Assembly: GCF_947648125.1 (NCBI RefSeq)
Contig: NZ_CANSMR010000003.1
Coordinates: 186,001 to 250,000, forward strand
Source of the DNA: an uncultured Bradyrhizobium sp.
Lineage (GTDB): Bacteria > Pseudomonadota > Alphaproteobacteria > Rhizobiales > Xanthobacteraceae
DNA length: 64,000 nt
Reading direction: 5' to 3'
Below the pieces are notes generated by a model. That model was not told the DNA's origin. It saw only the letters and a list, made by a program, of their open reading frames with translations, and ran no database searches. Shown one piece after another: positions 1 through 64,000 of this stretch; within the stretch, counting starts at the first letter, position 1, and each line of letters opens with the position of its first letter. The translations under genes and the position numbers were made by a program.

Positions 1-1222
1 GAATGGCAAGACCCAGTGCGCAGGGACAGGTGATGATCAAGACTGCAATCGCTGTCACGATCGAATCATGAAAGCTCGCGCCGTAGGCCAGCCAGCCCAG
101 CATCGTGAGCAACGCGGTCGCGTGCACCACCGGGGCATAGAGCCTCGAAGCCCGCTCCGCCAGTCGAAGATAGCGCGAGCGCGCCTGCAACGCACGATCG
201 AGCAGCTCAGATATCTCATCCAGCAATGTACCACCCGAGGCGGCCGATGCGCGGACGCGCAGTGTTCCGGTACGGATCAGCGTGCCCGCGAACACAGCGC
301 TGCCAGGCGTCGCCATCGCCGGCAGGGTCTCGCCCGTGATCAGGCTCTGGTCGACCTCCGAGCGGCCCTCGATCACGTTGCCGTCGACCGAACAACGCTC
401 GCCGGGCCGCAGCAGCACGATGTCGCCGGGCCGGATCGCAGCCGCCGGGACCGTTCTGATCTCGGTCGGACTGATGAACTTCGTCGCCGTCTCCGCCTTG
501 AGGGCAGCCAGGTTGCCGGCAAAGGCACGGGTACGCCGCCGCATGTTCTGGTCGAGGTAGCGGCCAGCGAGCAGGAATGCGATCAGCATGATCGCGGCAT
601 CGAAATAGGCGTGTTCGGCGTGATTGAGGGTCTCGATCACCGAGGTCGCCAGCGCGAGCACGATGCCGATGCTGATCGGCACGTCCATGTTGACGCCGCG
701 TGCCCGCAGCGCTGACAGCGCCGACGAAAAGAAGGGCTGCGCCGAATGGGCGGCGGCCGGCAGCACGATCAGCGCCGACAGCCAGTGAAAGAAGTCGCGC
801 TGTTCCGGCAGCATGTCGGAGACGTTGCCGGACCATACCGGGACCGACAGCATCATGACGTTCATCGCGGCAAAGGCCGCGACGCCCAGTCGTCGCAGCA
901 AGCCTTGCGCGCGCTGCGCTTCCAGCGTTTCGGCATCATTCCGCTCGAACGGATAGGCCTTGTAGCCGAGCTCCGCGAGCCGGCTTACGAACAGCGCCGG
1001 ATCAAGTGCACCCGCCTTCCATTCCAGTGCCAGGCGGCTGTCGGTCAGGTTTACGCGGGCCGAGGTGACGTCCGGTATGGTTGAAAGGTCGCGCTCGATC
1101 TTGGCCATGCAGCCCGCGCAATTGATGCCCTCGACTGCGAGATCGAGATGGATGAGCCCAGTGCCCGCGCTCTTCAGATAGTGAGAGAAATCGATATCCG
1201 CCTGCATGAGATGCACCCTCAT
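1..1222 (-). CDS. fixI: Cation (copper) P-type ATPase FixI/CcoI, 3' end outside window
   Basis: FixI/CcoI is an inner-membrane P1B ATPase that moves copper for assembly of the cbb3 oxidase. The translated part begins MRVHLMQADIDF and carries an N-terminal heavy-metal-associated domain with the metal motif CAGC. Several membrane segments follow, then the actuator-domain motif TGET and, close to the left edge, the CPC ion-channel motif (ITCPCALGLA). The phosphorylation (DKTG) and ATP-binding domains must lie beyond the edge. The start ATG overlaps the fixH stop codon (ATGA), so fixG-fixH-fixI are translationally coupled. fixS, usually the next gene, is not in the window. Identity is secure because of motif order and context. 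Confidence 0.95.
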   Translation of the reverse strand, partial: MRVHLMQADIDFSHYLKSAGTGLIHLDLAVEGINCAGCMAKIERDLSTIPDVTSARVNLTDSRLALEWKAGALDPALFVSRLAELGYKAYPFERNDAETLEAQRAQGLLRRLGVAAFAAMNVMMLSVPVWSGNVSDMLPEQRDFFHWLSALIVLPAAAHSAQPFFSSALSALRARGVNMDVPISIGIVLALATSVIETLNHAEHAYFDAAIMLIAFLLAGRYLDQNMRRRTRAFAGNLAALKAETATKFISPTEIRTVPAAAIRPGDIVLLRPGERCSVDGNVIEGRSEVDQSLITGETLPAMATPGSAVFAGTLIRTGTLRVRASAASGGTLLDEISELLDRALQARSRYLRLAERASRLYAPVVHATALLTMLGWLAYGASFHDSIVTAIAVLIITCPCALGLAI

Positions 1223-1719
1223 TTCAGCAGGATTCGGTTCTTCGACAGGAACATGCGGCGGCCATCAGCGTCGCCCTCGATTACGAGGTCCCACTGCCCC
1301 GCGGCGACGCCCTCGGCGCGGCCGCTATAGCTCCCACCCCCAGCCTCACTGATCTCGATCGCCCGGTCGGCGCGACGATCGATCGGCCGCTCGAGCCGAG
1401 CGAGAAAACTCATTCCCGTCAGAGGCGCGCCTGCGTGGTCGCGCGCATTGAGTGCAATCGCGGCGCTGCCATCAGACCGCCGATCGATATGCGCCTGGAT
1501 CTGCCAGTCGCGCTCATTCTGCTGTCTTGCCGCGTCGATCTCGCGCTGATAAGCGAGGCTGGCGCTATAGGCGCTGTCGACTTCCGTGCCCGGAAGCGTC
1601 GTGATGGCAAGGCGCATCATGACCATGTTCACGCTGATGACGACGGCAAAGAACACGATCGTCGTGACCAGGACGAAACGTCCGGTGATGGGTCGCGCGA
1701 TTGGGCTTGAGGCCGCCAT
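1219..1719 (-). CDS. fixH: Cbb3 oxidase assembly protein FixH
   Basis: FixH is a small membrane protein needed for cbb3 oxidase maturation, probably acting with FixI in copper delivery. The 166-residue product has one N-terminal membrane segment (about residues 13-36) followed by a periplasmic FixH domain of the expected size. It contains the typical 'PLTGMSFLARLERPIDRRAD' stretch and ends in a W-D-L-V-I-E-G strand region. It lies 15 bp downstream of fixG and overlaps fixI by 4 bp, so it belongs to the fixGHI operon. Nothing unusual is seen. Confidence 0.93.
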   Translation of the reverse strand: MAASSPIARPITGRFVLVTTIVFFAVVISVNMVMMRLAITTLPGTEVDSAYSASLAYQREIDAARQQNERDWQIQAHIDRRSDGSAAIALNARDHAGAPLTGMSFLARLERPIDRRADRAIEISEAGGGSYSGRAEGVAAGQWDLVIEGDADGRRMFLSKNRILLK

Positions 1720-1734
1720 GGTGAAATTCCGTGG

Positions 1735-3192
1735 TTAGGGAAGGACGAAGTGATCGGTCGCCGAGGCGACCTCTCCGAGACCGATGTCGGTGACGCGGAA
1801 CGTGACCGGCACCGACTTTTCCGCTTTTTCATCTAGCGGTGCCGTCACCAGCACGCGAAGTTCGGTGGTGGTGTCGCGGCCAAGGACGATCATCGGACGG
1901 TCTGGCGTCACTGAGTCCGCACCGATGACATGCAGCTTCGCGTCGGCCGGTCCATCGACATCGATCGCGATCACACGATCAAAGCCGCGCTTGTTGAGGA
2001 AGCGCAGCGTGTATCCGTTGCGGATCGAGCCGTCGCTGAGACGCACCGCGATCGGGTTGCGGTCGTGCAGCACGTTGACGTCGAGCAGGGTTCGCGACAT
2101 CAACGCGTAAGCCATCACCGCGCAGACGACGGTGATCAGGCTGGCGTAGACGACGGTACGGGCGCGAACGGGCTTGAAAATCTCCTGCTTGCCGGCAACG
2201 CGCCGCTGAACGTTGATATCGTTGTCGTAACCGATCAGACCGGTCTTGCGGCTGACCTTGGTCATGACGGCGTCACAGGCGTCGATGCACAGCCCGCACT
2301 GGATGCAGCCAAGCTGCGCGCCATCACGGATGTCGATTCCGGTCGGGCACACGGCAACGCACTGGTTGCAATCGATGCAATCGCCGGCCTTCTCGCCGAG
2401 CGAGCGAATGTCGAACGCCTTCTTGACCGAGCAACGCGGCTCACCGCGATCGTATTTGTATGTGACGTTGAGTGCCCACTCGTCGGTCAGCGCGGCCTGG
2501 ATCCGCGGCCACGGGCACATATAGACGCAGACCTGCTCGCGCATATAGCCGGCCAGCAGATAGGTCGACGCGGTCAGCATCGCGATCCAGACATAGGCGA
2601 TCGCCGGCGCCTGAAAGGTCGCAAGGTCGCGCACCAGGGTCGGCGCATCGGCGAAGTAGAGCACCCAGGCGCCACCGGTCCACCACGCGATCATCAGCCA
2701 GATCGCGTGCTTCAACGCTCGGCGACCGGCTCGCTTTGCGGTCATTGGGCCAGCGTCGGCCTTCATCTGCGCACGACGGTCGCCTTCGACCAGCCGCTCG
2801 ACCGCATAGAACAGATCGGTCCAGACCGTCTGCGGGCAGAGATAGCCGCACCAGATCCGCCCACCCAGCGCATTCATCAGGAACAAGGCGAGCGCCGCCA
2901 GCACCAAAAGGCCGGTGAAATAGTAGATTTCCTGCGGCCACAGCTCGATGAAGAAGAAATAGAAGCGTCGGTTTGGAAAATCGATCAGGACCGCCTGGTC
3001 GGGCGCGCCGAGGCCCCGATGCCAGCGCACGAACGGCAGCAGATAGTAGACGCCGAGACAGACGGCCATCAGCCGCCATTTGATCGAGCGGAATCGGCCT
3101 GAGACGCTCTGCGGATATACCTTCTTGCGGGACGCGTAGAGCGGCCCGTCTTCGTCGGTTATGAGTTCATCAGGCGACACGGGCTTGTTCAT
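1735..3192 (-). CDS. fixG: Cbb3 oxidase maturation ferredoxin-type protein FixG/CcoG
   Basis: FixG/CcoG is a membrane-bound iron-sulfur protein that takes part in copper handling during cbb3 oxidase assembly. The 485-residue product has membrane segments near residues 41-55, 90-108, 163-180 and 198-216. CxxxC pairs occur at about 115-119 (CGYLC) and 222-226 (CVYMC). A two-cluster ferredoxin domain spans about 272-306 (CIDCNQC...CP and CIQCGLC...C). A fifth membrane segment near 345-365 is followed by a C-terminal immunoglobulin-like domain. Length and layout are normal for the family. It is the first gene of fixGHI, with a FixK box 56 bp upstream of its ATG. Confidence 0.96.
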   Translation of the reverse strand: MNKPVSPDELITDEDGPLYASRKKVYPQSVSGRFRSIKWRLMAVCLGVYYLLPFVRWHRGLGAPDQAVLIDFPNRRFYFFFIELWPQEIYYFTGLLVLAALALFLMNALGGRIWCGYLCPQTVWTDLFYAVERLVEGDRRAQMKADAGPMTAKRAGRRALKHAIWLMIAWWTGGAWVLYFADAPTLVRDLATFQAPAIAYVWIAMLTASTYLLAGYMREQVCVYMCPWPRIQAALTDEWALNVTYKYDRGEPRCSVKKAFDIRSLGEKAGDCIDCNQCVAVCPTGIDIRDGAQLGCIQCGLCIDACDAVMTKVSRKTGLIGYDNDINVQRRVAGKQEIFKPVRARTVVYASLITVVCAVMAYALMSRTLLDVNVLHDRNPIAVRLSDGSIRNGYTLRFLNKRGFDRVIAIDVDGPADAKLHVIGADSVTPDRPMIVLGRDTTTELRVLVTAPLDEKAEKSVPVTFRVTDIGLGEVASATDHFVLP

Positions 3193-3247
3193 GGGTTGCT
3201 CGAGTGAGGCTCTGGTTGAAACCTACATCCCCGCACCATGTCCGGGT

Positions 3248-3261
3248 TTGACCTCGGTCAA
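3248..3261. promoter_or_regulatory. FixK/FNR box upstream of fixG
   Basis: The sequence TTGACCTCGGTCAA is a full TTGA-N6-TCAA dyad in the gap between fixP and fixG. It lies 56 bp before the fixG ATG, a distance compatible with a class II activator site centred near -40. It suggests that fixGHI has its own FixK-dependent promoter, separate from that of fixNOQP. Confidence 0.85.
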
Positions 3262-3288
3262 TGAACCCGGACTCCCTCGCGGTGGCTG

Positions 3289-4161
3289 CTACTTGCCGCC
3301 CCCTAGCGAGTGCACATAGACCGTCAGCGCCTTGACGGTGACCGGGTCCAGCCGGCCGACCCAGGCCGGCATGACGCCGGCGCGGCCGTTGGTGATGGTC
3401 TCGACCAGCGTCTCCTCGTCGGAGCCATAGAGCCAGATCTGGTCGGTCAGATTCGGCGCGCCGAGTTCCGGGTTGCCCTTGCCGTTGTCACCGTGGCAGC
3501 TGGTGCAGTTCTCGGTGAAGAGCTTCTTCCCGGCGGCGGGGTCGAACTTCGGCGCGGTGGAAAGGCCGGAAAGGGAGCGCACATAGTTCGCGACGGTCAC
3601 GATCTCGTCCTTCTTGAGGACGCCGTCGCGGCCGAATGCCAGCATCTGCCCTTCATGGGCCTTTGCGTGCCCCGAGCGTGCGCCGAACTGGATGGTCTGC
3701 ATGATCTGGTCAAGCGAACCGCCCCACAGCCAGTCGTCGTCGTTCAGATTCGGATAGCCCTTTGCACCCGCGCCGCCACTGCCGTGGCAGGGTGCACAAT
3801 TGTCGGCGAACACGGTCTTGCCGCGGGCACGCGCCAGCGCCAGCAAGGCCGGATCCTTTTCGATGTCGGCCAGCGACGCATTGCCGAGCACCGCCATCTT
3901 CTCGCCGCGCAGCTTCTCGAGATCGGCAAGGTCGGTCGCGACACTGGCGCGGGTGGAATATTGGAACAGACCGGTGGTGTAGCCCGAGACCAGCGGCCAG
4001 GCCGGATAGACGACCCAATAGCCGATCGCCCAGATGATCGTCGCATAGAATGTCAGGACCCACCACCGCGGCAGCGGCGTGTTCAGCTCCTTGATGCCAT
4101 CCCATTCATGACCAGTCGTGCTGCGGCCGGAAACGCGGTCGATCTCATTGTGCTCGCTCAT
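3289..4161 (-). CDS. fixP: Cbb3-type cytochrome c oxidase subunit III (dihaem cytochrome c)
   Basis: FixP/CcoP is the dihaem c subunit that receives electrons for the cbb3 oxidase. The 290-residue product starts with a short cytoplasmic stretch that includes 'HEWDGIKELNTPLPRWW', typical of CcoP. One membrane anchor follows (about residues 33-55), then two c-type haem domains with CAPCH (near 121) and CTSCH (near 218). Later methionines, for example in the 'GVMPAW' segment, are candidate axial ligands. It is the last gene of fixNOQP and starts 6 bp after fixQ ends. Length and motifs are normal. Confidence 0.96.
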   Translation of the reverse strand: MSEHNEIDRVSGRSTTGHEWDGIKELNTPLPRWWVLTFYATIIWAIGYWVVYPAWPLVSGYTTGLFQYSTRASVATDLADLEKLRGEKMAVLGNASLADIEKDPALLALARARGKTVFADNCAPCHGSGGAGAKGYPNLNDDDWLWGGSLDQIMQTIQFGARSGHAKAHEGQMLAFGRDGVLKKDEIVTVANYVRSLSGLSTAPKFDPAAGKKLFTENCTSCHGDNGKGNPELGAPNLTDQIWLYGSDEETLVETITNGRAGVMPAWVGRLDPVTVKALTVYVHSLGGGK

Positions 4162-4167
4162 GATCGG

Positions 4168-4332
4168 TCAGTCCTCCCGCAGCGGCATCCGGGCCGCGGC
4201 GTCGAAGAGAGATTTGTTGCGGGGCCACAGCGCGTAGGCGACGATGGCGATGAAGATTCCAACGAAGATGGGCGTCCAGAGAGTGCCGACCAGGCTCGAC
4301 ACAATATTCTCGACTTGAACGATCGCTTTCAT
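4168..4332 (-). CDS. fixQ: Cbb3-type cytochrome oxidase small subunit FixQ/CcoQ
   Basis: FixQ/CcoQ is a one-helix subunit that stabilises the cbb3 complex. I take the start MKAIVQVENI because it gives the usual length of 54 residues, and the further upstream in-frame ATG runs back into fixO. One membrane segment spans roughly residues 17-35 and is followed by 'WPRNKSLFDAAARMPL', typical for CcoQ. It sits between fixO and fixP with gaps of 10 and 6 bp. Confidence 0.93.
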   Translation of the reverse strand: MKAIVQVENIVSSLVGTLWTPIFVGIFIAIVAYALWPRNKSLFDAAARMPLRED

Positions 4333-4342
4333 GCTCGTGCCC

Positions 4343-5077
4343 TCAGCGCAGATTGGCTTTTTCGTTGTAAAGCTTGAAGTCGACGAGCGTGCCGAGCATC
4401 TGCAGGTAGGCAATCAGCGCGTCGAGCTCGGTCGGATTACCGGCCTTGCCGTCGAAGTTACGGACCACCGCCTTCGGATAGCGCTTCTGGAACGCGTCGG
4501 AGCCCGGGCCGTCGGGGTCGACCTGTGCTTTCAGATCGGCGGCCGCGTTGGCGATCTGCTCGTCGGTATAGGGCACGCCGACCGCGCGGTTGGTCCGCAG
4601 ATGAGCCGCAGCGTCGGACGGGTCGAGCTCCGTCCTGGCGAGCGCCGGGTACCCGGGCATCACTGACTGCGGCACGATCGAGCGCGGATTGATCAGGTGC
4701 GTGACGTGCCAGTCGTCGGAATACTTGCCGCCGACGCGCGCGAGATCCGGTCCGGTGCGTTTGGAGCCCCACTGGAACGGATGGTCGTACATGCTCTCGG
4801 CGGCGAGCGAATAGTGCCCGTAGCGCTCGACCTCGTCGCGCAGCGGCCGGATCATCTGCGAATGGCAGAGATAGCAGCCCTCGCGGACATAGATGTTGCG
4901 GCCGGCGAGCTCGAGCGGCGTATAGGGCCGTACGCCATCGACCGCCTCGATCGTGCTCTTCAGGTAGAACAACGGCGTGATCTCGACCAAGCCGCCGATG
5001 GCAATGACGACGAGAATGCCGACGATCAGGATGATCGAGTTCTTCTCAAAGATCTTGTGTCTGTTCCAGAGAAACAT
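4343..5077 (-). CDS. fixO: Cbb3-type cytochrome c oxidase subunit II (monohaem)
   Basis: FixO/CcoO is the membrane-anchored monohaem cytochrome c subunit of cbb3 oxidase. From the start [14 protein letters not shown] the product is 244 residues. It has one membrane helix (about 15-34) and a CYLCH haem motif near residue 68 within '[18 protein letters not shown]', which is strongly conserved in CcoO. Methionines in 'QSVMPGYP' supply the likely axial ligand region. The reading frame is open upstream, but this start follows the fixN stop by a few bases and matches the family length. It is the second gene of fixNOQP. Confidence 0.96.
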
Positions 5078-5085
5078 GTCGTGAC

Positions 5086-6738
5086 CTATTCGGCAGGCTG
5101 GAGAGCACCGGCGCCCTCGGTTTCGCTGGCCCGGCCAGCATTGACCGTCATCCAGAGATTGAAGGCCATGATCAAGGCGCCGACCAGGAATAGCGCGCCG
5201 CCGGCCGCGCGGATGATGTAGAAGGGATGCATGGCCTCGACGGACTCGATGAAGGAGTATTCGAGGAAGCCGAGCGAGGTGTAGGCGCGCCACATCAGGC
5301 CCTGCAGGATTCCCGACACCCACATCGCGGAAATGTAGAGCACGATGCCGATCGTCGAGATCCAGAAGTGCCAGTTGACGAGCTTCAGGCTGTAGAGCTG
5401 GCGATTCCAGAGCCACGGGACGAGGCAGTACAGCGCGCCGAACGAGACGAAGCCGACCCAGCCCAATGCGCCGGAATGCACGTGGCCGATGGTCCAGTCG
5501 GTGTAGTGGCTCAGCGAATTGACAACCTTGATCGACATCATCGGGCCTTCGAAGGTCGACATGCCGTAGAAGGCGACCGAAACCACCATCATGCGCAGCA
5601 CGGGATCGGTGCGCAGCTTGTCCCAGGCTCCCGACAGCGTCATCAGGCCGTTGATCATGCCGCCCCAGGACGGCATCCAGAGCATTATCGAGAACGTCAT
5701 GCCGAGCGTCTGCGCCCAGTCCGGCAGCGCCGTGTAGTGCAGATGATGCGGGCCGGCCCAGATGTAGAGGAAGATCAGCGCCCAGAAATGAATGATCGAC
5801 AGCCGGTAGGAATAGACCGGACGCTCCGCCCGCTTCGGAATGAAGTAGTACATGATCGCCAGGAAGCCGGCGGTCAGGAAGAAGCCGACCGCATTGTGGC
5901 CGTACCACCACTGGAACATCGCATCCTGCACGCCGCCCCAGGCGATGTAGGACTTCGAGCCGAGGAAGGAGACCGGCAGCGCGGGGTTGTTGCCGAGATG
6001 CAGCACCGCGATCGTGATGATGAACGCCAGGTAGAACCAGTTCGCGACGAAGATATGCGGCTCCTTGCGCTTCACCAGCGTCATCAGGAACACGAGCAGA
6101 TACGTCACCCAGACGATCGTCAGCCAGAGGTCGGCGTACCACTCCGGCTCGGCGTATTCCTTCGACTGGGTGACGCCGAGCAGGTAGCCCGTGCCGGCGA
6201 TCAGGATGAAGAAGTTGTAGCCGACCACGACGAACCAGGGCGACAGGTCGCCTGCAAGACGCGTGCGGCAGGTCTTTTGCACAACATAGAACGACGTTGC
6301 GATCAGGACGTTACCGCCGAACGCGAAGATCACGGCCGACGTATGCAGCGGCCGCAGGCGGCCGAATGTCGTCCAGGGCAGATCGAAATTGAGCACCGGC
6401 CACGCCAGCTGCATCGCGATGATGAGACCCACTGTGAAACCCGCGATGCCCCAGAACATCGCCATGGCTGAGGCGAACTTGATCGGGCCGAGATTGTAAT
6501 TGGGGCGCCCGCCGATCTCCGCCGGAGGCAGCTGGGCCGGACGGTCAAGGTAGCGATTGCCGATCATGATCACGGAGATCAGGCTGGCGGCACAAGCAAG
6601 CGACGCGTGAAAGCTGAACGCCGCATCGTGCCCCATCGCCGCGCCGAGAAAGCTAACGAAGGCGAAAACTGCGAGTGCCGACGTCAAGCCGGCTTCGCCC
6701 ATCGTCATCGACTTTGAAACGGATGATGGACCTGTCAT
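5086..6738 (-). CDS. fixN: Cbb3-type cytochrome c oxidase catalytic subunit I
   Basis: FixN/CcoN is the catalytic haem-copper subunit, which reduces O2 at very low concentration and pumps protons. The 550-residue product is almost entirely membrane-embedded, with about 12 helices. It contains family-typical histidine segments, including '[16 protein letters not shown]', '[14 protein letters not shown]' (the Cu/haem-b3 region with the conserved tyrosine), 'WAGPHHLHY' and '[14 protein letters not shown]'. It is followed directly by fixO, fixQ and fixP. Its ATG overlaps the stop of the preceding small gene (ATGA), so that gene is co-translated with the oxidase. Confidence 0.97.
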
Positions 6739-7232
6739 GTGGAGGCTTTCTTTGGCTGCGATGACGTCATGGAAACCACAATCTCCCTGCCAGCCGCTTG
6801 ATCGGTATCAATTCCCGCGCCATGCCGCGTGCCGCTGGCGCCGCGGCTCAGCGCGGTCAGGGTCAATTCGTTCGGACAATATTTTGCCGGGCTGGCCCGC
6901 CGCTCCCGCGCGAGATCCTCGGCACAACGTGCCTTCTCACGGCATAGACCGCACACCCGCTGCAGATCACGCAACACATCGCAATGGGAAGACGCGAGCA
7001 TCTGCTCGGACAGACCTGCGTGCTCAAGACGCTTGCTTAGCAACTCCGGCGAGCCTTGCTCGCAGGCAAGCGCACGGAGATCCGACGTCGAGAGATTGAG
7101 CTCGTGAGAGATCTCGTCGACCTCTCGAGGAGTCATGAGATCGAATTCGTGTCGCCGAGCAAGAAATGCTCGCAAGCGGGCTAGAAGATTCTCGAATTGC
7201 GGCGAGCTATTGCCAGCTGATCGGTCGGTCAT
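6735..7232 (-). CDS. DUF6455-like cysteine-containing protein, first gene of the fixNOQP transcript
   Basis: The 165-residue soluble protein has no membrane segment. Its middle part contains '[18 protein letters not shown]' followed about 20 residues later by 'YCPNE', a C-x2-C...C...C pattern that I associate with the DUF6455 family found in alphaproteobacteria. The cysteines could bind a metal, but this is inference. The gene lies between a FixK box and fixN and overlaps fixN by 4 bp, so it should be made together with the oxidase. A role in oxidase assembly or low-oxygen physiology is suggested by position only. Confidence 0.75.
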
Positions 7233-7285
7233 TTCTCAAGCCCCGTTTCGGTCTCTACCTCTAGCGGAAGGACCCGATCTCCGAT

Positions 7286-7299
7286 TTGATCTCGGTCAA
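7286..7299. promoter_or_regulatory. FixK/FNR box upstream of the fixNOQP operon
   Basis: TTGATCTCGGTCAA matches the FixK dyad TTGA-N6-TCAA. It lies 54 bp before the ATG of the small gene that leads the fixNOQP transcript. It is the expected control site for microaerobic induction of the oxidase. Confidence 0.87.
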
Positions 7300-7344
7300 A
7301 CACGCGATGTCGCGGCAATCGATCGCGACCGCCGCCGAAGATCG

Positions 7345-7572
7345 TTAGCCGCCCCAGGCTGATTGCAATGCCGGCGGCGTTCGAAGCTCCATGGAGTCGG
7401 CAAAGATCGTCCAGTCGCGAACACCCTTCTGTCTGCAGAAGTCGGCCTCGGCCAGCTGTGCGGCCGCAGAAAGCGAGGCGGCGTCGATCTTGAACGCTGC
7501 CTGGCAGGCGCGATGTTCGTGGCCGGTATCGTCGCAAACCGTTTTGATGAAGCGAACGTCAAATGATGGCAT
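7345..7572 (-). CDS. Conserved hypothetical protein (75 aa)
   Basis: The product starts MPSFDVRFIKTVCDDTGHEHRACQ and appears to be a compact alpha/beta protein without signal or membrane segments. I recognise the pattern 'FDVRF.KTV.DD.GHEHR.CQ' and 'WTIFADSMEL' as a small protein common in Bradyrhizobium-type genomes, but I know no function. It is read in the same direction as fixNOQP but upstream of the FixK box, so it probably belongs to a different transcript. A shadow frame is unlikely because the start and the conserved opening motif fit well. Confidence 0.6.
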   Translation of the reverse strand: MPSFDVRFIKTVCDDTGHEHRACQAAFKIDAASLSAAAQLAEADFCRQKGVRDWTIFADSMELRTPPALQSAWGG

Positions 7573-7786
7573 GGCACCCTCGCATGGGCTGATTCCTTGT
7601 TGCTGACGCTGCCATCAGTGCGGGACGCCCGTATTGATCTGTCGCAACGGCTTGCTCTGTGTTGCCGATGTCTCGTTGCAGAGAATATCGACGGCGAGCA
7701 GGGCCTTGAACGATCTCGATCCCGCGGACCACGCACATTTCGTGCGCCTCACGTGATCAGGAACGACAACCGGACCGAACGAGGTA

Positions 7787-7996
7787 CTATTTGTGGCGAG
7801 GTTTCCAGTTTGCGGATGACGGCTGGACTGCCGGTATTGATGTCGCCTTTCGGCTAACTGTCCATCCGGCGGCAACGATCGCGAAGCCGACGATCGCGCA
7901 GATCGCAAGCAGCGTTGCGGCGAATCCCACGACATCGGCGCTGACCACCGCGGTCGCGATCAACGGGGTCAGTATGAATGCGGGGCGAACGATCAT
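7787..7996 (-). CDS. Small hydrophobic membrane protein
   Basis: The 69-residue product starts MIVRPAFILTPLIA and has one long or two short hydrophobic stretches (about residues 8-45), ending in a charged tail. Its ATG overlaps the stop codon of the upstream CBS-BON gene (ATGA), so it is translationally coupled to it. This pairing parallels the second CBS-BON gene near 33 kb, which is also followed by a small membrane protein. No family is recognised and the function is unknown. Confidence 0.6.
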   Translation of the reverse strand: MIVRPAFILTPLIATAVVSADVVGFAATLLAICAIVGFAIVAAGWTVSRKATSIPAVQPSSANWKPRHK

Positions 7997-8742
7997 CCAA
8001 CCATCTCCTTCGCCGCTTGGGCGGCAGCCGCTCGCTCGTCCTCCGCGGACTGGATATAGAAGCCGGAATAGGTGTCGACATAGCACAGATGATCGTGCAC
8101 TTCCTTGACGCCGGCGGCATTCTCCGCGGCGACAATCGCCGCCTGCCTGGCCCGCTCATCCATGATGACCCCACGGAGATGCACCACGCCGTCGCGCACC
8201 GAGACTTGCAGTCCGAGCGGACACCAGTTTGCACCGTCGAGTGCCCGTACGATGCGATCGTGGATGTGCTCGTCATCCGCCGTGGGATCCGGAATCTGGT
8301 GCGCGATGGACGCTACTGCCCGCAGCAGGTCCGCGCGTGTCACGAGGCCAACGAGGCGCCCGTCGTTCATCACCGGCAGCCGCTTGACGCCCTTCTTCTC
8401 CATGAGATCGACCAGATCAGGCAGAGGCGTTTCGTCCGTCACGGTGACGGGATCGCACGACATGATCTCTCCGACCTTCCGCCCGCGCTCGTGGACGAAG
8501 TCCGCGGCTGCATAGCCGGAGCCGAGAAAGAACTGAAACCAGCGGCCACGCCGACGTTGCGTGCCGATCTCGCTTCGCCGCAGAAAATCGCTCTCCGACA
8601 GGATTCCGACCAGTCTTCCAGCCGCATCGACCACCGGCAGGCCGCTGATATGGTGATCCATCATCAGCTTCGCGGCGTCGAGAATGGATGTCTCGGATCC
8701 GACAGTGATGACGTGTCTCGCCATGATCTGATGTGCGCGCAT
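7993..8742 (-). CDS. CBS-pair and BON domain protein
   Basis: The 249-residue product, taken from the start MRAHQIMARHVITV, has two CBS motifs (about residues 8-60 and 95-150) and a C-terminal BON domain (about 175-235). CBS pairs bind adenine nucleotides and act as energy-state sensors, while BON domains bind membranes or phospholipids. Landmarks include 'HHISGLPVVDAAGRLVGILSESDFL', 'KGVKRLPVMNDGRLVGLVTRADLL' and 'VHLRGVIMDERARQAAIVAAEN'. A close paralogue lies at 32915-33637. A FixK box lies 57 bp upstream, so low-oxygen induction is likely. The target of regulation is unknown. Confidence 0.85.
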   Translation of the reverse strand: MRAHQIMARHVITVGSETSILDAAKLMMDHHISGLPVVDAAGRLVGILSESDFLRRSEIGTQRRRGRWFQFFLGSGYAAADFVHERGRKVGEIMSCDPVTVTDETPLPDLVDLMEKKGVKRLPVMNDGRLVGLVTRADLLRAVASIAHQIPDPTADDEHIHDRIVRALDGANWCPLGLQVSVRDGVVHLRGVIMDERARQAAIVAAENAAGVKEVHDHLCYVDTYSGFYIQSAEDERAAAAQAAKEMVG

Positions 8743-8798
8743 TGCCGTTCTCCTTCCCTCGCCTGCCACCAAGGTCACACGCAATCCGCTCATCTGCT

Positions 8799-8812
8799 TT
8801 GATCTCCCTCAA
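8799..8812. promoter_or_regulatory. FixK/FNR-like box facing the CBS-BON gene
   Basis: TTGATCTCCCTCAA keeps both half-sites TTGA and TCAA, but the inner bases are less symmetrical. It is 57 bp upstream of the leftward CBS-BON start, the usual distance in this window. Confidence 0.7.
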
Positions 8813-8821
8813 CGCCTGCGC

Positions 8822-8835
8822 TTGACGGAAATCAA
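8822..8835. promoter_or_regulatory. FixK/FNR box facing a small rightward ORF
   Basis: TTGACGGAAATCAA is a clear FixK dyad only 9 bp from the previous box. It is 54 bp upstream of the ATG of the 47-codon ORF at 8889. The two boxes together make a compact divergent control region. Confidence 0.78.
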
Positions 8836-8888
8836 GGCGACGCGACCGATGATCGACGATGCTGACGCCCTGTCAGGAGATCAAAATC

Positions 8889-9032
8889 ATGTTGCAGAAC
8901 CTGCTTGCCTCGATGGGAGTACTGGCGATTGCCGTCGTGACGTTCGCCAGGATGCGCTTGCCGCCAAGGCGGCCGCTCAGGCAGCCCGCCAGGTCAAACA
9001 CCCACCATCTCCGTCGGCGCCGACCGTTCTAG
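8889..9032 (+). CDS. Possible small membrane peptide (47 aa)
   Basis: This short frame encodes MLQNLLASMGVLAIAVV..., one hydrophobic helix followed by a very arginine-rich tail. It is supported by an AGGAGA ribosome-binding sequence about 9 bases before the ATG and by a FixK box 54 bp upstream, the same geometry as the other FixK-controlled genes here. The basic tail may be partly a GC-composition effect, and no homologue is recognised. It is a candidate gene only. Confidence 0.45.
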   Translation: MLQNLLASMGVLAIAVVTFARMRLPPRRPLRQPARSNTHHLRRRRPF

Positions 9033-9069
9033 GCCGCCGCTTGCCCCGATCCGACCGCCCGACCGGAAT

Positions 9070-9083
9070 TTGACCTGCATCAA
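9070..9083. promoter_or_regulatory. FixK/FNR box upstream of the 64-aa cysteine protein gene
   Basis: TTGACCTGCATCAA is a full FixK dyad, 51 bp before the ATG at 9135. It predicts microaerobic expression of the following small gene. Confidence 0.8.
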
Positions 9084-9134
9084 AACGGAGCGCCGCGCTA
9101 CCGTTAAGGATGCTCATCCGTCAGGATCGTGCAA

Positions 9135-9329
9135 ATGGCAGACATAAGGGCTTGGCGCCCCATCATCTTCTCGTGTCCAAATACCGGCGATCGAGTTCAG
9201 GGCTTGCTACCCGCCGACGCATCCGAGCCCCTGGCTGACGAGCTGCACTCGATCTCCTGCGCTGCCTGCGACGGCATCCACTTCATCAATCTGCGAACCG
9301 GTGCCGTCGTCAGTCCCAAGCGCAGCTAG
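9135..9329 (+). CDS. Small zinc-ribbon-like protein (64 aa)
   Basis: The product MADIRAWRPIIFSCP... contains one cysteine in 'FSCPNTGDRVQG' and a C-x2-C in 'SISCAACDGIHFINLRTG'. This resembles a minimal zinc ribbon of a kind that recurs in rhizobial genomes. The ATG at 9135 is preferred over an upstream GTG because an AGGA motif lies about 9 bases before it. A FixK box is just upstream, so the protein is probably induced at low oxygen. The function is unknown, and metal binding is an inference from the cysteines. Confidence 0.65.
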   Translation: MADIRAWRPIIFSCPNTGDRVQGLLPADASEPLADELHSISCAACDGIHFINLRTGAVVSPKRS

Positions 9330-9367
9330 CCTGGTCGCGAGAACCATGCGCGCCAGAAGCTATCGAG

Positions 9368-9381
9368 TTGACACGCGTCAA
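9368..9381. promoter_or_regulatory. FixK/FNR box upstream of the phasin gene
   Basis: TTGACACGCGTCAA is a perfect palindromic FixK dyad, 57 bp before the phasin ATG at 9438. It links PHA granule protein synthesis to the low-oxygen regulon. Confidence 0.83.
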
Positions 9382-9437
9382 CGCGCAGGAGCCGCCCGCA
9401 TGAGAAGCAATGCTCCCCACAACGAAGGATGTTGGAC

Positions 9438-9794
9438 ATGACAGACCATAGCGAAGCCCGTCCCGTCTCCGACGCCATCCAGTGCTACGCGAAGCGGGCG
9501 ATGGCGGTCCAGTCGGAATTCTCGGAGAAACTGATCGAGGCAAACCGGCACTGGTTCGAGCAGATCCAGATCGAATCGAACGAAGCCTGGGAGCTTTTCC
9601 GCAGGTTCAATTCCACCGCCTCGGTGGCGGAGAAGATCACGGCTCTGCAGGACTGGGCCAAGGGCGTCACCGCGCGCGGCGCGAACGACGCGACGTACGC
9701 GATCGAGACCGCACGTTCGCTGGGAACGATCGAGCTGAACCTGCTCGCACGAAAGGCCGGCGGTGTCGACGAGGCTATTCAGAAGGCTGCCTGA
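9438..9794 (+). CDS. Phasin-family PHA granule-associated protein
   Basis: The 118-residue product is almost wholly helical and amphipathic, with the phasin-like stretches 'QSEFSEKLIEANRHWFEQIQIE' (quoted in part) and 'ALQDWAKGVTARGANDATYAIETARSL'. Phasins coat polyhydroxyalkanoate granules. The ATG at 9438 is chosen because GAAGG lies 9 bases upstream of it, whereas the in-frame ATG at 9429 would abut that motif. PHA synthase and acetoacetyl-CoA reductase genes occur 20 kb away in the same island, and a FixK box precedes this gene. Confidence 0.8.
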   Translation: MTDHSEARPVSDAIQCYAKRAMAVQSEFSEKLIEANRHWFEQIQIESNEAWELFRRFNSTASVAEKITALQDWAKGVTARGANDATYAIETARSLGTIELNLLARKAGGVDEAIQKAA

Positions 9795-9795
9795 C

Positions 9796-10023
9796 GTGCC
9801 GGCACGCGACGCTCTCGAGCGCCCAGGGGCCGGCGCCAGCGCCACATGGGAGGGGGTCGCGACGGCCCCCTTCGGTCGAGATCTTGAACTCGCCGTGATT
9901 GAGGGCAACGCCATTCACAAGCTCATCTTTCCATGCCGCCGCATCCCGGGCGGCTGGGTAAAGGCGGAGACCGCCGAACGCATCCTGGTGCAGCCGACGC
10001 ATTGGCGTGCCTGGATCAGATAG
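9796..10023 (+). CDS. Conserved hypothetical protein (75 aa)
   Basis: I take the GTG at 9796, just after the phasin stop, which gives VPARDALERPG as the start and avoids overlap. The C-terminal half 'LELAVIEGNAIHKLIFPCRR' followed by 'GGWVKAETAERILVQPTHWRAW' resembles small proteins of unknown function in Bradyrhizobium. No signal peptide or membrane segment is seen. It is probably co-transcribed with the phasin gene. The function is unknown. Confidence 0.55.
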   Translation: MPARDALERPGAGASATWEGVATAPFGRDLELAVIEGNAIHKLIFPCRRIPGGWVKAETAERILVQPTHWRAWIR

Positions 10024-10123
10024 ACCTGTCACCGCCGCCGTGGCCGGCTCGTGCCGAGCGCCGGTGGCTTCGGCCGTCCGAACGTTGTAGTATCGATCCA
10101 GCTGGGGGCTTCGCCGGGGAAAT

Positions 10124-11554
10124 ATGTCCGATCGCATCTGGTACCGCTATGGCACTGCCGTGGCAGCGGCCGCGCTCGTATTCGCGGTGCGCGCGGGGCT
10201 CGATAATTATTTCGAAGACCGGACCTTCACGATCATCTTCGTGCCCGCCGTACTGTTCGCGGCATTCACCGGGGGCCGTGGCCCGGCGATCCTCACCACC
10301 CTGCTCTGCCTCATCGTCAGCGCCAAATTCCTCGGCAACAGCCTGGTCACTGAACCCGCGAATCTGATGGATATCGCTTGCTTTGCCATCCTCGGCCCGG
10401 TCCTCGGCTTCATGGGCGACCGGCTGTTGAGGGAAAGCGATCAGGCGCGAAATCGACAGGCCCATCTGCAATCGATTCTGGACACGGTCCCTGACGCCAT
10501 GATCGTCATCGACGACCACGGTATCATTCGCTCCTTCAGCGCGGCAGCCGAGCGCCTGTTTGGCTGGAATGCGGACCAGGTCGTCGGACAGAACGTTTCG
10601 AGCCTGATGCCCCAACCGTATCGCGGCGAGCACGACCGGTACCTCGAACGTTACCTTACGACGGGCGAACGGCGCATCATCGGCATTGGCCGCATCGTGG
10701 TCGGAGAACGGAGCGACGGCTCAACCTTTCCGATGGAGCTCGCCGTCGGCGAGGCCAAGGTACGCGGAGAGCGCTTTTTCACCGGCTTTATCCGCGATCT
10801 CACCGAGCGCCGCGCGCAGGAACGGCGGCTTCAGGAGCTGCAGTCCGAGCTGGTCCATGTGTCGCGACTGACCGCCATGGGGGAGATGGCGTCCTCAATC
10901 GCGCATGAGATCAACCAGCCGCTCTCGGCCATCACGAACTACATGCGCGGTGCGAGGGCGCTGCTGGCGCCGGAAACGCCGGAAGCTGCCCGCATCCGGG
11001 ACGCGCTCGAGCGGGCCGCGCAGCAAGCGCTACGGGCCGGCGACATCATCAAGCGCCTGCGCGAATTCGTCGCCAAGGGCGAAACGCAACACTCCCTGGA
11101 GAGCCCCGCCACCCTGCTCGAAGAGGCCGTCGCGCTTGCGCTGCTCGGCGCCAAGGAGCAGGGGATTCGGGTGGCGATCCGCAGCGACCGGGACATGCCC
11201 TCGATTGTCGTCGACAAGATCCAGATTCAGCAGGTCGTGCTCAACCTCGTTCGCAATGCGATCGAGGCGATGGCCTCCAGCCCGCGCCGCGAATTGACCG
11301 TCGGCGTCACCAAGGCTAACGGTGTAGCGACGTTCACCATTGCCGATACCGGTCCCGGCATCAGCCCTGACATCGCCGACCGCCTGTTTCAGCCCTTTAT
11401 CACGACAAAGGAGCATGGCATGGGCGTCGGCCTCTCGATCTGCCGGACCATCATCGAATCCCATGGTGGACGCATCGATGTAATGCCAAATTCTGGAGGC
11501 GGCACGGTTTTTCAGTTCATCCTCCCGTTCGCGGAGGACGGAGAAGAAGCATGA
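10124..11554 (+). CDS. fixL: Oxygen-sensing histidine kinase FixL
   Basis: FixL is a haem-PAS sensor kinase that is active when O2 dissociates. The 476-residue product has an N-terminal membrane region (about 10-100) and a PAS domain (about 115-225). The proximal haem histidine is H170 in 'RGEHDRY'. R176 and R190 keep the same spacing from it as R206 and R220 from H200 in the well-studied Bradyrhizobium FixL. The kinase core follows with phospho-acceptor H261 in 'IAHEINQPL', an N box 'NLVRNAIEA', 'DTGPGIS' and 'GMGVGLSI'. Its stop overlaps the fixJ start. No FixK box was seen upstream, as expected for a regulator at the top of the cascade. Confidence 0.97.
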
Positions 11555-12159
11555 CGACGCGGCGTACAATTCTTGTCATCGACGACGATCCGGCGATGCG
11601 GGACTCACTGGCCTTCCTGCTCGATGTCAACGGCTTTGCCGTCACGACCTACGAAACGGCAACCGAATTTCTCGATCATTTCGCCAATAGCACGGTCGAC
11701 TGCATCGTATCCGACATACGCATGCCCGGCATGAGCGGCCTTGAGCTCGTCCGCAAACTCAAGGCTGACGCAGCGGCATGCCCCGTCATCCTGATGACTG
11801 GCCATGGCGACGTCGCACTTGCGGTCGAGGCAATGAAAGCTGGCGCGGTTGACTTCATCGAAAAGCCGTTCGAGGACGAAGCGCTGTTGCGTGCGATCGG
11901 CGAAGCCCTGCAAACGCAGTCGGCGGGATCGGCCGACGGTACGGTCAAGCGCGAGGCCGAAGCTCGTCTGGTGGACCTCTCGCCGCGCGAACGTGACGTC
12001 CTGCGAGGGCTCGTTGCAGGCAAGATCAACAAGGTGATCGCCCACGACCTTGGCATCAGCCCGCGCACGGTCGAGGTCTACAGGGCGAACCTGATGGCCA
12101 AGACCAATGTCCGCAGCATGTCGGAGCTGATGCGGATCGCGATCGCTGCCGGGCTCTAG
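11551..12159 (+). CDS. fixJ: Response regulator FixJ
   Basis: FixJ is the DNA-binding partner of FixL and activates fixK (and in some species nifA) at low oxygen. The 202-residue product has a receiver domain (1-125) with the acidic pocket D11-D12 and phospho-acceptor D55 in '[10 protein letters not shown]', plus 'KPFE' near 107-110. A LuxR/GerE-type helix-turn-helix follows (about 140-200, '[22 protein letters not shown]' in part). It overlaps fixL by 4 bp (ATGA). The pair points away from fixNOQP, the arrangement I know from Bradyrhizobium, but here about 21 kb separates it from fixK. Confidence 0.97.
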
Positions 12160-12396
12160 CCGAGCAGCCAACGCTCCCCGAGGCATAAGTAATTGTACGT
12201 AATTTCAATTGGGCATCGCCGGTACAATAGTCCGCGGATCGCCCAATCGAGTTACAGCAAAACTCACGTAGAATCCCCTATCGGAATCCTGCAGCAGAGC
12301 TCATTTTTCGCATAGCGACGAGCAGGGCGATCCATCGTCAATCCGATGAAAATGTTGCGTCCGGGCGAATCGGGCTGCCCACCATGTGGGCCGACA

Positions 12397-12645
12397 TCAA
12401 TCGCCGATCAGCGCTCGTGCATGCTGTCGCGCGACCGCAAGGCGACCGAGTAGCTGGTCGTGCTGCTGCTGCAGCTTCGTCCTGACCGCTCCGGCCGGAC
12501 ACCCGGCGACCAAACCGCTGATCTGGAGCAGTTGCAGTTCGAGCATCAACAACACTTGACGGAAGGAATGGCGAATGTCCGCTCCCGACGCCACCTCTTC
12601 GCGGTTCGCCCGACGCGATTCCGGAAAGTGCACGAGGTTTCCCAT
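12397..12645 (-). CDS. Hypothetical helical protein (82 aa)
   Basis: The frame from MGNLVHFPESRRANREE gives a mostly helical protein with a leucine- and glutamine-rich centre ('SFRQVLLMLELQLLQISGL') and a second helix near the end ('KLQQQHDQLLGRLAVARQHA'). This looks like protein rather than GC noise, but I do not recognise a family. It is antisense to the FixK-box region that follows, and no obvious ribosome-binding site precedes the chosen start. Confidence in its being a gene is moderate. Confidence 0.45.
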   Translation of the reverse strand: MGNLVHFPESRRANREEVASGADIRHSFRQVLLMLELQLLQISGLVAGCPAGAVRTKLQQQHDQLLGRLAVARQHARALIGD

Positions 12646-12740
12646 TGCCCTGACCAGCCCATATTCGAGAGGAGGAAGCTCAATGGCAAGCAAGCTCCCT
12701 TACGAGCCCACCAACAGAAACGAGATGCGCCTATTTCGCC

Positions 12741-12754
12741 TTGATCCGGATCAA
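12741..12754. promoter_or_regulatory. FixK/FNR box upstream of the 85-aa hypothetical gene
   Basis: TTGATCCGGATCAA is a perfect palindrome and one of the best FixK sites in the window. It lies 86 bp before the ATG at 12840. Confidence 0.85.
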
Positions 12755-12839
12755 ACGAAATGAGCTGAGGCAGATCAAGATAGCCGCCACCACACAATGC
12801 TCTGCTTGGTGACATTGAGCGAACGAGAAAGGGGCATCG

Positions 12840-13097
12840 ATGGAGGAGATCACGCATTTCATTGCCCTGCCGTACGACCGGGCCGATGGTGGGCTCGTTC
12901 CGGGCCAGCAGGCCAAATGCGCCAGCCCAGCCGCGGCGATTGAGCACGCCAAACACTTATGGAAGACGTTCGGCCACGCTGGTGCTGCGGCAATCGTCCG
13001 TACCGGCCATCCGGAGACGAAAACGACCGTGCTGAGGACATATGGCATGGTGCCAAATGACCTGGAGCAAGAACCATCCGCTCCCCATTTGCGGTGA
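12840..13097 (+). CDS. Conserved hypothetical protein (85 aa)
   Basis: The product begins [23 protein letters not shown] and contains '[17 protein letters not shown]' and 'TYGMVPNDL', a pattern found in small Bradyrhizobiaceae proteins of unknown function. No membrane segment or signal is seen. A perfect FixK box upstream and an intrinsic terminator about 110 bp downstream make it a self-contained, probably oxygen-regulated transcription unit. The function is unknown. Confidence 0.65.
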
Positions 13098-13204
13098 GGG
13101 GCAATCCTGCGATTCCTTGTGCTGGATCAAAACGCCGCGGGCCGCCGCATGCTTGCATCCTAAGACGAGCACCCCATACTCCCGTGAGGTTGTCTCGATA
13201 TTCA

Positions 13205-13232
13205 ATGCCCGGCCCTTGCCGGGCATCTTTTT
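13205..13232 (+). terminator. Rho-independent terminator
   Basis: A 9-bp perfect stem ATGCCCGGC / GCCGGGCAT with a CCTT loop is followed directly by CTTTTT. It ends the transcript of the hypothetical gene at 12840 and isolates the phosphoketolase promoter that follows. Confidence 0.85.
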
Positions 13233-13264
13233 GTGGACGTTGCGGCCCGAATTGGCGTGCATCT

Positions 13265-13278
13265 TTGAGCTGGCTCAA
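13265..13278. promoter_or_regulatory. FixK/FNR box upstream of phosphoketolase
   Basis: TTGAGCTGGCTCAA is a symmetrical TTGA-N6-TCAA dyad with G/C at the fifth position instead of C/T-G/A. It lies 80 bp before the phosphoketolase ATG and just after a terminator, where a promoter is expected. Confidence 0.72.
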
Positions 13279-13357
13279 GCCATTCCCGTCATATTCGCCC
13301 TCTAACGTGGAACCGACAGCGGCGTCCGAGGTCATCTTTGAATCCCGGGAGAGCGAT

Positions 13358-15769
13358 ATGCAATCTGCGACCACTCCAAACGAGCAAGCGCGGGCGGACG
13401 ATCTTGAGCTGCTCGATCGCTATTGGCGAGCCGCCAATTATCTCTCCGTTGGACAGATCTATCTGCTGGCGAATCCGCTGTTGAGAGAGCCGCTGAAGCC
13501 CGAGCACATCAAACCGCGCCTACTCGGACATTGGGGCACCACGCCGGGGCTCAATTTCATCTATGCCCACCTCAATCGCGCAATCCGCGCTTCCGACCTC
13601 AACGTCATCTACATCTGCGGTCCCGGCCATGGCGGTCCCGGCATGGTCGCGAACACCTATCTCGAAGGCACCTACACGGAAATTTACCCGGAGGTGACGC
13701 GCGATGCGGACGGCTTGCGCAAACTGTTCCGCCAGTTCTCCTTCCCCGGCGGTATTCCGAGCCACGCGGCGCCTGAGACGCCCGGCTCGATCCACGAAGG
13801 CGGCGAGCTCGGCTATGCACTGGTTCACGCGTATGGCGCAGCGTTCGACAACCCCGATTTGATTGCCGTTTGCGTCGTCGGCGACGGCGAGGCGGAGACC
13901 GGCCCGCTCGCGGCGTCCTGGCATTCCAACAAGTTCTTGAACCCGGTACATGACGGCGCAGTACTGCCAATCCTGCACCTCAATGGCTACAAGATTGCCA
14001 ATCCCACCGTGCTGGGGCGAATGGATGACGAGGAAGTCCGCAACCTCTTCATCGGCTACGGCTACGAGCCGCTATTCGTCGAAGGCGACGATCCGCGTGC
14101 CATGCATCGGTTGATGGCCGACACGCTCGATACCGGGCTCGCCGGCATCCGCTCGATCCAACAAGCCGCGCGCCAGCAGACCGGCGGCCTCAAGCGGCCG
14201 CGATGGCCGATGATCGTGCTGCGCAGCCCGAAGGGCTGGACGGGACCGAAGGAAGTCGACGGGCTGAAGGTCGAAGGCTTCTGGCGTGCACATCAGGTGC
14301 CGATCGCCAACGCGCGCGGCAACCCCGAGCATCTGAAACTGCTCGAACATTGGATGAGCACCTACGAGCCCGACAAGCTGTTCGATTCAAACGGCCGGCT
14401 CGTACCTGAACTGCAAGCCCTTGCGCCCGCGGGCGACCGTCGGATGGGGGCGAACCCGCACGCCAATGGGGGCCTCGTGAAGCGGGAGCTGAAGCTGCCG
14501 GATTTCCGTGCGCATGCGGTCGAGGTCACCGCTCCGGGTGACGCCGTCGCCGAAGCCACGCGAGAACTCGGCAAGTTCTTGCGCGAAGTCGTGGAGCTGA
14601 ATGCGGAGGCCCGCAATTTCCGCATCATGGGTCCGGACGAAACCGCATCCAACCGGCTCGACGCGGTCTTCGAGGCCACCGACCGGGTCTGGATGGAGGG
14701 CATCGAGCCCTATGACGTCCATCTGGCTCATGACGGGCGAGTGATGGAGGTCCTGAGCGAACACCTCTGCCAAGGTTGGCTTGAAGGCTATCTGCTCACG
14801 GGCCGCCACGGCTTCTTCTCCTGCTATGAGGCCTTCATCCACATTGTGGATTCGATGTTCAACCAGCACGCCAAATGGCTGAAGGTCTCGCGCGCGCTGC
14901 CCTGGCGGCGGCCGATCGCGTCGTTGAACTACCTCCTCACCTCGCATGTCTGGCGTCAGGACCACAATGGATTCAGTCATCAGGATCCCGGCTTCGTCGA
15001 TCTCGTCACCAACAAGAAGGCCGATATCGTCCGCGTCTATTTTCCGCCGGATGCCAACACCCTGCTCTGGGTCGCGGATCACTGCCTGCGTACCTATGAC
15101 CGAATCAACGTAATCGTCGCGGGCAAGCAGCCGGGACCGCAATGGCTGTCGATGCGCGAAGCAATCACCCACTGCGAAGCCGGCATCGGCATCTGGAATT
15201 GGGCCGGCACTGAGCTTCTCGACACAGAGCCCGACGTGGTGATGGCCTGCGCAGGCGATGTTCCGACGCTGGAGACCCTCGCCGCCGTCGACCTGCTGCG
15301 CAAGACATTGCCGGACCTGAAGATCCGCGTCGTCAACGTGGTCGACCTGATGACGCTGCAGCCGACGGAGCAGCATCCGCACGGCCTGTCCGACCGCGAC
15401 TTCGACAGCCTGTTCACCTGCGACAAGCCCGTCATCTTCGCCTATCACGGCTATCCCTATCTGATCCATCGCCTGACCTACAGCCGCACCAATCACGATG
15501 GAATGCACGTGCGGGGCTTTGCGGAGGAAGGCACCACCACGACGCCGTTCGACATGGTGGTGTTGAACGGGCTCGACCGCTTCCATCTCGCCATCGAAGC
15601 GATCGAGCGGGTGCCGGGGCTCGACATCGCAGCCGCGCACGTCAAGCAGCAATTCCGTGACGCCCTGATCGAGCATACGCGCTATGTGCGCGAGCATGGC
15701 GAGGACATGCCGCAGATCCGTGACTGGGTCTGGCCCTACGGCACAACAGACCACAAATCCGTTGACTGA
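13358..15769 (+). CDS. xfp: Xylulose-5-phosphate/fructose-6-phosphate phosphoketolase
   Basis: This thiamine-diphosphate enzyme cleaves xylulose-5-P or fructose-6-P with phosphate to acetyl phosphate plus glyceraldehyde-3-P or erythrose-4-P. The start [15 protein letters not shown] gives 803 residues, the normal family length. Typical segments are present: '[17 protein letters not shown]', '[21 protein letters not shown]', '[22 protein letters not shown]', the TPP motif '[12 protein letters not shown]' with 'HLNGYKI', and '[17 protein letters not shown]'. Acetate kinase starts 28 bp downstream and turns acetyl-P into acetate and ATP. No phosphotransacetylase is seen in the window. The FixK box upstream implies use at low oxygen. 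Confidence 0.96.
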
Positions 15770-15797
15770 GGCAGCGAACACGCGAGAGAGACCGTCT

Positions 15798-16982
15798 ATG
15801 TCCGACTGCGTCCTGGTGCTCAACGCCGGCTCGTCCAGCATCAAGTTCGGCCTGTTCGACATCGCGCCGGCCGAGCCAAAGCTGCAATGCAAAGGCCTGC
15901 TCGACGAGCAGGAGAAAGTCCCACGCATCGTGGCGAGCGACGCCTCGGGCAGGCAGCTGTTCGAGAAGCGCCGCGCGAGCGGCACGCCGGAGGACAACGG
16001 CCTGCTCGGCGATATCTTTGCCTGGATCGAGGACTATCTCAACGGCGGCAGGCTCGCCGCCGTTGGCCATCGCATCGTCCATGGCGGCCGCGAGTTCTAC
16101 GGGCCGATCGTCATCACAGGGCAGACTCTCGCTGCGCTGGAGGCGTTGACGCCGCTGGCGCCGCTGCACCAGCCCCGCTGTCTGGCGCCGGTCCGGGCCG
16201 TGCAGTCACTGCAACCGGAGCTGACGCAGATCGCCTGCTTCGACACGGCCTTTCATCACGGCCTGGCCCCGCCGGTGAGCCGCTTTGCCATCCCGCGGCA
16301 GTTTGAGCAGCGCGGCATCCGCCGCTACGGTTTCCACGGCCTGTCCTTCGAATACGTCGCCAGCCGGATCGCTGTGATCGCGCCGGAATGGGCCGACAAG
16401 CGCGTCGTCGTGGCGCACCTCGGCAATGGCGCGAGCCTCTGTGCCTTGCAAAAGGGTAACAGCGTCGACACCACCATGGGATTGACCCCACTCGACGGCC
16501 TCGTGATGGGGACACGCTGTGGAACGATCGACCCCGGCGTGCTGCTTTATCTCATGAAGGAAGAAAGAATGTCGGTCGATGACGTGCAGCACCTGCTGTA
16601 CGAACGTTCGGGTCTGCTCGGTGTCTCCGGGGAGTCAGCCGACATGCGCGCCCTGCTGGCTAGCCACGATCCTGCGGCTCGCGAAGCCGTCGATCTCTTC
16701 ACATTTCGTGTCGCCGCAGAAGTCGCCGTGATGGCAAATACCCTCGCCGGCCTCGATGGCCTGGTGTTCACCGGCGGCATCGGCGAGCACGCCCCGGAAA
16801 TCCGGCAGCGCATCTGCGATCGCCTCTCCTGGCTCGGGGTCAGCATCGATGCAGCCGCAAATGCTCAGGGCGCGCAGCGTATCGCCGCGATGGGCAGCCC
16901 GGTCGATGTACTGATCGTTCCGACCAATGAGGAAGTCAGTATTGCGCGGCACTGCCGCAGCCTGCTGGTCACAGGTCGCTAG
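15798..16982 (+). CDS. ackA: Acetate kinase
   Basis: Acetate kinase interconverts acetyl phosphate plus ADP with acetate plus ATP. The 394-residue product starts MSDCVLVLNAGSSSIKF and contains the ASKHA phosphate loop 'NAGSSSIK', 'VGHRIVHGG', 'RRYGFHGLS', 'AHLGNGASLCAL' and 'FTGGIGEHAPEIR'. It is 28 bp downstream of the phosphoketolase gene in the same direction, and the pair forms a complete ATP-yielding branch from sugar phosphate to acetate. A run of in-frame codons upstream overlaps the phosphoketolase end and is not used. Confidence 0.96.
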   Translation: MSDCVLVLNAGSSSIKFGLFDIAPAEPKLQCKGLLDEQEKVPRIVASDASGRQLFEKRRASGTPEDNGLLGDIFAWIEDYLNGGRLAAVGHRIVHGGREFYGPIVITGQTLAALEALTPLAPLHQPRCLAPVRAVQSLQPELTQIACFDTAFHHGLAPPVSRFAIPRQFEQRGIRRYGFHGLSFEYVASRIAVIAPEWADKRVVVAHLGNGASLCALQKGNSVDTTMGLTPLDGLVMGTRCGTIDPGVLLYLMKEERMSVDDVQHLLYERSGLLGVSGESADMRALLASHDPAAREAVDLFTFRVAAEVAVMANTLAGLDGLVFTGGIGEHAPEIRQRICDRLSWLGVSIDAAANAQGAQRIAAMGSPVDVLIVPTNEEVSIARHCRSLLVTGR

Positions 16983-17064
16983 GTCGTGACGACCTTGGCT
17001 TGGCGGCAGCCGCCGAGCAAGTCTGATCCAGGACGTTCCTTGTGAGACGCTGCAACGATCTGGT

Positions 17065-18174
17065 TCAGTCCGTCGCCGCGATCCACATCACGAGCTCCCT
17101 TGCGAGGGTACCGAAAGCCTTATCGAAGGCGGCGGCCGCCTCGGACGGCGTCAGCGAGTTAATTCCTTCAGATTGCTCGAGAAGCTTTGCTGCCTTGACC
17201 TGACCATTTCGATCCACGATCTTCGCGGACAAGGAGATCGTCGCGCGCGGTTGAGGTCCCTGCACAATTTCGAACCGGCGCAGGTCGATCAGCAGACGCA
17301 GCGCACCTTCTACGCCGCTGTCGGCACGCAGTGGCGCATGCTCGATATCGTAATTCTCGAAGCTCTGCAGCAACCGTGCCTGCACCAGCACCGGGAGACT
17401 GTCGCTCCACTGCGCAGCTTCGAATCCCTGAGTTTCCTCATCCGGCGTGAACAGGAAGCGCTGGGTCTGGAGGCGGGCGATCGCGGTCGGCTCCGCCATG
17501 ACCAGCTGCTCGGGCAGATTCGCATGGCGTTGCGCGCCGAAGCTGTCCACCGCATGAAGGTCGTACGCCACCTTGCGCGGCGCGGGCGCACCGCCGCCGG
17601 TCATACGTTCGAGTCCGGCCACAATTCCATCGAGCTTCGGCGTGTTACGCGCGAGCCCCTCGGCGAACGTGCTGAGATTGTCGATCGTGCTGTGCAGCGG
17701 CGCGGCGTTGTCGGACAGGACGGCATCGACCCGGCGTAGCGCATCGCGGGCAGCCTGCGTCATGCTCCGCCCGGCCCCCTTTTCGGCCACCAGCGGTTCG
17801 CGTGCCGGCGGCGCCTGGGGATCGTCACCGCCTTCCAGCGCGATCACCGGAACACCGGTCAATCCCTGGAAATCGAGGCCGACACGCGTATCGGTGTGCA
17901 CCGGCGTGCGCTCGGCGACCGCGATCCTGGCGCGAACCTCGCGCGGGCGCTCCGGAACCAGTTCGAGGGTTGTGACCTCGCCGACGCGGATACCGTTGAA
18001 GAGAACGCCCGCCCCGACGAGCAGGCCAGGCACGGGGTCGGTAAAGACGACCTGATACGTCTCCCGCTTTCCGATTCCACCGAAATTGTTCAGCCAGTAG
18101 ACGAAGCCGAACACGGCAACGATTGCCGACAATACGAATGCACCAATGACAATGTAGGGCGCGCGGATTTCCAT
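17065..18174 (-). CDS. MlaD-family substrate-binding protein with C-terminal lipoprotein-like auxiliary domain
   Basis: The 369-residue product (start MEIRAPYIVIGAFVL) has one N-terminal membrane anchor and an MCE/MlaD domain (about residues 35-115, 'FTDPVPGLLVGAGVLFNGIRVGEV' in part and 'DFQGLTGVPVIAL'). A helical region follows to about 220. Its last ~150 residues ('SLPVLVQARLLQSFENYD', 'DLRRFEIVQGPQPRATISLSAKIVDRNG') look like the ABC-type transport auxiliary (PqiC/YmbA-like) domain, usually a separate lipoprotein. It is the third gene of an mlaEFD-type cluster, which traffics phospholipid between the membranes. Confidence 0.85.
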   Translation of the reverse strand: MEIRAPYIVIGAFVLSAIVAVFGFVYWLNNFGGIGKRETYQVVFTDPVPGLLVGAGVLFNGIRVGEVTTLELVPERPREVRARIAVAERTPVHTDTRVGLDFQGLTGVPVIALEGGDDPQAPPAREPLVAEKGAGRSMTQAARDALRRVDAVLSDNAAPLHSTIDNLSTFAEGLARNTPKLDGIVAGLERMTGGGAPAPRKVAYDLHAVDSFGAQRHANLPEQLVMAEPTAIARLQTQRFLFTPDEETQGFEAAQWSDSLPVLVQARLLQSFENYDIEHAPLRADSGVEGALRLLIDLRRFEIVQGPQPRATISLSAKIVDRNGQVKAAKLLEQSEGINSLTPSEAAAAFDKAFGTLARELVMWIAATD

Positions 18175-18191
18175 TTTGCGTCTCTCTCTGC

Positions 18192-18929
18192 CTAGTTGCC
18201 GAGGCCCAGCTTCTGCGCCCGAGCTCCGTGAAAATAGGACTGGACCCAGGGATGATCGGACTTGAGCACCGATGACAGCCGCCCGATGGCTGCGATCCTG
18301 CCGTCGGCAAGCGCGGCGACGCGGTCGCAGATGGCTTGCAGACTGTTCAAGTCGTGCGTCACCATGAACACGGTGAAACACAGCGTCCGATGCAGCGTCC
18401 GGATCAAGGTATCGAATTCGCCCGCAGCGATGGGATCGAGACCGGACGTTGGCTCATCGAGAAACAAGAGCGAGGGGTCGAGCGCCAGTGCCCGCGCGAG
18501 CGCAACCCGCTTGGTCATGCCGCCCGAGAGCTCGGACGGATACTTGTCCCCGTCTTCGCGCGTAAGGCCGACCATCTCGAGCTTCGCGTCCGCAATTTCG
18601 TCAAGCAGCCCTGGCGACAGCCGCGCGCGCTCGCGCAGCGGAAACTGGATGTTCTGGCGAGCCGTCAAGGCCGAGAACAGCGCCCCCTGCTGGAACAGGA
18701 CGCCCCAGCGGCGTTCGTCATCGCTGTCGTCCGCGAAATCGATCTGCCCGCTCCGCTTCGGAAGCAGGCCGACCAATGTCCGCATCAGCACCGACTTTCC
18801 GCCGCCCGACGCGCCCACGAGGCCGAGAATTTCGCCGTCGTTCACGTCGAGATCGAGATGATCGAGGATGATCTTCTCGCCGAAGCCGACCACGAGGTCG
18901 CGGATATGGATCGCTGGCGTGTCGGCCAT
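18192..18929 (-). CDS. MlaF-type ABC transporter ATP-binding protein
   Basis: This ATPase drives the Mla-type lipid transporter. The 245-residue product starts MADTPAIHIRDLVVGFG and shows Walker A 'GASGGGKSVLM', a Q-loop near 'LFQQGALFSALT', the signature 'LSGGMTKRVALARAL', Walker B 'LLFLDEPTSGLDP' and the switch 'THDLNSL'. It begins 2 bp after the permease gene ends and is followed by the MlaD-like gene. The frame is open further upstream, but the chosen ATG fits family length. Confidence 0.93.
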   Translation of the reverse strand: MADTPAIHIRDLVVGFGEKIILDHLDLDVNDGEILGLVGASGGGKSVLMRTLVGLLPKRSGQIDFADDSDDERRWGVLFQQGALFSALTARQNIQFPLRERARLSPGLLDEIADAKLEMVGLTREDGDKYPSELSGGMTKRVALARALALDPSLLFLDEPTSGLDPIAAGEFDTLIRTLHRTLCFTVFMVTHDLNSLQAICDRVAALADGRIAAIGRLSSVLKSDHPWVQSYFHGARAQKLGLGN

Positions 18930-18931
18930 GG

Positions 18932-20044
18932 CTACATGCCGATCGAAGCGAAGAAGACCGCGAACAACCCGTCGAGCACGATCACCAGGAAGATTGATTT
19001 CACGACCGACGCCGTCGTCTGCTGTCCGAGCGACTCCGCGCTGCCCTTGACGCTCAATCCCTCCACCGCCGCGACAAGCCCGATTACGAGCGCCATGAAT
19101 GGCGCTTTGATGATGCCAACCTCGAAATGAGTGACTGAAACCGCATCGTGAAGGCGTGCGATGAAGATCGCCGGACTCATGCCGCCATAGAGCCAGGCGA
19201 TGAGCCCGCCGCCATAGAGCGCCGCGAGCGAGCCGAGAAAGGCGAGGATCGGCAGCGCCACCACCAGCGCCAGGATTCGCGGCAGGATCAGGACTGCGAC
19301 AGGATCGAGCCCCATGGTGCTGAGGGCGTCGATCTCCTCGCGCATCTTCATCGCGCCGATCTCGGCGGTATAGGCACTGCCCGAGCGTCCGGCGACCATG
19401 ATGGCCACGATCAGCACGCCAATCTCGCGCAGCACGAGGATGCCAACCATGTCGACGACATAGGATTCCGCGCCGAAGCGGCGGAAATGGAAGATGCCTT
19501 GCTGAGCAATGATGGCGCCGATCAGGAACGTGATCAGCACCATGATCGGCACCGCTTGCCAGCCCACCCGGCCGAGTTGATAGACGGTCGACGTCAATCG
19601 GAACGATCGCGGATGTCTGAGAATGCCGAGCAGCGCTGCGCTGAAGGCGCCGAGCATATGCAGGAATGCCGCCGAATCGGACACCAGCCGCCTGCTGCCG
19701 CGGCCAAGCTGATCGAGCCTCTGCAGCAACGGGTTGACCGATCTGCGTTCGGCGTGGCCGGAACGGTTCAGTCCTCGTACCTCTTCCAGCAGGTCGCCAT
19801 ATGGACCGTCGGCACCGGTGAGTGCTGCCCTGGTCGCGCCGCCGCGGGCCAGCCTTTCGAGCAGCCAAGCCCCGACCGTGTCGAGCGCAGTGACGCGACG
19901 CAGATCAATCGCCCCAATGTCGGTGCGCGCCGCCCCCTCGCACAGCCGTTCCAACCGCTCGACATTGGCAACGTTCCAGGCCCCACATGCGGTAAGCACG
20001 CGCGGATCGTCCGTATTCGCTGTCAGGGCCGGGGCGTTGAGCAA
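18932..20044 (-). CDS. MlaE-type permease with N-terminal STAS domain
   Basis: The 370-residue product combines an N-terminal STAS-like domain (about 10-95, 'IGAIDLRRVTALDTVGAWLLERL' in part) with an MlaE permease (about 140-370). The permease region includes 'LGRVGWQAVPIMVLITFLIGAII' (in part), 'VLREIGVLIVAIMVAGRSGSA' and the signature 'EIDALSTMGLDPV'. It is the membrane channel of the three-gene lipid ABC transporter here. The STAS fusion is seen in other alphaproteobacterial MlaE proteins and takes the role of MlaB. A FixK box lies 96 bp upstream but may mainly serve the divergent gene. Confidence 0.92.
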   Translation of the reverse strand: MLNAPALTANTDDPRVLTACGAWNVANVERLERLCEGAARTDIGAIDLRRVTALDTVGAWLLERLARGGATRAALTGADGPYGDLLEEVRGLNRSGHAERRSVNPLLQRLDQLGRGSRRLVSDSAAFLHMLGAFSAALLGILRHPRSFRLTSTVYQLGRVGWQAVPIMVLITFLIGAIIAQQGIFHFRRFGAESYVVDMVGILVLREIGVLIVAIMVAGRSGSAYTAEIGAMKMREEIDALSTMGLDPVAVLILPRILALVVALPILAFLGSLAALYGGGLIAWLYGGMSPAIFIARLHDAVSVTHFEVGIIKAPFMALVIGLVAAVEGLSVKGSAESLGQQTTASVVKSIFLVIVLDGLFAVFFASIGM

Positions 20045-20139
20045 GATTCGGACTCCAATTTGCAGTTCACCTTAGGCTGCTGGAGACGGCTGTGTTTGAC
20101 CCAGCGCAACCGGCCTCACCGTGCTCCCCAGACATGCGC

Positions 20140-20153
20140 TTGACCCAAATCAA
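20140..20153. promoter_or_regulatory. FixK/FNR box between the mla-type cluster and a hypothetical gene
   Basis: TTGACCCAAATCAA is a full dyad. It is 74 bp before the rightward ATG at 20227 and 96 bp from the leftward permease start, so it could serve either or both. A weaker look-alike TTGACCCAGCGCAA lies about 45 bp to its left. Confidence 0.78.
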
Positions 20154-20226
20154 CGGCTTGGCGAGCCGCGGCACTAGAATTGAATAGGTTGCCCGGCAGC
20201 CTCGGGCATGTTCAGGGAGATTTTTG

Positions 20227-20637
20227 ATGAATCGCGCCGCCTTCACACCTCTGCAAAACACCGCGTTGCCGCACTCGTTCAGGCAGGTTCGGCTCGAACG
20301 CGCGCGCGAGCATGATCACCCCGAGGGCGCGTCCGCGATCGGCTATATCATCGTCGCCCCGCTCGACACGGCATCGCGGATCGATGTCGAAGCCTGGAAA
20401 GCCCACCGCGAGGCGTGCCGCGTCGTTCGTCAGCGCCCCGCGGAAGACGATCAGCTCGGTCACCTCGTTCATGGTCCGGGCGGCAACTGGCGCTTCCACT
20501 ACGACGTGGCTGGTTCGACAGCCGATGAAGCCGGCTATCATTTCGGCAATGAGCGCTTTCGACTCGGCGAGTATGTCTCCGTCCGCGAGGCGGATGGCAT
20601 GCATCCCTATCGTGTCGTTGCCGTCACGCCGCTTTGA
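20227..20637 (+). CDS. Conserved hypothetical protein (136 aa)
   Basis: The soluble product begins MNRAAFTPLQNTALPHSFRQVRLERAREHDHPEG and contains 'IGYIIVAPLDTASRIDVEAWKAHREACRVVR' (in part), 'LGHLVHGPGGNWRFHYD' and 'RFRLGEYVSVREADGMHPYRVV'. I recognise this arrangement as a widespread alphaproteobacterial family without an assigned function. It is preceded by a FixK box and overlaps the convergent acyl-CoA synthetase/GNAT gene by 31 bp at the 3' end. Confidence 0.75.
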   Translation: MNRAAFTPLQNTALPHSFRQVRLERAREHDHPEGASAIGYIIVAPLDTASRIDVEAWKAHREACRVVRQRPAEDDQLGHLVHGPGGNWRFHYDVAGSTADEAGYHFGNERFRLGEYVSVREADGMHPYRVVAVTPL

Positions 20638-23378
20638 TCGCGACTGCGCCGGATCAGAATGTCGGCCCCCAAGCCATCCACCACCGGAAGGGAGAGGTCG
20701 AGGACGACATTGACGATCCGGTGGTCGGTCGGCTCTGTCACGGCGGTGAACCCGAGCTCATGGCACATGTTCAGCATGGTGGCGTTCTCAGCCAGCACTT
20801 CACCTGACAGCCGCTTCAGCCCTTCCGATCGCGCATACTGAATCAGAAGCTGCATCAGCGCCCACCCAAATCCTCTGCCCTTGAGGTCGGACTGCAACAG
20901 GATAGCGTACTCGGCATTCTCGTAGAGCGAGTCCGAATGAAGCTGGACTGCTCCCACCATGGCGCCAGTGCTCGGATCCAGCGCCGCAAAGGCCATCGCG
21001 CGCGCGTAGTCGAGTTGGGTCAGCCGCGCAATGAACGCATGCGAAAAATTCTTCATTGCCTGGAAGAAACGAAGTCTGAGATCCTCGGCCGTTACACGCC
21101 TGAAGAAGCTATCGACCATGGGCTCATCTTCCGGCCGCAACGGCCGCACCACGACGCGCGAGCCGTCCTTGAGGACAAGCTCTCCTTCCCATTGCGACGG
21201 GTATGGCCGCACCGCGAGCCGCGTCTGACCGGCAAACAGCCGCGCGGGCTTGCGGATCGCCACGCGCGCGTCGAGCGCCAGCACACCCGTCTCGTCAGCG
21301 AGCAGCGGATTGATGTCGAGCTCGGCGACCTCCGGAATATCGGCCGCCATCTGTGCCAGCTTGACGAGGGTAAGCGGCACGGCTTCGGCCGGTACGGCGG
21401 ACACATCGCGATAGGCCGCAAGCAGCCGCGAGACCCGGGTGCGCCCGACCAGGTCGCGAGCGAGGTTCATGTCGAGCGGCGGCAGCGCCAGCGCCTTGTC
21501 GTTGATTACTTCGACGGCGGTGCCGCCGCGGCCAAACACGATCACGGGACCGAAGGTCGGATCGTCGGCAATACCGAGGAGCAATTCGCGTGCAGCGCGT
21601 CGCTCGATCATCGGCTGTATCGTCACGCCTTGCAGGACGGCATCCGGCCGCGCTGCCCGGGCGCGCGCGAGCACCGTCCTGGCCGCCTGTGCGACGCTTT
21701 CGCGAGTCCGCAAGCCGAGAATGACACCGCCGATGTCCGACTTGTGCCTGATGTCGCGAGAGAACAGCTTCACCGCTACGGCAAGCCCTTGTGCAAGAAA
21801 GGGCGCGGCCTTGTCCACGGCTTCGTCGGCATCACGGGCCACAACGGTCGGAACAATCGGAATATCGTACGCCTTGAACAGGGCCACGATTTCAACTGGG
21901 TCAAGCCATCCCCGCCCCTCGGACAGCGCTTTCGCAATCACGCGCCGCGCCGCCACCGTCTCCGGCGCAAACGTCGCGGCGATACTGGGCGGAGTTGCGG
22001 CCAGCGCGATGGAGGCCTCGCGATATCTCACCAAGTACATGAAAGCGCGCACCGCGTCATCTTCGGTGGGAAAATGCGGGACGCGGGCAGCTTCGAAGGT
22101 TGCCGCGGTGCGTTCGTCGGCACCATCCCAAGATGCAAGCACCAGCGCGGCAACGTCACTCTTCCTGGTCCGACGGTCACGAACACATTGTGCCACCGCT
22201 TCGGCGATTCCTTCGGTCGGCGCGACCGCCGTTTCCACGTTCATGACCAGCACGGCGTCGCTGTTGGCGTCCTCGAGCAATGCGTCGAGCGCAGACACGT
22301 AGCGGGCAGCATCGGCGTCGCCGGAGATATCGACGGGGTTGGCGCGAGACCAACCTTGTGGCAGAACCCGATCGAGCGCTGCAATCGTCTCCGCCGACAG
22401 GCTCGCCGGAACGCCCCCGAGCTCAACGAGCCGGTCGATCGCGAGGATGCCGAGCCCACCGCCATTGGTCAGGATCGACAGCCGGTTGCCGCGCGGAACG
22501 AAGCCGCGGCCAAGTAACTCGGCGCAGTCGAACAATTCCCGAAGGTCGTATACGCGCAGCATGCCGGCCCGGCGGAACGCCGCATCATAGACCGCGTCCG
22601 AACCGGCCAGCGCTCCGGTATGGGTGGCTGCGGCCTTGGCGCCCTGCGCCATCCGGCCCGCTTTCACGACAATCAGCGGTTTGAGCCGCGCCGCAGCGCG
22701 CGCGGCCGACATGAACTTGCGCGCATCCTTGACGGCCTCGGTGTAGAGCAGGATCGCGTTGGTGTGATCGTCCTGCGCGAAATAGTCGAGCAAATCAGCG
22801 ACATCGACGTCGAGCTGGTCTCCGATCGATACGATGCCGGAGAAGCCGAGCCGCCGCTCTGCCGCCCATTCGATCATCGCGGCAGCAACGGCGCCGGACT
22901 GCGAGATCAGGGCAAGACGCCCGTCGGCAGGCTGATGCGCGGCAAAGCTCGCGTTGAGCTTCGCGCGCGGCACCATGACGCCGAGACAGTTCGGCCCGAT
23001 CAGGCGTATGCCGTGCATGCGCGCCGTCCGCGCGACCATCTCGGCAAGCGAGCCGGCGCCGTGCCCGAGACCGGCGGTCAGGATCACCGCACCGGCGACG
23101 CCGAGCGCGGCAGCGTCCGAGATGATCCCGGGAATCGCGGCCGCCGGCGCCGTGATCGCGAGGAGATCCGGAACGAACGGAAGTGACTTGAGATCCGGGG
23201 ACGTAGTCTCGCCGTCGATCGCAGCGTAGTTTGGATTGACCACGGCGATGCGGCCGGAAAAGCCGCACGCCTTGAGGTTCATGAGCACCGCCAGGCCGAG
23301 CGAAGATGGACGCGAACTGCCGCCGACAAGCGCGACTGTTCGAGGCGAAAGAACCCGTTCTAGACCAAACGTAGACAT
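20607..23378 (-). CDS. ADP-forming acyl-CoA synthetase-like protein fused to a GNAT acetyltransferase (Pat-like)
   Basis: The 923-residue product has, in order, a CoA-binding domain (about 1-130), succinyl-CoA-ligase-like domains (about 130-460, with 'SQSGAVAAAMIEWA' and the histidine segment 'ATHTGALAGSDAVYDAAFRR'), an ATP-grasp domain (about 480-700, 'AVKLFSRDIRHKSDIGGV', 'FGRGGTAVEV') and a GNAT domain (about 735-905, 'LQSDLKGRGFGWALMQLLI'). Such fusions are either ADP-forming acetate:CoA ligases or Pat-type protein lysine acetyltransferases. The retained histidine keeps ligase activity possible. It overlaps the upstream CBS gene by 19 bp and is probably in an operon with hsp20. It may use acetate made by phosphoketolase/AckA. 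Confidence 0.88.
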   Translation of the reverse strand: MSTFGLERVLSPRTVALVGGSSRPSSLGLAVLMNLKACGFSGRIAVVNPNYAAIDGETTSPDLKSLPFVPDLLAITAPAAAIPGIISDAAALGVAGAVILTAGLGHGAGSLAEMVARTARMHGIRLIGPNCLGVMVPRAKLNASFAAHQPADGRLALISQSGAVAAAMIEWAAERRLGFSGIVSIGDQLDVDVADLLDYFAQDDHTNAILLYTEAVKDARKFMSAARAAARLKPLIVVKAGRMAQGAKAAATHTGALAGSDAVYDAAFRRAGMLRVYDLRELFDCAELLGRGFVPRGNRLSILTNGGGLGILAIDRLVELGGVPASLSAETIAALDRVLPQGWSRANPVDISGDADAARYVSALDALLEDANSDAVLVMNVETAVAPTEGIAEAVAQCVRDRRTRKSDVAALVLASWDGADERTAATFEAARVPHFPTEDDAVRAFMYLVRYREASIALAATPPSIAATFAPETVAARRVIAKALSEGRGWLDPVEIVALFKAYDIPIVPTVVARDADEAVDKAAPFLAQGLAVAVKLFSRDIRHKSDIGGVILGLRTRESVAQAARTVLARARAARPDAVLQGVTIQPMIERRAARELLLGIADDPTFGPVIVFGRGGTAVEVINDKALALPPLDMNLARDLVGRTRVSRLLAAYRDVSAVPAEAVPLTLVKLAQMAADIPEVAELDINPLLADETGVLALDARVAIRKPARLFAGQTRLAVRPYPSQWEGELVLKDGSRVVVRPLRPEDEPMVDSFFRRVTAEDLRLRFFQAMKNFSHAFIARLTQLDYARAMAFAALDPSTGAMVGAVQLHSDSLYENAEYAILLQSDLKGRGFGWALMQLLIQYARSEGLKRLSGEVLAENATMLNMCHELGFTAVTEPTDHRIVNVVLDLSLPVVDGLGADILIRRSRDQSGVTATTR

Positions 23379-23836
23379 CGGACGGTCTCGCAGGGAACGA
23401 GCGGAGGCGCCTGCCGCTTCGTGCAGCGCGCCAGAGCCCGCATGACATCCTCGCGAGCAATGATCCCGACCAGGTGGCGATACTTGTCAATCACGGGCAG
23501 GCTCTTGAGCCGATGTGCGACCAACATCTGCAGAACACGCTGCAGATTTGTGTCCGGCTCAACCGCGATCACATCTGATGACATGATCTCATCGACCGTC
23601 GTTCCCATCCGATCGTCGTAACGTGGCAAGATGTGATCGGTCGGACAGGCGAACACCTTCAGGGCGTCGAGTTTCGTGACGAACCCGACCACGACATCGT
23701 CGCGGAGCACGGGATAGGCGTCATAGTCGTCTTTTGCGAACAACCGGTATAAGTCGCCGACGGTCATCTCGGGGGCGACACTTCGCACCGACTTCGTCAT
23801 ATTGCTCGCGACGGTTTCCTGGAGAAACTCGTACAT
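23360..23836 (-). CDS. CBS-pair protein (158 aa)
   Basis: From the start MYEFLQETVASNMTKSV the product consists of two CBS motifs (about residues 12-65 and 80-140) with 'VLRDDVVVGFVTKLDAL' and 'HRLKSLPVIDKYRHLVGIIAREDVM'. CBS pairs usually sense adenine nucleotides. It sits between hsp20 and the acyl-CoA synthetase/GNAT gene in one direction and overlaps the latter by 19 bp, so it could be a nucleotide-sensing partner of that enzyme, which is an inference from position. The C-terminal tail contains two cysteines of unknown role. Confidence 0.82.
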   Translation of the reverse strand: MYEFLQETVASNMTKSVRSVAPEMTVGDLYRLFAKDDYDAYPVLRDDVVVGFVTKLDALKVFACPTDHILPRYDDRMGTTVDEIMSSDVIAVEPDTNLQRVLQMLVAHRLKSLPVIDKYRHLVGIIAREDVMRALARCTKRQAPPLVPCETVRCLRLV

Positions 23837-23909
23837 GGCTGATCCCCTTGGATAGATGGCTATTTGGCGGGCACGTCGCCGGCCGACGGGCGACGCGCTC
23901 GCAAGGCGG

Positions 23910-24383
23910 TTACGCCGCCGTCTTGATGTCGATCTGCTTGCTCTGCCTGGGAGCCGGCTTCTTGACGGTGACCTTGAGCACGCCCTTGGCGATTTCGGCG
24001 CTGACATCCTCCGCCTTGACGCCCTCGGGCAATGCAACGGACCGCGAGAATGCGCCGAAGCTGCGCTCGATCAGGTGATAGTCCTTGTCCTGCTCCTCGC
24101 GCTCGCTCTTCTTCTCGCCCCGGATCGTAAGCATGTTGTCGGCGAGGTTGAGTTGAACGTCCTTGGTCTCGAGGCCGGGCAGCTCGGCGGAGATCTCGAC
24201 GGTCTTGTCGGTCTCGCTGACGTCCATGCGCGGCATCATCGCCTGCGGCGCGGCGAACGCCGGGAAGTTGCGACCGAATCCATCGAACAGCCGGTCGATC
24301 TCCTGCTGCAGAAATGTGAAGGGGTTATTTTCCCGCCGCGCCATGGCGCGCTCGGTTCCAACGGGGATCACATCCTTGACCAT
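23910..24383 (-). CDS. Small heat-shock protein, Hsp20/alpha-crystallin family
   Basis: This ATP-independent chaperone holds unfolding proteins. The 157-residue product has a variable N-terminal arm (about 1-45), an alpha-crystallin domain (about 50-140, 'DVSETDKTVEISAELPGLE' and 'ERSFGAFSRSVALPEGV') and the 'GVLKVTVKK' motif with a short tail. A FixK box 63 bp upstream suggests that it is made at low oxygen, rather than or in addition to a heat response. The CBS and acyl-CoA synthetase/GNAT genes follow in the same direction. Confidence 0.93.
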   Translation of the reverse strand: MVKDVIPVGTERAMARRENNPFTFLQQEIDRLFDGFGRNFPAFAAPQAMMPRMDVSETDKTVEISAELPGLETKDVQLNLADNMLTIRGEKKSEREEQDKDYHLIERSFGAFSRSVALPEGVKAEDVSAEIAKGVLKVTVKKPAPRQSKQIDIKTAA

Positions 24384-24445
24384 CAGGACCTCCTGTTTGG
24401 GAGTTGCTCGCTACGCAAAGCTAATCAGGAACAGCCGCCCGGCCG

Positions 24446-24459
24446 TTGACGAGGATCAA
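24446..24459. promoter_or_regulatory. FixK/FNR box in the hsp20-adh divergent region
   Basis: TTGACGAGGATCAA lies 63 bp from the leftward hsp20 start and 57 bp from the rightward alcohol dehydrogenase start. Its near-central position suggests it may activate both transcripts. Confidence 0.82.
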
Positions 24460-24515
24460 AACCGGGCCAATGTCATGTGATCAAAGGAAGGGCGAAGACC
24501 CTAGCGAGTTCCGTC

Positions 24516-25499
24516 ATGCACGCCATGATCCTGCCCGCGCGCGGCGCGCGGCTGCAATATACCGAGCGGCCCGATCCGATTCCTGGCCCGGGCGAGGTGC
24601 GCGTCAAGATCAATGCGTGTGGCGTTTGCCGCACCGACCTGCATGTCGTCGACGGAGAACTGCCCGACATCGCCTATCCAATCGTTCCCGGCCATGAGGT
24701 GGTTGGCCGTATCGACGCGATCGGTGAAGGCGTAGACGGTCTGCATCTCGGCACACGCGTCGGCGTCCCCTGGCTCGGATCGACCTGCGGGCGTTGTCCC
24801 TACTGCCGGGACGGCAAGGAAAACCTCTGCGACGCTCCTCTGTTCACCGGCTATACGCGGGACGGCGGCTTTGCCACCCACCTGGTGGCAGACGCGCGCT
24901 ACTGCTTTCCGCTCGGCGAAGACGGCGAGGATGCGGAGCTGGCACCGCTGCTGTGCGCCGGCCTGATCGGCTGGCGCTCCCTGGTGATGGCTGGCGACGG
25001 CCGCAAACTCGGCATCTACGGTTTTGGCGCGGCGGGACATATCGTCGCGCAAGTGGCGCGTTGGCAAGGGCGGGATGTGTACGCTTTCACCCGTGCGGGC
25101 GACACCGAGGCCCAGCACTTGGCATTATCGCTCGGCGCATGCTGGACGGGAGCTTCAGAAGATCGGCCGCCGGCCGAGCTTGATGCCGCAATCATCTACG
25201 CCCCGGCCGGGCCGCTTGTCCCGCTCGCGCTGCGCACGCTGCGCAAAGGCGGACGCGTGGTCTGTGCCGGCATTCACATGTCGGATATCCCGAGCTTTCC
25301 CTACGACATCCTTTGGGGTGAACGGCAGATCGTTTCCGTTGCCAACCTGACGCGACAGGATGGCATCGACTTTCTCAAGACGGCGGCAAAGGCTGGAATC
25401 CGGACGCACGTCACCGTCTTTCCCTTGGATCAGGCGAATGAAGCACTTGCGAGCTTGCGGGACGGCAAGTTCGTCGGCGCAGCCGTCTTGAAGCCATGA
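24516..25499 (+). CDS. Zinc-dependent alcohol dehydrogenase
   Basis: The 327-residue medium-chain dehydrogenase (start MHAMILPARGARLQY) carries catalytic-zinc residues in 'CGVCRTDLHVVDGELP' and 'VPGHEVVGRI', a structural zinc site 'CGRCPYCRDGKENLC' and a nucleotide fold 'LGIYGFGAAGHIVAQVA'. It resembles AdhA-type enzymes that interconvert alcohols and aldehydes with NAD(P). Under low oxygen it could dispose of reducing equivalents. The next gene overlaps its stop codon (ATGA), so the two are co-translated. Confidence 0.9.
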   Translation: MHAMILPARGARLQYTERPDPIPGPGEVRVKINACGVCRTDLHVVDGELPDIAYPIVPGHEVVGRIDAIGEGVDGLHLGTRVGVPWLGSTCGRCPYCRDGKENLCDAPLFTGYTRDGGFATHLVADARYCFPLGEDGEDAELAPLLCAGLIGWRSLVMAGDGRKLGIYGFGAAGHIVAQVARWQGRDVYAFTRAGDTEAQHLALSLGACWTGASEDRPPAELDAAIIYAPAGPLVPLALRTLRKGGRVVCAGIHMSDIPSFPYDILWGERQIVSVANLTRQDGIDFLKTAAKAGIRTHVTVFPLDQANEALASLRDGKFVGAAVLKP

Positions 25500-27091
25500 T
25501 GAAGCCGGCATCACCGACCGACACGACTACAGGCGAGACCGGCCAGGCCGCCGTATTGTCGTTTTTGGCCGGCGATATCCAGCCGCATGGACCGGTGCAA
25601 CGGATCGACACCCATTGTTCGATCGTCTTTCTCGAACCTTCGCGCGTCCTGAAGATCAAGCGAGCGGTCAAGCTGCCCTATCTCGACTTCTCGACATTGG
25701 AGAAGCGGCGGCGCGCTTGCGAGGATGAGATTGCGGTCAACAAGCGCCACGCCCCTTCCATCTATCGCAGGCTGGTTCCGATCACGCGTGGACGCGATGG
25801 TCTTGCGATCGGGGGGACCGGACCGGTTGTCGAATGGGCCGTCGAAATGGCTCGCTTTGACGAAAACAAGACGCTCGATCATCTTGCCCAGCAAGATGCA
25901 ATCCGGCCGGAGTTCGGCGAGAGACTGGCCGCTATCCTGCTCGAATCCCATCGGACCGCAACCGGACACGAAGGATCCCCATGGCTTGCCTCGCTCCCTG
26001 TCATCATCGATCGCAATACGGAGCAGTTTTGCGCTGAGTCAGTTCTCTCCCGGGAGGAAATCGATAGATTGCACGAACTGAGTCATCAGGCCCTCGCGCG
26101 CAACCTCGAACTGCTGCGCCGCCGCGCCGCCGCTGGGCAGGTCCGGCACTGTCACGGCGATGCACATCTCGGCAACATCGTCCTGCTCGACGGCGAGCCC
26201 ATTCTGTTCGATGCGATCGAGTTTGACCCCAATATCGCGACGACCGACGTCCTCTACGACCTCGCATTCCCCGTGATGGACCTGCTGTACTTCAGACGGG
26301 AGACCGTGGCCAACAGGCTGTTCAATAGCTACATGCAGACCGCCTGGGACACGCAATCGGGTGCGTTGTGTTTGCTGCCACTGTTCCTATCAATGCGCGC
26401 AGCGATCCGGGCCAACGTGCTCTTCACCAAGGCACGGCAACACCAGTTCGATCAAGCGATCGGCGCCCAAGCGAGGCGTTATTTCGAGCTTGCACGCCGG
26501 CTCATTGAACCGGAGCCGCCCCGCCTAATTGCAGTTGGCGGGAAGTCCGGTACCGGCAAGAGCGTGCTGGCGCGCGACATGGCGCATCTGATCGCGCCGC
26601 CCCCGGGCGCCTTGGTTCTGCGATCGGATGTCATTCGCAAGCAGCTCTATCACGTCGCCGAGCACGCCACATTATCGCCGGAGACCTATACTCCCGAAGC
26701 ATCGAACCGCGTCTACCAGGCCATGCTCAAGCATGCCGCGCACACATTAGGCCAGGGAGTTTCAGTAATACTCGATGCGGTCTTTCTGAAGCCGGTGGAA
26801 CGTGGTGCCGCGGAAGCGGTTGCTCGCGACGCAAAAGTTGACTTTCGCGGTATTTTCTTGACCGCCGGGCGCGCCACACGGCTGCACCGCGTGGTATCGC
26901 GGCAGGACGACGCGTCGGACGCGACGTCCGATGTAGTCCTGATCCAGGACAACATTGAAACCGGAACGATCGATTGGGATATTGTAGACGCTTCCGGCAC
27001 GCCCTCCACCACGCTTGAACTCAGTACTTCCCGCCTGCTGGCGTCCCCAACAGAACGGGCGAGCGGTACATCGCCTAAGGGAAACTCCTGA
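25496..27091 (+). CDS. Aminoglycoside-phosphotransferase-like and AAA kinase fusion protein
   Basis: The 531-residue product has an N-terminal APH/kinase-like domain (about 40-330) with 'CHGDAHLGNIVLLDGEPILFDAIEFD', whose HGDxHxxN...DxxEF order matches the APH catalytic loop (quoted here in two parts: CHGDAHLGNIVL and FDAIEFD). The C-terminal P-loop kinase domain (about 340-515) has 'GGKSGTGKSVLARDMA' and 'VILDAVFLKP', similar to zeta/gluconokinase-type kinases. The family is found next to oxygen- and stress-regulated genes, but its substrate is unknown. It overlaps the alcohol dehydrogenase gene by 4 bp and should be FixK-controlled with it. Confidence 0.8.
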   Translation: MMKPASPTDTTTGETGQAAVLSFLAGDIQPHGPVQRIDTHCSIVFLEPSRVLKIKRAVKLPYLDFSTLEKRRRACEDEIAVNKRHAPSIYRRLVPITRGRDGLAIGGTGPVVEWAVEMARFDENKTLDHLAQQDAIRPEFGERLAAILLESHRTATGHEGSPWLASLPVIIDRNTEQFCAESVLSREEIDRLHELSHQALARNLELLRRRAAAGQVRHCHGDAHLGNIVLLDGEPILFDAIEFDPNIATTDVLYDLAFPVMDLLYFRRETVANRLFNSYMQTAWDTQSGALCLLPLFLSMRAAIRANVLFTKARQHQFDQAIGAQARRYFELARRLIEPEPPRLIAVGGKSGTGKSVLARDMAHLIAPPPGALVLRSDVIRKQLYHVAEHATLSPETYTPEASNRVYQAMLKHAAHTLGQGVSVILDAVFLKPVERGAAEAVARDAKVDFRGIFLTAGRATRLHRVVSRQDDASDATSDVVLIQDNIETGTIDWDIVDASGTPSTTLELSTSRLLASPTERASGTSPKGNS

Positions 27092-27145
27092 ATTGGTCGA
27101 TGCCGTCAGGTCTGGCAACATTCTCCCATTGACAGGAGGAGTTCC

Positions 27146-27400
27146 ATGAAACGGCGATTAACCTTCATCTTTGTCGGTAGTGCGATCCTCGCGGTCGTGC
27201 TCGCTCTATTCTGCAATTGGTACTTTCCGGACGTGATACCGCTTGCCTCGACCGAGCCGGCACCCACAAGCTGGCGGCTTGACGCCGCCTTTGCCGTCTC
27301 CACCGTCAGATGGACCGCGGCATTTGTTGCTGCCGCGTCTGCAATAGCCCTGATGTTCATGAACATCACCAAGGGTTCTAGTGAGCTCGAAGGACGATAG
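27146..27400 (+). CDS. Small two-helix membrane protein (84 aa)
   Basis: The product MKRRLTFIFVGSAILAVVLALF... has a clear N-terminal membrane helix with positive residues before it and a second hydrophobic stretch at about 53-73. A strong ribosome-binding sequence (GGAGGAG) lies just before the ATG, and a stable hairpin follows 45 bp after the stop. No family is recognised. It may share the transcript of the preceding kinase gene. Confidence 0.65.
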   Translation: MKRRLTFIFVGSAILAVVLALFCNWYFPDVIPLASTEPAPTSWRLDAAFAVSTVRWTAAFVAAASAIALMFMNITKGSSELEGR

Positions 27401-27444
27401 ACGCTTCCATTCCGGACACGTCGACGCCATCCGTCACCTCCTTT

Positions 27445-27475
27445 CCGAGGGCCGGCCTGAACAGCCGGCCCTCGG
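27445..27475. terminator. Strong hairpin, probable terminator
   Basis: A 12-bp perfect stem CCGAGGGCCGGC / GCCGGCCCTCGG encloses a 7-base loop, 45 bp after the small membrane protein gene. It lacks a T-run on either side, so it may act with Rho or protect the 3' end. The 250 bp after it (27476-27725) show no supported gene. Confidence 0.6.
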
Positions 27476-27725
27476 CTGGTGGATCGCCCCGTGGCGATAC
27501 CATTCCGAACTCGGCCGAAACGATCTGCGCCAACCCAGCGAAGCCTCTTCGACATCCCTCCCGATTAGGACCCGACGCCGCGCGTCCAGTCGTTTCGAGC
27601 CCTACTGCATAACCGATCCAGCGCGTACGTGAAGTGCAACAGCAAATATTATGAGCGAATGGCGCCGATACCAGCGAACCATAACGGACGCCCCAATCCC
27701 AAGGCCATCGACCGAGCTCGAGCTG

Positions 27726-27893
27726 TCACGTTTGTCGCCACAGGCTCCAGAGACTGCCGGCCAACAGGAGCCCGATCACGAACAGGATAGCCACGAACAT
27801 TTGCATGATGTCAAAGTTCAGAGAATCGCGCGCGACGAACAGCGCGGCGATGGATCCCGCAAGTATGAAGAAAACGCGAAGGATCAGACTCAT
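27726..27893 (-). CDS. Small membrane protein (55 aa)
   Basis: The frame from MSLILRVFFILAGSIAALFVARD encodes two hydrophobic helices (about 2-18 and 29-50) and ends SLWRQT. A good AGGAAG ribosome-binding site lies about 5 bases before the ATG. A longer reading frame upstream has no protein-like features and is not used. It follows phaC by 89 bp in the same direction and may be on its transcript. The function is unknown. Confidence 0.6.
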   Translation of the reverse strand: MSLILRVFFILAGSIAALFVARDSLNFDIMQMFVAILFVIGLLLAGSLWSLWRQT

Positions 27894-27982
27894 GGCTTCC
27901 TCGCTGCAACCTGATGCGACCTTTTCCATCCTAGCGGCTCGCGGCGGTGAGGATTTGCGACAGATCAAGCCGGTGCGACGTT

Positions 27983-29797
27983 TCAATGCTGGAGGACGTA
28001 CTGTCCCGGCGCTTCGCCAAGCGACGATACACCCTCGGGCGCGTGAAGCGCCGACTGCGCCGGCACCCACGCACCCGAATGCGCCGTGAGGAAGCGAACC
28101 CACTCCAGCCACCAGGATCCGTCGCGATGGGCCGCCTTCCGCAGCCACTCGTCGGGGCCGACATAGGGTTGATCTGCCTTCTTCTCCAACAACTGATAGC
28201 TGTGCCCCTCCTCCGACGGCGGAGCAACGATGCCGGCGTTGTGACCGCCGCTCGCCAGCACGAAGGCGATATCGGCATCGGCCAACAGGTGAATCTTGTG
28301 AACCGACCGCCAGGGCGCGACGTGATCGCGGACAGTGCCGACCGCGAACATGGGAACACGAAGATCGGAAAGCGCCACCGGCTGTCCGTCCACCAAATAG
28401 CGGCCCTCGGCAAGGTCGTTATTGAGAAACAGCTTGCGCAGATAGTCCGAATGCATCCGGTAGGGCATGCGCGTGGCGTCGGCATTCCATGCCATCAGGT
28501 CACTCGGCGTGGCGCGCTCGCCCATGAGATAGTCACGCACCAGGCGCGACCAGATCATGTCGTTCGACCGCAGCAACTGGAAGGCACCGGCCATCTGCGC
28601 CGTCTCGAGTACGCCGCGCTGCCGCATCATATCCTCGAGGAACGCGACCTGGCTTTCATTGATGAAGAGCGTCAGCTCGCCGGCGTCGGTGAAATCGACC
28701 TGGGCTACCAAGAGCGTTACCGAGCGCAGGCAGCCGGGCCGCTCCTTCTGCAGCCGAGCTGCTGCTATTGCGAGCAGCGTCCCACCGAGGCAGTAGCCAG
28801 CGGCATGGATTGCGCGTTCAGGGGCGATCCGATTGATCACGTCGATCGCCGCGTCGACCCCGAGCTTGCGATAGTGATCGAGGCTAAGGTCGCGATCGGC
28901 CGGACCAGGATTGCGCCACGAGATCATGAACACGGTGAAACCGCGCTCGACCAGGAACCGCACGAGCGAATTCTGCGGCGAGAGATCGAGGATGTAATAC
29001 TTCATGATCCACGCCGGCACGATAAGTACCGGCTCGGGGCAAACGTCGGCCGTCTCGGGTGCGTATTGGATGAGCTCGATCAGCTCATTCCGGTAGACAA
29101 CCTTGCCCTGGGTCGCGGCAACGTCCTTGCCGACCACAAATGGGGCCGGTCCGGACGGCCTGGCGCTCAACAGGTCCCGGCAATCTTCCAGCCAGTTATG
29201 CCAGCCCGACACGAAGTTGCCGCCACCTGAATCCATTGCCCGCCGCAGCACCTCGGGATTGCTGAACGCAAAGTTGGACGGTGCCACGACATCGAAACAT
29301 TGGCGGACGGTGAACTCCACGACCGCTGCATTTGCTTTTGTGACGCCGCGCAGGCCGCTGGTCGCCGAATGCCACCATTGCTCACCCAGCAGGAATGCCT
29401 GCGCCATGACGTTGAAGGCCGGCAATGTCCAATCTTGGCCGGCGAACCGGTTGTCGCCCGGTTGAGGCTTGACCATGAACCAGGGCTGCCAGGCCGCATG
29501 CGGCGTCGACACCATGCGCGCGAAACGCGAGCCTTCAGCAACCGCATCCAGCGCCAGTTGAAGCCGTTTGCCGGGTGAGGCCGCCAGATGGAGTTGCCAA
29601 TCGGCGAAAGCGAGCGCGAGGCTGGCCGGTGAAAGCCCCCCGGTCCATCGCGCCATTGCCGCGTGGACCAGTTGGTCGATCGATTCCGCAGCAACCAGTG
29701 CCTCGCCCTCGGGCGGCGCCGAAGCAGGCGCTCTCGCAGCCGCCACGTCGTCGTTAGCGGCAGATGTGGGTTGGTCGAGAACTGCTTGGACTGTCAT
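27983..29797 (-). CDS. phaC: Class I poly(3-hydroxyalkanoate) synthase
   Basis: PhaC polymerises hydroxyacyl-CoA into PHA at the granule surface. The 604-residue product has the N-terminal PhaC domain (about 95-260) and an alpha/beta hydrolase core with the lipase-like box GYCLGG and nucleophile C336. Other typical segments are 'PAWIMKYYILDLSPQNSLV', 'FMISWRNPG', 'WNADATRMPYRMHSDYLR' and 'SGGHNAGIV' (catalytic histidine region). Acetoacetyl-CoA reductase is 1 kb upstream and a phasin gene is in the same island. A hairpin abuts its ribosome-binding site. It is a full-length, intact synthase. Confidence 0.96.
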   Translation of the reverse strand: MTVQAVLDQPTSAANDDVAAARAPASAPPEGEALVAAESIDQLVHAAMARWTGGLSPASLALAFADWQLHLAASPGKRLQLALDAVAEGSRFARMVSTPHAAWQPWFMVKPQPGDNRFAGQDWTLPAFNVMAQAFLLGEQWWHSATSGLRGVTKANAAVVEFTVRQCFDVVAPSNFAFSNPEVLRRAMDSGGGNFVSGWHNWLEDCRDLLSARPSGPAPFVVGKDVAATQGKVVYRNELIELIQYAPETADVCPEPVLIVPAWIMKYYILDLSPQNSLVRFLVERGFTVFMISWRNPGPADRDLSLDHYRKLGVDAAIDVINRIAPERAIHAAGYCLGGTLLAIAAARLQKERPGCLRSVTLLVAQVDFTDAGELTLFINESQVAFLEDMMRQRGVLETAQMAGAFQLLRSNDMIWSRLVRDYLMGERATPSDLMAWNADATRMPYRMHSDYLRKLFLNNDLAEGRYLVDGQPVALSDLRVPMFAVGTVRDHVAPWRSVHKIHLLADADIAFVLASGGHNAGIVAPPSEEGHSYQLLEKKADQPYVGPDEWLRKAAHRDGSWWLEWVRFLTAHSGAWVPAQSALHAPEGVSSLGEAPGQYVLQH

Positions 29798-29810
29798 CGC
29801 TCGCCTCCTT

Positions 29811-29833
29811 GCCCGAGCCGGATGGGCTCGGGC
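29811..29833 (-). promoter_or_regulatory. Hairpin abutting the phaC ribosome-binding site
   Basis: On the phaC strand a 9-bp stem GCCCGAGCC / GGCTCGGGC with a CATCC loop is followed immediately by AAGGAGG and then, 7 bases on, the phaC ATG. It could be a weak terminator of the upstream genes or a leader hairpin that shapes phaC translation. Confidence 0.5.
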
Positions 29834-29883
29834 GCAATCTATCTTTCGGTCTGGCAGCTGTTCAGACGCCGGGCCGTTGCCGC

Positions 29884-30264
29884 TCAGCCAAGGCGGAACC
29901 GCTTCCGACCCATCGCCACGATCTCCGCGTCGGTGGGATGATCGCTCGGCTCAACATGCAAATTGAGGTCGGGCCGCTCCGCCTTGAGATACTGCGTCAG
30001 CTCGGCCTTCTCGATACCTGGACCGATAACGAGCAAATCGCTGCAACCGCTTACGGCCTCCCCTACCCGGGCGAGAAATGTTGCATCAGCCTGCACGCGG
30101 CCATCGCCGACGGTATTCGCCTTGTGATGCAGGTGCTGCGAGGGCAAGTGAGCGTGGACGGCCGTCGCGCTTATGCCTGTCAGCCCGATGCCGAAGATCT
30201 TCGCAATAAGGTGGTCGATCCAAACGACGGCGTGTGAATGCGATTGGACAGCTATCTCGCTCAT
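29884..30264 (-). CDS. eRF1/VLRF1-like 'translational machinery' family protein
   Basis: The 126-residue product contains 'HAVVWIDHLIAKIFGIGL', 'HLHHKANTVGDGRVQADATFLARV' (in part), 'DLLVIGPGIEKAELTQYL' and 'DHPTDAEIVAMGRKRF'. This corresponds to a small family that databases label 'translational machinery protein' and that resembles domain 3 of eRF1/Pelota-type release factors. Histidines in the middle are conserved in the family as I know it. A role in stalled ribosome or release-factor-like chemistry is possible but unproven. Its ATG overlaps the stop of the preceding CBS gene. Confidence 0.7.
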   Translation of the reverse strand: MSEIAVQSHSHAVVWIDHLIAKIFGIGLTGISATAVHAHLPSQHLHHKANTVGDGRVQADATFLARVGEAVSGCSDLLVIGPGIEKAELTQYLKAERPDLNLHVEPSDHPTDAEIVAMGRKRFRLG

Positions 30265-30746
30265 GAAGTCACTCCGGTGCTTGCTTTCTCTGCTTCTTTT
30301 AATCGGATCGCCAATGCCGCGAGCAGCTCCCGGCGGCTAACGATACCGACGACGGTTCCGGCGCAGATCACCGGGACCTGGGCAACGTCGTAGATATCCA
30401 TTTGCGCGACGACGTCCTCGATCGATGCCTCGACATCGACGGTGATCGGAGAAGAACTCATGAGCGAACCGACCCGCAGGGTGCGCATGCGCTCGCGTTC
30501 AGGCGTATTCTCCGCAATGCCGAGCAGAGACTCCAGCCAGTTTCCCGACGGCGGGCTGATACCAAGCTCGTCGCGGTGGAGGAAATCGCCCTCGGACACC
30601 ATGCCGACGAGGTCACCGGCATCGTCGATCACCGGCAGGCCGCGCTGATCGGTTTCAAGCAGAAGCTCGACGGCTTTGAGCACCGTGGCAGTCGGCTTGA
30701 TCGACGCGAATGAACTGCGCATCACATCGGTTGCGAGCATCGTCAT
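30261..30746 (-). CDS. CBS-pair protein (161 aa)
   Basis: The product has two CBS motifs (about residues 8-60 and 95-148) with 'DQRGLPVIDDAGDLVGMVSEGDFLH' (in part) and 'YDVAQVPVICAGTVVGIVSRREL'. It resembles the N-terminal part of the CBS-BON proteins in this window but lacks the BON domain. It lies between phaB and the eRF1-like gene, all in one direction with a 4-bp overlap downstream, so a shared FixK-driven transcript from the box near 31.5 kb is likely. Confidence 0.83.
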   Translation of the reverse strand: MTMLATDVMRSSFASIKPTATVLKAVELLLETDQRGLPVIDDAGDLVGMVSEGDFLHRDELGISPPSGNWLESLLGIAENTPERERMRTLRVGSLMSSSPITVDVEASIEDVVAQMDIYDVAQVPVICAGTVVGIVSRRELLAALAIRLKEAEKASTGVTS

Positions 30747-30755
30747 CCCTCCTCT

Positions 30756-31481
30756 TCAGCACATGTATTGGCCGCCGTTGATCGAAAGCGTCGACCCGGT
30801 GATGAACCCAGCTTCGTCGGCGGCAAGAAACGCAACGGCACGGGCAATTTCTTCCGGCTGTCCCAGCCGCCCGACCGGGATCTGCGGCAGAATGGAGTTC
30901 TGCATGACATCGGCCGGCACCGCGGCCAGCATCTCGGTATTGATGTAACCGGGGCAGATTGCATTGACCGTGATCCCGAACCGGGCGCTTTCAAGCGCGA
31001 GCGCGCGGGTAAAGCCGAGTTCGGCGGCCTTCGCCGCGGCATAATTCGTCTGGCCGATCTGGCCCTTCTGCCCATTGATCGAGGAGATGTTGATGATCCG
31101 CCCGAACCTGCGCGCCCGCATGCCCTCGATGAGGGGCCGGCACATGTTGAACAGCGAATCGAGATCGGTTCGGATCACCGCGTCCCATTGCGGCTTGGTC
31201 ATTCGATGCAGTGTGGCGTCGCGCACGATACCGGCGTTGTTGACCAGGATGTCGATTGGGCCGAGCGCCGCCTCCACCTCGCGGACACCGGCCGCGCACG
31301 CCTGAAAGTCCGCGACATCCCACTGGAATACGGGAATTCCGGTTTGATCCTGAAACGACAATGCGGCCCCTGCGTTTCCGGCATAGCAGGCCGCAACCCG
31401 ACATCCGACAGCAGCGACGGCGCACGAGATCGCCGCGCCAATTCCCCTGCTCCCCCCCGTAACCAATGCGACGCGCGCCAT
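30756..31481 (-). CDS. phaB: Acetoacetyl-CoA reductase
   Basis: PhaB reduces acetoacetyl-CoA with NADPH to (R)-3-hydroxybutyryl-CoA, the monomer used by PhaC. From the start MARVALVTGGSRGIG the product is 241 residues, a short-chain dehydrogenase with the cofactor motif TGGSRGIG, 'NNAGI', the serine segment 'NISSINGQKGQIGQ' and the catalytic Y-x3-K in 'NYAAAKA'. The segment 'GQKGQIGQTNYAAAK' is characteristic of PhaB. A FixK box lies 54 bp upstream, matching the idea that PHA absorbs reductant when respiration slows. Confidence 0.94.
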   Translation of the reverse strand: MARVALVTGGSRGIGAAISCAVAAVGCRVAACYAGNAGAALSFQDQTGIPVFQWDVADFQACAAGVREVEAALGPIDILVNNAGIVRDATLHRMTKPQWDAVIRTDLDSLFNMCRPLIEGMRARRFGRIINISSINGQKGQIGQTNYAAAKAAELGFTRALALESARFGITVNAICPGYINTEMLAAVPADVMQNSILPQIPVGRLGQPEEIARAVAFLAADEAGFITGSTLSINGGQYMC

Positions 31482-31534
31482 GCTGGCTCCTCCAAGCTGC
31501 ACGCAACATTTGCGCGAAGTACACGCGCAATGAA

Positions 31535-31548
31535 TTGATCTCGCTCAA
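31535..31548. promoter_or_regulatory. FixK/FNR box between phaB and a USP gene
   Basis: TTGATCTCGCTCAA keeps both half-sites. It is 54 bp from the leftward phaB start, the standard distance here, and 97 bp from the rightward universal stress protein start. Confidence 0.75.
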
Positions 31549-31644
31549 TCAGAATCCACGAACGCGCATGAGGCAGATCAAATTGGGCCGCCTCGACCCG
31601 TGCTCAGATGGCACTTGCTCGTCCACCCCTTTGGAGAACGGCCC

Positions 31645-32481
31645 ATGTTCAAGAACATCCTGGTCCACATTCCGACCGAGCTGTCGCCGCGTCCCGCGGT
31701 CGACGGATCGATTTCACTCGCGCTCGGCATCGGCGCGCATCTCGATGCAATGGCGATCGGCTATGAGACCGCCAGCGTACCGTTCGTCGTTGAAGGGAGC
31801 GTGGCGGTTGCCTCGCTGTTCGAGATTGAACATGCACGGGCCCTCGAACGCGCAGAGGCGGCGCTGCGCGTCTTCGATATCGAGGCTCGGAATGCAGGGA
31901 TATCCTACACGGCCCGCGCCGTGGGTGCGCTCCCCATCGATGCTCGCGAGATCATCTGCGCGAGCGCGCGACTGCATGATCTGACCGTGGTGGTGCAGCC
32001 GCTGGGCGAATACGACAGCTACGACAACGTGATCCCGCGGGAGCTATTATTCCAGGCTGGCGGTCCCGTCCTGTTCATGCCCTACACGTTCCACGGCGCA
32101 TTTTCGGCGAAGCGAATCGGGATCTGCTGGGACGGCAGCCGGCTTGCTGCCCGCGCCCTTCGCGACGCAATGCCGCTGCTGCGCGCAGCCGATGCTCTCG
32201 CCGTCATCACCATCGATGGCGCCGATCCGATTCCCTCAGAAGCCTCCACCGATCATCTGGTGCGCTATCTTGCAAAGGAGGGGCTTCCGGCCAAGATTAC
32301 GTCGTTGCCGGCGTCCAGGTCAGAAGTTCAGTCGATCCTGCTCTCGATCGCGGCGGATGAGAGCCTCGACCTTCTGGTGATGGGCGGATACGGCCACTCC
32401 CGCCTGCAGGAAACGCTGCTCGGCGGTGTGACGCGCGACATGCTGCGTGCGATGACCGTCCCGGTCCTGATGTCCCACTAA
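31645..32481 (+). CDS. Universal stress protein, tandem USP domains
   Basis: From the start MFKNILVHIPTELSPRP the 278-residue product contains two USP-like domains. The second is clear (about 150-278), with 'IGICWDGSRLAARALRDAMP' and the ATP-loop-like 'MGGYGHSRLQETLLGG' followed by 'VPVLMSH'. The first half is more diverged. Tandem USPs are often induced by low oxygen and energy stress. It lies divergent from phaB and is followed closely by a cytochrome c gene. Confidence 0.88.
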   Translation: MFKNILVHIPTELSPRPAVDGSISLALGIGAHLDAMAIGYETASVPFVVEGSVAVASLFEIEHARALERAEAALRVFDIEARNAGISYTARAVGALPIDAREIICASARLHDLTVVVQPLGEYDSYDNVIPRELLFQAGGPVLFMPYTFHGAFSAKRIGICWDGSRLAARALRDAMPLLRAADALAVITIDGADPIPSEASTDHLVRYLAKEGLPAKITSLPASRSEVQSILLSIAADESLDLLVMGGYGHSRLQETLLGGVTRDMLRAMTVPVLMSH

Positions 32482-32495
32482 GCGCGAGCCTTCTC

Positions 32496-32852
32496 GTGAA
32501 ACATCCTGCCAAGACATTTCAGCATCATGTCGCTCCCGGCCTCGCCATCATCGGCACAATCTGCGCCGCGCTGACTCCGGCCGCCGCCGACCAGGAACAA
32601 GGCCGTCGCCTTGCGCAGCTCTACTGCGCCCGCTGCCATTCAATCGACCGGGTAAGCCCGAGTCCGCTGAAGATCGCACCACCGTTCCGTACATTGCACG
32701 AACGCTATCCGGTCGAGATGCTGCAGGAAGCGCTGGCGGAAGGGATCGTCACCGGCCATCCGACAATGCCCCAATTCAGCTTCGAGCCGGACCAGGTGGG
32801 CGACTTCATGCTGTTCTTGAAATCTCTGGAGCGCGGCCCGGCAGACCGTTGA
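32496..32852 (+). CDS. Small periplasmic monohaem cytochrome c (118 aa)
   Basis: The product starts from GTG at 32496 and has a signal-peptide-like N-terminus (about 1-31, ending A-A-A). One haem motif CARCH lies at 44-48 and a likely axial methionine in 'HPTMPQFSF'. Size and motif spacing fit class I cytochromes similar to cytochrome c family proteins found with stress genes. It begins 14 bp after the USP gene and may carry electrons in the periplasm at low oxygen. Its stop codon overlaps the FixK box of the next gene. Confidence 0.85.
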   Translation: MKHPAKTFQHHVAPGLAIIGTICAALTPAAADQEQGRRLAQLYCARCHSIDRVSPSPLKIAPPFRTLHERYPVEMLQEALAEGIVTGHPTMPQFSFEPDQVGDFMLFLKSLERGPADR

Positions 32853-32862
32853 GCCAGGTCAA
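32849..32862. promoter_or_regulatory. FixK/FNR box overlapping the cytochrome c stop codon
   Basis: TTGAGCCAGGTCAA lies 53 bp before the CBS-BON ATG at 32915. Its first half-site contains the TGA stop of the cytochrome gene, so the next gene has its own promoter despite the close packing. Confidence 0.75.
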
Positions 32863-32914
32863 CTTGCCGGGCACGCGAAGCTTTATTGTTCGTTTCTCAA
32901 CACGGAGGTCCGAC

Positions 32915-33637
32915 ATGCGCGCGCATCAGATCATGACCAAGCATATCATCGCCGTCAGTCCGCACACGAAGATCCTGGATGCGGCCAACATCATGCTGCG
33001 TTGCCACCTCAGCGGTCTGCCGGTGATGGACGAAGACGGCACGCTCAGGGGCATGGTGTCCGAGGGAGATTTCCTGCAGCGCGGCGAGATCGGCACGGGA
33101 CACAAGCGCTCAGCATGGCTGGAACTGTTCACCGGCGTGGGTCGTGCCGCGACCGATTTCGTGCACGAGCGCGGTCGCAAGGTCGAGGATGTCATGACGG
33201 CGAACCCGATCACCGTCGAGGAGCAGACGCCGCTCGAGGAGATCGTGCATCTGATGCACAAGCATGGCGTGAAGCGGGTGCCGGTCGTGAACGGCAAGAC
33301 CATGGTCGGAATCGTCACCCGGGCGGACATCCTGCAGGCTGTCGCATCGCTGGCGCGCGAAGTTCCCGATCCGACCGCCGATGACAGCCATATCCGTGAA
33401 CGCATCCTGCGCGAAATCAACGCCACCGGCTGGCGTCCCGCCGGCTTCCAGGTCTGGGTGCGCAACGGCGCCGTGCATCTGCACGGCCTGATCTTCGATG
33501 ACCGCGCGCGCCAGGCCGCGATCGTGCTCGCCGAGAACACCTCGGGCGTCAAGGAGGTCCATGATCACCTCTGCTTCGTCGACGGTTATTCCGGCTACTA
33601 CGTGGAATCGCCGGAAGACATCAAGGCGGCCGGCTGA
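32915..33637 (+). CDS. CBS-pair and BON domain protein (paralogue of 7993-8742)
   Basis: From the start MRAHQIMTKHIIAVSP the 240-residue product has two CBS motifs (about 8-60, 93-150) and a BON domain (about 170-232). It is strongly similar in order and wording to the protein at 7993-8742: 'RRSEIGTQRRRGRW' there corresponds to 'QRGEIGTGHKRSAW' here, and 'KEVHDHLCYVD' to 'KEVHDHLCFVD'. Both genes have a FixK box 53-57 bp upstream and both are followed by a small membrane protein gene, so the whole unit appears to be duplicated. Confidence 0.86.
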   Translation: MRAHQIMTKHIIAVSPHTKILDAANIMLRCHLSGLPVMDEDGTLRGMVSEGDFLQRGEIGTGHKRSAWLELFTGVGRAATDFVHERGRKVEDVMTANPITVEEQTPLEEIVHLMHKHGVKRVPVVNGKTMVGIVTRADILQAVASLAREVPDPTADDSHIRERILREINATGWRPAGFQVWVRNGAVHLHGLIFDDRARQAAIVLAENTSGVKEVHDHLCFVDGYSGYYVESPEDIKAAG

Positions 33638-33655
33638 TCAATCGAGGAGCCCAAC

Positions 33656-33820
33656 ATGGCAATCAGTACACTGCTTGTCGTCACGGCCGTCTGTCTCATC
33701 TTCTCGCTCTTTGCGCTCGTGCTCGCCGTGACCGATCGCAGCACGACGCGCTGGCTTCGGGAAGAGGATGGGAATGGAGCCAGCACGCGCGCTGCCTATC
33801 CCGACAAGAACGGCCGCTAG
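33656..33820 (+). CDS. Small single-helix membrane protein (54 aa)
   Basis: The frame MAISTLLVVTAVCLIFSLFALVLAVTDRS... has one N-terminal membrane helix (about 5-26) and a short charged tail. A GAGGAG ribosome-binding site is about 6 bases before the ATG, 18 bp after the CBS-BON stop. Its position mirrors the small membrane gene after the other CBS-BON gene, but the sequences do not look similar. The function is unknown. Confidence 0.6.
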   Translation: MAISTLLVVTAVCLIFSLFALVLAVTDRSTTRWLREEDGNGASTRAAYPDKNGR

Positions 33821-33885
33821 CCTCTCCTCTTGAGCGACGCGCCGCGCGACCGATGTCTCGGCGCGCGGCTATTTTGTCCGGCACC

Positions 33886-33928
33886 TACGTATGAATACGT
33901 AAGTGGCTTCTACTTAGGGGAAATATCC
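33886..33928 (+). promoter_or_regulatory. Putative FixJ-controlled promoter region of fixK
   Basis: A perfect 16-bp palindrome TACGTAT-GA-ATACGTA at 33886-33901 is followed 8 bp later by CTACTTAGGGGAAATATCC. Both resemble elements of FixJ-activated promoters as I know them from rhizobial fixK and nifA (ACGTA-rich sites and a CTTAGGGGAAA-like block). It lies about 70 bp before the fixK ATG. No TTGA-N6-TCAA box is present here. Confidence 0.6.
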
Positions 33929-33995
33929 AAATTTCCCGATCCAAGAGATGCGATCAATCTGCCTCCATCGATCTTCCCATCCATGGAGTGCCGGC

Positions 33996-34673
33996 ATGCA
34001 GACCCAGAACGCCGTTTCTATCGAGAATAGCCGTTACACGACCAGCATCCTCAGCCGGCAGGCGCGCGTTGAAGGGCCCTTCGGCATGATTGGGACGCCG
34101 ATGCGGTTCGCACGCAACAGCGAGATCTACGGCGAGGACGAGGCCGCGGAATACCTCTACCAGGTCGTTTCCGGCGCCGTCCGAACCTACAAGGTTCTGG
34201 AAGACGGACGTCGCCAGATCGGCGCATTTTATCTGCCCGGGGATATCTTCGGCTTCGAGGCCGGCGAGACCCATATCTCCTCGGCCGAGGCCGTCTCCGA
34301 GACGCGGGTCATCGTGGTCAAGCGCGCCGCGCTCATGGTCCGTGCGACTCACGAAAAGGACCTGGCACGGCAGCTGTGGGATGCTACGGCCCAGGAATTG
34401 CGTCGTTTCCAGGAGCATCTGATGCTGCTGATCTGCAGCGCAGAAGATCGTGTCGTCGGCTTCCTTCATGACATGGCGCGCCGCGCCGTCAAGAATGCCG
34501 CCATCGAGCTTCCGATGTCGCGCCAGGATATCGCCGACTATCTCGGTCTGACGATCGAAACGGTGTCACGCACCTTTACCCAGCTCGAGCAGAACGGCGT
34601 GATCTCGCTTCCGACCTCGCGCCGGGTGGAACTGCGCAAGTGTGCGCTGTCGAACCGGATCATGGCGGCGTGA
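33996..34673 (+). CDS. fixK: Crp/Fnr-family transcriptional activator FixK
   Basis: FixK binds TTGA-N6-TCAA sites and activates low-oxygen genes. The 225-residue product (start MQTQNAVSIENS) has a cyclic-nucleotide-type beta-roll (about 30-130, 'DGRRQIGAFYLPGDIFGFE') and a C-terminal helix-turn-helix (about 165-210) with the recognition motif E-x2-S-R in 'TIETVSRTF', matching TTGA. The N-terminus lacks the Fe-S cysteines of FNR, so it should not sense O2 directly. One cysteine lies near the C-terminus ('LRKCALS'). Its promoter looks FixJ-controlled and hemN follows 53 bp downstream. Confidence 0.94.
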   Translation: MQTQNAVSIENSRYTTSILSRQARVEGPFGMIGTPMRFARNSEIYGEDEAAEYLYQVVSGAVRTYKVLEDGRRQIGAFYLPGDIFGFEAGETHISSAEAVSETRVIVVKRAALMVRATHEKDLARQLWDATAQELRRFQEHLMLLICSAEDRVVGFLHDMARRAVKNAAIELPMSRQDIADYLGLTIETVSRTFTQLEQNGVISLPTSRRVELRKCALSNRIMAA

Positions 34674-34726
34674 GAGAGGCGCGCCAGGCTCCGATAGCCA
34701 GCCGCGAGTGAGAGGCGAGGAATCGA

Positions 34727-36079
34727 ATGCGGTCGAACCTGGCGATCACCTATGGGCAGGACAGGCTGCCGCGCTACACCAGCTATCCCACGGCTCCGCA
34801 TTTTTCTGCGGAGGTCGGCGAGGCTGATTACCGGACATGGCTGAGGTCGGTTCCAGCCCGCCGGCCGGCCTCGATCTACCTGCATGTACCGTTTTGCCGG
34901 TCGATGTGCTGGTACTGCGGGTGCCACACCTCCATCACCAATCGCGACGAACCGGTCGCCATCTACGCCGCCGGCCTTCGCACCGAGGCGCACCTCGTTG
35001 CGGAAGCGATCGGCCAGCGACTGCCCGTCTCCCACATCCATTTCGGTGGCGGCACCCCGACGATCATGACGCCCGAAACCTTCGCCGATCTCGTCAGCGC
35101 GCTGCGTTACTCGTTCTTCGTGCAGCCCGACGCGGAGATCGCCGTCGAGATCGATCCGCGCACCCTGACCGAGCCGATGGCGGAGGCATTGGGCTACAGC
35201 GGCGTCAACCGCGCGAGCCTTGGCGTCCAGAGCTTCGATCCTGTCGTCCAGCACGCCATCAATCGGTCGCAGAGCCTTGAGCAGACCGCGGAAGCGGTCG
35301 AGCGGCTGCGCCATGCCGGCGTCGGCCGCATCAACTTCGACCTGCTCTACGGCCTGCCCGCTCAGACTGTCACTTCCTGCCTGGACACCATCGACAAATG
35401 CGTCGCGCTGCGGCCCGACCGGTTTTCCGTGTTCGGATACGCCCATATTCCTTCCTTCAAGAAGCACCAACGCATGATCGACGAGGACTTGCTGCCGGAT
35501 AGCCTCGAGCGGCATCGTCAGTCCGAGGCAATCGCGCAGGCGCTGACCGATGCCGGATACATCCGCATCGGCCTCGACCATTTCGCGCTCCCCGGCGACA
35601 ATCTGGCCATGGCAAAGCGCGAGGGCCGGCTGCGGCGTAACTTCCAGGGCTACACGGACGATTCTGCCGAGACTTTGATCGGTCTCGGCGCCAGCGCAAT
35701 CGGCCGCATGCCGCAGGGCTTCGTGCAGAATGCAGTCGCGACACGCGACTACCTGGCACGCATCGCCGAGGACCGGCTTGCCACCGTCAGGGGCTACATG
35801 CTGACGGAGGAGGACCGCTTTCGCGCTGACATCATCGAGCGCATCATGTGCGATATGGCCGTCGACTTGCCGCAAATATGCCACCAGCACCGCTGGGACC
35901 CGAGTTTGGCTGTCGTCGATCGGTCCCGGCTCGAGAGGCTGATCGCAGACGGCGCTGTGACGATGAGGGGCGACCGCCTCCTGATCAACGATGACGCAGA
36001 ATTCCTCGTCCGCAGCGTCGCCTCGGCATTCGACGTTCACCTCGGTCGCACCACGGCCCGGCATAGCCGAGCGGTCTAG
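34727..36079 (+). CDS. hemN: Oxygen-independent coproporphyrinogen III oxidase
   Basis: This radical SAM enzyme converts coproporphyrinogen III to protoporphyrinogen IX without O2, keeping haem synthesis going for the cbb3 oxidase and cytochromes. The 450-residue product has the HemN cluster motif C57-x3-C61-x2-C64 (followed by C66) in 'PFCRSMCWYCGCH', the glycine-rich 'HFGGGTPT' and 'SLGVQSFDP', and the C-terminal HemN domain (about 365-440). It lies 53 bp after fixK in the same direction. No separate FixK box was seen in the short gap. Confidence 0.96.
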   Translation: MRSNLAITYGQDRLPRYTSYPTAPHFSAEVGEADYRTWLRSVPARRPASIYLHVPFCRSMCWYCGCHTSITNRDEPVAIYAAGLRTEAHLVAEAIGQRLPVSHIHFGGGTPTIMTPETFADLVSALRYSFFVQPDAEIAVEIDPRTLTEPMAEALGYSGVNRASLGVQSFDPVVQHAINRSQSLEQTAEAVERLRHAGVGRINFDLLYGLPAQTVTSCLDTIDKCVALRPDRFSVFGYAHIPSFKKHQRMIDEDLLPDSLERHRQSEAIAQALTDAGYIRIGLDHFALPGDNLAMAKREGRLRRNFQGYTDDSAETLIGLGASAIGRMPQGFVQNAVATRDYLARIAEDRLATVRGYMLTEEDRFRADIIERIMCDMAVDLPQICHQHRWDPSLAVVDRSRLERLIADGAVTMRGDRLLINDDAEFLVRSVASAFDVHLGRTTARHSRAV

Positions 36080-36090
36080 GTTACGACCGT

Positions 36091-36105
36091 GGCGGGTTAC
36101 CCGCC
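36091..36105. terminator. Short hairpin between hemN and the opgC remnant
   Basis: GGCGGG-TTA-CCCGCC is a perfect 6-bp stem with a 3-base loop, 11 bp after the hemN stop. It has no clear T-run. It may serve as a simple bidirectional transcript end. Confidence 0.45.
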
Positions 36106-36108
36106 CCG

Positions 36109-36432
36109 TTAGAGCAGCTTTGGATGTTGTCTGCTTCGCTTGCTGATCCAGGTCGTGCATGCCGCAAGCAGAACAAGGACCGCGATCCCTGCAGCGCTTA
36201 CCACGAACTGCGCGGCGATGCTGTTGGACACTTCGAAGAGATAAAAGCCTGCCAGCAGTGATAGCACGACGGCCGCACAATAGGTCTCGAGCGAACACTC
36301 GCCGCAGCGAATTGCGCCGGTGAGGACGCCCCTGGCAAATCCGGGCCAATTCGGCGGCACGAACCTCGCCACGACGATAGCGATCGCCAGGAAATGCAGG
36401 AGCCGCAGTAGGTCCAGGTCCGTCTTGTACCC
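36109..36432 (-). pseudogene. C-terminal remnant of OpgC (osmoregulated periplasmic glucan) protein
   Basis: Only about 107 codons remain. In frame they read GYKTDLDLLRLLHFLAIAIVV and continue with 'ARFVPPNWPGF', 'CGECSLETYCAAVVLSLLAGFYL' (in part) and 'QFVVSAAGIAVLVLLAA', matching the last membrane helices of OpgC-type acyltransferase proteins. Going upstream, the frame loses similarity and hits a stop within 12 bp, next to the start of the old-yellow-enzyme remnant on the other strand. The rest of the gene (about 280 codons) is missing. This marks a recombination junction. Confidence 0.7.
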
Positions 36433-36575
36433 CTGGTGAGGTCATGCAGCTCCCGCCGCGGGAGGAAATCGTCATGGTAGCAGGGACACCTCCAATCCGC
36501 GCCAAGAAGGTGCGCTACTACGAGGATCGGCGGTTCTCCGAACGCGTCTTGCCGCCGCCAGATCCTGCGGCCTCC

Positions 36576-37404
36576 GCGGTGCACTCCGAGGGCGGCGCAA
36601 TCTTCGCGCAGCTTGCCCATTCCGGAGGGGTCTCGCATCCCGACTTTTTCGATGGCGAGCTGCCGCCCGCCCCGTCCGCGGTGAACCCTGGCCTGAGATC
36701 ATTCACGCCAGACGGTTTCAAGGACACGGTGACGCCGCGTGCCATGTCGGTTGAAGAGATCGCTTCGACCGTCGCGGACTATGGGGTAGCCGCGAAGAAC
36801 GCCCGCGAGGCCGGCTTCGATGGCGTGGAGCTGCATGCCGCAACCACCTATCTCCTGCCGGAATTCCTCAACAGCGCGCTGAACATCCGCGAAGACGGCT
36901 ATGGCGGCTCCGCGGCGAACCGAACTCGAATCGTCCTGGAAGTTCTCGACGCGCTCATCGCGGTCTGGGGACCAGGACGTGTTGGCATCAAGATCAGTCC
37001 GACGCTGGCCATCGGCGGCTTTGAGCTGACCGACAAGACGGTTGAGACCTATGACTACCTTGTTGGCCGCCTCAATGGGCTTCCGCTCTCTCACCTTTCA
37101 GGCAAGTAGACAAATCAATGACCTGTCGGGCACATCCGTCGTCGCCTTGCAGGACACGATCGACTACTACCGCGCCCGCTTCAAGGGCACGTTGATCGCG
37201 AACTCAGGCTTTGACCGCGACTCAGCCAACACCGCGATCGAGAGCAAGCAGGCCGATCTGATTTCCTTCGCCAAACCGTTCATCGGCAATCCCGATCTCG
37301 TACGACGATTTCGCGAGGACCTGCCGTTGGCAACCTCGTCCCCGGAGACCTACTACCAGGGCGGAGCGCAGGGATACGTCGACTACCCCACGGCTAGCAC
37401 CTGA
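36576..37404 (+). pseudogene. Truncated and frameshifted old yellow enzyme (NADH:flavin oxidoreductase) gene
   Basis: The first part (36576-37109 frame) reads 'AIFAQLAHSGGVSHPDFF', 'ELPPAPSAVNPGLRSFTPDGF', 'FDGVELHAATTYLLPEFLNSA' and 'DGYGGSAANRTRIVLEVLDAL', typical of OYE enzymes. After 'LVGRLNGLPLSHL' the similarity jumps frame (37110-37404) to 'TLIANSGFDRDSANTAIE', 'ADLISFAKPFIGNPDLVRRF' and 'YYQGGAQGYVDYPT', the usual OYE C-terminus. About 100 N-terminal codons are missing or scrambled; the stretch 36444-36575 is not recognisable OYE. Enzyme function is lost. Confidence 0.85.
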
Positions 37405-37733
37405 GTCAGTGATCGCTGACGCGAATGCATGAGCAATTGGAGTCGGCCCGCGGCGAGCAGTTGAGATGAAAGAGCTTGGGCATGGCCAAGGCCCCTGTCA
37501 GCCTAGCGCCTTCACGGCTTGCTGATGCTGGTTGAGGAAATTGACCGCGGATGTGGTCGGTGCACCCGTCGGTCGTTCTTGTTTCGAACGGGCTTCGTTG
37601 CGACCGCAAATGTGAGAAGATAATCTCGGCACGTTGTACGAAGCGGTCTTGGTGTTCCCAAAGATTCCGGACCCATGGAGACACCGCTTAAAATAGTGTA
37701 AGTTCCGAAACGGATCGCGGGGGAGCCAGTCCA
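37405..37733. other. Gap before the FAD-protein operon, no gene supported
   Basis: This 329-bp stretch separates the OYE remnant from the operon. Reading frames here look like noise. A purine-rich ribosome-binding sequence (GGGGGAG) lies about 10 bases before the ATG at 37734, and the AT-rich TTAAAATAGTGTAAG near 37688-37702 could belong to a promoter. No FixK box is present. Confidence 0.5.
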
Positions 37734-39803
37734 ATGGGGGCCGATACCGAATTGCGACCGGTCAAGGTTGCCGTGCTGGGCGGAGGTGTGGCCGGACTGG
37801 CAGCTGCTTTCGAGCTGTCCGACCCCAGGCATGGGGGGCGTTTCCAAGTCACGCTGCACCAGCTCGGCTGGCGGCTTGGTGGCAAATGCGCGAGCGGGCG
37901 CGATCTTGATACCGCGCGGCGCACCAAGGAGCATGGGCCACATATTTTCTTCGGCTTCTACGACAACGCTTTCGCCATGCTTCGCGAAGCCTACACGGCA
38001 CTCGCGGCGGACTCCGCGCGGGTATTTCCGACCATCGAGGATGCGTTGGTCGCCCATAACAGCCTGGCCACGATGGAACAGCAGGACGACGGCTCCTGGC
38101 TGCCCTGGGTGATCGACCTCCCCACCTTGCCCGGCCGACCCGGCGATAGCTTGCCCCGGCCCCAGGCGCAGGCGCTCGACGCGCTGATGGGCATCATCGA
38201 GCGAAACACCACCCGGCTGGCCGCGCAGCAAGCGCCAAGCCCCGATGCGCTCCACGCCAACGCCTTGATCGTCTCGACGCTGGCCGAGGTGAAGCAGAGG
38301 GCAAACGCACTGATCAAGGCCAGCCCGGAAGGACGCGAGGCCGTCACCGCGCCCTTCGTTCAAAGTCTTAAGCGACTGCAGACTGCCATTCAGGCGGCAA
38401 GGCCGAGGCCGGGGCTCGCTGGCCAATCGGTCTCGTGGCGCCGGCTGAAGATACTGGCGGACCTCGCCGTTGCCACCGCCCTGGGCATGGCCATTGACGA
38501 CCTGATCTGGCCCACGCGCCAGTCGGTCGCCGCGGCCAACGAGATCGAATATCGCGCCTGGCTGCTGCGGCACGGCGCAGCATCTGAGACTGCCAACTCG
38601 GCGATCGTCCGGGCGATGTACGACACTGTGTTCGCCTATCCTGACGGGGACGTCGCTGCGCCCGGCAATGTCGAGGCTGGTTCGGCGGTTCTCACCCAAA
38701 AGGGGCTGATCTCCTATCGCGGCGCGCCTAGCTACAAGATGCGCACGGGCACCGGCGATGTTACTGCCGCGCCGCTTTATCAGGTGCTTGTCCAGCGCGG
38801 CGTCACCGTGAACTTTTTTCATCGCGTCGATGAGCTGATCCCGGCCGCCGACGGCACCATCGAGAGCATTCGCATCGGCGTTCAAGCGACCCCGAAGCCG
38901 GGCGGATATCAGCCGCTTATTAACGTAAAAGGCGTGCCCGCCTGGCCAGACCGACCGCTTTATGACCAGCTCGTCCAGGGCGACGCGCTGCGGGACGGCC
39001 ACATCGACCTTGAATCGTTCTGGACGCCCTGGGTGGACCCCGCACCGCCGATCGTTCTGTCCCGCTCGGCCGGGGATTTCGATGCAGTCGTGCTCGCAAT
39101 TCCGGTCGGAGCACTTGGCCAACTCACCACGAAACTCACCCGGCCCAGCTGGCTTGCGATGCTAGCCGGCTCAAGCACCGTGCGGACGCAGAGCGTGCAG
39201 GTATGGCTGGACCGCGACACCGGCTGGAGTTCGGGCGTCGCGCCGGTCGTCACCGGCTACGACCGCGCCGCGATCGATACCTGGCTTGATGCGAGCGAGG
39301 TGATCCCGTTCGAGGACTGGCCCGCGCCTGCGCCGCTTCACATGGCCATTCTGTGCGGCCCACTGGTGCAACTGGGCGCCGCGCCGCCCCCCACCGATCA
39401 CGCTTTTCCCGGCGCCGAGGCAGCGGTCGTGGCCAATGCCGGTCAGCAATTCCTCAACGCCGCGACGCCGCTCTGGCCCGCGCTCACCAGCGCCAACGGC
39501 TTCGACTGGTCGGCGCTCACTGCCCCCGCCACCAGCTCCGGCCCACTCCGTTTTCAATCGCAATACTGGGTGGCGGCAATCAATCCGGGTGATCGCTATG
39601 TGCTGACGCTGGTCGGCTCAAGCAAGACGCGGTTGCAGCCGGATGCCAGCGGCTACGCCAACCTCTACCTTGCCGGCGACTGGACCGATTATGGGCTAAA
39701 TCTCGGCTGCTTCGAGGGCGCGGTCATGTCCGGGCTGTTGGCGGCAAACGCCATCACCGGCGATCCGCGTCCGATCCTGCGCAACCCGTTCGACGAGAGC
39801 TGA
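37734..39803 (+). CDS. FAD-dependent phytoene-desaturase/amine-oxidase-like protein, copy 1
   Basis: The 689-residue product has an N-terminal dinucleotide motif 'VAVLGGGVAGLAAAFEL', the follow-on 'GWRLGGKCASGRD' and 'EHGPHIFFGFYDNAFAML', and the C-terminal FAD motif 'NLYLAGDWTDYGLNLGCFEGAV'. This order is that of phytoene/zeta-carotene desaturase and flavin amine oxidase families. It is about 200 residues longer than usual, with the extra length in the middle. No signal or membrane segment is seen. The next gene begins 2 bp after its stop. The substrate is unknown; a hydrophobic or isoprenoid-like substrate is an inference from the fold. Confidence 0.8.
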   Translation: MGADTELRPVKVAVLGGGVAGLAAAFELSDPRHGGRFQVTLHQLGWRLGGKCASGRDLDTARRTKEHGPHIFFGFYDNAFAMLREAYTALAADSARVFPTIEDALVAHNSLATMEQQDDGSWLPWVIDLPTLPGRPGDSLPRPQAQALDALMGIIERNTTRLAAQQAPSPDALHANALIVSTLAEVKQRANALIKASPEGREAVTAPFVQSLKRLQTAIQAARPRPGLAGQSVSWRRLKILADLAVATALGMAIDDLIWPTRQSVAAANEIEYRAWLLRHGAASETANSAIVRAMYDTVFAYPDGDVAAPGNVEAGSAVLTQKGLISYRGAPSYKMRTGTGDVTAAPLYQVLVQRGVTVNFFHRVDELIPAADGTIESIRIGVQATPKPGGYQPLINVKGVPAWPDRPLYDQLVQGDALRDGHIDLESFWTPWVDPAPPIVLSRSAGDFDAVVLAIPVGALGQLTTKLTRPSWLAMLAGSSTVRTQSVQVWLDRDTGWSSGVAPVVTGYDRAAIDTWLDASEVIPFEDWPAPAPLHMAILCGPLVQLGAAPPPTDHAFPGAEAAVVANAGQQFLNAATPLWPALTSANGFDWSALTAPATSSGPLRFQSQYWVAAINPGDRYVLTLVGSSKTRLQPDASGYANLYLAGDWTDYGLNLGCFEGAVMSGLLAANAITGDPRPILRNPFDES

Positions 39804-39805
39804 CC

Positions 39806-40768
39806 ATGCCCGACCCACAGCCGGCAGGCGCGCTGCCCGCCTATGTCGATTATCCGAGCGTCCAGACACTGCCCGGGCCGATCGCCTTTACCAACGTACG
39901 AATGTCCGCGTTCTACCTGGCAGCCGACGGCAAGACGTTGCAGGCGCTGTGCGACCGTCTGATCGCCGTACCCAGCGGCGGGCGGGTGCAGTTCACACCG
40001 ATGCCCAGCGTCATCATGAGCTTCACCGAATTCCCACATTCGGTCTTCGTCAATTACGCCAATCGCGGCGTCGCGACCGAGCGCGAGCTTTCGTTCGGCA
40101 TCCCCGGCATCTTCACGCGCTTCGATGGGCCAATTCCGGTCGAGATCGGCTTCGCCCTGTTCATGCCTTTCCTGTTCCTTGACAATCCAGTGGCGCTGAT
40201 GACGGGGCGGGAAAATTACGGTTTCTTCAAACAGACTGGACAGATCCGTCTGCCAGACGATCCTGGTAGCGTCGGGTTTTCTGCCGAAGTTTATGGCTGC
40301 GCCAGCTTCAGCCCGACCGCGAATTGGAGCCCGCAGTGCCTCATCACCTTGCGGCGCGTGGCCGGGGCAGCGCCCCACCCGGCGCTCGGCCTGCCCTGGC
40401 ATGACCCGATGGCGGCCGCGCGCAACCTCGCCGCGGCGATGCAAGCTGCGGCCAGCGGCGCAACAATCGCGCCAGCCGCGTTCGCCGATTTTCTCACCGG
40501 CAGCCTGCCGCAGATTTTCCTCAAGCAGTTTCGCGACATCGCCGACGGCACGCGCGCCTGCTACCAGGCCGTCACGCTGGCCCGCTACAACGTCACCAAG
40601 CTGATCAACGTCAGTGTCGAAGATCAGTATGCGATCGACCTTAAGGCGCTCGACAGCACGCCCGTCGCCGCCGCGCTCGGGCTCGTGCCGGCGACCGAGA
40701 CTGGTCTTGGATTGCGGGTCGAGATGGACATGCAACTGGAAAACGGCAAAGTGCTATGGCAGGCATAG
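39806..40768 (+). CDS. Acetoacetate-decarboxylase-like protein
   Basis: The 320-residue product resembles the acetoacetate decarboxylase superfamily. The key segment 'GRENYGFFKQTG' (about 134-145) corresponds to the active-site motif GREYxGxPKK of the family, keeping R135, E136 and the Schiff-base lysine at K142, but with F in place of the proline before it. The approach 'EIGFALFMPFLFLDNPVALM' is also family-like. True decarboxylases are about 240-270 residues, so this one is longer. It is sandwiched between two paralogous FAD proteins and overlaps the second by 13 bp. The activity is unknown. Confidence 0.75.
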   Translation: MPDPQPAGALPAYVDYPSVQTLPGPIAFTNVRMSAFYLAADGKTLQALCDRLIAVPSGGRVQFTPMPSVIMSFTEFPHSVFVNYANRGVATERELSFGIPGIFTRFDGPIPVEIGFALFMPFLFLDNPVALMTGRENYGFFKQTGQIRLPDDPGSVGFSAEVYGCASFSPTANWSPQCLITLRRVAGAAPHPALGLPWHDPMAAARNLAAAMQAAASGATIAPAAFADFLTGSLPQIFLKQFRDIADGTRACYQAVTLARYNVTKLINVSVEDQYAIDLKALDSTPVAAALGLVPATETGLGLRVEMDMQLENGKVLWQA

Positions 40769-42861
40769 GCGCTCCGGCGACGCGGCAAAAAATCGCCATC
40801 GTTGGCGGCGGCATGGGCGCGCTCACCGCCGCCTATTGGCTGACCGATCCCAGTCTCGGCGGACGCTACGACGTCACGGTCTACACGATGGGCTGGCGGC
40901 TCGGCGGCAAGGGCGCCAGTGGCCGCAACCAGAATCGCAACGGCCGCATCGAAGAGCACGGACTGCATATCTGGTTCGGCACCTATCACAACGCGATCGC
41001 GCTGATGCGGAGCTGCTACGCCGAGCTCGGGCGTCCGCCGGATGCGCCGCTGGCGACGTTCGATGACGCGTTCAAGCCGCAACGACGCCTCGTGCTGCTG
41101 GAGGAGATCGAAGGAGAGTGCCACCCCTGGACTATCGATAGTCCCGACCTGCCTTTGATCGACGACCTCACCGTGCTCGGCCTGCTGCGCAAGCTGATCG
41201 GCTGGTTGAGCGGGCACGTCGCCGGCATCCCCGGGTTCGAGCAACTGCGCGTCGCCGATTTCGCCAAGACCGCGCACCCCAAGGAAGCTGCGGCGATCGC
41301 AGCGATGGCCGGGCCCGGCGGGGTGACAAACCAAACGGCGCAGCACTTGATGGATTTTACAAAAGGCCAGATCCAATTCCTCGAGCCGGGGACGGAAGAC
41401 GCCAGCCGTCAGGCAGGGGTGCTCTCGGGCGCAATGCGGCTTGTCGCCCGCATGTTGTTCCCTTTGCTGGAGCCAGAGCTGCCAAAGGATGACGCAGCAC
41501 GGCGGCTCTGGATTCTCGCCTATCTCGGCATCACCTTCGCCCGCGGCATGCTCGACGATCAGCTGTACGAAAAAGGCTTCGACGCGGTCGAAAACATCGA
41601 GATGCGTGACTGGCTTGCCAAGCACACCTCGTTCGACCAGCCCGGCGATTCACCTCTCGCCGACAAGCTCGCTTTCTTCTCGGCTTGCCTGCAAGCCTTC
41701 TACGACGCGTCGTTCTCCTATGTCGACGGCGATGCGACAAAGCCGAACGCCGCTGCCAGCGTGGCGTTGCGCTGCATTCTACGCATCGCGTTCGACTATG
41801 TCGGGCCGATCATCCTGGAGATGCAGGCCGGAATGGGCGACACCGTCTTCACCCCGCTCTATCTCGTACTCAAACAGCGTAACGTGCGCTTCGCCTTTTT
41901 CCACCGCCTCACCAATCTGCAACTCGATGCCGGCCGCAAATCGATCGCCGGCATGACGTTCAGCCGCCAGGTCCAGATCCCCGACGCCACCGCGTACAAA
42001 CCGCTGATCACCGTCAACGATCTCCTCTGTTGGCCCTCCGCGCCGCTGTTCGGGCAAATCACCGACGGAGCCGCGCTGAGCGCATCAGGCGCCAATATCG
42101 AGCATTGGAACAGCGGCTGGACCGACACCGGCGGAGCGTTTTCTCTCGCGCGTGGCCTCGATTTCGACCATGTCGTGCTTGGCATCTCGTATGACATCCT
42201 GCCGGACGTGACGCACGAACTCGGCACCAATCCCCGCTGGAAGGCCATGATTGGCGGGCTCGATAGCGCCGATACCCAGGCCGCCCAGCTGTGGTTCGCC
42301 GCCGACCGCGCCCAGCTCGGCATGGATGCAACGCCGGAAATTTTCGGCGGCTATTTTGAGCCATGGTCGAGCCTCGTCGACTTCTCTCACCTGCTGCCGC
42401 GCGAAGCATGGCCCGCAGGTAACGCGCCGCGCTACCTGAACTATACCTGCGGTCCGCTGGCCAAACAGGCGACGCCCGGTGACGACGCGGTCTATGTCAG
42501 GCTGCGCGATTTCCTCAACACCCGCGCAGCGCCGCTCTGGCCGAACGCCGTCGACGAAGCGGGTTTCAAATACGATCTCCTCTACGCCGACCCCGCGCTG
42601 AGCGGTGAGGACCGGCTCAAGGCGCAGTACTGGCGCGCCAATACCGACCCGACCGAGCGCTACGTGATCGCCAAGGCGAACACCGCCTCAGTTCGCTTGC
42701 AGCCCGGTCAAACCGGTTTCGACAATCTTTCGATCGCCGGCGAGTGGGCCGATTCCGGCGTCAATATCTCGAGCATCGAGGCAACGGTGATCACCGGGAT
42801 GCGCGTCTCCCGCGCGCTGACTGGCCAGCCCCAGCGCATCGCCGGCGAGAAAGACCTCTGA
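40756..42861 (+). CDS. FAD-dependent phytoene-desaturase/amine-oxidase-like protein, copy 2
   Basis: The 701-residue product is a paralogue of the protein at 37734. It has 'IAIVGGGMGALTAAYWL', 'GWRLGGKGASGRN', 'EHGLHIWFGTYHNAIALMR' and the C-terminal 'NLSIAGEWADSGVNISSIEATVITG'. The shared N-terminal words GWRLGGK-ASGR and EHG-HI-FG-Y-NA are nearly identical between copies, while the middles have diverged. In the C-terminal motif GDW has become GEW and the usual EGAV is EATV, so FAD contacts or role may differ. It overlaps the decarboxylase-like gene by 13 bp (translational coupling) and ends 33 bp from the convergent cyclase gene. Confidence 0.8.
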   Translation: MAGIGAPATRQKIAIVGGGMGALTAAYWLTDPSLGGRYDVTVYTMGWRLGGKGASGRNQNRNGRIEEHGLHIWFGTYHNAIALMRSCYAELGRPPDAPLATFDDAFKPQRRLVLLEEIEGECHPWTIDSPDLPLIDDLTVLGLLRKLIGWLSGHVAGIPGFEQLRVADFAKTAHPKEAAAIAAMAGPGGVTNQTAQHLMDFTKGQIQFLEPGTEDASRQAGVLSGAMRLVARMLFPLLEPELPKDDAARRLWILAYLGITFARGMLDDQLYEKGFDAVENIEMRDWLAKHTSFDQPGDSPLADKLAFFSACLQAFYDASFSYVDGDATKPNAAASVALRCILRIAFDYVGPIILEMQAGMGDTVFTPLYLVLKQRNVRFAFFHRLTNLQLDAGRKSIAGMTFSRQVQIPDATAYKPLITVNDLLCWPSAPLFGQITDGAALSASGANIEHWNSGWTDTGGAFSLARGLDFDHVVLGISYDILPDVTHELGTNPRWKAMIGGLDSADTQAAQLWFAADRAQLGMDATPEIFGGYFEPWSSLVDFSHLLPREAWPAGNAPRYLNYTCGPLAKQATPGDDAVYVRLRDFLNTRAAPLWPNAVDEAGFKYDLLYADPALSGEDRLKAQYWRANTDPTERYVIAKANTASVRLQPGQTGFDNLSIAGEWADSGVNISSIEATVITGMRVSRALTGQPQRIAGEKDL

Positions 42862-42894
42862 TTTCGGCGTGGACAGCGGTGTCTCCCCGTCCGA

Positions 42895-45800
42895 TCATGC
42901 TTTCAGCCGCTCCAGCGCGGCCCGCGCCGCCAAGCCCGCGGCCGGCAGTTGCAAGCGCGCCGCCTCCGCCGCGGCCTGCTCCGTCAGTGCCATCGCCCGA
43001 GCATCGCGGCCGCGCAGCTCGGCGTAGCGCGCAAGCAGGAGCAGCGCTCGGGGGCGCGTCAAGGGCTGGCGCATGCCGAAACACTTGACCCGGCGCATCA
43101 TCCGCCGGATTTCCAGGTGCTGCGCAAAGCCCAGCCGGCCGCCCGTGGCGAGACGCTCTAGGAACACCTCGGCGGCGCCGAACACGCCGGCTTGCACATA
43201 AAAACCGAGCGACCGCCAATCGGCTAGCGCGCCCATCACCTGGCGGGCGTGCGCCAACGCCTCGTCGGTCCGGCCACGACGTAGATGCACCAGCGCGAGC
43301 AGCCCCAGCGTCCAGATCCGCTCGTTCCGTCCGACACTGCCGAGAAGATCGCTGGCGTCGAACAGCCGGCGCTCCGCCGTGGCGATGTCGTCGCCGCAAA
43401 GCGCCAGCCCGGCCGCTTCAAGCCGCGCCCAGCAGCGCAATTGCGGATCACCCGCCTGATCCGCCTCCACCTCGAACAGGGCGGCGAGCTCCGCGCCATC
43501 GGCGTAGGCGCCGGTTTCCGTGAGCGTCAGGATCAGCAGCGACGTGGCGTCGAGTTTGCGGCGGCGGTTGTGCGACGCCGCAGCCAGCGTCAGCATGCCG
43601 CGCAATTCCGCCTCGACCTCCGCGAGCCGCCCGGCGGTGAGCAGAAACAGCGCGATGTATTCGGTCGTCATCAGCCGGTCGTGTGGCTTGTCGAGGTCCG
43701 GGCTCGTGCGCCGCGCGCGGGCGAGATAGCGTTCGGCGAGGCCCGGCATGCCGGACAGCAGGAACACGAGGGAGAGCAGCCCGGCTGAGCGCGAATAGAT
43801 CGCGCCGTCGCCCGCGCGCTGCGACAGGTTGACCGCCGCCAGCGTCGCTGTCGCCATCGCCGCCAACTTCGATTGGTGGCCGAACCCCTGACCCAGCGTT
43901 TCCAATGCGAGCGCCGATTGGCGCACACGGTCGGCAGTGACGTCCTGCGCCACAAGCCGCGACAAGACGTCCCTTGCATTCGCCGGCCGGCGCCATTCCA
44001 CCATAGTCTGCATTAGCGCGTGGCGAGCAAACGTGCCGAGGCTGCCGAGCAAGCTGTCCGACCACCGGAAGCCGAATTTCGCGAGGGCGATGGTCAGGTG
44101 ATGGATGCTCTGCGGCACCTCGCCGGCAAACATGAGCGCCTCCCCGCGCAAGCGGTGCAACTCCCCGGCACGATCGGCATCGATCGCCTCTGCGCCCGGT
44201 GCCGCCTCGATGGCCGCGATCGCACCGAGCGCCTCGCCAAGCGCCATCACGGCTTCGCGGTAGGCGCCGCCCGCGAGCGCGGTGGTGCCGGCGGTCTCCC
44301 AATAGGGCAGCGCGCGGTTGGGCCGGTTCGCCCGGCTCCAGTGCAGGCCGAGCAGCGTAGGCGCCGGACGATTGCCCTCGGGCTCGGCCTCGAACAATTC
44401 GGCGACGGCCGTATGCAGCCGGCGCCGCTGCTCGAACGGCAGGAGCTGATACACGGCCTCCTGCGTCAACGCGTGGTCGAAGCCGTAGAGCGGATCGGCG
44501 CCGGGACGCAGCACGCCGATCATGCCGATCTCGACGAGCCGCGTCAGGCACTCGTCCAGATCCGCGGTACCGAGCGCCGCGGTCAGCGCGCGGTACGAGA
44601 AGGTAGTGCCGATGACGCTTGCCGCCTTGAGGGTTAATTGCAGTTCGGCCGGCAGGCGATCGACGCGCGCGACCATGGTGCGCTGGATCGATTCCGGTAT
44701 TTGCAGCGAGGCGGCGTCGGCCGACTGCGCGGTGAGTCGACAGACCCCATCGCGCAGGCTCAGTGCACCCTGGTCGCGCAGCGCGAGCGCGAGCTGGCGC
44801 GCGAACAGCGGATTGCCGGCGGCGCGCTCCTGGATGAGCCCGAGCAACTCCGGCGCGATCTCGCGGCAGCCGAGCACATCGGCTATGACGTCGGCCACCG
44901 AATCGCGGTCGAGCGGCGCAAGCGCCAGCCGCTCGACCGCGATGCTCGCCGCCAACGCCCGCATGCCCGACAACGGGCCCGCCGTGTCCGATCGCGACAC
45001 CAGCACCAGCAGTACGCCGGGCATCAGCCGCGCGACATGGCCCGCCAGCAGCCAGGAGGCGGAGTCCATCCGGTGCACGTCCTCGATGACGATTAGCACG
45101 CCACTGCCGATCCGGTCGCGCAGCAGGGCCGCGAGCGTCTCGCAAGTGACCCGCGCCATATCCTCGGGCGGGAGGTAGGGCGCTGCACGCGCCGGAGCGC
45201 GCATCGCCGGCAGTACGGCGCCGGCCAGCGCCGCATGGTCTTGCGGCAGCCCCTGCCGCCCCAGGGCGGTGCGCAGTTGCGCTTCGCATAGCTCCGGGCC
45301 GATGACCTCGGCGGCGAAGGCGGCGGCGAACACCGGACCCCAGGCCGCGAAAGGCTCAGCAATGCCGGCCAGCGGGTCGGCGGCACCACGCAGGCAAGGG
45401 AACTGGCCCTCCGTCATCGCGGCGAGCGCCCCGACCAAAGCCGATTTGCCAATGCCCGGCGGGCCGTCGATATGCACCACCGGGCGCTGAATCGGAGTAC
45501 CGAGCTGGCTAAGCCGCTGTCGCAGCCAGGCCCGTTCGCCCACCCGATCAATCAACGCTCCGGCCACCGGCGCTGCCGCGTGCCGGTATTCAATCGGGCG
45601 GAACAGTGCCCCGCCGTCCGGTAGGCTCCCGTCGACCTGCTCGAAAACGATGCGCTGGCTTGTCATCCGCACGATCGCCGCGTCGCAGAGCAGTGCCGGC
45701 AGATCGCGCCGGTCGAGCAGCTTCGCGGCACGGTTCACCGCATCGCCCATCGTCGTATAGACGTGCCGGTCCCGGTTCCCGACCACGCCGCAATAGGCCA

Positions 45801-46905
45801 GGCCGAACGTCACCGTGCACCGCGCATCCGACCCATGCCGAGCAAGCGCCAGCTGAATTTCCTGTGCGGCGCGCACCGCGCGCACGGCGTCGTCGTCGTG
45901 GGCCTGGTCGGGCAGGCCAAAAGCGATCATCGCCATCGGTCCCTTGTCGCTGGCCGAGACGCGGATCAGCGCGCCCTCGAACCGGGCTACCTGATCCTGG
46001 ATCGACTGCACGGCCTGTTGAGTGGCCGCGAGATCCTCGGCGGCGGTGCAGCGCAGTCCGGGCATACCGACGCAAAGCATTGCCAGCCAGCGGAATTCCG
46101 CGAGCCATTCCGAACGCAGTAACCCACGACGGCGCATCGCTCCGGGCAGGAAAGCGTGCAGCAGTGCTGCCTCTGCCGCGAGCGGCGCGGCCGGACGTTC
46201 GACCTGCGTTGGCGACGCGTCGATCAGGCCGCTCAGCAGCCGCGGTGTGGCGATCTCCGGGACGAGCGGCAGCGCGGCGCGGATCGCACCGGCAATGCCT
46301 ACTTGCCCTGGCTGGGCGAGCCGAAGCAGCGGCGGAATCTCGCCGAGACAATCGCCGCTCAGCATGAAAATCCACTCCCCGTCCCCACCGCCGGCCTGTA
46401 CGGCGCAGAGATCGCCCGCTACCACCGCGGCGCGAACGCGCAACGTGACGCCACCCGGCACAATGTGATTGTCGTGCCGGCCGACGATGTCGGCTGAGCA
46501 GCCGAGCGTCAGGCGCGTAGCCGCCGCCGGGTCAGTCAAGGTCTCTGGCCAGAATGCCAGGATCGCGTCGCCATAGATGTTCTCGATATCGCCGCCCCAT
46601 GCGAACACGCAGTCGCTGAGACGGCCGAGATACTCGCTGATGATCAGCGAGAGCTCCTCGACCCCTTCATCGCCTTTGTCCTGATAGCTTCGCGTCAGCC
46701 GGCTGAAGCCCGAGATATCGGCGAACAGCACCGTGCCGCGCAGCGGTCTGATCCATGGCCGTAACGGCTCGGCTTCGCCGGACGCCGCCTGCAACAGCCA
46801 TCGTGGCATGTGCGCGTCGAGGCCGTGCGGCAGCTCTGCCCGCGTCGGCTCGGACGTGACCGGTACCCCCCCGTGTCCTTCTCCGGCAACCATGGGAACT
46901 ATCAT
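42895..46905 (-). CDS. Soluble-adenylyl-cyclase-like protein: two cyclase domains, AAA-type ATPase and helical repeats
   Basis: From the start MIVPMVAGEGHGG the product is 1336 residues. Domain C1 (about 55-190) has 'VLFADISGFSRLT' and 'IENIYGDAILAFW', giving metal aspartates D63 and D113, but the usual Asn-Arg segment is degraded ('SGDCLGEIPPLL'). Domain C2 (about 270-400) lacks the aspartates but keeps 'TMGDAVNRAAKLL' with N391 and K395. Walker A is 'GPPGIGKSAL' (about 481-490), and a long TPR-like helical region fills roughly 850-1336. The split of residues between C1 and C2 matches human ADCY10. An upstream open frame overlaps a gene remnant on the other strand and is not used. Confidence 0.85.
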   Translation of the reverse strand: MIVPMVAGEGHGGVPVTSEPTRAELPHGLDAHMPRWLLQAASGEAEPLRPWIRPLRGTVLFADISGFSRLTRSYQDKGDEGVEELSLIISEYLGRLSDCVFAWGGDIENIYGDAILAFWPETLTDPAAATRLTLGCSADIVGRHDNHIVPGGVTLRVRAAVVAGDLCAVQAGGGDGEWIFMLSGDCLGEIPPLLRLAQPGQVGIAGAIRAALPLVPEIATPRLLSGLIDASPTQVERPAAPLAAEAALLHAFLPGAMRRRGLLRSEWLAEFRWLAMLCVGMPGLRCTAAEDLAATQQAVQSIQDQVARFEGALIRVSASDKGPMAMIAFGLPDQAHDDDAVRAVRAAQEIQLALARHGSDARCTVTFGLAYCGVVGNRDRHVYTTMGDAVNRAAKLLDRRDLPALLCDAAIVRMTSQRIVFEQVDGSLPDGGALFRPIEYRHAAAPVAGALIDRVGERAWLRQRLSQLGTPIQRPVVHIDGPPGIGKSALVGALAAMTEGQFPCLRGAADPLAGIAEPFAAWGPVFAAAFAAEVIGPELCEAQLRTALGRQGLPQDHAALAGAVLPAMRAPARAAPYLPPEDMARVTCETLAALLRDRIGSGVLIVIEDVHRMDSASWLLAGHVARLMPGVLLVLVSRSDTAGPLSGMRALAASIAVERLALAPLDRDSVADVIADVLGCREIAPELLGLIQERAAGNPLFARQLALALRDQGALSLRDGVCRLTAQSADAASLQIPESIQRTMVARVDRLPAELQLTLKAASVIGTTFSYRALTAALGTADLDECLTRLVEIGMIGVLRPGADPLYGFDHALTQEAVYQLLPFEQRRRLHTAVAELFEAEPEGNRPAPTLLGLHWSRANRPNRALPYWETAGTTALAGGAYREAVMALGEALGAIAAIEAAPGAEAIDADRAGELHRLRGEALMFAGEVPQSIHHLTIALAKFGFRWSDSLLGSLGTFARHALMQTMVEWRRPANARDVLSRLVAQDVTADRVRQSALALETLGQGFGHQSKLAAMATATLAAVNLSQRAGDGAIYSRSAGLLSLVFLLSGMPGLAERYLARARRTSPDLDKPHDRLMTTEYIALFLLTAGRLAEVEAELRGMLTLAAASHNRRRKLDATSLLILTLTETGAYADGAELAALFEVEADQAGDPQLRCWARLEAAGLALCGDDIATAERRLFDASDLLGSVGRNERIWTLGLLALVHLRRGRTDEALAHARQVMGALADWRSLGFYVQAGVFGAAEVFLERLATGGRLGFAQHLEIRRMMRRVKCFGMRQPLTRPRALLLLARYAELRGRDARAMALTEQAAAEAARLQLPAAGLAARAALERLKA

Positions 46906-46954
46906 TGCACGAAAACGGGTCGCCAAGTCGAGTTTCTGGCTGCGCGTTTCGACG

Positions 46955-47334
46955 TCCGCCGCCCAGGAACTGGGCGTCTCGCCTAAACAAAAGGACCGCG
47001 CGAGGCAGACGTTTATGAAGTCGGCACAGTATGCGGGCTTCGTTGATTCAGCCACCGGCCGCTTTGTTAAGCCCGGAATTGTGCGACGCGACGAGCCTCC
47101 CGGGATCGGAGAGAGGAAGCGCCGCGGTCGCGGCAACGACGGAAACGAGCCGCCCGGCCAGCATCCGTTTGTGCAGGGCCTTCTGAAAGAGTTGCCAAGG
47201 AGGGAGACCTAAGGCCCGAAGACAAGCCAAAACTATGGCTCGACACCGCCGCCAGCATTTTCAAAATGATCTACAGAGATGAGCCAGCCGGAACGGATGG
47301 GCTTCCGCGGCGGAAAAACGACGCCATGAAATGA
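46955..47334 (+). pseudogene. Frameshifted remnant of a conserved hypothetical gene
   Basis: One frame reads 'GVSPKQKDRARQTFMKSAQYAGFVDSA' (in part), 'TGRFVKPGIVRRDE' and 'HPFVQGLLKELP', and then the similarity continues in another frame as 'GDLRPEDKPKLWLDTAASIFKMIYRDE' (in part) to a stop at 47334. Together these resemble the C-terminal half of a conserved alphaproteobacterial protein, with a single frameshift near 47205. The 5' half is missing and the left end abuts the start of the cyclase gene on the opposite strand, so the cyclase cassette may have been inserted here. The family function is unknown. Confidence 0.6.
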
Positions 47335-47567
47335 AAGAGGCTACCAACTGAGGCGGACTTACTCTGACAGCTTTCTTTTCGATGTAGGCGTACACAGCTT
47401 ACGCGAATCCGCCAGTCGCGAGAGCATAAAATATGCCCTTGTCGCATCCGTGACGGCGCGGCGCATCGCCGATTTCTATGAACGCATCGTCCGGCGCTAT
47501 CGCGGGCAACTCGAAGCCCTCGTCCCGCTAGTCGAGATTCCTGTGCGCGTCCAGAACGAAGATGAAC

Positions 47568-48439
47568 GTTCGTCAAGGGCGGGAAGGGCAACCGGCTCCG
47601 GACCGCCGAAAAGCTGATCGTGCTCTGCCGAAAGGCAGGCGCGTCGTTCACCGCCTGCACCCTGTCGAGTTTCCGCAGGACATTCCTAATCCCTGGCTGG
47701 GTGTCACCATGGCGACCCGGGTCAAATTGGTGAAGCACGCAGTGACGCGCGAGCAGGTCTATAGGTTCGCACACGGCTGCGTAGAGCGCGGCGAGCCTGA
47801 ATGTGCCGCAGCGGCGGTCATCTGTTTCGAGTGGCTTCAGCGTCCGGAAAACGTGATTGCCGGCCATATCAAGTGGGGCGGGTACCGAACCGGGCCCAAG
47901 CCGACCATTCGGATTGAACACCACAAGACCGGTGCCGTGATCGACCATCCCCTGGAAGAGCGCTTGGCTACCGGTGAGGTCGTCAAATTCTATGAGGAGG
48001 CTGAGGCGGTGCTGGCGAAGCTGACGCGCCGTGGTGTCCGATGATCCTGCGGGAGATTGTACCTCGGCGCCGTCATGCCCCGGACGAGGGTCGAAAGTCC
48101 GTCTCTAGACCCTACTCGTTCTCAGGCATGCAAAAGATCGTCCAGCGGATGAGAAAGGATATCGGCCTGCCCAAGGAGTTCACCCTGGACGCCTGCCGGC
48201 ACGGCGGGATGACCGAACTCGAGGAGGCGGAACTAACCGAGGGACAGGGCCGCGCCCTATCCGCGCACCGCACCAAGGAAAGCTATCCCGGCTATGCCAA
48301 GCGGACCGAAGCCCGCATGTTGTCTGCGACTCGGAAGCGGCATGCGCCCTTGCTTGCGAACCAAACAGCAACAGACGTTCAGAATGCGACCGCGGACGAC
48401 GTTCAGAACGCAGAACAAGAACCATCAAAAATCGCCTGA
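47568..48439 (+). pseudogene. Tyrosine recombinase (integrase) broken by two single-base deletions
   Basis: Three successive frames join into one phage-type integrase: 'KGGKGNRLRTAEKLIVLCRKA', then 'RRVVHRLHPVEFPQDIPNPWLGV' (in part) to 'AKLTRRGV', then 'MILREIVPRRR' to the end. Adding one T after 47637 restores A-W-R-V-V-H, and adding one C near 48038 restores R-G-V-P-M-I-L. Catalytic landmarks survive: R in 'FEWLQRPENV', 'HHKTG', 'DACRHGGMTE' and the tyrosine in 'ESYPGYAKRT'. The N-terminal domain is gone; 47335-47567 holds only unrecognised sequence. It ends 18 bp from the 3' end of tRNA-Gln, its probable attachment site. Confidence 0.85.
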
Positions 48440-48457
48440 CGAATCAATACGTTAGGA

Positions 48458-48532
48458 TGGCTGGGGCGGGAGGGATCGAACCTCCGAATGGCGGAATCAA
48501 AATCCGCTGCCTTACCGCTTGGCTACGCCCCA
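48458..48532 (-). tRNA. tRNA-Gln (anticodon TTG)
   Basis: The complement begins TGGGGCGTAGCCAAGCGG and ends CGCCCCA-G-CCA. The 7-bp acceptor stem (TGGGGCG/CGCCCCA), the anticodon loop TTTTGAT with anticodon TTG, and the T-arm GGTTCGATCC are all present, and CCA is encoded. A tyrosine integrase remnant lies directly beside its 3' end, as at many island attachment sites. No second copy of the tRNA 3' end was noticed elsewhere in the window. Confidence 0.95.
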
Positions 48533-48752
48533 ACGCGCCGATCGAAGGCCACGCCGGTCTATAGGGTGAGTCCGGCCTTTTCAACAGGGCGGCGTTCGAA
48601 AAGGCACGAAAGCCGCAGGTTGATGCCGGCACCCTCATTATAGGGCGACGCTGCGATGGCCGAAACAGACCGGGCGATGTCCGCTCGGACAGTTGAGAGG
48701 CTGCGGGTTTCATGGGAAGACAATTTCCAAACGCCTCCTCGGGAGTAACGCC

Positions 48753-50531
48753 ATGACCTACCGTGCGCCGATCAACGATATCCTGCTGTCCCTCAATCAT
48801 GGTGCGGGGCTCGCCGCTGCGGTGGCGGCCGGCCATTACGGCGATTTTGACGGCGACATCACCGCTGCGGTGCTGGAGGAAGCCGGCAAGTTCGCCTCCG
48901 ATGTGCTGGCGCCGCTGAACAAGGTCGGCGACGAGCACGGCATCAAGCTCGACAACGGCAAGGTGACGACCGCGCCGGGCTGGCCCGACGCCTATCAGCG
49001 CTGGACCGCCGCGGGATGGAACGCGGTGTCGGGGCCGGAAGCGTTCGGCGGCCAGGGCCTGCCGCTCGCGATCAACGCCGCCTGCACCGAGATCTGGAGC
49101 GCATCGAACGTCGCCTTCGGCCTCTGCCCCTTGCTGACGCTGTCGGCGATCGAGGCGCTCGATGCCCATGGCAGCGCTGAGCTGAAGCAGACCTATCTCG
49201 AGAAGCTCGTCACCGGCGAATGGACCGGCACGATGCAACTCACCGAGCCCAACGCCGGCTCCGACGTCGGCGCCCTGCGCACCCGCGCCGAACGCGCAGG
49301 CGACGGCACCTACCGCATCAAGGGCACCAAGATCTTCATCACCTATGGCGAGCACGACATGACCGACAACATCGTGCATTTCGTGCTCGCACGATTGCCC
49401 GATGCGCCCGCCGGCACCAAGGGGATCTCGCTGTTCCTGGTTCCAAAATTCATGGTCAATGCCGACGGCTCGCTCGGCGAGCGCAACGACATCCATGCGA
49501 GCGGCGTCGAGCACAAGCTCGGCATGCACGCCTCGCCGACCTGCACCATGACCATGGGCGACAAGGGCGGCGCGATCGGCTTTCTGATCGGCGAGGAAAA
49601 CGCGGGCATGCGCTGCATGTTCACGATGATGAACCAGGCCCGGCTGGGCGTCGGCCTCGAAGGCGTCGGCATTGCCGACCGCGCCTATCAACAGGCGCTG
49701 GCCTATGCGCAGGAGCGCCGCCAAGGAAAAGCGATCGGCCACAAGGGCGACGGGATGGATCCGATCATCGTGCATCCCGACGTCAAGCGCATGCTGATGC
49801 AGATGCGCAGCATGACGGCGGCGGCGCGCACGATCTGCTACGCTACCGCGGTTGCGCTCGACGTCTCGGTGCGCGCCAAGGACGCCAAGGTCCGTGCCGA
49901 CGCGGCAGCACGTGGCGCGCTGCTGACCCCGATCGCCAAGGCGTTCTCCACCGACATCGGCAACGAGGTCGCCTATCTCGGCGTTCAGGTCCATGGCGGC
50001 ATGGGCTTCATCGAGGAGACCGGCGCCGCGCAGCACTACCGCGATGCCCGCATCACCTCGATCTATGAAGGCACCAACGGCATCCAGTCGATCGACCTCG
50101 TCACCCGCAAGCTCGGCGCCAATGGCGGCGCCTCGGTGTGGGCGCTGCTCGACGAGCTCGCCGCCACCATCAAGCAGGTCGAGACCTCCAACGATCCGGC
50201 GTTCGGCACCACCGGCGCCAAGCTGCGCGACGCCCATGCCGCGCTCGAGCGCACCAGCAAATGGCTGCTCGAGCGGCTGGCCTCTGCGCCGAAGGAGGCG
50301 CTGGCCGGCGCGACACCCTATTTGCGGCTGTTCGGCGCCACGCTCGGCGGCTGCATGCTTGCCGGCGAGGCGCTGGCTGCGAAAGCGAACGGCGAAGCCG
50401 AGCCGCAGCGCTACGTCGCACTGGCGCGCTTCTTCGCCGAGAACATCTCGGTGCAGGGGCCGTCGCTGGAGAAGACCGTGACGGAGAGCGCCGAGGCTGT
50501 GACCGGCGCGGATGCGGTGCTGGCGGGGTAG
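48753..50531 (+). CDS. Acyl-CoA dehydrogenase
   Basis: This flavoenzyme makes the first double bond in beta-oxidation of acyl-CoA. From the start MTYRAPINDILLSLNHGAG the product is 592 residues, the longer class with an extra C-terminal domain. Typical segments are 'GTMQLTEPNAGSDVGALRTRA' (in part), 'KGTKIFITYGEHDM', 'GLEGVGIADRAYQQALAYAQER' (in part) and 'YLGVQVHGGMGFIEETGAAQHYRD' (in part; region of the catalytic base for this class), then 'IYEGTNGIQ'. A GGGAG ribosome-binding sequence supports the start. It stands alone downstream of the tRNA-Gln. Confidence 0.93.
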   Translation: MTYRAPINDILLSLNHGAGLAAAVAAGHYGDFDGDITAAVLEEAGKFASDVLAPLNKVGDEHGIKLDNGKVTTAPGWPDAYQRWTAAGWNAVSGPEAFGGQGLPLAINAACTEIWSASNVAFGLCPLLTLSAIEALDAHGSAELKQTYLEKLVTGEWTGTMQLTEPNAGSDVGALRTRAERAGDGTYRIKGTKIFITYGEHDMTDNIVHFVLARLPDAPAGTKGISLFLVPKFMVNADGSLGERNDIHASGVEHKLGMHASPTCTMTMGDKGGAIGFLIGEENAGMRCMFTMMNQARLGVGLEGVGIADRAYQQALAYAQERRQGKAIGHKGDGMDPIIVHPDVKRMLMQMRSMTAAARTICYATAVALDVSVRAKDAKVRADAAARGALLTPIAKAFSTDIGNEVAYLGVQVHGGMGFIEETGAAQHYRDARITSIYEGTNGIQSIDLVTRKLGANGGASVWALLDELAATIKQVETSNDPAFGTTGAKLRDAHAALERTSKWLLERLASAPKEALAGATPYLRLFGATLGGCMLAGEALAAKANGEAEPQRYVALARFFAENISVQGPSLEKTVTESAEAVTGADAVLAG

Positions 50532-50571
50532 GTTTCGCAATCTCGCCCGGGCACAGGCGGAACCCATCGTT

Positions 50572-50692
50572 GTCGTCCTGGCGAAAGCCAGGACCCATAA
50601 CCACCGCATTTGATCGTGAACGAGATCGTGGCCCCGGCGTCACGCAACAATGCGCATTTGGGGTAATGGGTCCTGGCTTTCGCCAGGACGAC
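50572..50692. repeat. Palindromic intergenic repeat, copy 1
   Basis: A unit of about 121 bp whose ends are inverted copies of each other: GTCGTCCTGGCGAAAGCCAG at the left and CTGGCTTTCGCCAGGACGAC at the right, with smaller hairpins inside each arm. Similar elements are frequent between genes in Bradyrhizobium-type genomes. It follows the acyl-CoA dehydrogenase gene. Confidence 0.85.
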
Positions 50693-50725
50693 AGTGAATG
50701 TGTGGCGCCGCCTACATCCTCAACC

Positions 50726-50847
50726 GTCGTCCCGACGAAGGCCGGGACCCATAACTACAGGATTGGGTTGGTGAGGAAAGCTGTGGCCCCAGCGTCGCGC
50801 AACAATCACCTTCGGTGGTTATGGGTCCCGGCCTTCGCCGGGACGAC
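50726..50847. repeat. Palindromic intergenic repeat, copy 2
   Basis: A second unit of the same family, about 122 bp, starts 34 bp after the first. Its arms are GTCGTCCCGACGAAGGCCGG and CCGGCCTTCGCCGGGACGAC. The centre shares 'GTGGCCCC..CGTC.CGCAACAAT' with copy 1, so the two are diverged relatives rather than a fresh duplication. Confidence 0.85.
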
Positions 50848-51287
50848 GCCGAGTTTGTCGCGCCATGCACCCGTCAGTCGCGCAATCGGCGTCCGCCCCA
50901 TCTCGGCATCCTGTCAGCAATGACGAGGCCTCCCGTCGCGCCGCTTTCGCAGTCACGGCAATCTGAGAAAGCCGCCCGACCTGCCGCGACCGTCTTGTCA
51001 ACGATCCCGGCGAAATGAGCGAAATTCTCTGGGACCGTCCAGCAGATCATGCTTGCGGGCAGACTGATCGATCCGGCTGGCCGAATGATCTGCCATCGCG
51101 TTGATGGCCGTACCGGCCAAGTTCTGCGCACGCTGCCGTCGCTTTTCGTCCATCGATCGAACATCCCGGTCTTCGGCTCGCCGACGACAGAGTTCGTCAG
51201 AGATGCGTTCCTGGAGACATCCATCGCCTCGATAAGGTCGCTGCTTCATCTTGCACGCTCCCTCCAGCAGGATTGCGGTACGGAGGA
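50848..51287. other. 440-bp stretch without a supported gene
   Basis: Several overlapping frames exist on both strands but none has a convincing start, ribosome-binding site or recognisable family. The leftward frames (around 50998-51249 and 50874-51224) have some protein-like wording and might be fragments of a degraded gene. I cannot assign them. Confidence 0.4.
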
Positions 51288-51584
51288 CTAACTCTCTCGT
51301 GGGCCGCTGGTTCGCGGTGGCGACTGACTTGATGCCGGGAATTTCGGCGCCAGCACCTTGGGCTTCCTCGGCGGAGCCGCAATCAATCCGTCCCGTATCG
51401 CCTGCTTGCGGGCAAGCTTGCGGGCTCGTCGCGCGGCCTCGGCCTTCTCCCGAATCTTTCTTTCCGAAGGCTTTTCGAACGAGCGGCGGCGCTTCATCTC
51501 TCTGAAGACGCCTTCGCGCTGCATCTTCTTCTTTAGAACGCGCAGTGCCTGGTCGATATTGTTGTCCCTGACAAGAACCTGCAA
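51288..51584 (-). CDS. rpsU: Ribosomal protein S21 (bS21), extended paralogue
   Basis: S21 is a small basic protein of the 30S subunit involved in initiation. The start is most likely the TTG at 51584, preceded by GAGAGGTGA, giving (M)[20 protein letters not shown] and 98 residues. '[38 protein letters not shown]' (quoted only in order: [19 protein letters not shown], then [19 protein letters not shown]) is classic S21. The C-terminal ~30 residues, rich in Pro, Ser and Lys, exceed the usual length, so this is probably one of several S21 copies. A hairpin lies in its leader. Confidence 0.88.
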
Positions 51585-51632
51585 CGGATCACCTCTCGCG
51601 GTAAAAGACACGTCAAGCGCACAAATACGAAT

Positions 51633-51659
51633 GCCCGCTCTATCGGTGACAGAGCGGGC
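51633..51659 (-). promoter_or_regulatory. Hairpin in the rpsU leader
   Basis: A perfect 9-bp stem GCCCGCTCT / AGAGCGGGC with a 9-base loop lies about 50-75 bases upstream of the rpsU TTG. On the rpsU strand it is followed by ATTCGTATTTG, only weakly T-rich. It could be an attenuator-like or temperature-sensitive leader element, or a terminator of a transcript coming from the right. Confidence 0.5.
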
Positions 51660-52080
51660 CGCACTGCCATTCCAGTACATCCGTGAAACGGCAGCCGATC
51701 AACAAGGTGACGAAAGCTTCAGCTGCAATGCTGATAGCACTGCGCCTGCCCTTTCATCCGACGATGTCTTTGGAAAAGGGTCCTCTGGGACCGATCTACA
51801 AGGCTCAAGGCCAGTCGATACAATACAAGTATACACTTATCTCAGCTACGCAAGGTGCAATTGCCAGTTCCGGGATTTATCTCCCGCGCTTCAAGCGTTC
51901 GAGATCGTTGCCGGAAGACGATAGCGGGCCCGAGCGAGCGCCTGAGCGGTTCCTTGAACCGATATCATTGTTGAGTAGCAAATTCGGACCTCCTGACGCA
52001 GAGTGCGGCGCTGCCGGGTGATTTCAGCGCACCGGCACTCGAGAGCCTGGGCAGCTCCCACCGCAAAGAGGGAGCCGCAA
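51660..52080. other. 420-bp stretch without a supported gene
   Basis: The sequence is less GC-rich than its neighbours in part (for example around 51815-51845, with GATACAATACAAGTATACAC) and may hold the promoter of rpsU or of the next gene. No reading frame here looks like a real protein. Confidence 0.4.
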
Positions 52081-52314
52081 TTGGCAACCCGCTATTATTT
52101 CGACATCCGCAACGGCGAGGAACTCTATGCCGACAGGCAGGGCATCGAACTGCGCGACGAGGAGACCGCCGCCCACGAAGCGATGCAGTCATTGCTCAGC
52201 ATGGCGAAGGACAACCCGCCGTTGGACAAGCACCGTCTGCTGGCGTTCGAGGTCCGCACCGACGAAGGGCCGGTGTTTCAGATCAGCCTCAACCGGGGGA
52301 TGACACGGCGCTAG
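52081..52314 (+). CDS. DUF6894-like small protein (77 aa)
   Basis: The product (M)ATRYYFDIRNGEELYADRQGIELRDEETAAHEAMQSLL (quoted as two parts: ATRYYFDIRNGEELYADRQG and IELRDEETAAHEA) fits a family of small rhizobial proteins with the opening 'RYYFDIRdG' and 'GxELrDxExA'. The TTG start is chosen because GAGGGAG lies about 8 bases upstream and the conserved opening follows directly. It is a soluble alpha/beta protein and often occurs in many copies per genome. The function is unknown. Confidence 0.75.
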   Translation: MATRYYFDIRNGEELYADRQGIELRDEETAAHEAMQSLLSMAKDNPPLDKHRLLAFEVRTDEGPVFQISLNRGMTRR

Positions 52315-52406
52315 CTGCGTCGGCGCGCAACCGAACGTCAATAATTTCGCCGGCGAAGGCCCGTCGGTCTTCACGCGAACCGGTGTCCACTCCGCTCGAA
52401 AGCGCT

Positions 52407-53099
52407 CTAGTGATCGGACAGGCTGCCGACGATCGATGCGCGGCGAGACAGTTCGATCCAGTTGCCGTCCGGATCGAGGATCATGGAAATCCGTGCGACT
52501 TCGCCGAGCGTGACCGGCGCGAGGCCCTCGCGCACGCCCTTGGCACGCAGGTCGGCATGCGCGGCGTCGATATCGGCGACTTGCAGCGTGATGTAGCGCC
52601 AGCCGCGCGCGCCTCGAACCGGATCGACGGTCGCGGCACGATCTTCCCTGAGCAGGATCAGGCTGTCGCCGAGGCGAAACGCCGGACCGCCCGACCAGGA
52701 CTGCTCGGCGAAGCCGAGAATGTCGCCATAGAATTTGCGATGCGCGGCGAGGTCGCGCACGGCCAAGGAAACCGCAATTTGGGTGATGCCGTCATGTCCG
52801 GGCGCCACCAGGCAAACGCTGTTGCCGTCGGGATCGGCCATGCGCCGCGGCGCTCCAACGCCGTCTCGTACAACGATCAGTTCGCGATAGCCGCTCGGCG
52901 CCGCATCCGGCAGCGGCTCGACGTGATGGTTGAGCTTGATGACCGAACCACGTGCGTCGTGCCGGTATTGCTTCTGCCCGCGCCGGATCGGCAACACGTG
53001 GTCGAAGCGAACGCCGGCGTCCTGCTGCCAGAACCGCAGCATCGGCTCCAGATTGTTGGTGGAAAGGCCGACGTCGATCACGTTCTTCGCGAGTTGCAT
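52407..53099 (-). CDS. VOC (glyoxalase/bleomycin-resistance) family protein
   Basis: The 230-residue product has two VOC-type beta-alpha-beta modules (about 5-105 and 105-225), with 'GLSTNNLEPMLRFWQQDAGV', 'MADPDGNSVCLVAPG', 'LAVRDLAAHRKFYGDILGF' and 'ARISMILDPDGNWIELSRR'. VOC proteins bind a metal and include glyoxalases and dioxygenases; the exact reaction cannot be told. It is the last gene of a leftward group (54981 to 52407) divergent from a LysR regulator. Confidence 0.88.
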   Translation of the reverse strand: MQLAKNVIDVGLSTNNLEPMLRFWQQDAGVRFDHVLPIRRGQKQYRHDARGSVIKLNHHVEPLPDAAPSGYRELIVVRDGVGAPRRMADPDGNSVCLVAPGHDGITQIAVSLAVRDLAAHRKFYGDILGFAEQSWSGGPAFRLGDSLILLREDRAATVDPVRGARGWRYITLQVADIDAAHADLRAKGVREGLAPVTLGEVARISMILDPDGNWIELSRRASIVGSLSDH

Positions 53100-53140
53100 G
53101 TCCGGTCTCCCCAGCCGCCGTGCGCGCTCGCTGGACCGGC

Positions 53141-53542
53141 TCAGCCGGGAAAGCGATCGCCAAACATCGGCAAGCCGCTGTGCGACTGCTCGCGCGTCGC
53201 CTCATCCTGGATGACGTCCCAGTGCTCGGCGAGCACGTCACCCTCCATGCGCACGATGTCGGCGACGACCCATGCCGTCGGCAGACCATGACCGCTGAAC
53301 CGGCCGTGCAGAATGACGAAATCGCCGCTCGCCGCGCCGACATGGTTCTCATAGCGCAGCGTCGCGGGCAAGCCCTTGACGAGATCGAACAGCCCGTCCC
53401 GGCCGGGCGCAATGTGCGCGCTGTGCTGGATGTAGCGCGGCGACCAGAGCCGCTCGGCGGCGGCGTAATCGCGCTTGTTGAACAGGGTATCGAACGCGTC
53501 CAGCACGAACTGGACGCGGCGATCTTGGTTCGACGCGTTCAT
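53141..53542 (-). CDS. SnoaL-like / NTF2-fold protein
   Basis: The 133-residue product has the SnoaL-type layout: 'VLDAFDTLFNKRDYAAAERLW', 'RYIQHSAHIAPGRDGLFDLV' and 'VRMEGDVLAEHWDVIQDEA'. Such proteins form a cone-shaped pocket and act as cyclases, isomerases or ligand binders. It sits between a VOC gene and a periplasmic protein gene in one direction. The substrate is unknown. Confidence 0.85.
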   Translation of the reverse strand: MNASNQDRRVQFVLDAFDTLFNKRDYAAAERLWSPRYIQHSAHIAPGRDGLFDLVKGLPATLRYENHVGAASGDFVILHGRFSGHGLPTAWVVADIVRMEGDVLAEHWDVIQDEATREQSHSGLPMFGDRFPG

Positions 53543-53569
53543 GGCTTCGTTCCCTTGAAGATATCCGGG

Positions 53570-54256
53570 TTACTTGCGGACCAGCGGGATCTGCAGATTG
53601 GTCGGCCGGTTCTGCTCGGTGTCGAAGCCGCGTCCGTCGACATTGCGGGCGCCCCAGAACAGCAGGTCGCCCCTGAGATAGACCAGGTCGTATTCCATGA
53701 AGTTCGTCCCTTCCTTGAGGCCGAACGGCAGGAACGACTTGCCGAAGATGCTCTGCGGCGCATCGACCGCCCACGGCGCGTAGCCGGCGGCCGCGACTTT
53801 GTTGAGAACATCGACAAAGCCCTGCGCCAGCGGCGTGACCTCGTAGGCCTCGTCGGCGACGAAATCGACCTTCTGCGCCCCCGGTGCGATCGGGTGCGCG
53901 CCCTGCCACTGCATGTGCCCGACGATCCTGATCCGCGCCAGCGGCACCTTGCCGTATGGATCGGCCGAGTTGATCACCACGAGCTCAAACCGGTCAGATG
54001 ACTGATAGGTAAAAGCGCGCTTGAGATAGAACGGCTTGATCGAGCCGTCCGGATTCTTGCTCGGCCGGATCTCGGGCGCGATGCTTTCCCAATTGCCGGC
54101 GAGTGCCTGCTTGATCGCTGCGACGTCCGTATCCATGGCGCTTGTCCTTGGTTGATTGCCGGGAGATTGCGCGGCGGCGCTGCCGAACCCGGTCAGCACG
54201 CTGCCGGCACCGGTCAGCACCAGTGCCAAGAACGCCACGGCAATCCCCTTCGACAT
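53570..54256 (-). CDS. Secreted hypothetical protein (228 aa)
   Basis: The N-terminus MSKGIAVAFLALVLTGAGSV...AAAQ looks like a cleavable signal peptide (cut near residue 30), so the protein should be periplasmic. The mature part contains 'NWESIAPEIRPSKNPDGSIKPFY' (in part), 'GHMQWQGAHPIAPGAQKVDF' and 'DLLFWGARNVDGRGFDTE'. I cannot name a family with certainty; it appears lipocalin-like in its alternating strands, which is only an impression. It is co-directional with SnoaL and hydrolase genes. Confidence 0.7.
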   Translation of the reverse strand: MSKGIAVAFLALVLTGAGSVLTGFGSAAAQSPGNQPRTSAMDTDVAAIKQALAGNWESIAPEIRPSKNPDGSIKPFYLKRAFTYQSSDRFELVVINSADPYGKVPLARIRIVGHMQWQGAHPIAPGAQKVDFVADEAYEVTPLAQGFVDVLNKVAAAGYAPWAVDAPQSIFGKSFLPFGLKEGTNFMEYDLVYLRGDLLFWGARNVDGRGFDTEQNRPTNLQIPLVRK

Positions 54257-54285
54257 CTGCGTGATCCCTGACCTAGCCGAGGCGC

Positions 54286-54981
54286 TCAGCGCCGTTGAAC
54301 GGCGGCGGCGGCCTTGCGGATGACATCGAGCACGAGGCCGGGCTGCGACAGCATCGGCACGTGACTGCTGTCGGCCTCAGCGACGGTGGCGCCCATGCGC
54401 TTTGCGACGAAGTGCTGCAGTTCGGGATGCACGGTGCGGTCCTGCCTCGCCACGACGTACCAGCTCGGCTTCGCGCGCCACGCGGTGCCCGCGACCTTCT
54501 GCTCGAACAGGTCGGGCACCGGGACGCCTTGCGTTGCCCAAACCAGCGCCTGCTCCTGTTCTGAAAGGTCGCCAGCAAAACAGACGGTGCCGCTCGGCTT
54601 CAGCCAGATGCGCCCGTCGGCGACCTCGATATGCGAGAACACGTCGGTGACCGGAAACTTCGCTTGCAGGCTCTGCGACGTCTCGTCGGCGTCGGGCGCG
54701 AGTGCTGCGATGTAGACGAGACCCGCGACACGCGGATCGGCGCCGGCAGCGGTGATGACGGTGCCGCCATAGGAATGACCGACCAGGATCGCAGGACCGC
54801 TGACCCGCCCCAGCGCGGCCGTCACGGCCGCAACGTCGGTCGCAAGCGCGTCGAGGCCGTATTGCGCTGCGATCACCTCGTGTCCCTCGGCCTGAAGCGA
54901 CGGGATCAGCTTGCCGAAGCACGATCCGTCGGCCCAGAGCCCGTGAGCGAACACAATGCTCGGTTTGTTTTGCTTGGACAT
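54286..54981 (-). CDS. Alpha/beta hydrolase
   Basis: The 231-residue product (start MSKQNKPSIVFAHGLWADGS) has the oxyanion segment 'FAHGLWADG', the nucleophile elbow G-H-S-Y-G in 'AILVGHSYGGTVI', and a late histidine in 'ADSSHVPMLSQP'. It resembles esterase/EstC-like small hydrolases found beside LysR regulators. The frame stays open upstream but that part is antisense to the LysR gene and not real. It is the first gene of a leftward group divergent from that regulator, which probably controls it. Confidence 0.9.
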   Translation of the reverse strand: MSKQNKPSIVFAHGLWADGSCFGKLIPSLQAEGHEVIAAQYGLDALATDVAAVTAALGRVSGPAILVGHSYGGTVITAAGADPRVAGLVYIAALAPDADETSQSLQAKFPVTDVFSHIEVADGRIWLKPSGTVCFAGDLSEQEQALVWATQGVPVPDLFEQKVAGTAWRAKPSWYVVARQDRTVHPELQHFVAKRMGATVAEADSSHVPMLSQPGLVLDVIRKAAAAVQRR

Positions 54982-55215
54982 GGTTGCTCGCTGTCGTGTT
55001 GTGGTCACGCAGTCGTCGCGGCCCGTCGCTGCGCCGAGCCGGACAGACCAGACGAGATGGGCTCTGCCTGCGAGGCAGATCCCGTGATCGGAATACGCTT
55101 CGCTATAGAGGGCGCTGGCCGGCTTGAAAAAGACTTTGTAAGCTGGCCCCATGCCTGCGAGACATGCCTGCGCGAGATGGCAACGCGATGGGCAGGCCGT
55201 GATCGGGAGACTGCG

Positions 55216-56106
55216 ATGGAGCTTCGGCATCTGCGCTATTTCGTTGCTGTGGCCGATGCCGGCAGCCTGACGGTCGCGGCCGAGCAGAAACTCCACACCT
55301 CGCAGCCTTCGCTCAGCCGGCAGATCCGCGATCTCGAGGAGGAGGTCGGCGTGCAACTCTTGAATCGCGGTGCACAGGGCATCGAGCTGACCGCCGCCGG
55401 CAAGGCGTTTCTCGACCATGCCCGCATGGCGTTGTTGCAGGCCGAGGCCGCCAAGGAAGCGGCGCTGCGCGCAGCCCAGCCGCCGAAACCTGCCTTCTCG
55501 CTCGGCTTCCTGTCGGGTGCCGAGATCGATCTGCTGCCCGAGGTGACCCGCGTGTTGCGCGACGAATTTCCCGGCATCGACATCCGCCTGTCGAGCGACT
55601 ACTCGCCCTTGCTCGCCAAGGCACTGATGCGGCGCAAGCTCGACGCCGCCTTTATGCGGGCCGACGAGAGCATGGAGGATCTGGCGTACAGGCGCGTGCG
55701 TACCGACCCGCTGGTGTTCGTGTTTCCGAGCAACCATCGGCTGGCGGCGCAGACCGCCGTCGCGCCGGAAGACGTCGCGGGCGAGACCTTCTATCTGCCG
55801 TCCAAATCCGCGCCGGCAGTGCGCCGTGTCGTGCTGGACTATTTCAACCGCGCCGGCATCGATCCGAGGCCGGAGCACGAGGTGCATAATGTCGTGCATG
55901 CAATATCGATGATCACCTCGACGCATGGCGTGATGCTGCTGCCGGCCTACACGGCCCGCTATCTGCCCGACAGCATCACCACCCGGCCAGTGCAGGGAGA
56001 GGCGCCGACGCTGGATCTCGTGCTCGCCTATCACAAGGCCAACAAATCCCCGATCCTGAAGCTGTTGCTGTCGCGGGTCGGCCGGTTGGCCGCGGCGCCG
56101 GCCTGA
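55216..56106 (+). CDS. LysR-family transcriptional regulator
   Basis: The 296-residue product begins MELRHLRYFVAVADAGSLTVAAEQ, the usual LysR winged-helix (about 1-60, with 'HTSQPSLSRQIRDLEEEVGV'), followed by a two-lobed effector domain (about 90-290). It is divergent from the alpha/beta hydrolase gene, with 234 bp between the starts, the typical arrangement for a LysR regulator and its target. The co-inducer is not predictable. Confidence 0.92.
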   Translation: MELRHLRYFVAVADAGSLTVAAEQKLHTSQPSLSRQIRDLEEEVGVQLLNRGAQGIELTAAGKAFLDHARMALLQAEAAKEAALRAAQPPKPAFSLGFLSGAEIDLLPEVTRVLRDEFPGIDIRLSSDYSPLLAKALMRRKLDAAFMRADESMEDLAYRRVRTDPLVFVFPSNHRLAAQTAVAPEDVAGETFYLPSKSAPAVRRVVLDYFNRAGIDPRPEHEVHNVVHAISMITSTHGVMLLPAYTARYLPDSITTRPVQGEAPTLDLVLAYHKANKSPILKLLLSRVGRLAAAPA

Positions 56107-56131
56107 TCTCTTCAATCCAGTGAGGACCAAT

Positions 56132-56695
56132 ATGCCCGCAGGCCTCGTTCAGACCTTTCGCGCATTTGCTTACAACAACGCCTGGGCCAATCATCGCCTG
56201 CTCACGGCATGCGCCGGTCTCGGCCAGGCGGAGTTCGCCGCCGCGCGGACCGGATTCTTCCCGAGCCTGCAGGCGACGCTGAACCACATCCATGTCATCG
56301 ATCTCTTCTATGTCGATGCGCTCGAAGGCGGCTGGCTCGGGCCGAAGGCGTGGGCGAACGAGGTACCCTACCCGGCGGTCGCGGCGCTGCAGGCTGCGCA
56401 ACGTGCGATCGACCAGCGCCTGATCGTTCACTGCGATGCGCTGACGCCTGAACGACTCGATGATGTGGTGAAGGTCAATCGCGACAGCTCGGTGCAGACC
56501 GAGCGGCGCGACCGCCTTCTGATGCATCTGTTTCAGCACCAAATCCATCATCGCGGCCAAGCCCATGCGATCCTCTCCGAAACCACCGCCAAGCCGCCGC
56601 AGCTCGACGAATTCTTCGCCGCCGGCGAGGCGCCGCTGCGGGAAGCCGAGTTCAAGGACCTCGGCTGGAGCGAAGCCACCGTGTGGGGCGGCTGA
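56132..56695 (+). CDS. DinB-family protein
   Basis: The 187-residue product is a four-helix-bundle protein of the DinB/YfiT type, with likely metal histidines in 'LNHIHVIDLFYVDAL' and 'LFQHQIHHRGQAHAIL'. Members act as thiol-dependent S-transferases or have unknown roles. The ATG at 56132 is preferred over an upstream GTG because GTGAGGA lies about 6 bases before it. It follows the LysR gene by 25 bp. Confidence 0.88.
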   Translation: MPAGLVQTFRAFAYNNAWANHRLLTACAGLGQAEFAAARTGFFPSLQATLNHIHVIDLFYVDALEGGWLGPKAWANEVPYPAVAALQAAQRAIDQRLIVHCDALTPERLDDVVKVNRDSSVQTERRDRLLMHLFQHQIHHRGQAHAILSETTAKPPQLDEFFAAGEAPLREAEFKDLGWSEATVWGG

Positions 56696-56812
56696 ACGCC
56701 AGGTTCCGCGCGCGATCGGGCGGCGGCGCGCATCGGTTCCCGATCCGGAACAAGGTCTTGAATCCCGGTGCCTCCACGCTCACCTGTCGGTGAAACGTGG
56801 GGAACTCCAGAC

Positions 56813-57541
56813 ATGCCATTCGCCAATCATCGGGGCCAGCGCATCCATTACACCGTTGAGGGATCCGGGCCGCTGATCGTGCTGCAGCACGGCCTGCTGC
56901 TCGACGCCGCGAGCTGGAAGCAATGCGGCGTGGTCGACGCGCTCGCCGATCGGTTCCGTGTCGCCTGTGTCGACTCGCTCGGACATGGCCTGAGCGACAA
57001 ACCCGCCGATCCCGAATTCTACGATCAGGAACAACGTGCCGGCGATGTCGTCGCGGTGATTGACGATCTCGGCCACGAGCGCGCCCATGTGGTTGGACAT
57101 TCGATGGGCGGCTGGGTGGCGGTCGGCGTCGCCCGGTTCTTCCCGGCGCGGCTGGCGTCGCTGGCAATCGGCGGCTGGGACTTTCTCACCGGGCTGCCGC
57201 GCGGCAACGCCGGCCCGCTGACATATGCCGCCTTCATGACGTTTGCGCGCCGCACCGCACCTCAGCTTACGGGACGGGTGACGTCCGACCTCGAGGGCGG
57301 CGTACGCGCCTGCTTCGATGCGCTCGGCCAGATCGACGGCGCCAAGGACGCCGTGCTTTCCTCACGCGTGCCGGTGCTGCTCTGGAACGGACGGGACGAC
57401 GCACCGCACATGCCGATGCAGCGCTTTGCCGCGGAGAACGGCCTTGATGCGATGTCGGTCCCCGGCGATCATCTTGGCGCGCTGCTTCAGCACGGCGACA
57501 CGATCGGCCGCGGCATCGGCTCGTTCGTCAGGCGCGGCTGA
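56813..57541 (+). CDS. Alpha/beta hydrolase
   Basis: The 242-residue product (start MPFANHRGQRIHYTVEGSG) has 'VLQHGLLLDAASW' (oxyanion region), the nucleophile elbow 'VVGHSMGGWVAVG', an acid in 'LLWNGRDD' and the histidine in 'VPGDHLGALLQHG'. It is a generic hydrolase of the epoxide-hydrolase/esterase type without a predictable substrate. A GTGGGGAA-like purine stretch precedes the ATG. Confidence 0.9.
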   Translation: MPFANHRGQRIHYTVEGSGPLIVLQHGLLLDAASWKQCGVVDALADRFRVACVDSLGHGLSDKPADPEFYDQEQRAGDVVAVIDDLGHERAHVVGHSMGGWVAVGVARFFPARLASLAIGGWDFLTGLPRGNAGPLTYAAFMTFARRTAPQLTGRVTSDLEGGVRACFDALGQIDGAKDAVLSSRVPVLLWNGRDDAPHMPMQRFAAENGLDAMSVPGDHLGALLQHGDTIGRGIGSFVRRG

Positions 57542-57769
57542 GCGGAGCACCGTGCAGGGTTGCGTGCGACGGCGCCGGTTCAGCTCGCGCGGCCCCGACC
57601 CGAACATCGCGAAATTCCGGTTAACTGCATTGCGCCGCTCTCATGGTCGCCCACGGGAAAAGCAGAGCGGATCGCTTGGGGGTCACGCGGGATCATGTAG
57701 GATAGCGGTCACGATCTCCGCCGGCGACGCTGCCGGCCGACACTCGGACGCTTACTCTGGGACTGCTTG

Positions 57770-58531
57770 ATGACCGCGCATGTCATAGTCACCGACGAAG
57801 CCGCCACACGCGTGATCCGGCTACGCAGGCCCGAGAAGAAGAACGCGATCACCGAGGAGATGTTTCGCGCGATCAGCGATGCGATCGACAAGGCGCAGAA
57901 CAATCCGAAGATCCGCTGCCTGATCATCACCGGCGGCTCCGGCGTGTTCACCGCGGGCAACGACATCGAGGACCTGCTCGCGCAGGGCACCTCGACCGGC
58001 GAGGCGCCGCCCGCCTCCGACCTGGTCAAGTTCCTGTATTCACTGGCCCACAATGTGAAGCCGATCATTGCCGCCGTCGACGGCGTCGCGATGGGCATCG
58101 GCACCACGATGCTGTTTCACTGCGACTATGTGCTGGCGAGCAAGACCGCGCTGTTCTCGACGCCGTTCTCCAATTTCGGCCTGGTGCCGGAAGGCGCCTC
58201 CAGCCTGCTGATGCCGCGGACGATGGGCCATCAGCGCGCCTTTGCGATGCTGGTGATGGGCCGCACCATGTCGGCCGACGACGCCCGCATCGCCGGCTTC
58301 GTCAACACCGTGGTGGCACCCGGGCATGCCGAGGTCGAGGCGCACAAGGTGGCGCGCGAGATCTGCGCACTGCCGGCCGAGGCGGTGGCGATCTCGCGCC
58401 GCCTGATCCGGCTGCCGCCCGAGGACGTCACCCGTCGCATCGAGCAGGAGAACCACCTGTTCAGCGAGCGGATGCGCTCCAGGGAGGCGGTCAGCGCCTT
58501 CAAGGCCTTCATGGCGCGCACGAAGGCTTGA
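57770..58531 (+). CDS. Enoyl-CoA hydratase/isomerase family protein
   Basis: The 253-residue crotonase-fold product includes 'VIRLRRPEKKNAITEEM', the oxyanion strand 'GVFTAGNDIEDL' and 'AAVDGVAMGIGTTML'. The position usually holding glutamate in true hydratases reads 'FGLVPEGASSLLMPR', keeping one candidate acid (E in VPEGAS). It may be an isomerase or a hydratase of fatty acid breakdown. The ATG at 57770 is used rather than the TTG one codon earlier. Confidence 0.9.
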   Translation: MTAHVIVTDEAATRVIRLRRPEKKNAITEEMFRAISDAIDKAQNNPKIRCLIITGGSGVFTAGNDIEDLLAQGTSTGEAPPASDLVKFLYSLAHNVKPIIAAVDGVAMGIGTTMLFHCDYVLASKTALFSTPFSNFGLVPEGASSLLMPRTMGHQRAFAMLVMGRTMSADDARIAGFVNTVVAPGHAEVEAHKVAREICALPAEAVAISRRLIRLPPEDVTRRIEQENHLFSERMRSREAVSAFKAFMARTKA

Positions 58532-58607
58532 AACGAAGCGTCGCAAAATTGTAGTGGCGTCGCGCCATGATCGTGTGTTCCATGATCGTGCACGCCATGG
58601 ACAGGTC

Positions 58608-60278
58608 ATGAGACAGCCCCGCCTTACGCCCCTCGCCGCGCTCTGCGCATTCGGACTGGCCGCAGCCGGCCCCTGCCTGGCGCAGACCGCCGCGCCGGTG
58701 AGCCTGCGCATTCTCGCGATCAACGATTTCCACGGCTATCTGCGGCCGCCGCCGGGCGGCATCCGCATCACCGATCCCGCTGATGCGACCAAGAAGATCA
58801 TGGTGCCCGCCGGCGGCGCCGAGCGATTGGCAACCGTCGTCAAGCAGCTGCGTGAAGGCCACAAGAACAACATCTTCGTCGCGGCCGGCGACCTGATCGG
58901 CGCGAGCCCGTTTTTGTCGGCCATGTTCCACGACGAGCCGACCATCGAGTCGCTGTCGATGATGGGGCTTGCGATCTCGTCGGTCGGCAATCACGAATTC
59001 GACGAGGGCAAGGACGAGCTCCTGCGGATGCAGAATGGCGGCTGCCACCCGGTCGACAAATGCCAGGGGCCGCATCCCTTCGCGGGCGCCAAGTTCCGTT
59101 ATCTCGCCGCCTCCACGATCGACAAGGCCTCCGGCAAGCCGGTGTTTCCGCCCTACGAGATCAAGGAATTCGACGGCATTCCGGTGGCCTTCATCGGGCT
59201 GACGCTGAAGAACACGCCGAACCTGGTGTCGCCGGCCGGCGTCGCCAGCCTCGAATTCCGCGACGAGGCCGAGACTGTCAATGCGTTGATCCCCGAGCTG
59301 AAGGCGAAGGGCGTCGAGGCAATCGTGGTCCTGATCCACGAAGGCGGCTTTCCGACCGGCGATTATAATGAATGCCCCGGCATCTCCGGACCGATCGTCG
59401 ACATCGTCAAGAAGTTCGACAAGGCGGTCGACGTCGTGATCTCAGGTCATACCCACCAGGCCTATGTCTGCGAGATCGACGGACGGCTCGTCACCTCCGG
59501 CGACAAATACGGCACGCTGGTCACCGCGATCGACCTTCAGCTCGATCCGAACAGCCATGACGTGATCAGCGCCAAGGCCGACAACACCATCGTGAAGATC
59601 GGCGGCACCGCCAAGGACCCGGAGCAGAGCGCGCTGCTGGAATCCTATGACCGGCTGGCCGCGCCGATCGCCAACCGCGCGGCCGGCTCGGTCACGGAAA
59701 CGCTGTCGCGCACGCCCGCCGAGACCGGCGAAAGCCCGCTCGGCGATATCGTCGCCGACGCGCAGCTGCGCGCGACCAGTTCTGAGCCGAATGGCGGCGC
59801 GGTGATCGCCTTCACCAATCCCGGCGGTGTGCGGACCGACATCGTCAAGCGCGAGGACGGCGCCATCACCTATGCCGACATTTTCGCCAGCCAGCCGTTC
59901 CGCAACCAGCTGGTGACGATGACGCTGACCGGCAAGCAGCTCAAGGACGTGCTGGAGCAGCAGTGGGCCGACCCGAAACGGCCGCGCGCTCTCCAGGTCT
60001 CGAAGGGCTTTGCCTATGCGTGGGATGCGAGCAAGCCCGATGGCTCGCGCATCATCGCCGCGCGGATGTCGCTCGACGGCAAGCCGATCGACCCGGCCGC
60101 GAGCTATCGCGTCACGGTGAACAACTATCTCGCCGAGGGCGGCGACGGTTTCACGGTCTTCAAGGAAGGAACGGCGCAGCAGTTCGGCATCTACGACGTC
60201 GATGCGCTCTATGCCTACTTCAAGGCCAACAGCCCGGTCGGCCCGGCGGCCGGCAAGCGGATCGAGCGGATCAATTGA
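58608..60278 (+). CDS. Periplasmic bifunctional nucleotidase (UshA/CpdB type)
   Basis: The 556-residue product has a signal peptide (MRQPRLTPLAALCAFGLAAA, cut near 25) and a metallophosphoesterase domain with 'AINDFHGYL', 'AAGDLIGASPF', 'SVGNHEFDEG' and 'ISGHTHQAYVC'. The C-terminal 5'-nucleotidase substrate domain follows ('FTNPGGVRTDI', 'LVTMTLTGKQLKDVLEQQ', 'VTVNNYLAEGGDGFTVF'). It releases phosphate from nucleotides in the periplasm. An upstream in-frame ATG gives no signal peptide, so the later start is chosen. Confidence 0.92.
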   Translation: MRQPRLTPLAALCAFGLAAAGPCLAQTAAPVSLRILAINDFHGYLRPPPGGIRITDPADATKKIMVPAGGAERLATVVKQLREGHKNNIFVAAGDLIGASPFLSAMFHDEPTIESLSMMGLAISSVGNHEFDEGKDELLRMQNGGCHPVDKCQGPHPFAGAKFRYLAASTIDKASGKPVFPPYEIKEFDGIPVAFIGLTLKNTPNLVSPAGVASLEFRDEAETVNALIPELKAKGVEAIVVLIHEGGFPTGDYNECPGISGPIVDIVKKFDKAVDVVISGHTHQAYVCEIDGRLVTSGDKYGTLVTAIDLQLDPNSHDVISAKADNTIVKIGGTAKDPEQSALLESYDRLAAPIANRAAGSVTETLSRTPAETGESPLGDIVADAQLRATSSEPNGGAVIAFTNPGGVRTDIVKREDGAITYADIFASQPFRNQLVTMTLTGKQLKDVLEQQWADPKRPRALQVSKGFAYAWDASKPDGSRIIAARMSLDGKPIDPAASYRVTVNNYLAEGGDGFTVFKEGTAQQFGIYDVDALYAYFKANSPVGPAAGKRIERIN

Positions 60279-60386
60279 AGTGGGGGCGTGGAACACCCGT
60301 GGGGCGGAGACAGGCCTTTCCGGCGAGCCGGTAACGGCCTAAATTAGGCACTCCTCGTACGCGCCTCCATTGCGCCGGGAATTTGC

Positions 60387-61313
60387 ATGACACTGCTTCT
60401 GACGCACCCCGCCTGCCTCGATCATCTGACCCCACCCGGACATCCCGAACGCCCCGACCGGCTGCGCGCGGTTGCCGAGGTGCTCGGCGAAGACCGCTTC
60501 AAGGCACTGGTGCGCGACCTCGCACCGGAAGGCGACCTCGACAGCGTGCTGCTCTGTCATGGCGAGCACTATGTCGGCGAGCTGCGCCACATCGCGCCGA
60601 CCTCCGGCATGATCTATATCGACGGCGACACCTCGATGTCGCCGGGCACCTGGGAAGCCGTGATGCGCGGCGTCGGCGGCGCGGTGGCGGCGACCGATGC
60701 GGTGATGGAGGGCAAGCATCAAAACGCCTTCGTCGCGGTGCGCCCGCCCGGGCATCACGCCGAGAAATCGACGCCGATGGGCTTCTGCTTTTTCGACAAT
60801 GTCGCGATCGCCGCGCGCCACGCACAGCGCAAATACGGCATCAAGCGCGCCGCGATCATCGATTTCGACGTCCATCACGGCAACGGCACGCAGGATATCT
60901 TCTGGGCCGATCCGACCGTGATGTACTGCTCGACGCATCAGATGCCGCTGTTCCCCGGCACCGGCGCTTCAGGCGAGCGCGGCGAGCACGACACCGTCGT
61001 CAACGCGCCGCTTTCGCCCGGCGACGGCGGCGCCAAATTCCGTTCCGCGTTCGAGAACCTGATCCTGCCGCAGCTCGAGAAATTCTCCCCCGAGCTCGTC
61101 GTCGTCTCGGCGGGCTTCGACGCGCATCACCGCGATCCGCTGGCCTCGATCAACCTGACCGGCGAGGATTTCGGCTGGGTCACGCGCAAGCTGATGGACC
61201 TCGCCGACAAGAGCGCCGGCGGCCGCGTCGTCTCCATGCTGGAGGGCGGCTACGACCTCGAGGGCCTGAAAGAGTCGGTGGCATCTCACGTCACCGCATT
61301 GATGGGCGCGTGA
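60387..61313 (+). CDS. Histone-deacetylase-like (acetylpolyamine/class II HDAC) family protein
   Basis: The 308-residue product has the zinc deacetylase motifs '[20 protein letters not shown]', '[14 protein letters not shown]', '[20 protein letters not shown]' and '[10 protein letters not shown]'. These supply the catalytic histidine pair and the zinc ligands (D, H and D). Bacterial members remove acetyl groups from small amines or lysines. It is followed by xseB and dxs, an order I know from Bradyrhizobium-type genomes. Confidence 0.93.
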
Positions 61314-61438
61314 ATCCCCGCCACAATACGCCCGCAAAAATTCGATTGATTCTGCGCCGGGGCAAGCATGGCCTGCGACAGGTCATGTTTGGACGACGAG
61401 ATCCGATCACGGTCTGATCGGCGCACTGGGAACACATA

Positions 61439-61690
61439 ATGGCCGAAAACACGCAGGCGGACGTCAAGAAGCTCTCCTTTGAACGCGCGATCGAGGAACT
61501 CGAATCGATCGTCAAGCGGCTCGAGGACGGCAAGGTCCCGCTTGAGGAATCGGTCGCGATCTATGAGCGCGGCGAGGCGCTGAAGCGGCGCTGCGAGGAA
61601 TTGCTGCGCCAGGCCGAAGCCCGCGTCGACAAGATCACCACCGACGCCTCGGGCCAGCCGACCGGCACCGAGCCGCTCGACGTGCAGTAG
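61439..61690 (+). CDS. xseB: Exodeoxyribonuclease VII small subunit
   Basis: The 83-residue product contains the conserved XseB core 'LSFERAIEELESIVKRLEDG', 'VPLEESVAIYERGEALKRRC' and 'LLRQAEARVDKI'. It forms long helices that bind the large subunit XseA, giving an exonuclease for single-stranded DNA. It lies upstream of dxs, the usual order in alphaproteobacteria. Confidence 0.95.
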   Translation: MAENTQADVKKLSFERAIEELESIVKRLEDGKVPLEESVAIYERGEALKRRCEELLRQAEARVDKITTDASGQPTGTEPLDVQ

Positions 61691-62231
61691 CGCCGCGGGC
61701 CGCGCCCTGCGACAGGATGTCCGCCGCGGCGGGCAATTGTTGCTGCCTATTTCCGGCAATCCATCACGCTGCGGGGTGACCGCGGCGACCGGCTGCGGCT
61801 GCGAATCCGGCCGATCCGGACCGGCCGGCTGCCGCTGAAATGGCCAAATTGGAACCCGCCTTTGGCCCCAGGCATTGAAAAGTCTAGGTTTTTCAAGACG
61901 GCGCATAGGAACCCTGCGCCGCCTATCGGGTTGGCTTTGGTTACGGCTTTGGTGTAATGCTTCCAGTTCTATGGGCATTTGAGGGTGGCGGGCGGCCCGA
62001 ATTTTTCGGGCGGCATGCATCTCAAATGGTTCGACAAAACTGAACCGGGACGGGTGAAGAGCGACCAAGGTGATGCATATCACGTGGTCCAATCCGGAGT
62101 GAATCTAGGCTTACAACCAGGCAGGGCCTGCCGGGACGGCACCCAGTGTCTGGCTTTCGCTGCGCGGTGAGCGCGCCAACCCATCTCGCGTCGGGCCGTT
62201 CGTTCCGACAGGCAAAAATTGGAAATTCGCT
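61691..62231. other. Long leader region upstream of dxs
   Basis: This 541-bp gap shows no supported gene. It contains a hairpin GCCCGAA-TTT-TTCGGGC at 61995-62011 and a stretch of lower GC around 61875-61975 with TTTTTCAAG and TTTGGGC-type elements, where a dxs promoter may lie. No riboswitch that I can recognise is present. The hairpin is about 220 bp from the dxs start. Confidence 0.45.
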
Positions 62232-64000
62232 GTGACCACATTTAGTAAAACGCCGCTTCTTGACACTATTCACACGCCGGATGACCTGCGCAAGCTGAAG
62301 GTCGAGCAGGTGCGGCAGGTTGCCGACGAGCTCCGCCAGGAAACCATCGACGCCGTGTCGGTGACCGGCGGCCATTTCGGCGCCGGCCTCGGCGTGGTCG
62401 AACTGACCACTGCCATCCACTACATCTTCGATACCCCGCGCGACCGCCTGATCTGGGACGTCGGCCACCAGGCCTATCCGCACAAGATCCTGACCGGTCG
62501 CCGCGACCGCATCCGCACCCTGCGCACCGGCGGCGGCCTCTCCGGCTTCACCAAGCGCACCGAGAGCGACTACGATCCGTTCGGCGCCGCGCACTCCTCG
62601 ACCTCGATCTCGGCCGGCCTCGGCATGGCCGTGGCGCGCGACCTCTCCGGCGGCAAGAACAACGTTATCGCCGTGATCGGTGACGGCGCGATGTCGGCGG
62701 GCATGGCCTATGAGGCCATGAACAACGCCGGCGCGATGAACTCGCGCTTGATCGTAATCCTCAACGACAACGACATGTCGATCGCCCCGCCGGTCGGCGC
62801 GATGAGCGCCTACCTGTCGCGCCTCTACTCCGGCAAGACCTACCGTTCGCTGCGCGAGGCGGCCAAGCAGATCAACAAGCGCCTGCCGAAGATCCTCGCC
62901 AACCGCGCCAACCGCGTCGAGGAATATTCCCGCGGCTTCATGATGGACGGCGGCACGCTGTTCGAGGAGCTCGGCTTCTATTACGTCGGCCCGATCGACG
63001 GCCACAATCTCGACCATCTGCTGCCGGTGCTGAAGAACGTCCGCGACATGGAGACCGGGCCGATCCTGGTTCACGTCGTGACCCAGAAGGGCAAGGGCTA
63101 CGGCCCGGCCGAAGCCTCCGCCGACAAGTACCACGCCGTCGTCAAGTTCGACGTCGCGACCGGCACCCAGGCCAAGGCCAAGCCGAACGCGCCGGCCTAC
63201 CAGAACGTGTTCGGCCAGAGCCTCGTCAAGGAAGCCCAGAAGGACGACAAGATCGTCGCCATCACCGCGGCGATGCCGTCGGGCACCGGGGTCGACATCT
63301 TCAACAAGGCGTTCCCGGACCGCACCTTCGACGTCGGCATCGCCGAGCAGCATGCGGTGACGTTTGCAGCCGGCCTCGCCACCGAAGGCTACAAGCCGTT
63401 CTGCGCGATCTACTCGACCTTCCTGCAGCGCGGCTATGACCAGGTGGTCCATGACGTCGCGATCCAGAGCCTCCCGGTCCGCTTCGCGATCGACCGCGCC
63501 GGCCTGGTCGGCGCCGATGGCGCGACCCATGCAGGTTCGTTCGACAACGCCTATCTCGGCTGTCTGCCGAACATGGTGATCATGGCCGCCTCCGACGAGG
63601 CGGAAATGGTCCACATGGTGGCGACCCAGGTTGCGATCAACGATCGTCCGAGCGCGCTGCGCTATCCGCGCGGCGAAGGCCGCGGCGTCGAGATGCCGGA
63701 AGTCGGCATTCCCCTGCCGGTGGGCAAGGGCCGCATTGTCCGCGAGGGCAAGCAGGTGGCGCTGCTGTCGTTCGGCACCCGCCTCGCCGAGTGCGAGAAG
63801 GCCGCCGACGAGCTCGCGGCCCACGGCCTCTCCGCCACGATCGCCGATGCGCGCTTCATGAAGCCGCTCGACGAGGAGATGATCATGAAGCTCGCCCGCG
63901 ACCACGAGATCCTGATCACCATCGAGGAAGGCTCGATCGGCGGCTTCGGCTCGCATGTCATGCAGTTCCTGTCCGACAACGCCATGCTGGACAGCGGCAT
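62232..64000 (+). CDS. dxs: 1-deoxy-D-xylulose-5-phosphate synthase, 3' end outside window
   Basis: Dxs joins pyruvate and glyceraldehyde-3-P to start the MEP isoprenoid pathway. The frame from the GTG at 62232 ((V/M)[19 protein letters not shown]) is open to the right edge, 589 codons. It contains '[18 protein letters not shown]', '[17 protein letters not shown]', the thiamine-diphosphate motif '[19 protein letters not shown]' and the catalytic glutamate segment '[16 protein letters not shown]'. About 50 codons should remain beyond the edge. The GTG start is the one used by close relatives as I know them. Confidence 0.97.

Follow-up and report, generated by a model that had tools for sequence, protein, structure and literature searches.

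Three consecutive plus-strand open reading frames and one convergent gene make up a 9.3-kb block (37630..46967) in the window, the whole 64-kb stretch of Bradyrhizobium DNA that was analyzed. FAD1 (37734..39803, +, 689 aa) and FAD2 (40756..42861, +, 701 aa) are paralogous flavoproteins, and between them lies a gene for an acetoacetate decarboxylase (ADC)-like protein (39806..40768, +, 320 aa), separated from FAD1 by a gap of 2 bp and overlapping FAD2 by 13 bp. The ORF coordinates thus confirm the three-gene layout of the original prediction, which overlooked the fourth member of the unit. This is CYC, a convergent gene (42895..47136, −; longest ORF 1413 aa) that encodes an ADCY10-like protein with tandem class III cyclase domains, an AAA_16 ATPase region, and a TPR region. 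A likely start is the ATG at 46905, within the conserved block.

The block is delimited by one-piece homology to Bradyrhizobium macuxiense (locus L005, 7838-17169, 91.4% identity). In a blastn comparison with the whole window, L005 gives a single 9347-bp match plus a 199-bp cross-match between FAD genes. Its flanks (7.8 and 3.8 kb) match no part of the window; they include a resolvase fragment and a gene for a serine recombinase of 600 aa. Values of dN/dS against B. macuxiense are 0.18 for FAD1, 0.21 for the ADC-like gene, 0.11 for FAD2, and 0.20 for the cyclase; because they all fall between 0.11 and 0.21, the ORFs are not products of chance. These sequence comparisons show FAD1, ADC-like, FAD2, and CYC to be conserved as a single unit and under purifying selection; they very probably form one functional module, which is probably mobile.

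By Pfam and NCBIfam models, both FAD proteins belong to the amine-oxidase/phytoene-desaturase/HpnE flavoprotein group, although neither reaches an NCBIfam equivalog cut-off. The two are 34% identical overall and have in common the N-terminal GWRLGGK.ASGR and EHG motifs and a GxGxxG-type dinucleotide motif (GGG), while the C-terminal acidic motif reads GDW in FAD1 and GEW in FAD2, as anticipated for paralogues with similar N-termini and diverged C-terminal motifs. The canonical aspartate of FAD1 is Asp649 (codon 39678..39680, +), flanked in the alignment by columns G648 and W650; its counterpart in FAD2 is Glu663 (codon 42742..42744, +), between G662 and W664 (motif table). HpnE and the phytoene and zeta-carotene desaturases likewise combine an N-terminal Rossmann motif with a C-terminal AGDW-type motif, but the window proteins differ from HpnE in score: against TIGR03467, FAD1 reaches 72.4 bits and FAD2 37.4 bits, with a cut-off of 283.05. 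HpnE identity is ruled out on this basis, and a true HpnE (399.6 bits) is encoded elsewhere in the genome.

The division of the pair into one canonical and one altered flavoprotein recurs in relatives. According to the motif table, exactly one FAD per pair keeps the GDW aspartate in all 14 paired loci, the other carrying E, C, S, A, or T at this position; all 14 single FADs also keep it, and the rule is valid in all 28 loci. The non-GDW proteins take two changes on the FAD tree, where a single ancient origin for all of them is not rejected either (AU p 0.198); the tree was built from loci other than L047 (same contig as L005), L057 (whose FAD is partial), and L052 (G569; its match spans 60 residues and contains a stop). 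The suggestion of a heteromeric FAD pair is supported, the arrangement resembling a heteropair with one noncanonical member and one loss of GDW per pair (14/14). This rule gives a clear-cut prediction that can be tested: a heteromer of one catalytic and one noncanonical subunit. Other flavin amine oxidases that are functional also carry glutamate in place of the GDW aspartate, and FAD2 may for this reason be active despite Glu663.

Against the Pfam model of the ADC family (PF06314), whose gathering score is 29.8, the middle protein reaches only 24.5 bits (E 2e-5). The ADC domains of L008, L012, L035, L037, L040, and L049 pass this score (30.4-33.1 bits); that of L050 is below it (16.2 bits), and a second L050 copy has no score. 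Canonical ADC identity of the middle protein is ruled out by score, with true members elsewhere: the same genome encodes three stronger ADC members, two of them with KK and the third with KV. As in PF06314 proteins, a Schiff-base-type lysine sits in a GRExxGxxK context. This is Lys142 (codon 40229..40231, +; GRENYGFFKQ), the equivalent of Lys115, whose Schiff-base role in acetoacetate decarboxylase is described in PMC4520260. The decarboxylase-type lysine noted in the original prediction is kept in 27/27 aligned ADC domains and the adjacent pKa-lowering lysine (Lys116 type) in 0/27, Gln taking its place in the window; the counts omit L047 and also L010, which coincides with a portion of L050. 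The sub-gathering score and the missing second lysine set the protein apart from the PF06314 family. Because the lysine beside the Schiff-base lysine is absent in 27/27 domains, plain decarboxylation would not be the obvious reaction, and isomerase, dehydratase, or lyase chemistry appears at least as likely.

Gene neighborhoods tie the ADC-like and FAD proteins to each other. Searches with the FAD proteins gave 22 further loci, 19 of which also contain an ADC domain, and the ADC query found 5 loci, all with an FAD gene (5/5). L056, which comes from a different class, has the identical order FAD, ADC, FAD, and convergent cyclase, and its second FAD groups with the window FAD2 at 100/99. ADC-FAD fusions occur in L007, L008, L009, and L057, and FAD-ADC fusions in L012, L035, L036, L038, L041, L042, L045, L046, and L049. 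Since these natural fusions run in both orders, the ADC and FAD domains are shown, at the level of gene structure, to belong together physically. With co-occurrence in distant taxa, including the same order in another class, and fusions in both orders, the proposal that the trio acts together has become very probable. An ADC domain was not detected in the stretch examined at L013, L048, and L051 (3/28 loci), and one Bacteroidota locus has FAD and signaling genes with no ADC detected; part of the relatives' gene calls are mechanical ORFs. A gene of ~300 aa is common to L013 and L048 and was traced only to a Streptomyces plasmid, with no FAD or cyclase in the stretch examined there. A description of the module was not found in the open-licence papers searched.

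CYC matches AAA_16 (5.9e-12, Pfam) and, across both cyclase domains, ADCY10 in the PDB (5e-25). It carries a Walker A motif (GPPGIGKS, 45442..45465, −) and two cyclase domains with two aspartates, in LFADISGF (46717..46719, −) and IYGDAILAFW (46567..46569, −), which are the first and second metal-site residues. Tandem class III cyclase domains and an AAA/TPR region are also found in ADCY10 and in bacterial cyclase-AAA-TPR and TOMM kinase-cyclase proteins. CYC differs from ADCY10 and the TOMM kinase-cyclases in being positionally tied to a flavoenzyme/ADC operon, and scores 136 bits against a cut-off of 706 for the TOMM kinase-cyclase model. It differs from ADCY10 at two of the usual sAC catalysis sites, with N at the Lys95-type position and K at the second-domain Arg position; because these catalysis-linked sites differ, cyclase activity of CYC would not be assured.

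A signaling gene of the AAA_16 type, recognized through Pfam or its BLAST similarity to the window CYC, adjoins 14/14 paired loci and 7/14 single loci, and was not detected in the stretch examined around 7/28 loci. Its output varies. L048 (complete) and L014 (gene cut by the locus end) are kinase-type with no cyclase detected, and the neighbors in L050 and L051 are TIR-TPR or wHTH-TPR. A Crp/Fnr gene adjoins the cyclase in L012 (by annotation) and L049. In the genus, the FAD genes are patchily distributed (13/195 genomes), and 11/13 FAD genomes versus 6/182 others encode tandem-cyclase homologues at E <= 1e-43 (Fisher p 3e-12), a cut picked after the list was viewed; a cut of 1e-40 adds one non-FAD genome (G480). 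The 195-genome sets behind the FAD and cyclase counts are apparently the same draw, as they have the same handles. Proteins that combine cyclase and AAA regions are common across the genus (6-55 first-look candidates per listed genome, only 3 scored), and chance adjacency of the single-cyclase neighbors in three Bradyrhizobium loci (L035, L040, L044) is ~7-13% each, which is not negligible. Sheer cyclase abundance is nevertheless very unlikely to cause the tandem-cyclase link, given 11/13 versus 6/182.

In one rival reading, the flavoproteins and ADC-like protein would themselves be part of a signaling device, a redox or lipid sensor complex controlling the AAA_16/cyclase protein rather than a production pathway. 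The flavin-site motif altered in one FAD of every pair, the constant AAA_16-type partner of the paired loci with its swapped outputs, and trio-less tandem cyclases next to flavoproteins of other kinds (an amine-oxidase type in L058, a GMC type in L061 and in L063) are consistent with such a complex. It is nonetheless improbable: the FAD1 motifs and Lys142 are strictly kept, the loci where no AAA_16 gene was detected fit it poorly, and interaction between the parts is predicted at most. Less likely still is a role in anti-phage defense or another conflict, where invasion would be sensed by a STAND-type cyclase and the enzymes would act as effectors. The STAND/AAA_16-like ATPase with its cyclase, the patchy distribution, the recombinases at the block edges in L005, the TIR-TPR neighbor in L050, and genes for a PDDEXK nuclease, a patatin-like phospholipase, and a recombinase near the L013 cluster would suit defense, but a PADLOC query with the three trio proteins returned 0 matches, and the other annotated plasmid loci, L011, L012, L014, and L015, have mainly metabolic, transport, regulatory, and hypothetical neighbors.

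Hints to the substrate come from relatives. A polyprenyl synthetase is encoded in L044, L050, and, by sequence cluster, L040, and in L056 a gene for an RPE65-type carotenoid oxygenase (E 8e-125) separates FAD2 from the cyclase. These prenyl-synthase and carotenoid-oxygenase neighbors, from 4/28 loci, point to an isoprenoid-like substrate; the window block has no isoprenoid gene. A FadL-type porin gene lies between the FAD genes of L014. Of the decarboxylation/desaturation sequence originally guessed at, the hydrophobic substrate is indirectly supported by these neighbors, whereas the decarboxylation is weakened by the second lysine (0/27).

The porin also suits a fatty-acid module analogous to the cla operon, in which an FAD enzyme would work with an enone isomerase of the ADC type to shift double bonds in fatty acids, either of the membrane or exogenous. 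According to PMC13365329 and PMC12254105, the FAD enzyme CLA-HY and the ADC homologue CLA-DC, a double-bond isomerase, cooperate in Lactiplantibacillus plantarum; here too an FAD enzyme and an ADC homologue would work one after the other on a long hydrophobic chain. The fused relative L008 adds to the likeness with weak matches to MCRA and oleate hydratase. However, CLA-HY is of the oleate-hydratase (MCRA) type, whereas the window FADs are paired and hit the models of phytoene/zeta-carotene desaturase and HpnE, with no MCRA match at E <= 0.001. The cla set of MCRA-type hydratase, short-chain dehydrogenase (CLA-DH), and ADC homologue is not found in the block, which has an AAA_16/cyclase regulator and no such dehydrogenase. 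With the isoprenoid-related neighbors also speaking against it, the fatty-acid module is unlikely, though a serious contender.

The preferred reading is a signal-gated lipid or isoprenoid oxidation module, to which we assign a probability of about 0.5 and whose substrate and chemistry we infer. FAD1 would be the catalytic flavin dehydrogenase or oxidase, its substrate a hydrophobic chain that is probably an isoprenoid or polyene. FAD2 would join it in a heteromer as the noncanonical subunit and influence how substrate or flavin is handled. The ADC-like enzyme would trap the carbonyl or enone so formed in a Schiff base with Lys142 and then isomerize, dehydrate, or cleave it, with a precedent in CLA-DC, an ADC homologue that isomerizes oxo-fatty acids. 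The AAA_16 signaling protein would sense some cue, and its cyclic nucleotide (a kinase or histidine-kinase output in some relatives) would induce the enzyme genes or gate the enzymes. A bolder version is doubtful: an obligate pair of catalytic and flavin-site-altered desaturase-like proteins, with a Schiff-base ADC-fold enzyme, would make or read an isoprenoid-derived signal wired directly to a dedicated human-sAC-like AAA cyclase, as a self-contained, mobile lipid-to-cyclic-nucleotide cassette.

The locus ties two protein branches to a dedicated signaling ATPase, one made up of uncharacterized desaturase-like flavoproteins and the other of ADC proteins without the classical second lysine. This link spans at least two classes of Pseudomonadota, and the module may offer a bacterial setting for finding the input of an ADCY10-like cyclase. 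An ADC-family protein and an FAD oxidoreductase are also listed together in Anabaena lipid droplets, according to PMC12923008.

The genes at 37734–39803 (FAD1), 39806–40768 (ADC-like) and 40756–42861 (FAD2), all on the forward strand, and the convergent cyclase gene CYC (42895–47136, reverse strand) form a real, conserved four-gene module that is probably mobile. Its parts are of known kinds, and no description of their combination was found in open-licence papers. Evidence for co-function of the genes is strong; the substrate, reaction order and signal are inferred. Against a 20,960-base stretch of Bradyrhizobium macuxiense (locus L005), the window matches only at 37630–46967 (91.4% identity), besides one 199-bp FAD cross-match. 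This block runs from 0.1 kb ahead of FAD1 to just short of the likely CYC start at 46905, and in L005 it is flanked by a resolvase fragment on one side and a 600-aa serine recombinase on the other. Pairwise dN/dS values (NG86) between the two are 0.175 (FAD1), 0.212 (ADC), 0.113 (FAD2), and 0.200 (CYC). Beside the block, the window carries a degenerate old-yellow-enzyme gene (36444–37404; N-ethylmaleimide reductase-like), apparently in two frames with the second piece recognized by eye, whose first ORF starts with ~38 aa resembling part of a TraG/T4SS coupling protein; together with an OpgC fragment (36109–36372), this remnant gives the region a scar-like look.

ORF coordinates bear out the original prediction of three same-strand genes of the reported lengths, coupled by a 2-bp gap and a 13-bp overlap. 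An NAD_binding_8 Rossmann motif is present in both FADs, and profile comparison likens them to HpnE and carotenoid desaturases at scores below the equivalog cut-offs. The middle protein is a weak acetoacetate decarboxylase (ADC) match, at 24.5 bits vs a cut-off of 29.8. Within its own genome, FAD1 retrieves FAD1 and FAD2 only (E ≤ 0.001) and the ADC-like protein only itself, while the Pfam ADC model finds three more ADC genes, all stronger than that of the window. CYC has two class III cyclase domains, which align to human ADCY10 (E 5e-25), ahead of its AAA_16 and TPR regions. CYC retains the metal-site aspartates and Walker A, and has N where ADCY10 Lys95 aligns and K at the second-domain Arg position.

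Architecture was compared across 28 loci whose FADs are complete: 14 with two FADs (paired loci) and 14 with one (single loci), 42 FADs in total. ADC occurs in 25 and was not detected at L013, L048, and L051; since five loci (L005–L009) came from the ADC query, they hold ADC by construction, and it is present in 19 of the 22 others, found via FAD queries. Three genes separate FAD from ADC at L040, L044, and L050, and the two are fused as ADC-FAD (L007, L008, L009, and L057, the last outside the 28) or FAD-ADC (L012, L035, L036, L038, L041, L042, L045, L046, L049). An AAA_16-type signalling gene accompanies all 14 paired and 7/14 single loci, as called by Pfam (window, L012, L013, L014, L035, L040, L044, L048, L049) or, at the remaining loci, by BLAST likeness to CYC. 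Its outputs differ: tandem cyclase, single cyclase, kinase-GAF-cyclase (L013), kinase-GAF-PAS (L014, incomplete at the locus end), and kinase-GAF-histidine kinase (L048). At L007 and L008, among the seven loci lacking this gene, the gene next to the fusion encodes a 7TM histidine kinase or a 7TM-GGDEF protein. L056, from another class, has the window order, FAD-ADC-FAD plus convergent cyclase, and such co-occurrence supports the proposal that the trio acts as a set. A ~310-aa family without a Pfam match (L013:10150–11100, L048:7282–8190) adjoins the FAD and signalling genes where ADC was undetected; a relative lies on a Streptomyces chartreusis plasmid, with no FAD in the stretch examined. At L050, a TIR-TPR protein (14947–16902) near the FAD/prenyl-synthase/ADC cluster lies where many other loci carry the AAA_16 gene.

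The C-terminal flavin-site motif GDW is present in 14/14 single FADs and in exactly one FAD of each of the 14 pairs; in its partner the aspartate is replaced by E, C, S, A, or T (window: FAD1 GDW, FAD2 GEW). Label shuffling gives this pattern a probability of 3e-7 for sequences that are related rather than independent; independent pairs are fewer than 14 because L005 is almost the same as the window, and L014 and L015 are close. Placing the non-GDW state on the FAD tree takes two changes, and the AU test (p 0.198) does not reject one origin. Given this pattern and the tree, the paired FADs are probably an old heteropair with one flavin site altered. A heteropair of this kind is in line with the heteromeric or two-step oxidase pair originally suggested. 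Glu can be functional at the GDW aspartate position, and this aspartate presumably contacts FAD; a "pseudo-enzyme" role for the non-GDW FAD is accordingly one that we infer.

The decarboxylase-type lysine attributed to the middle protein holds up: Lys142 is kept in 27/27 ADC domains, strongly diverged fused ones included. None of the 27 has K at the next position, which is taken by Y, Q, S, V, R, T, M, A, or G; of the three canonical ADCs in this genome, two have KK at the corresponding site and one has KV. Lys115 is the Schiff-base residue of ADC (PMC4520260), and a role for Lys116 is reported in the title of a study cited there. CLA-DC, an ADC homologue that acts as an enone isomerase (PMC13365329, PMC12254105), is a precedent for non-decarboxylating chemistry.

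An isoprenoid or other long hydrophobic chain is favoured as substrate because of neighbours in relatives. A polyprenyl synthetase lies between FAD and ADC at L044 (E 1.9e-50) and L050 (E 4.7e-54), with an unknown protein and a third gene (Sacchrp_dh_NADP match in the L050 copy), and all three sequence clusters are represented at L040 as well. At L056, an RPE65-type carotenoid oxygenase (E 8e-125) lies between FAD2 and the convergent cyclase, and an OMPP1/FadL porin adjoins a FAD gene at L014. The window block contains none of the prenyl synthetase, carotenoid oxygenase, FadL porin, or companion genes; the guess of a hydrophobic substrate draws indirect support from L040, L044, L050, L056, and L014. 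The unknown protein (L040:7737–8567, L044:10385–11209, L050:9631–10398) has a C-terminal GTYxGxIVDSxTNEPGGT-type segment, and its L044 and L050 copies have no Pfam or NCBIfam match. In Azospirillum (L014, L015), genes for ethanolamine ammonia-lyase and for a FadL-type porin neighbour the FAD/ADC cluster.

A Crp/Fnr gene adjoins the cyclase at L012 (annotation) and L049 (cNMP_binding plus HTH_Crp_2); a Crp/Fnr-type gene of the window (33948–34673) lies 3 kb upstream, outside the conserved block. The stretch 33948–36079 encodes a FixK/Crp-Fnr-like regulator and then the oxygen-independent coproporphyrinogen oxidase hemN. Its surroundings contain a cytochrome c gene and, by eye, CBS-domain-like and USP-like genes, which gives it the appearance of a microaerobic locus. 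This cyclase class may pair with flavoenzymes as a general feature, since trio-less tandem cyclases adjoin an Amino_oxidase-type flavoprotein (L058; L059 by sequence likeness) or a GMC-type one (L061, L063; L060 by sequence likeness), L062 being counted in neither set. The former neighbourhoods (L058, L059) combine Amino_oxidase, a TPP enzyme, and a KAS III-like protein; the latter have large GMC oxidoreductase-hydrolase(-PhoD) fusions.

The FAD profile (E ≤ 1e-30) matches 5/398 genomes of the phylum, own genome counted, and 3/321 of the class of genome G356, G356 counted. FAD2 matches 14/195 genomes of the genus, or 13 after dropping G569, whose match spans only 60 residues with a stop; the ADC-like protein alone matches 2/299, own counted. 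FAD1 relatives also occur in 11 plasmid records (neighbourhoods viewed for five): eight from Azospirillum and one each from Catenovulum, Qingshengfaniella, and Rufibacter.
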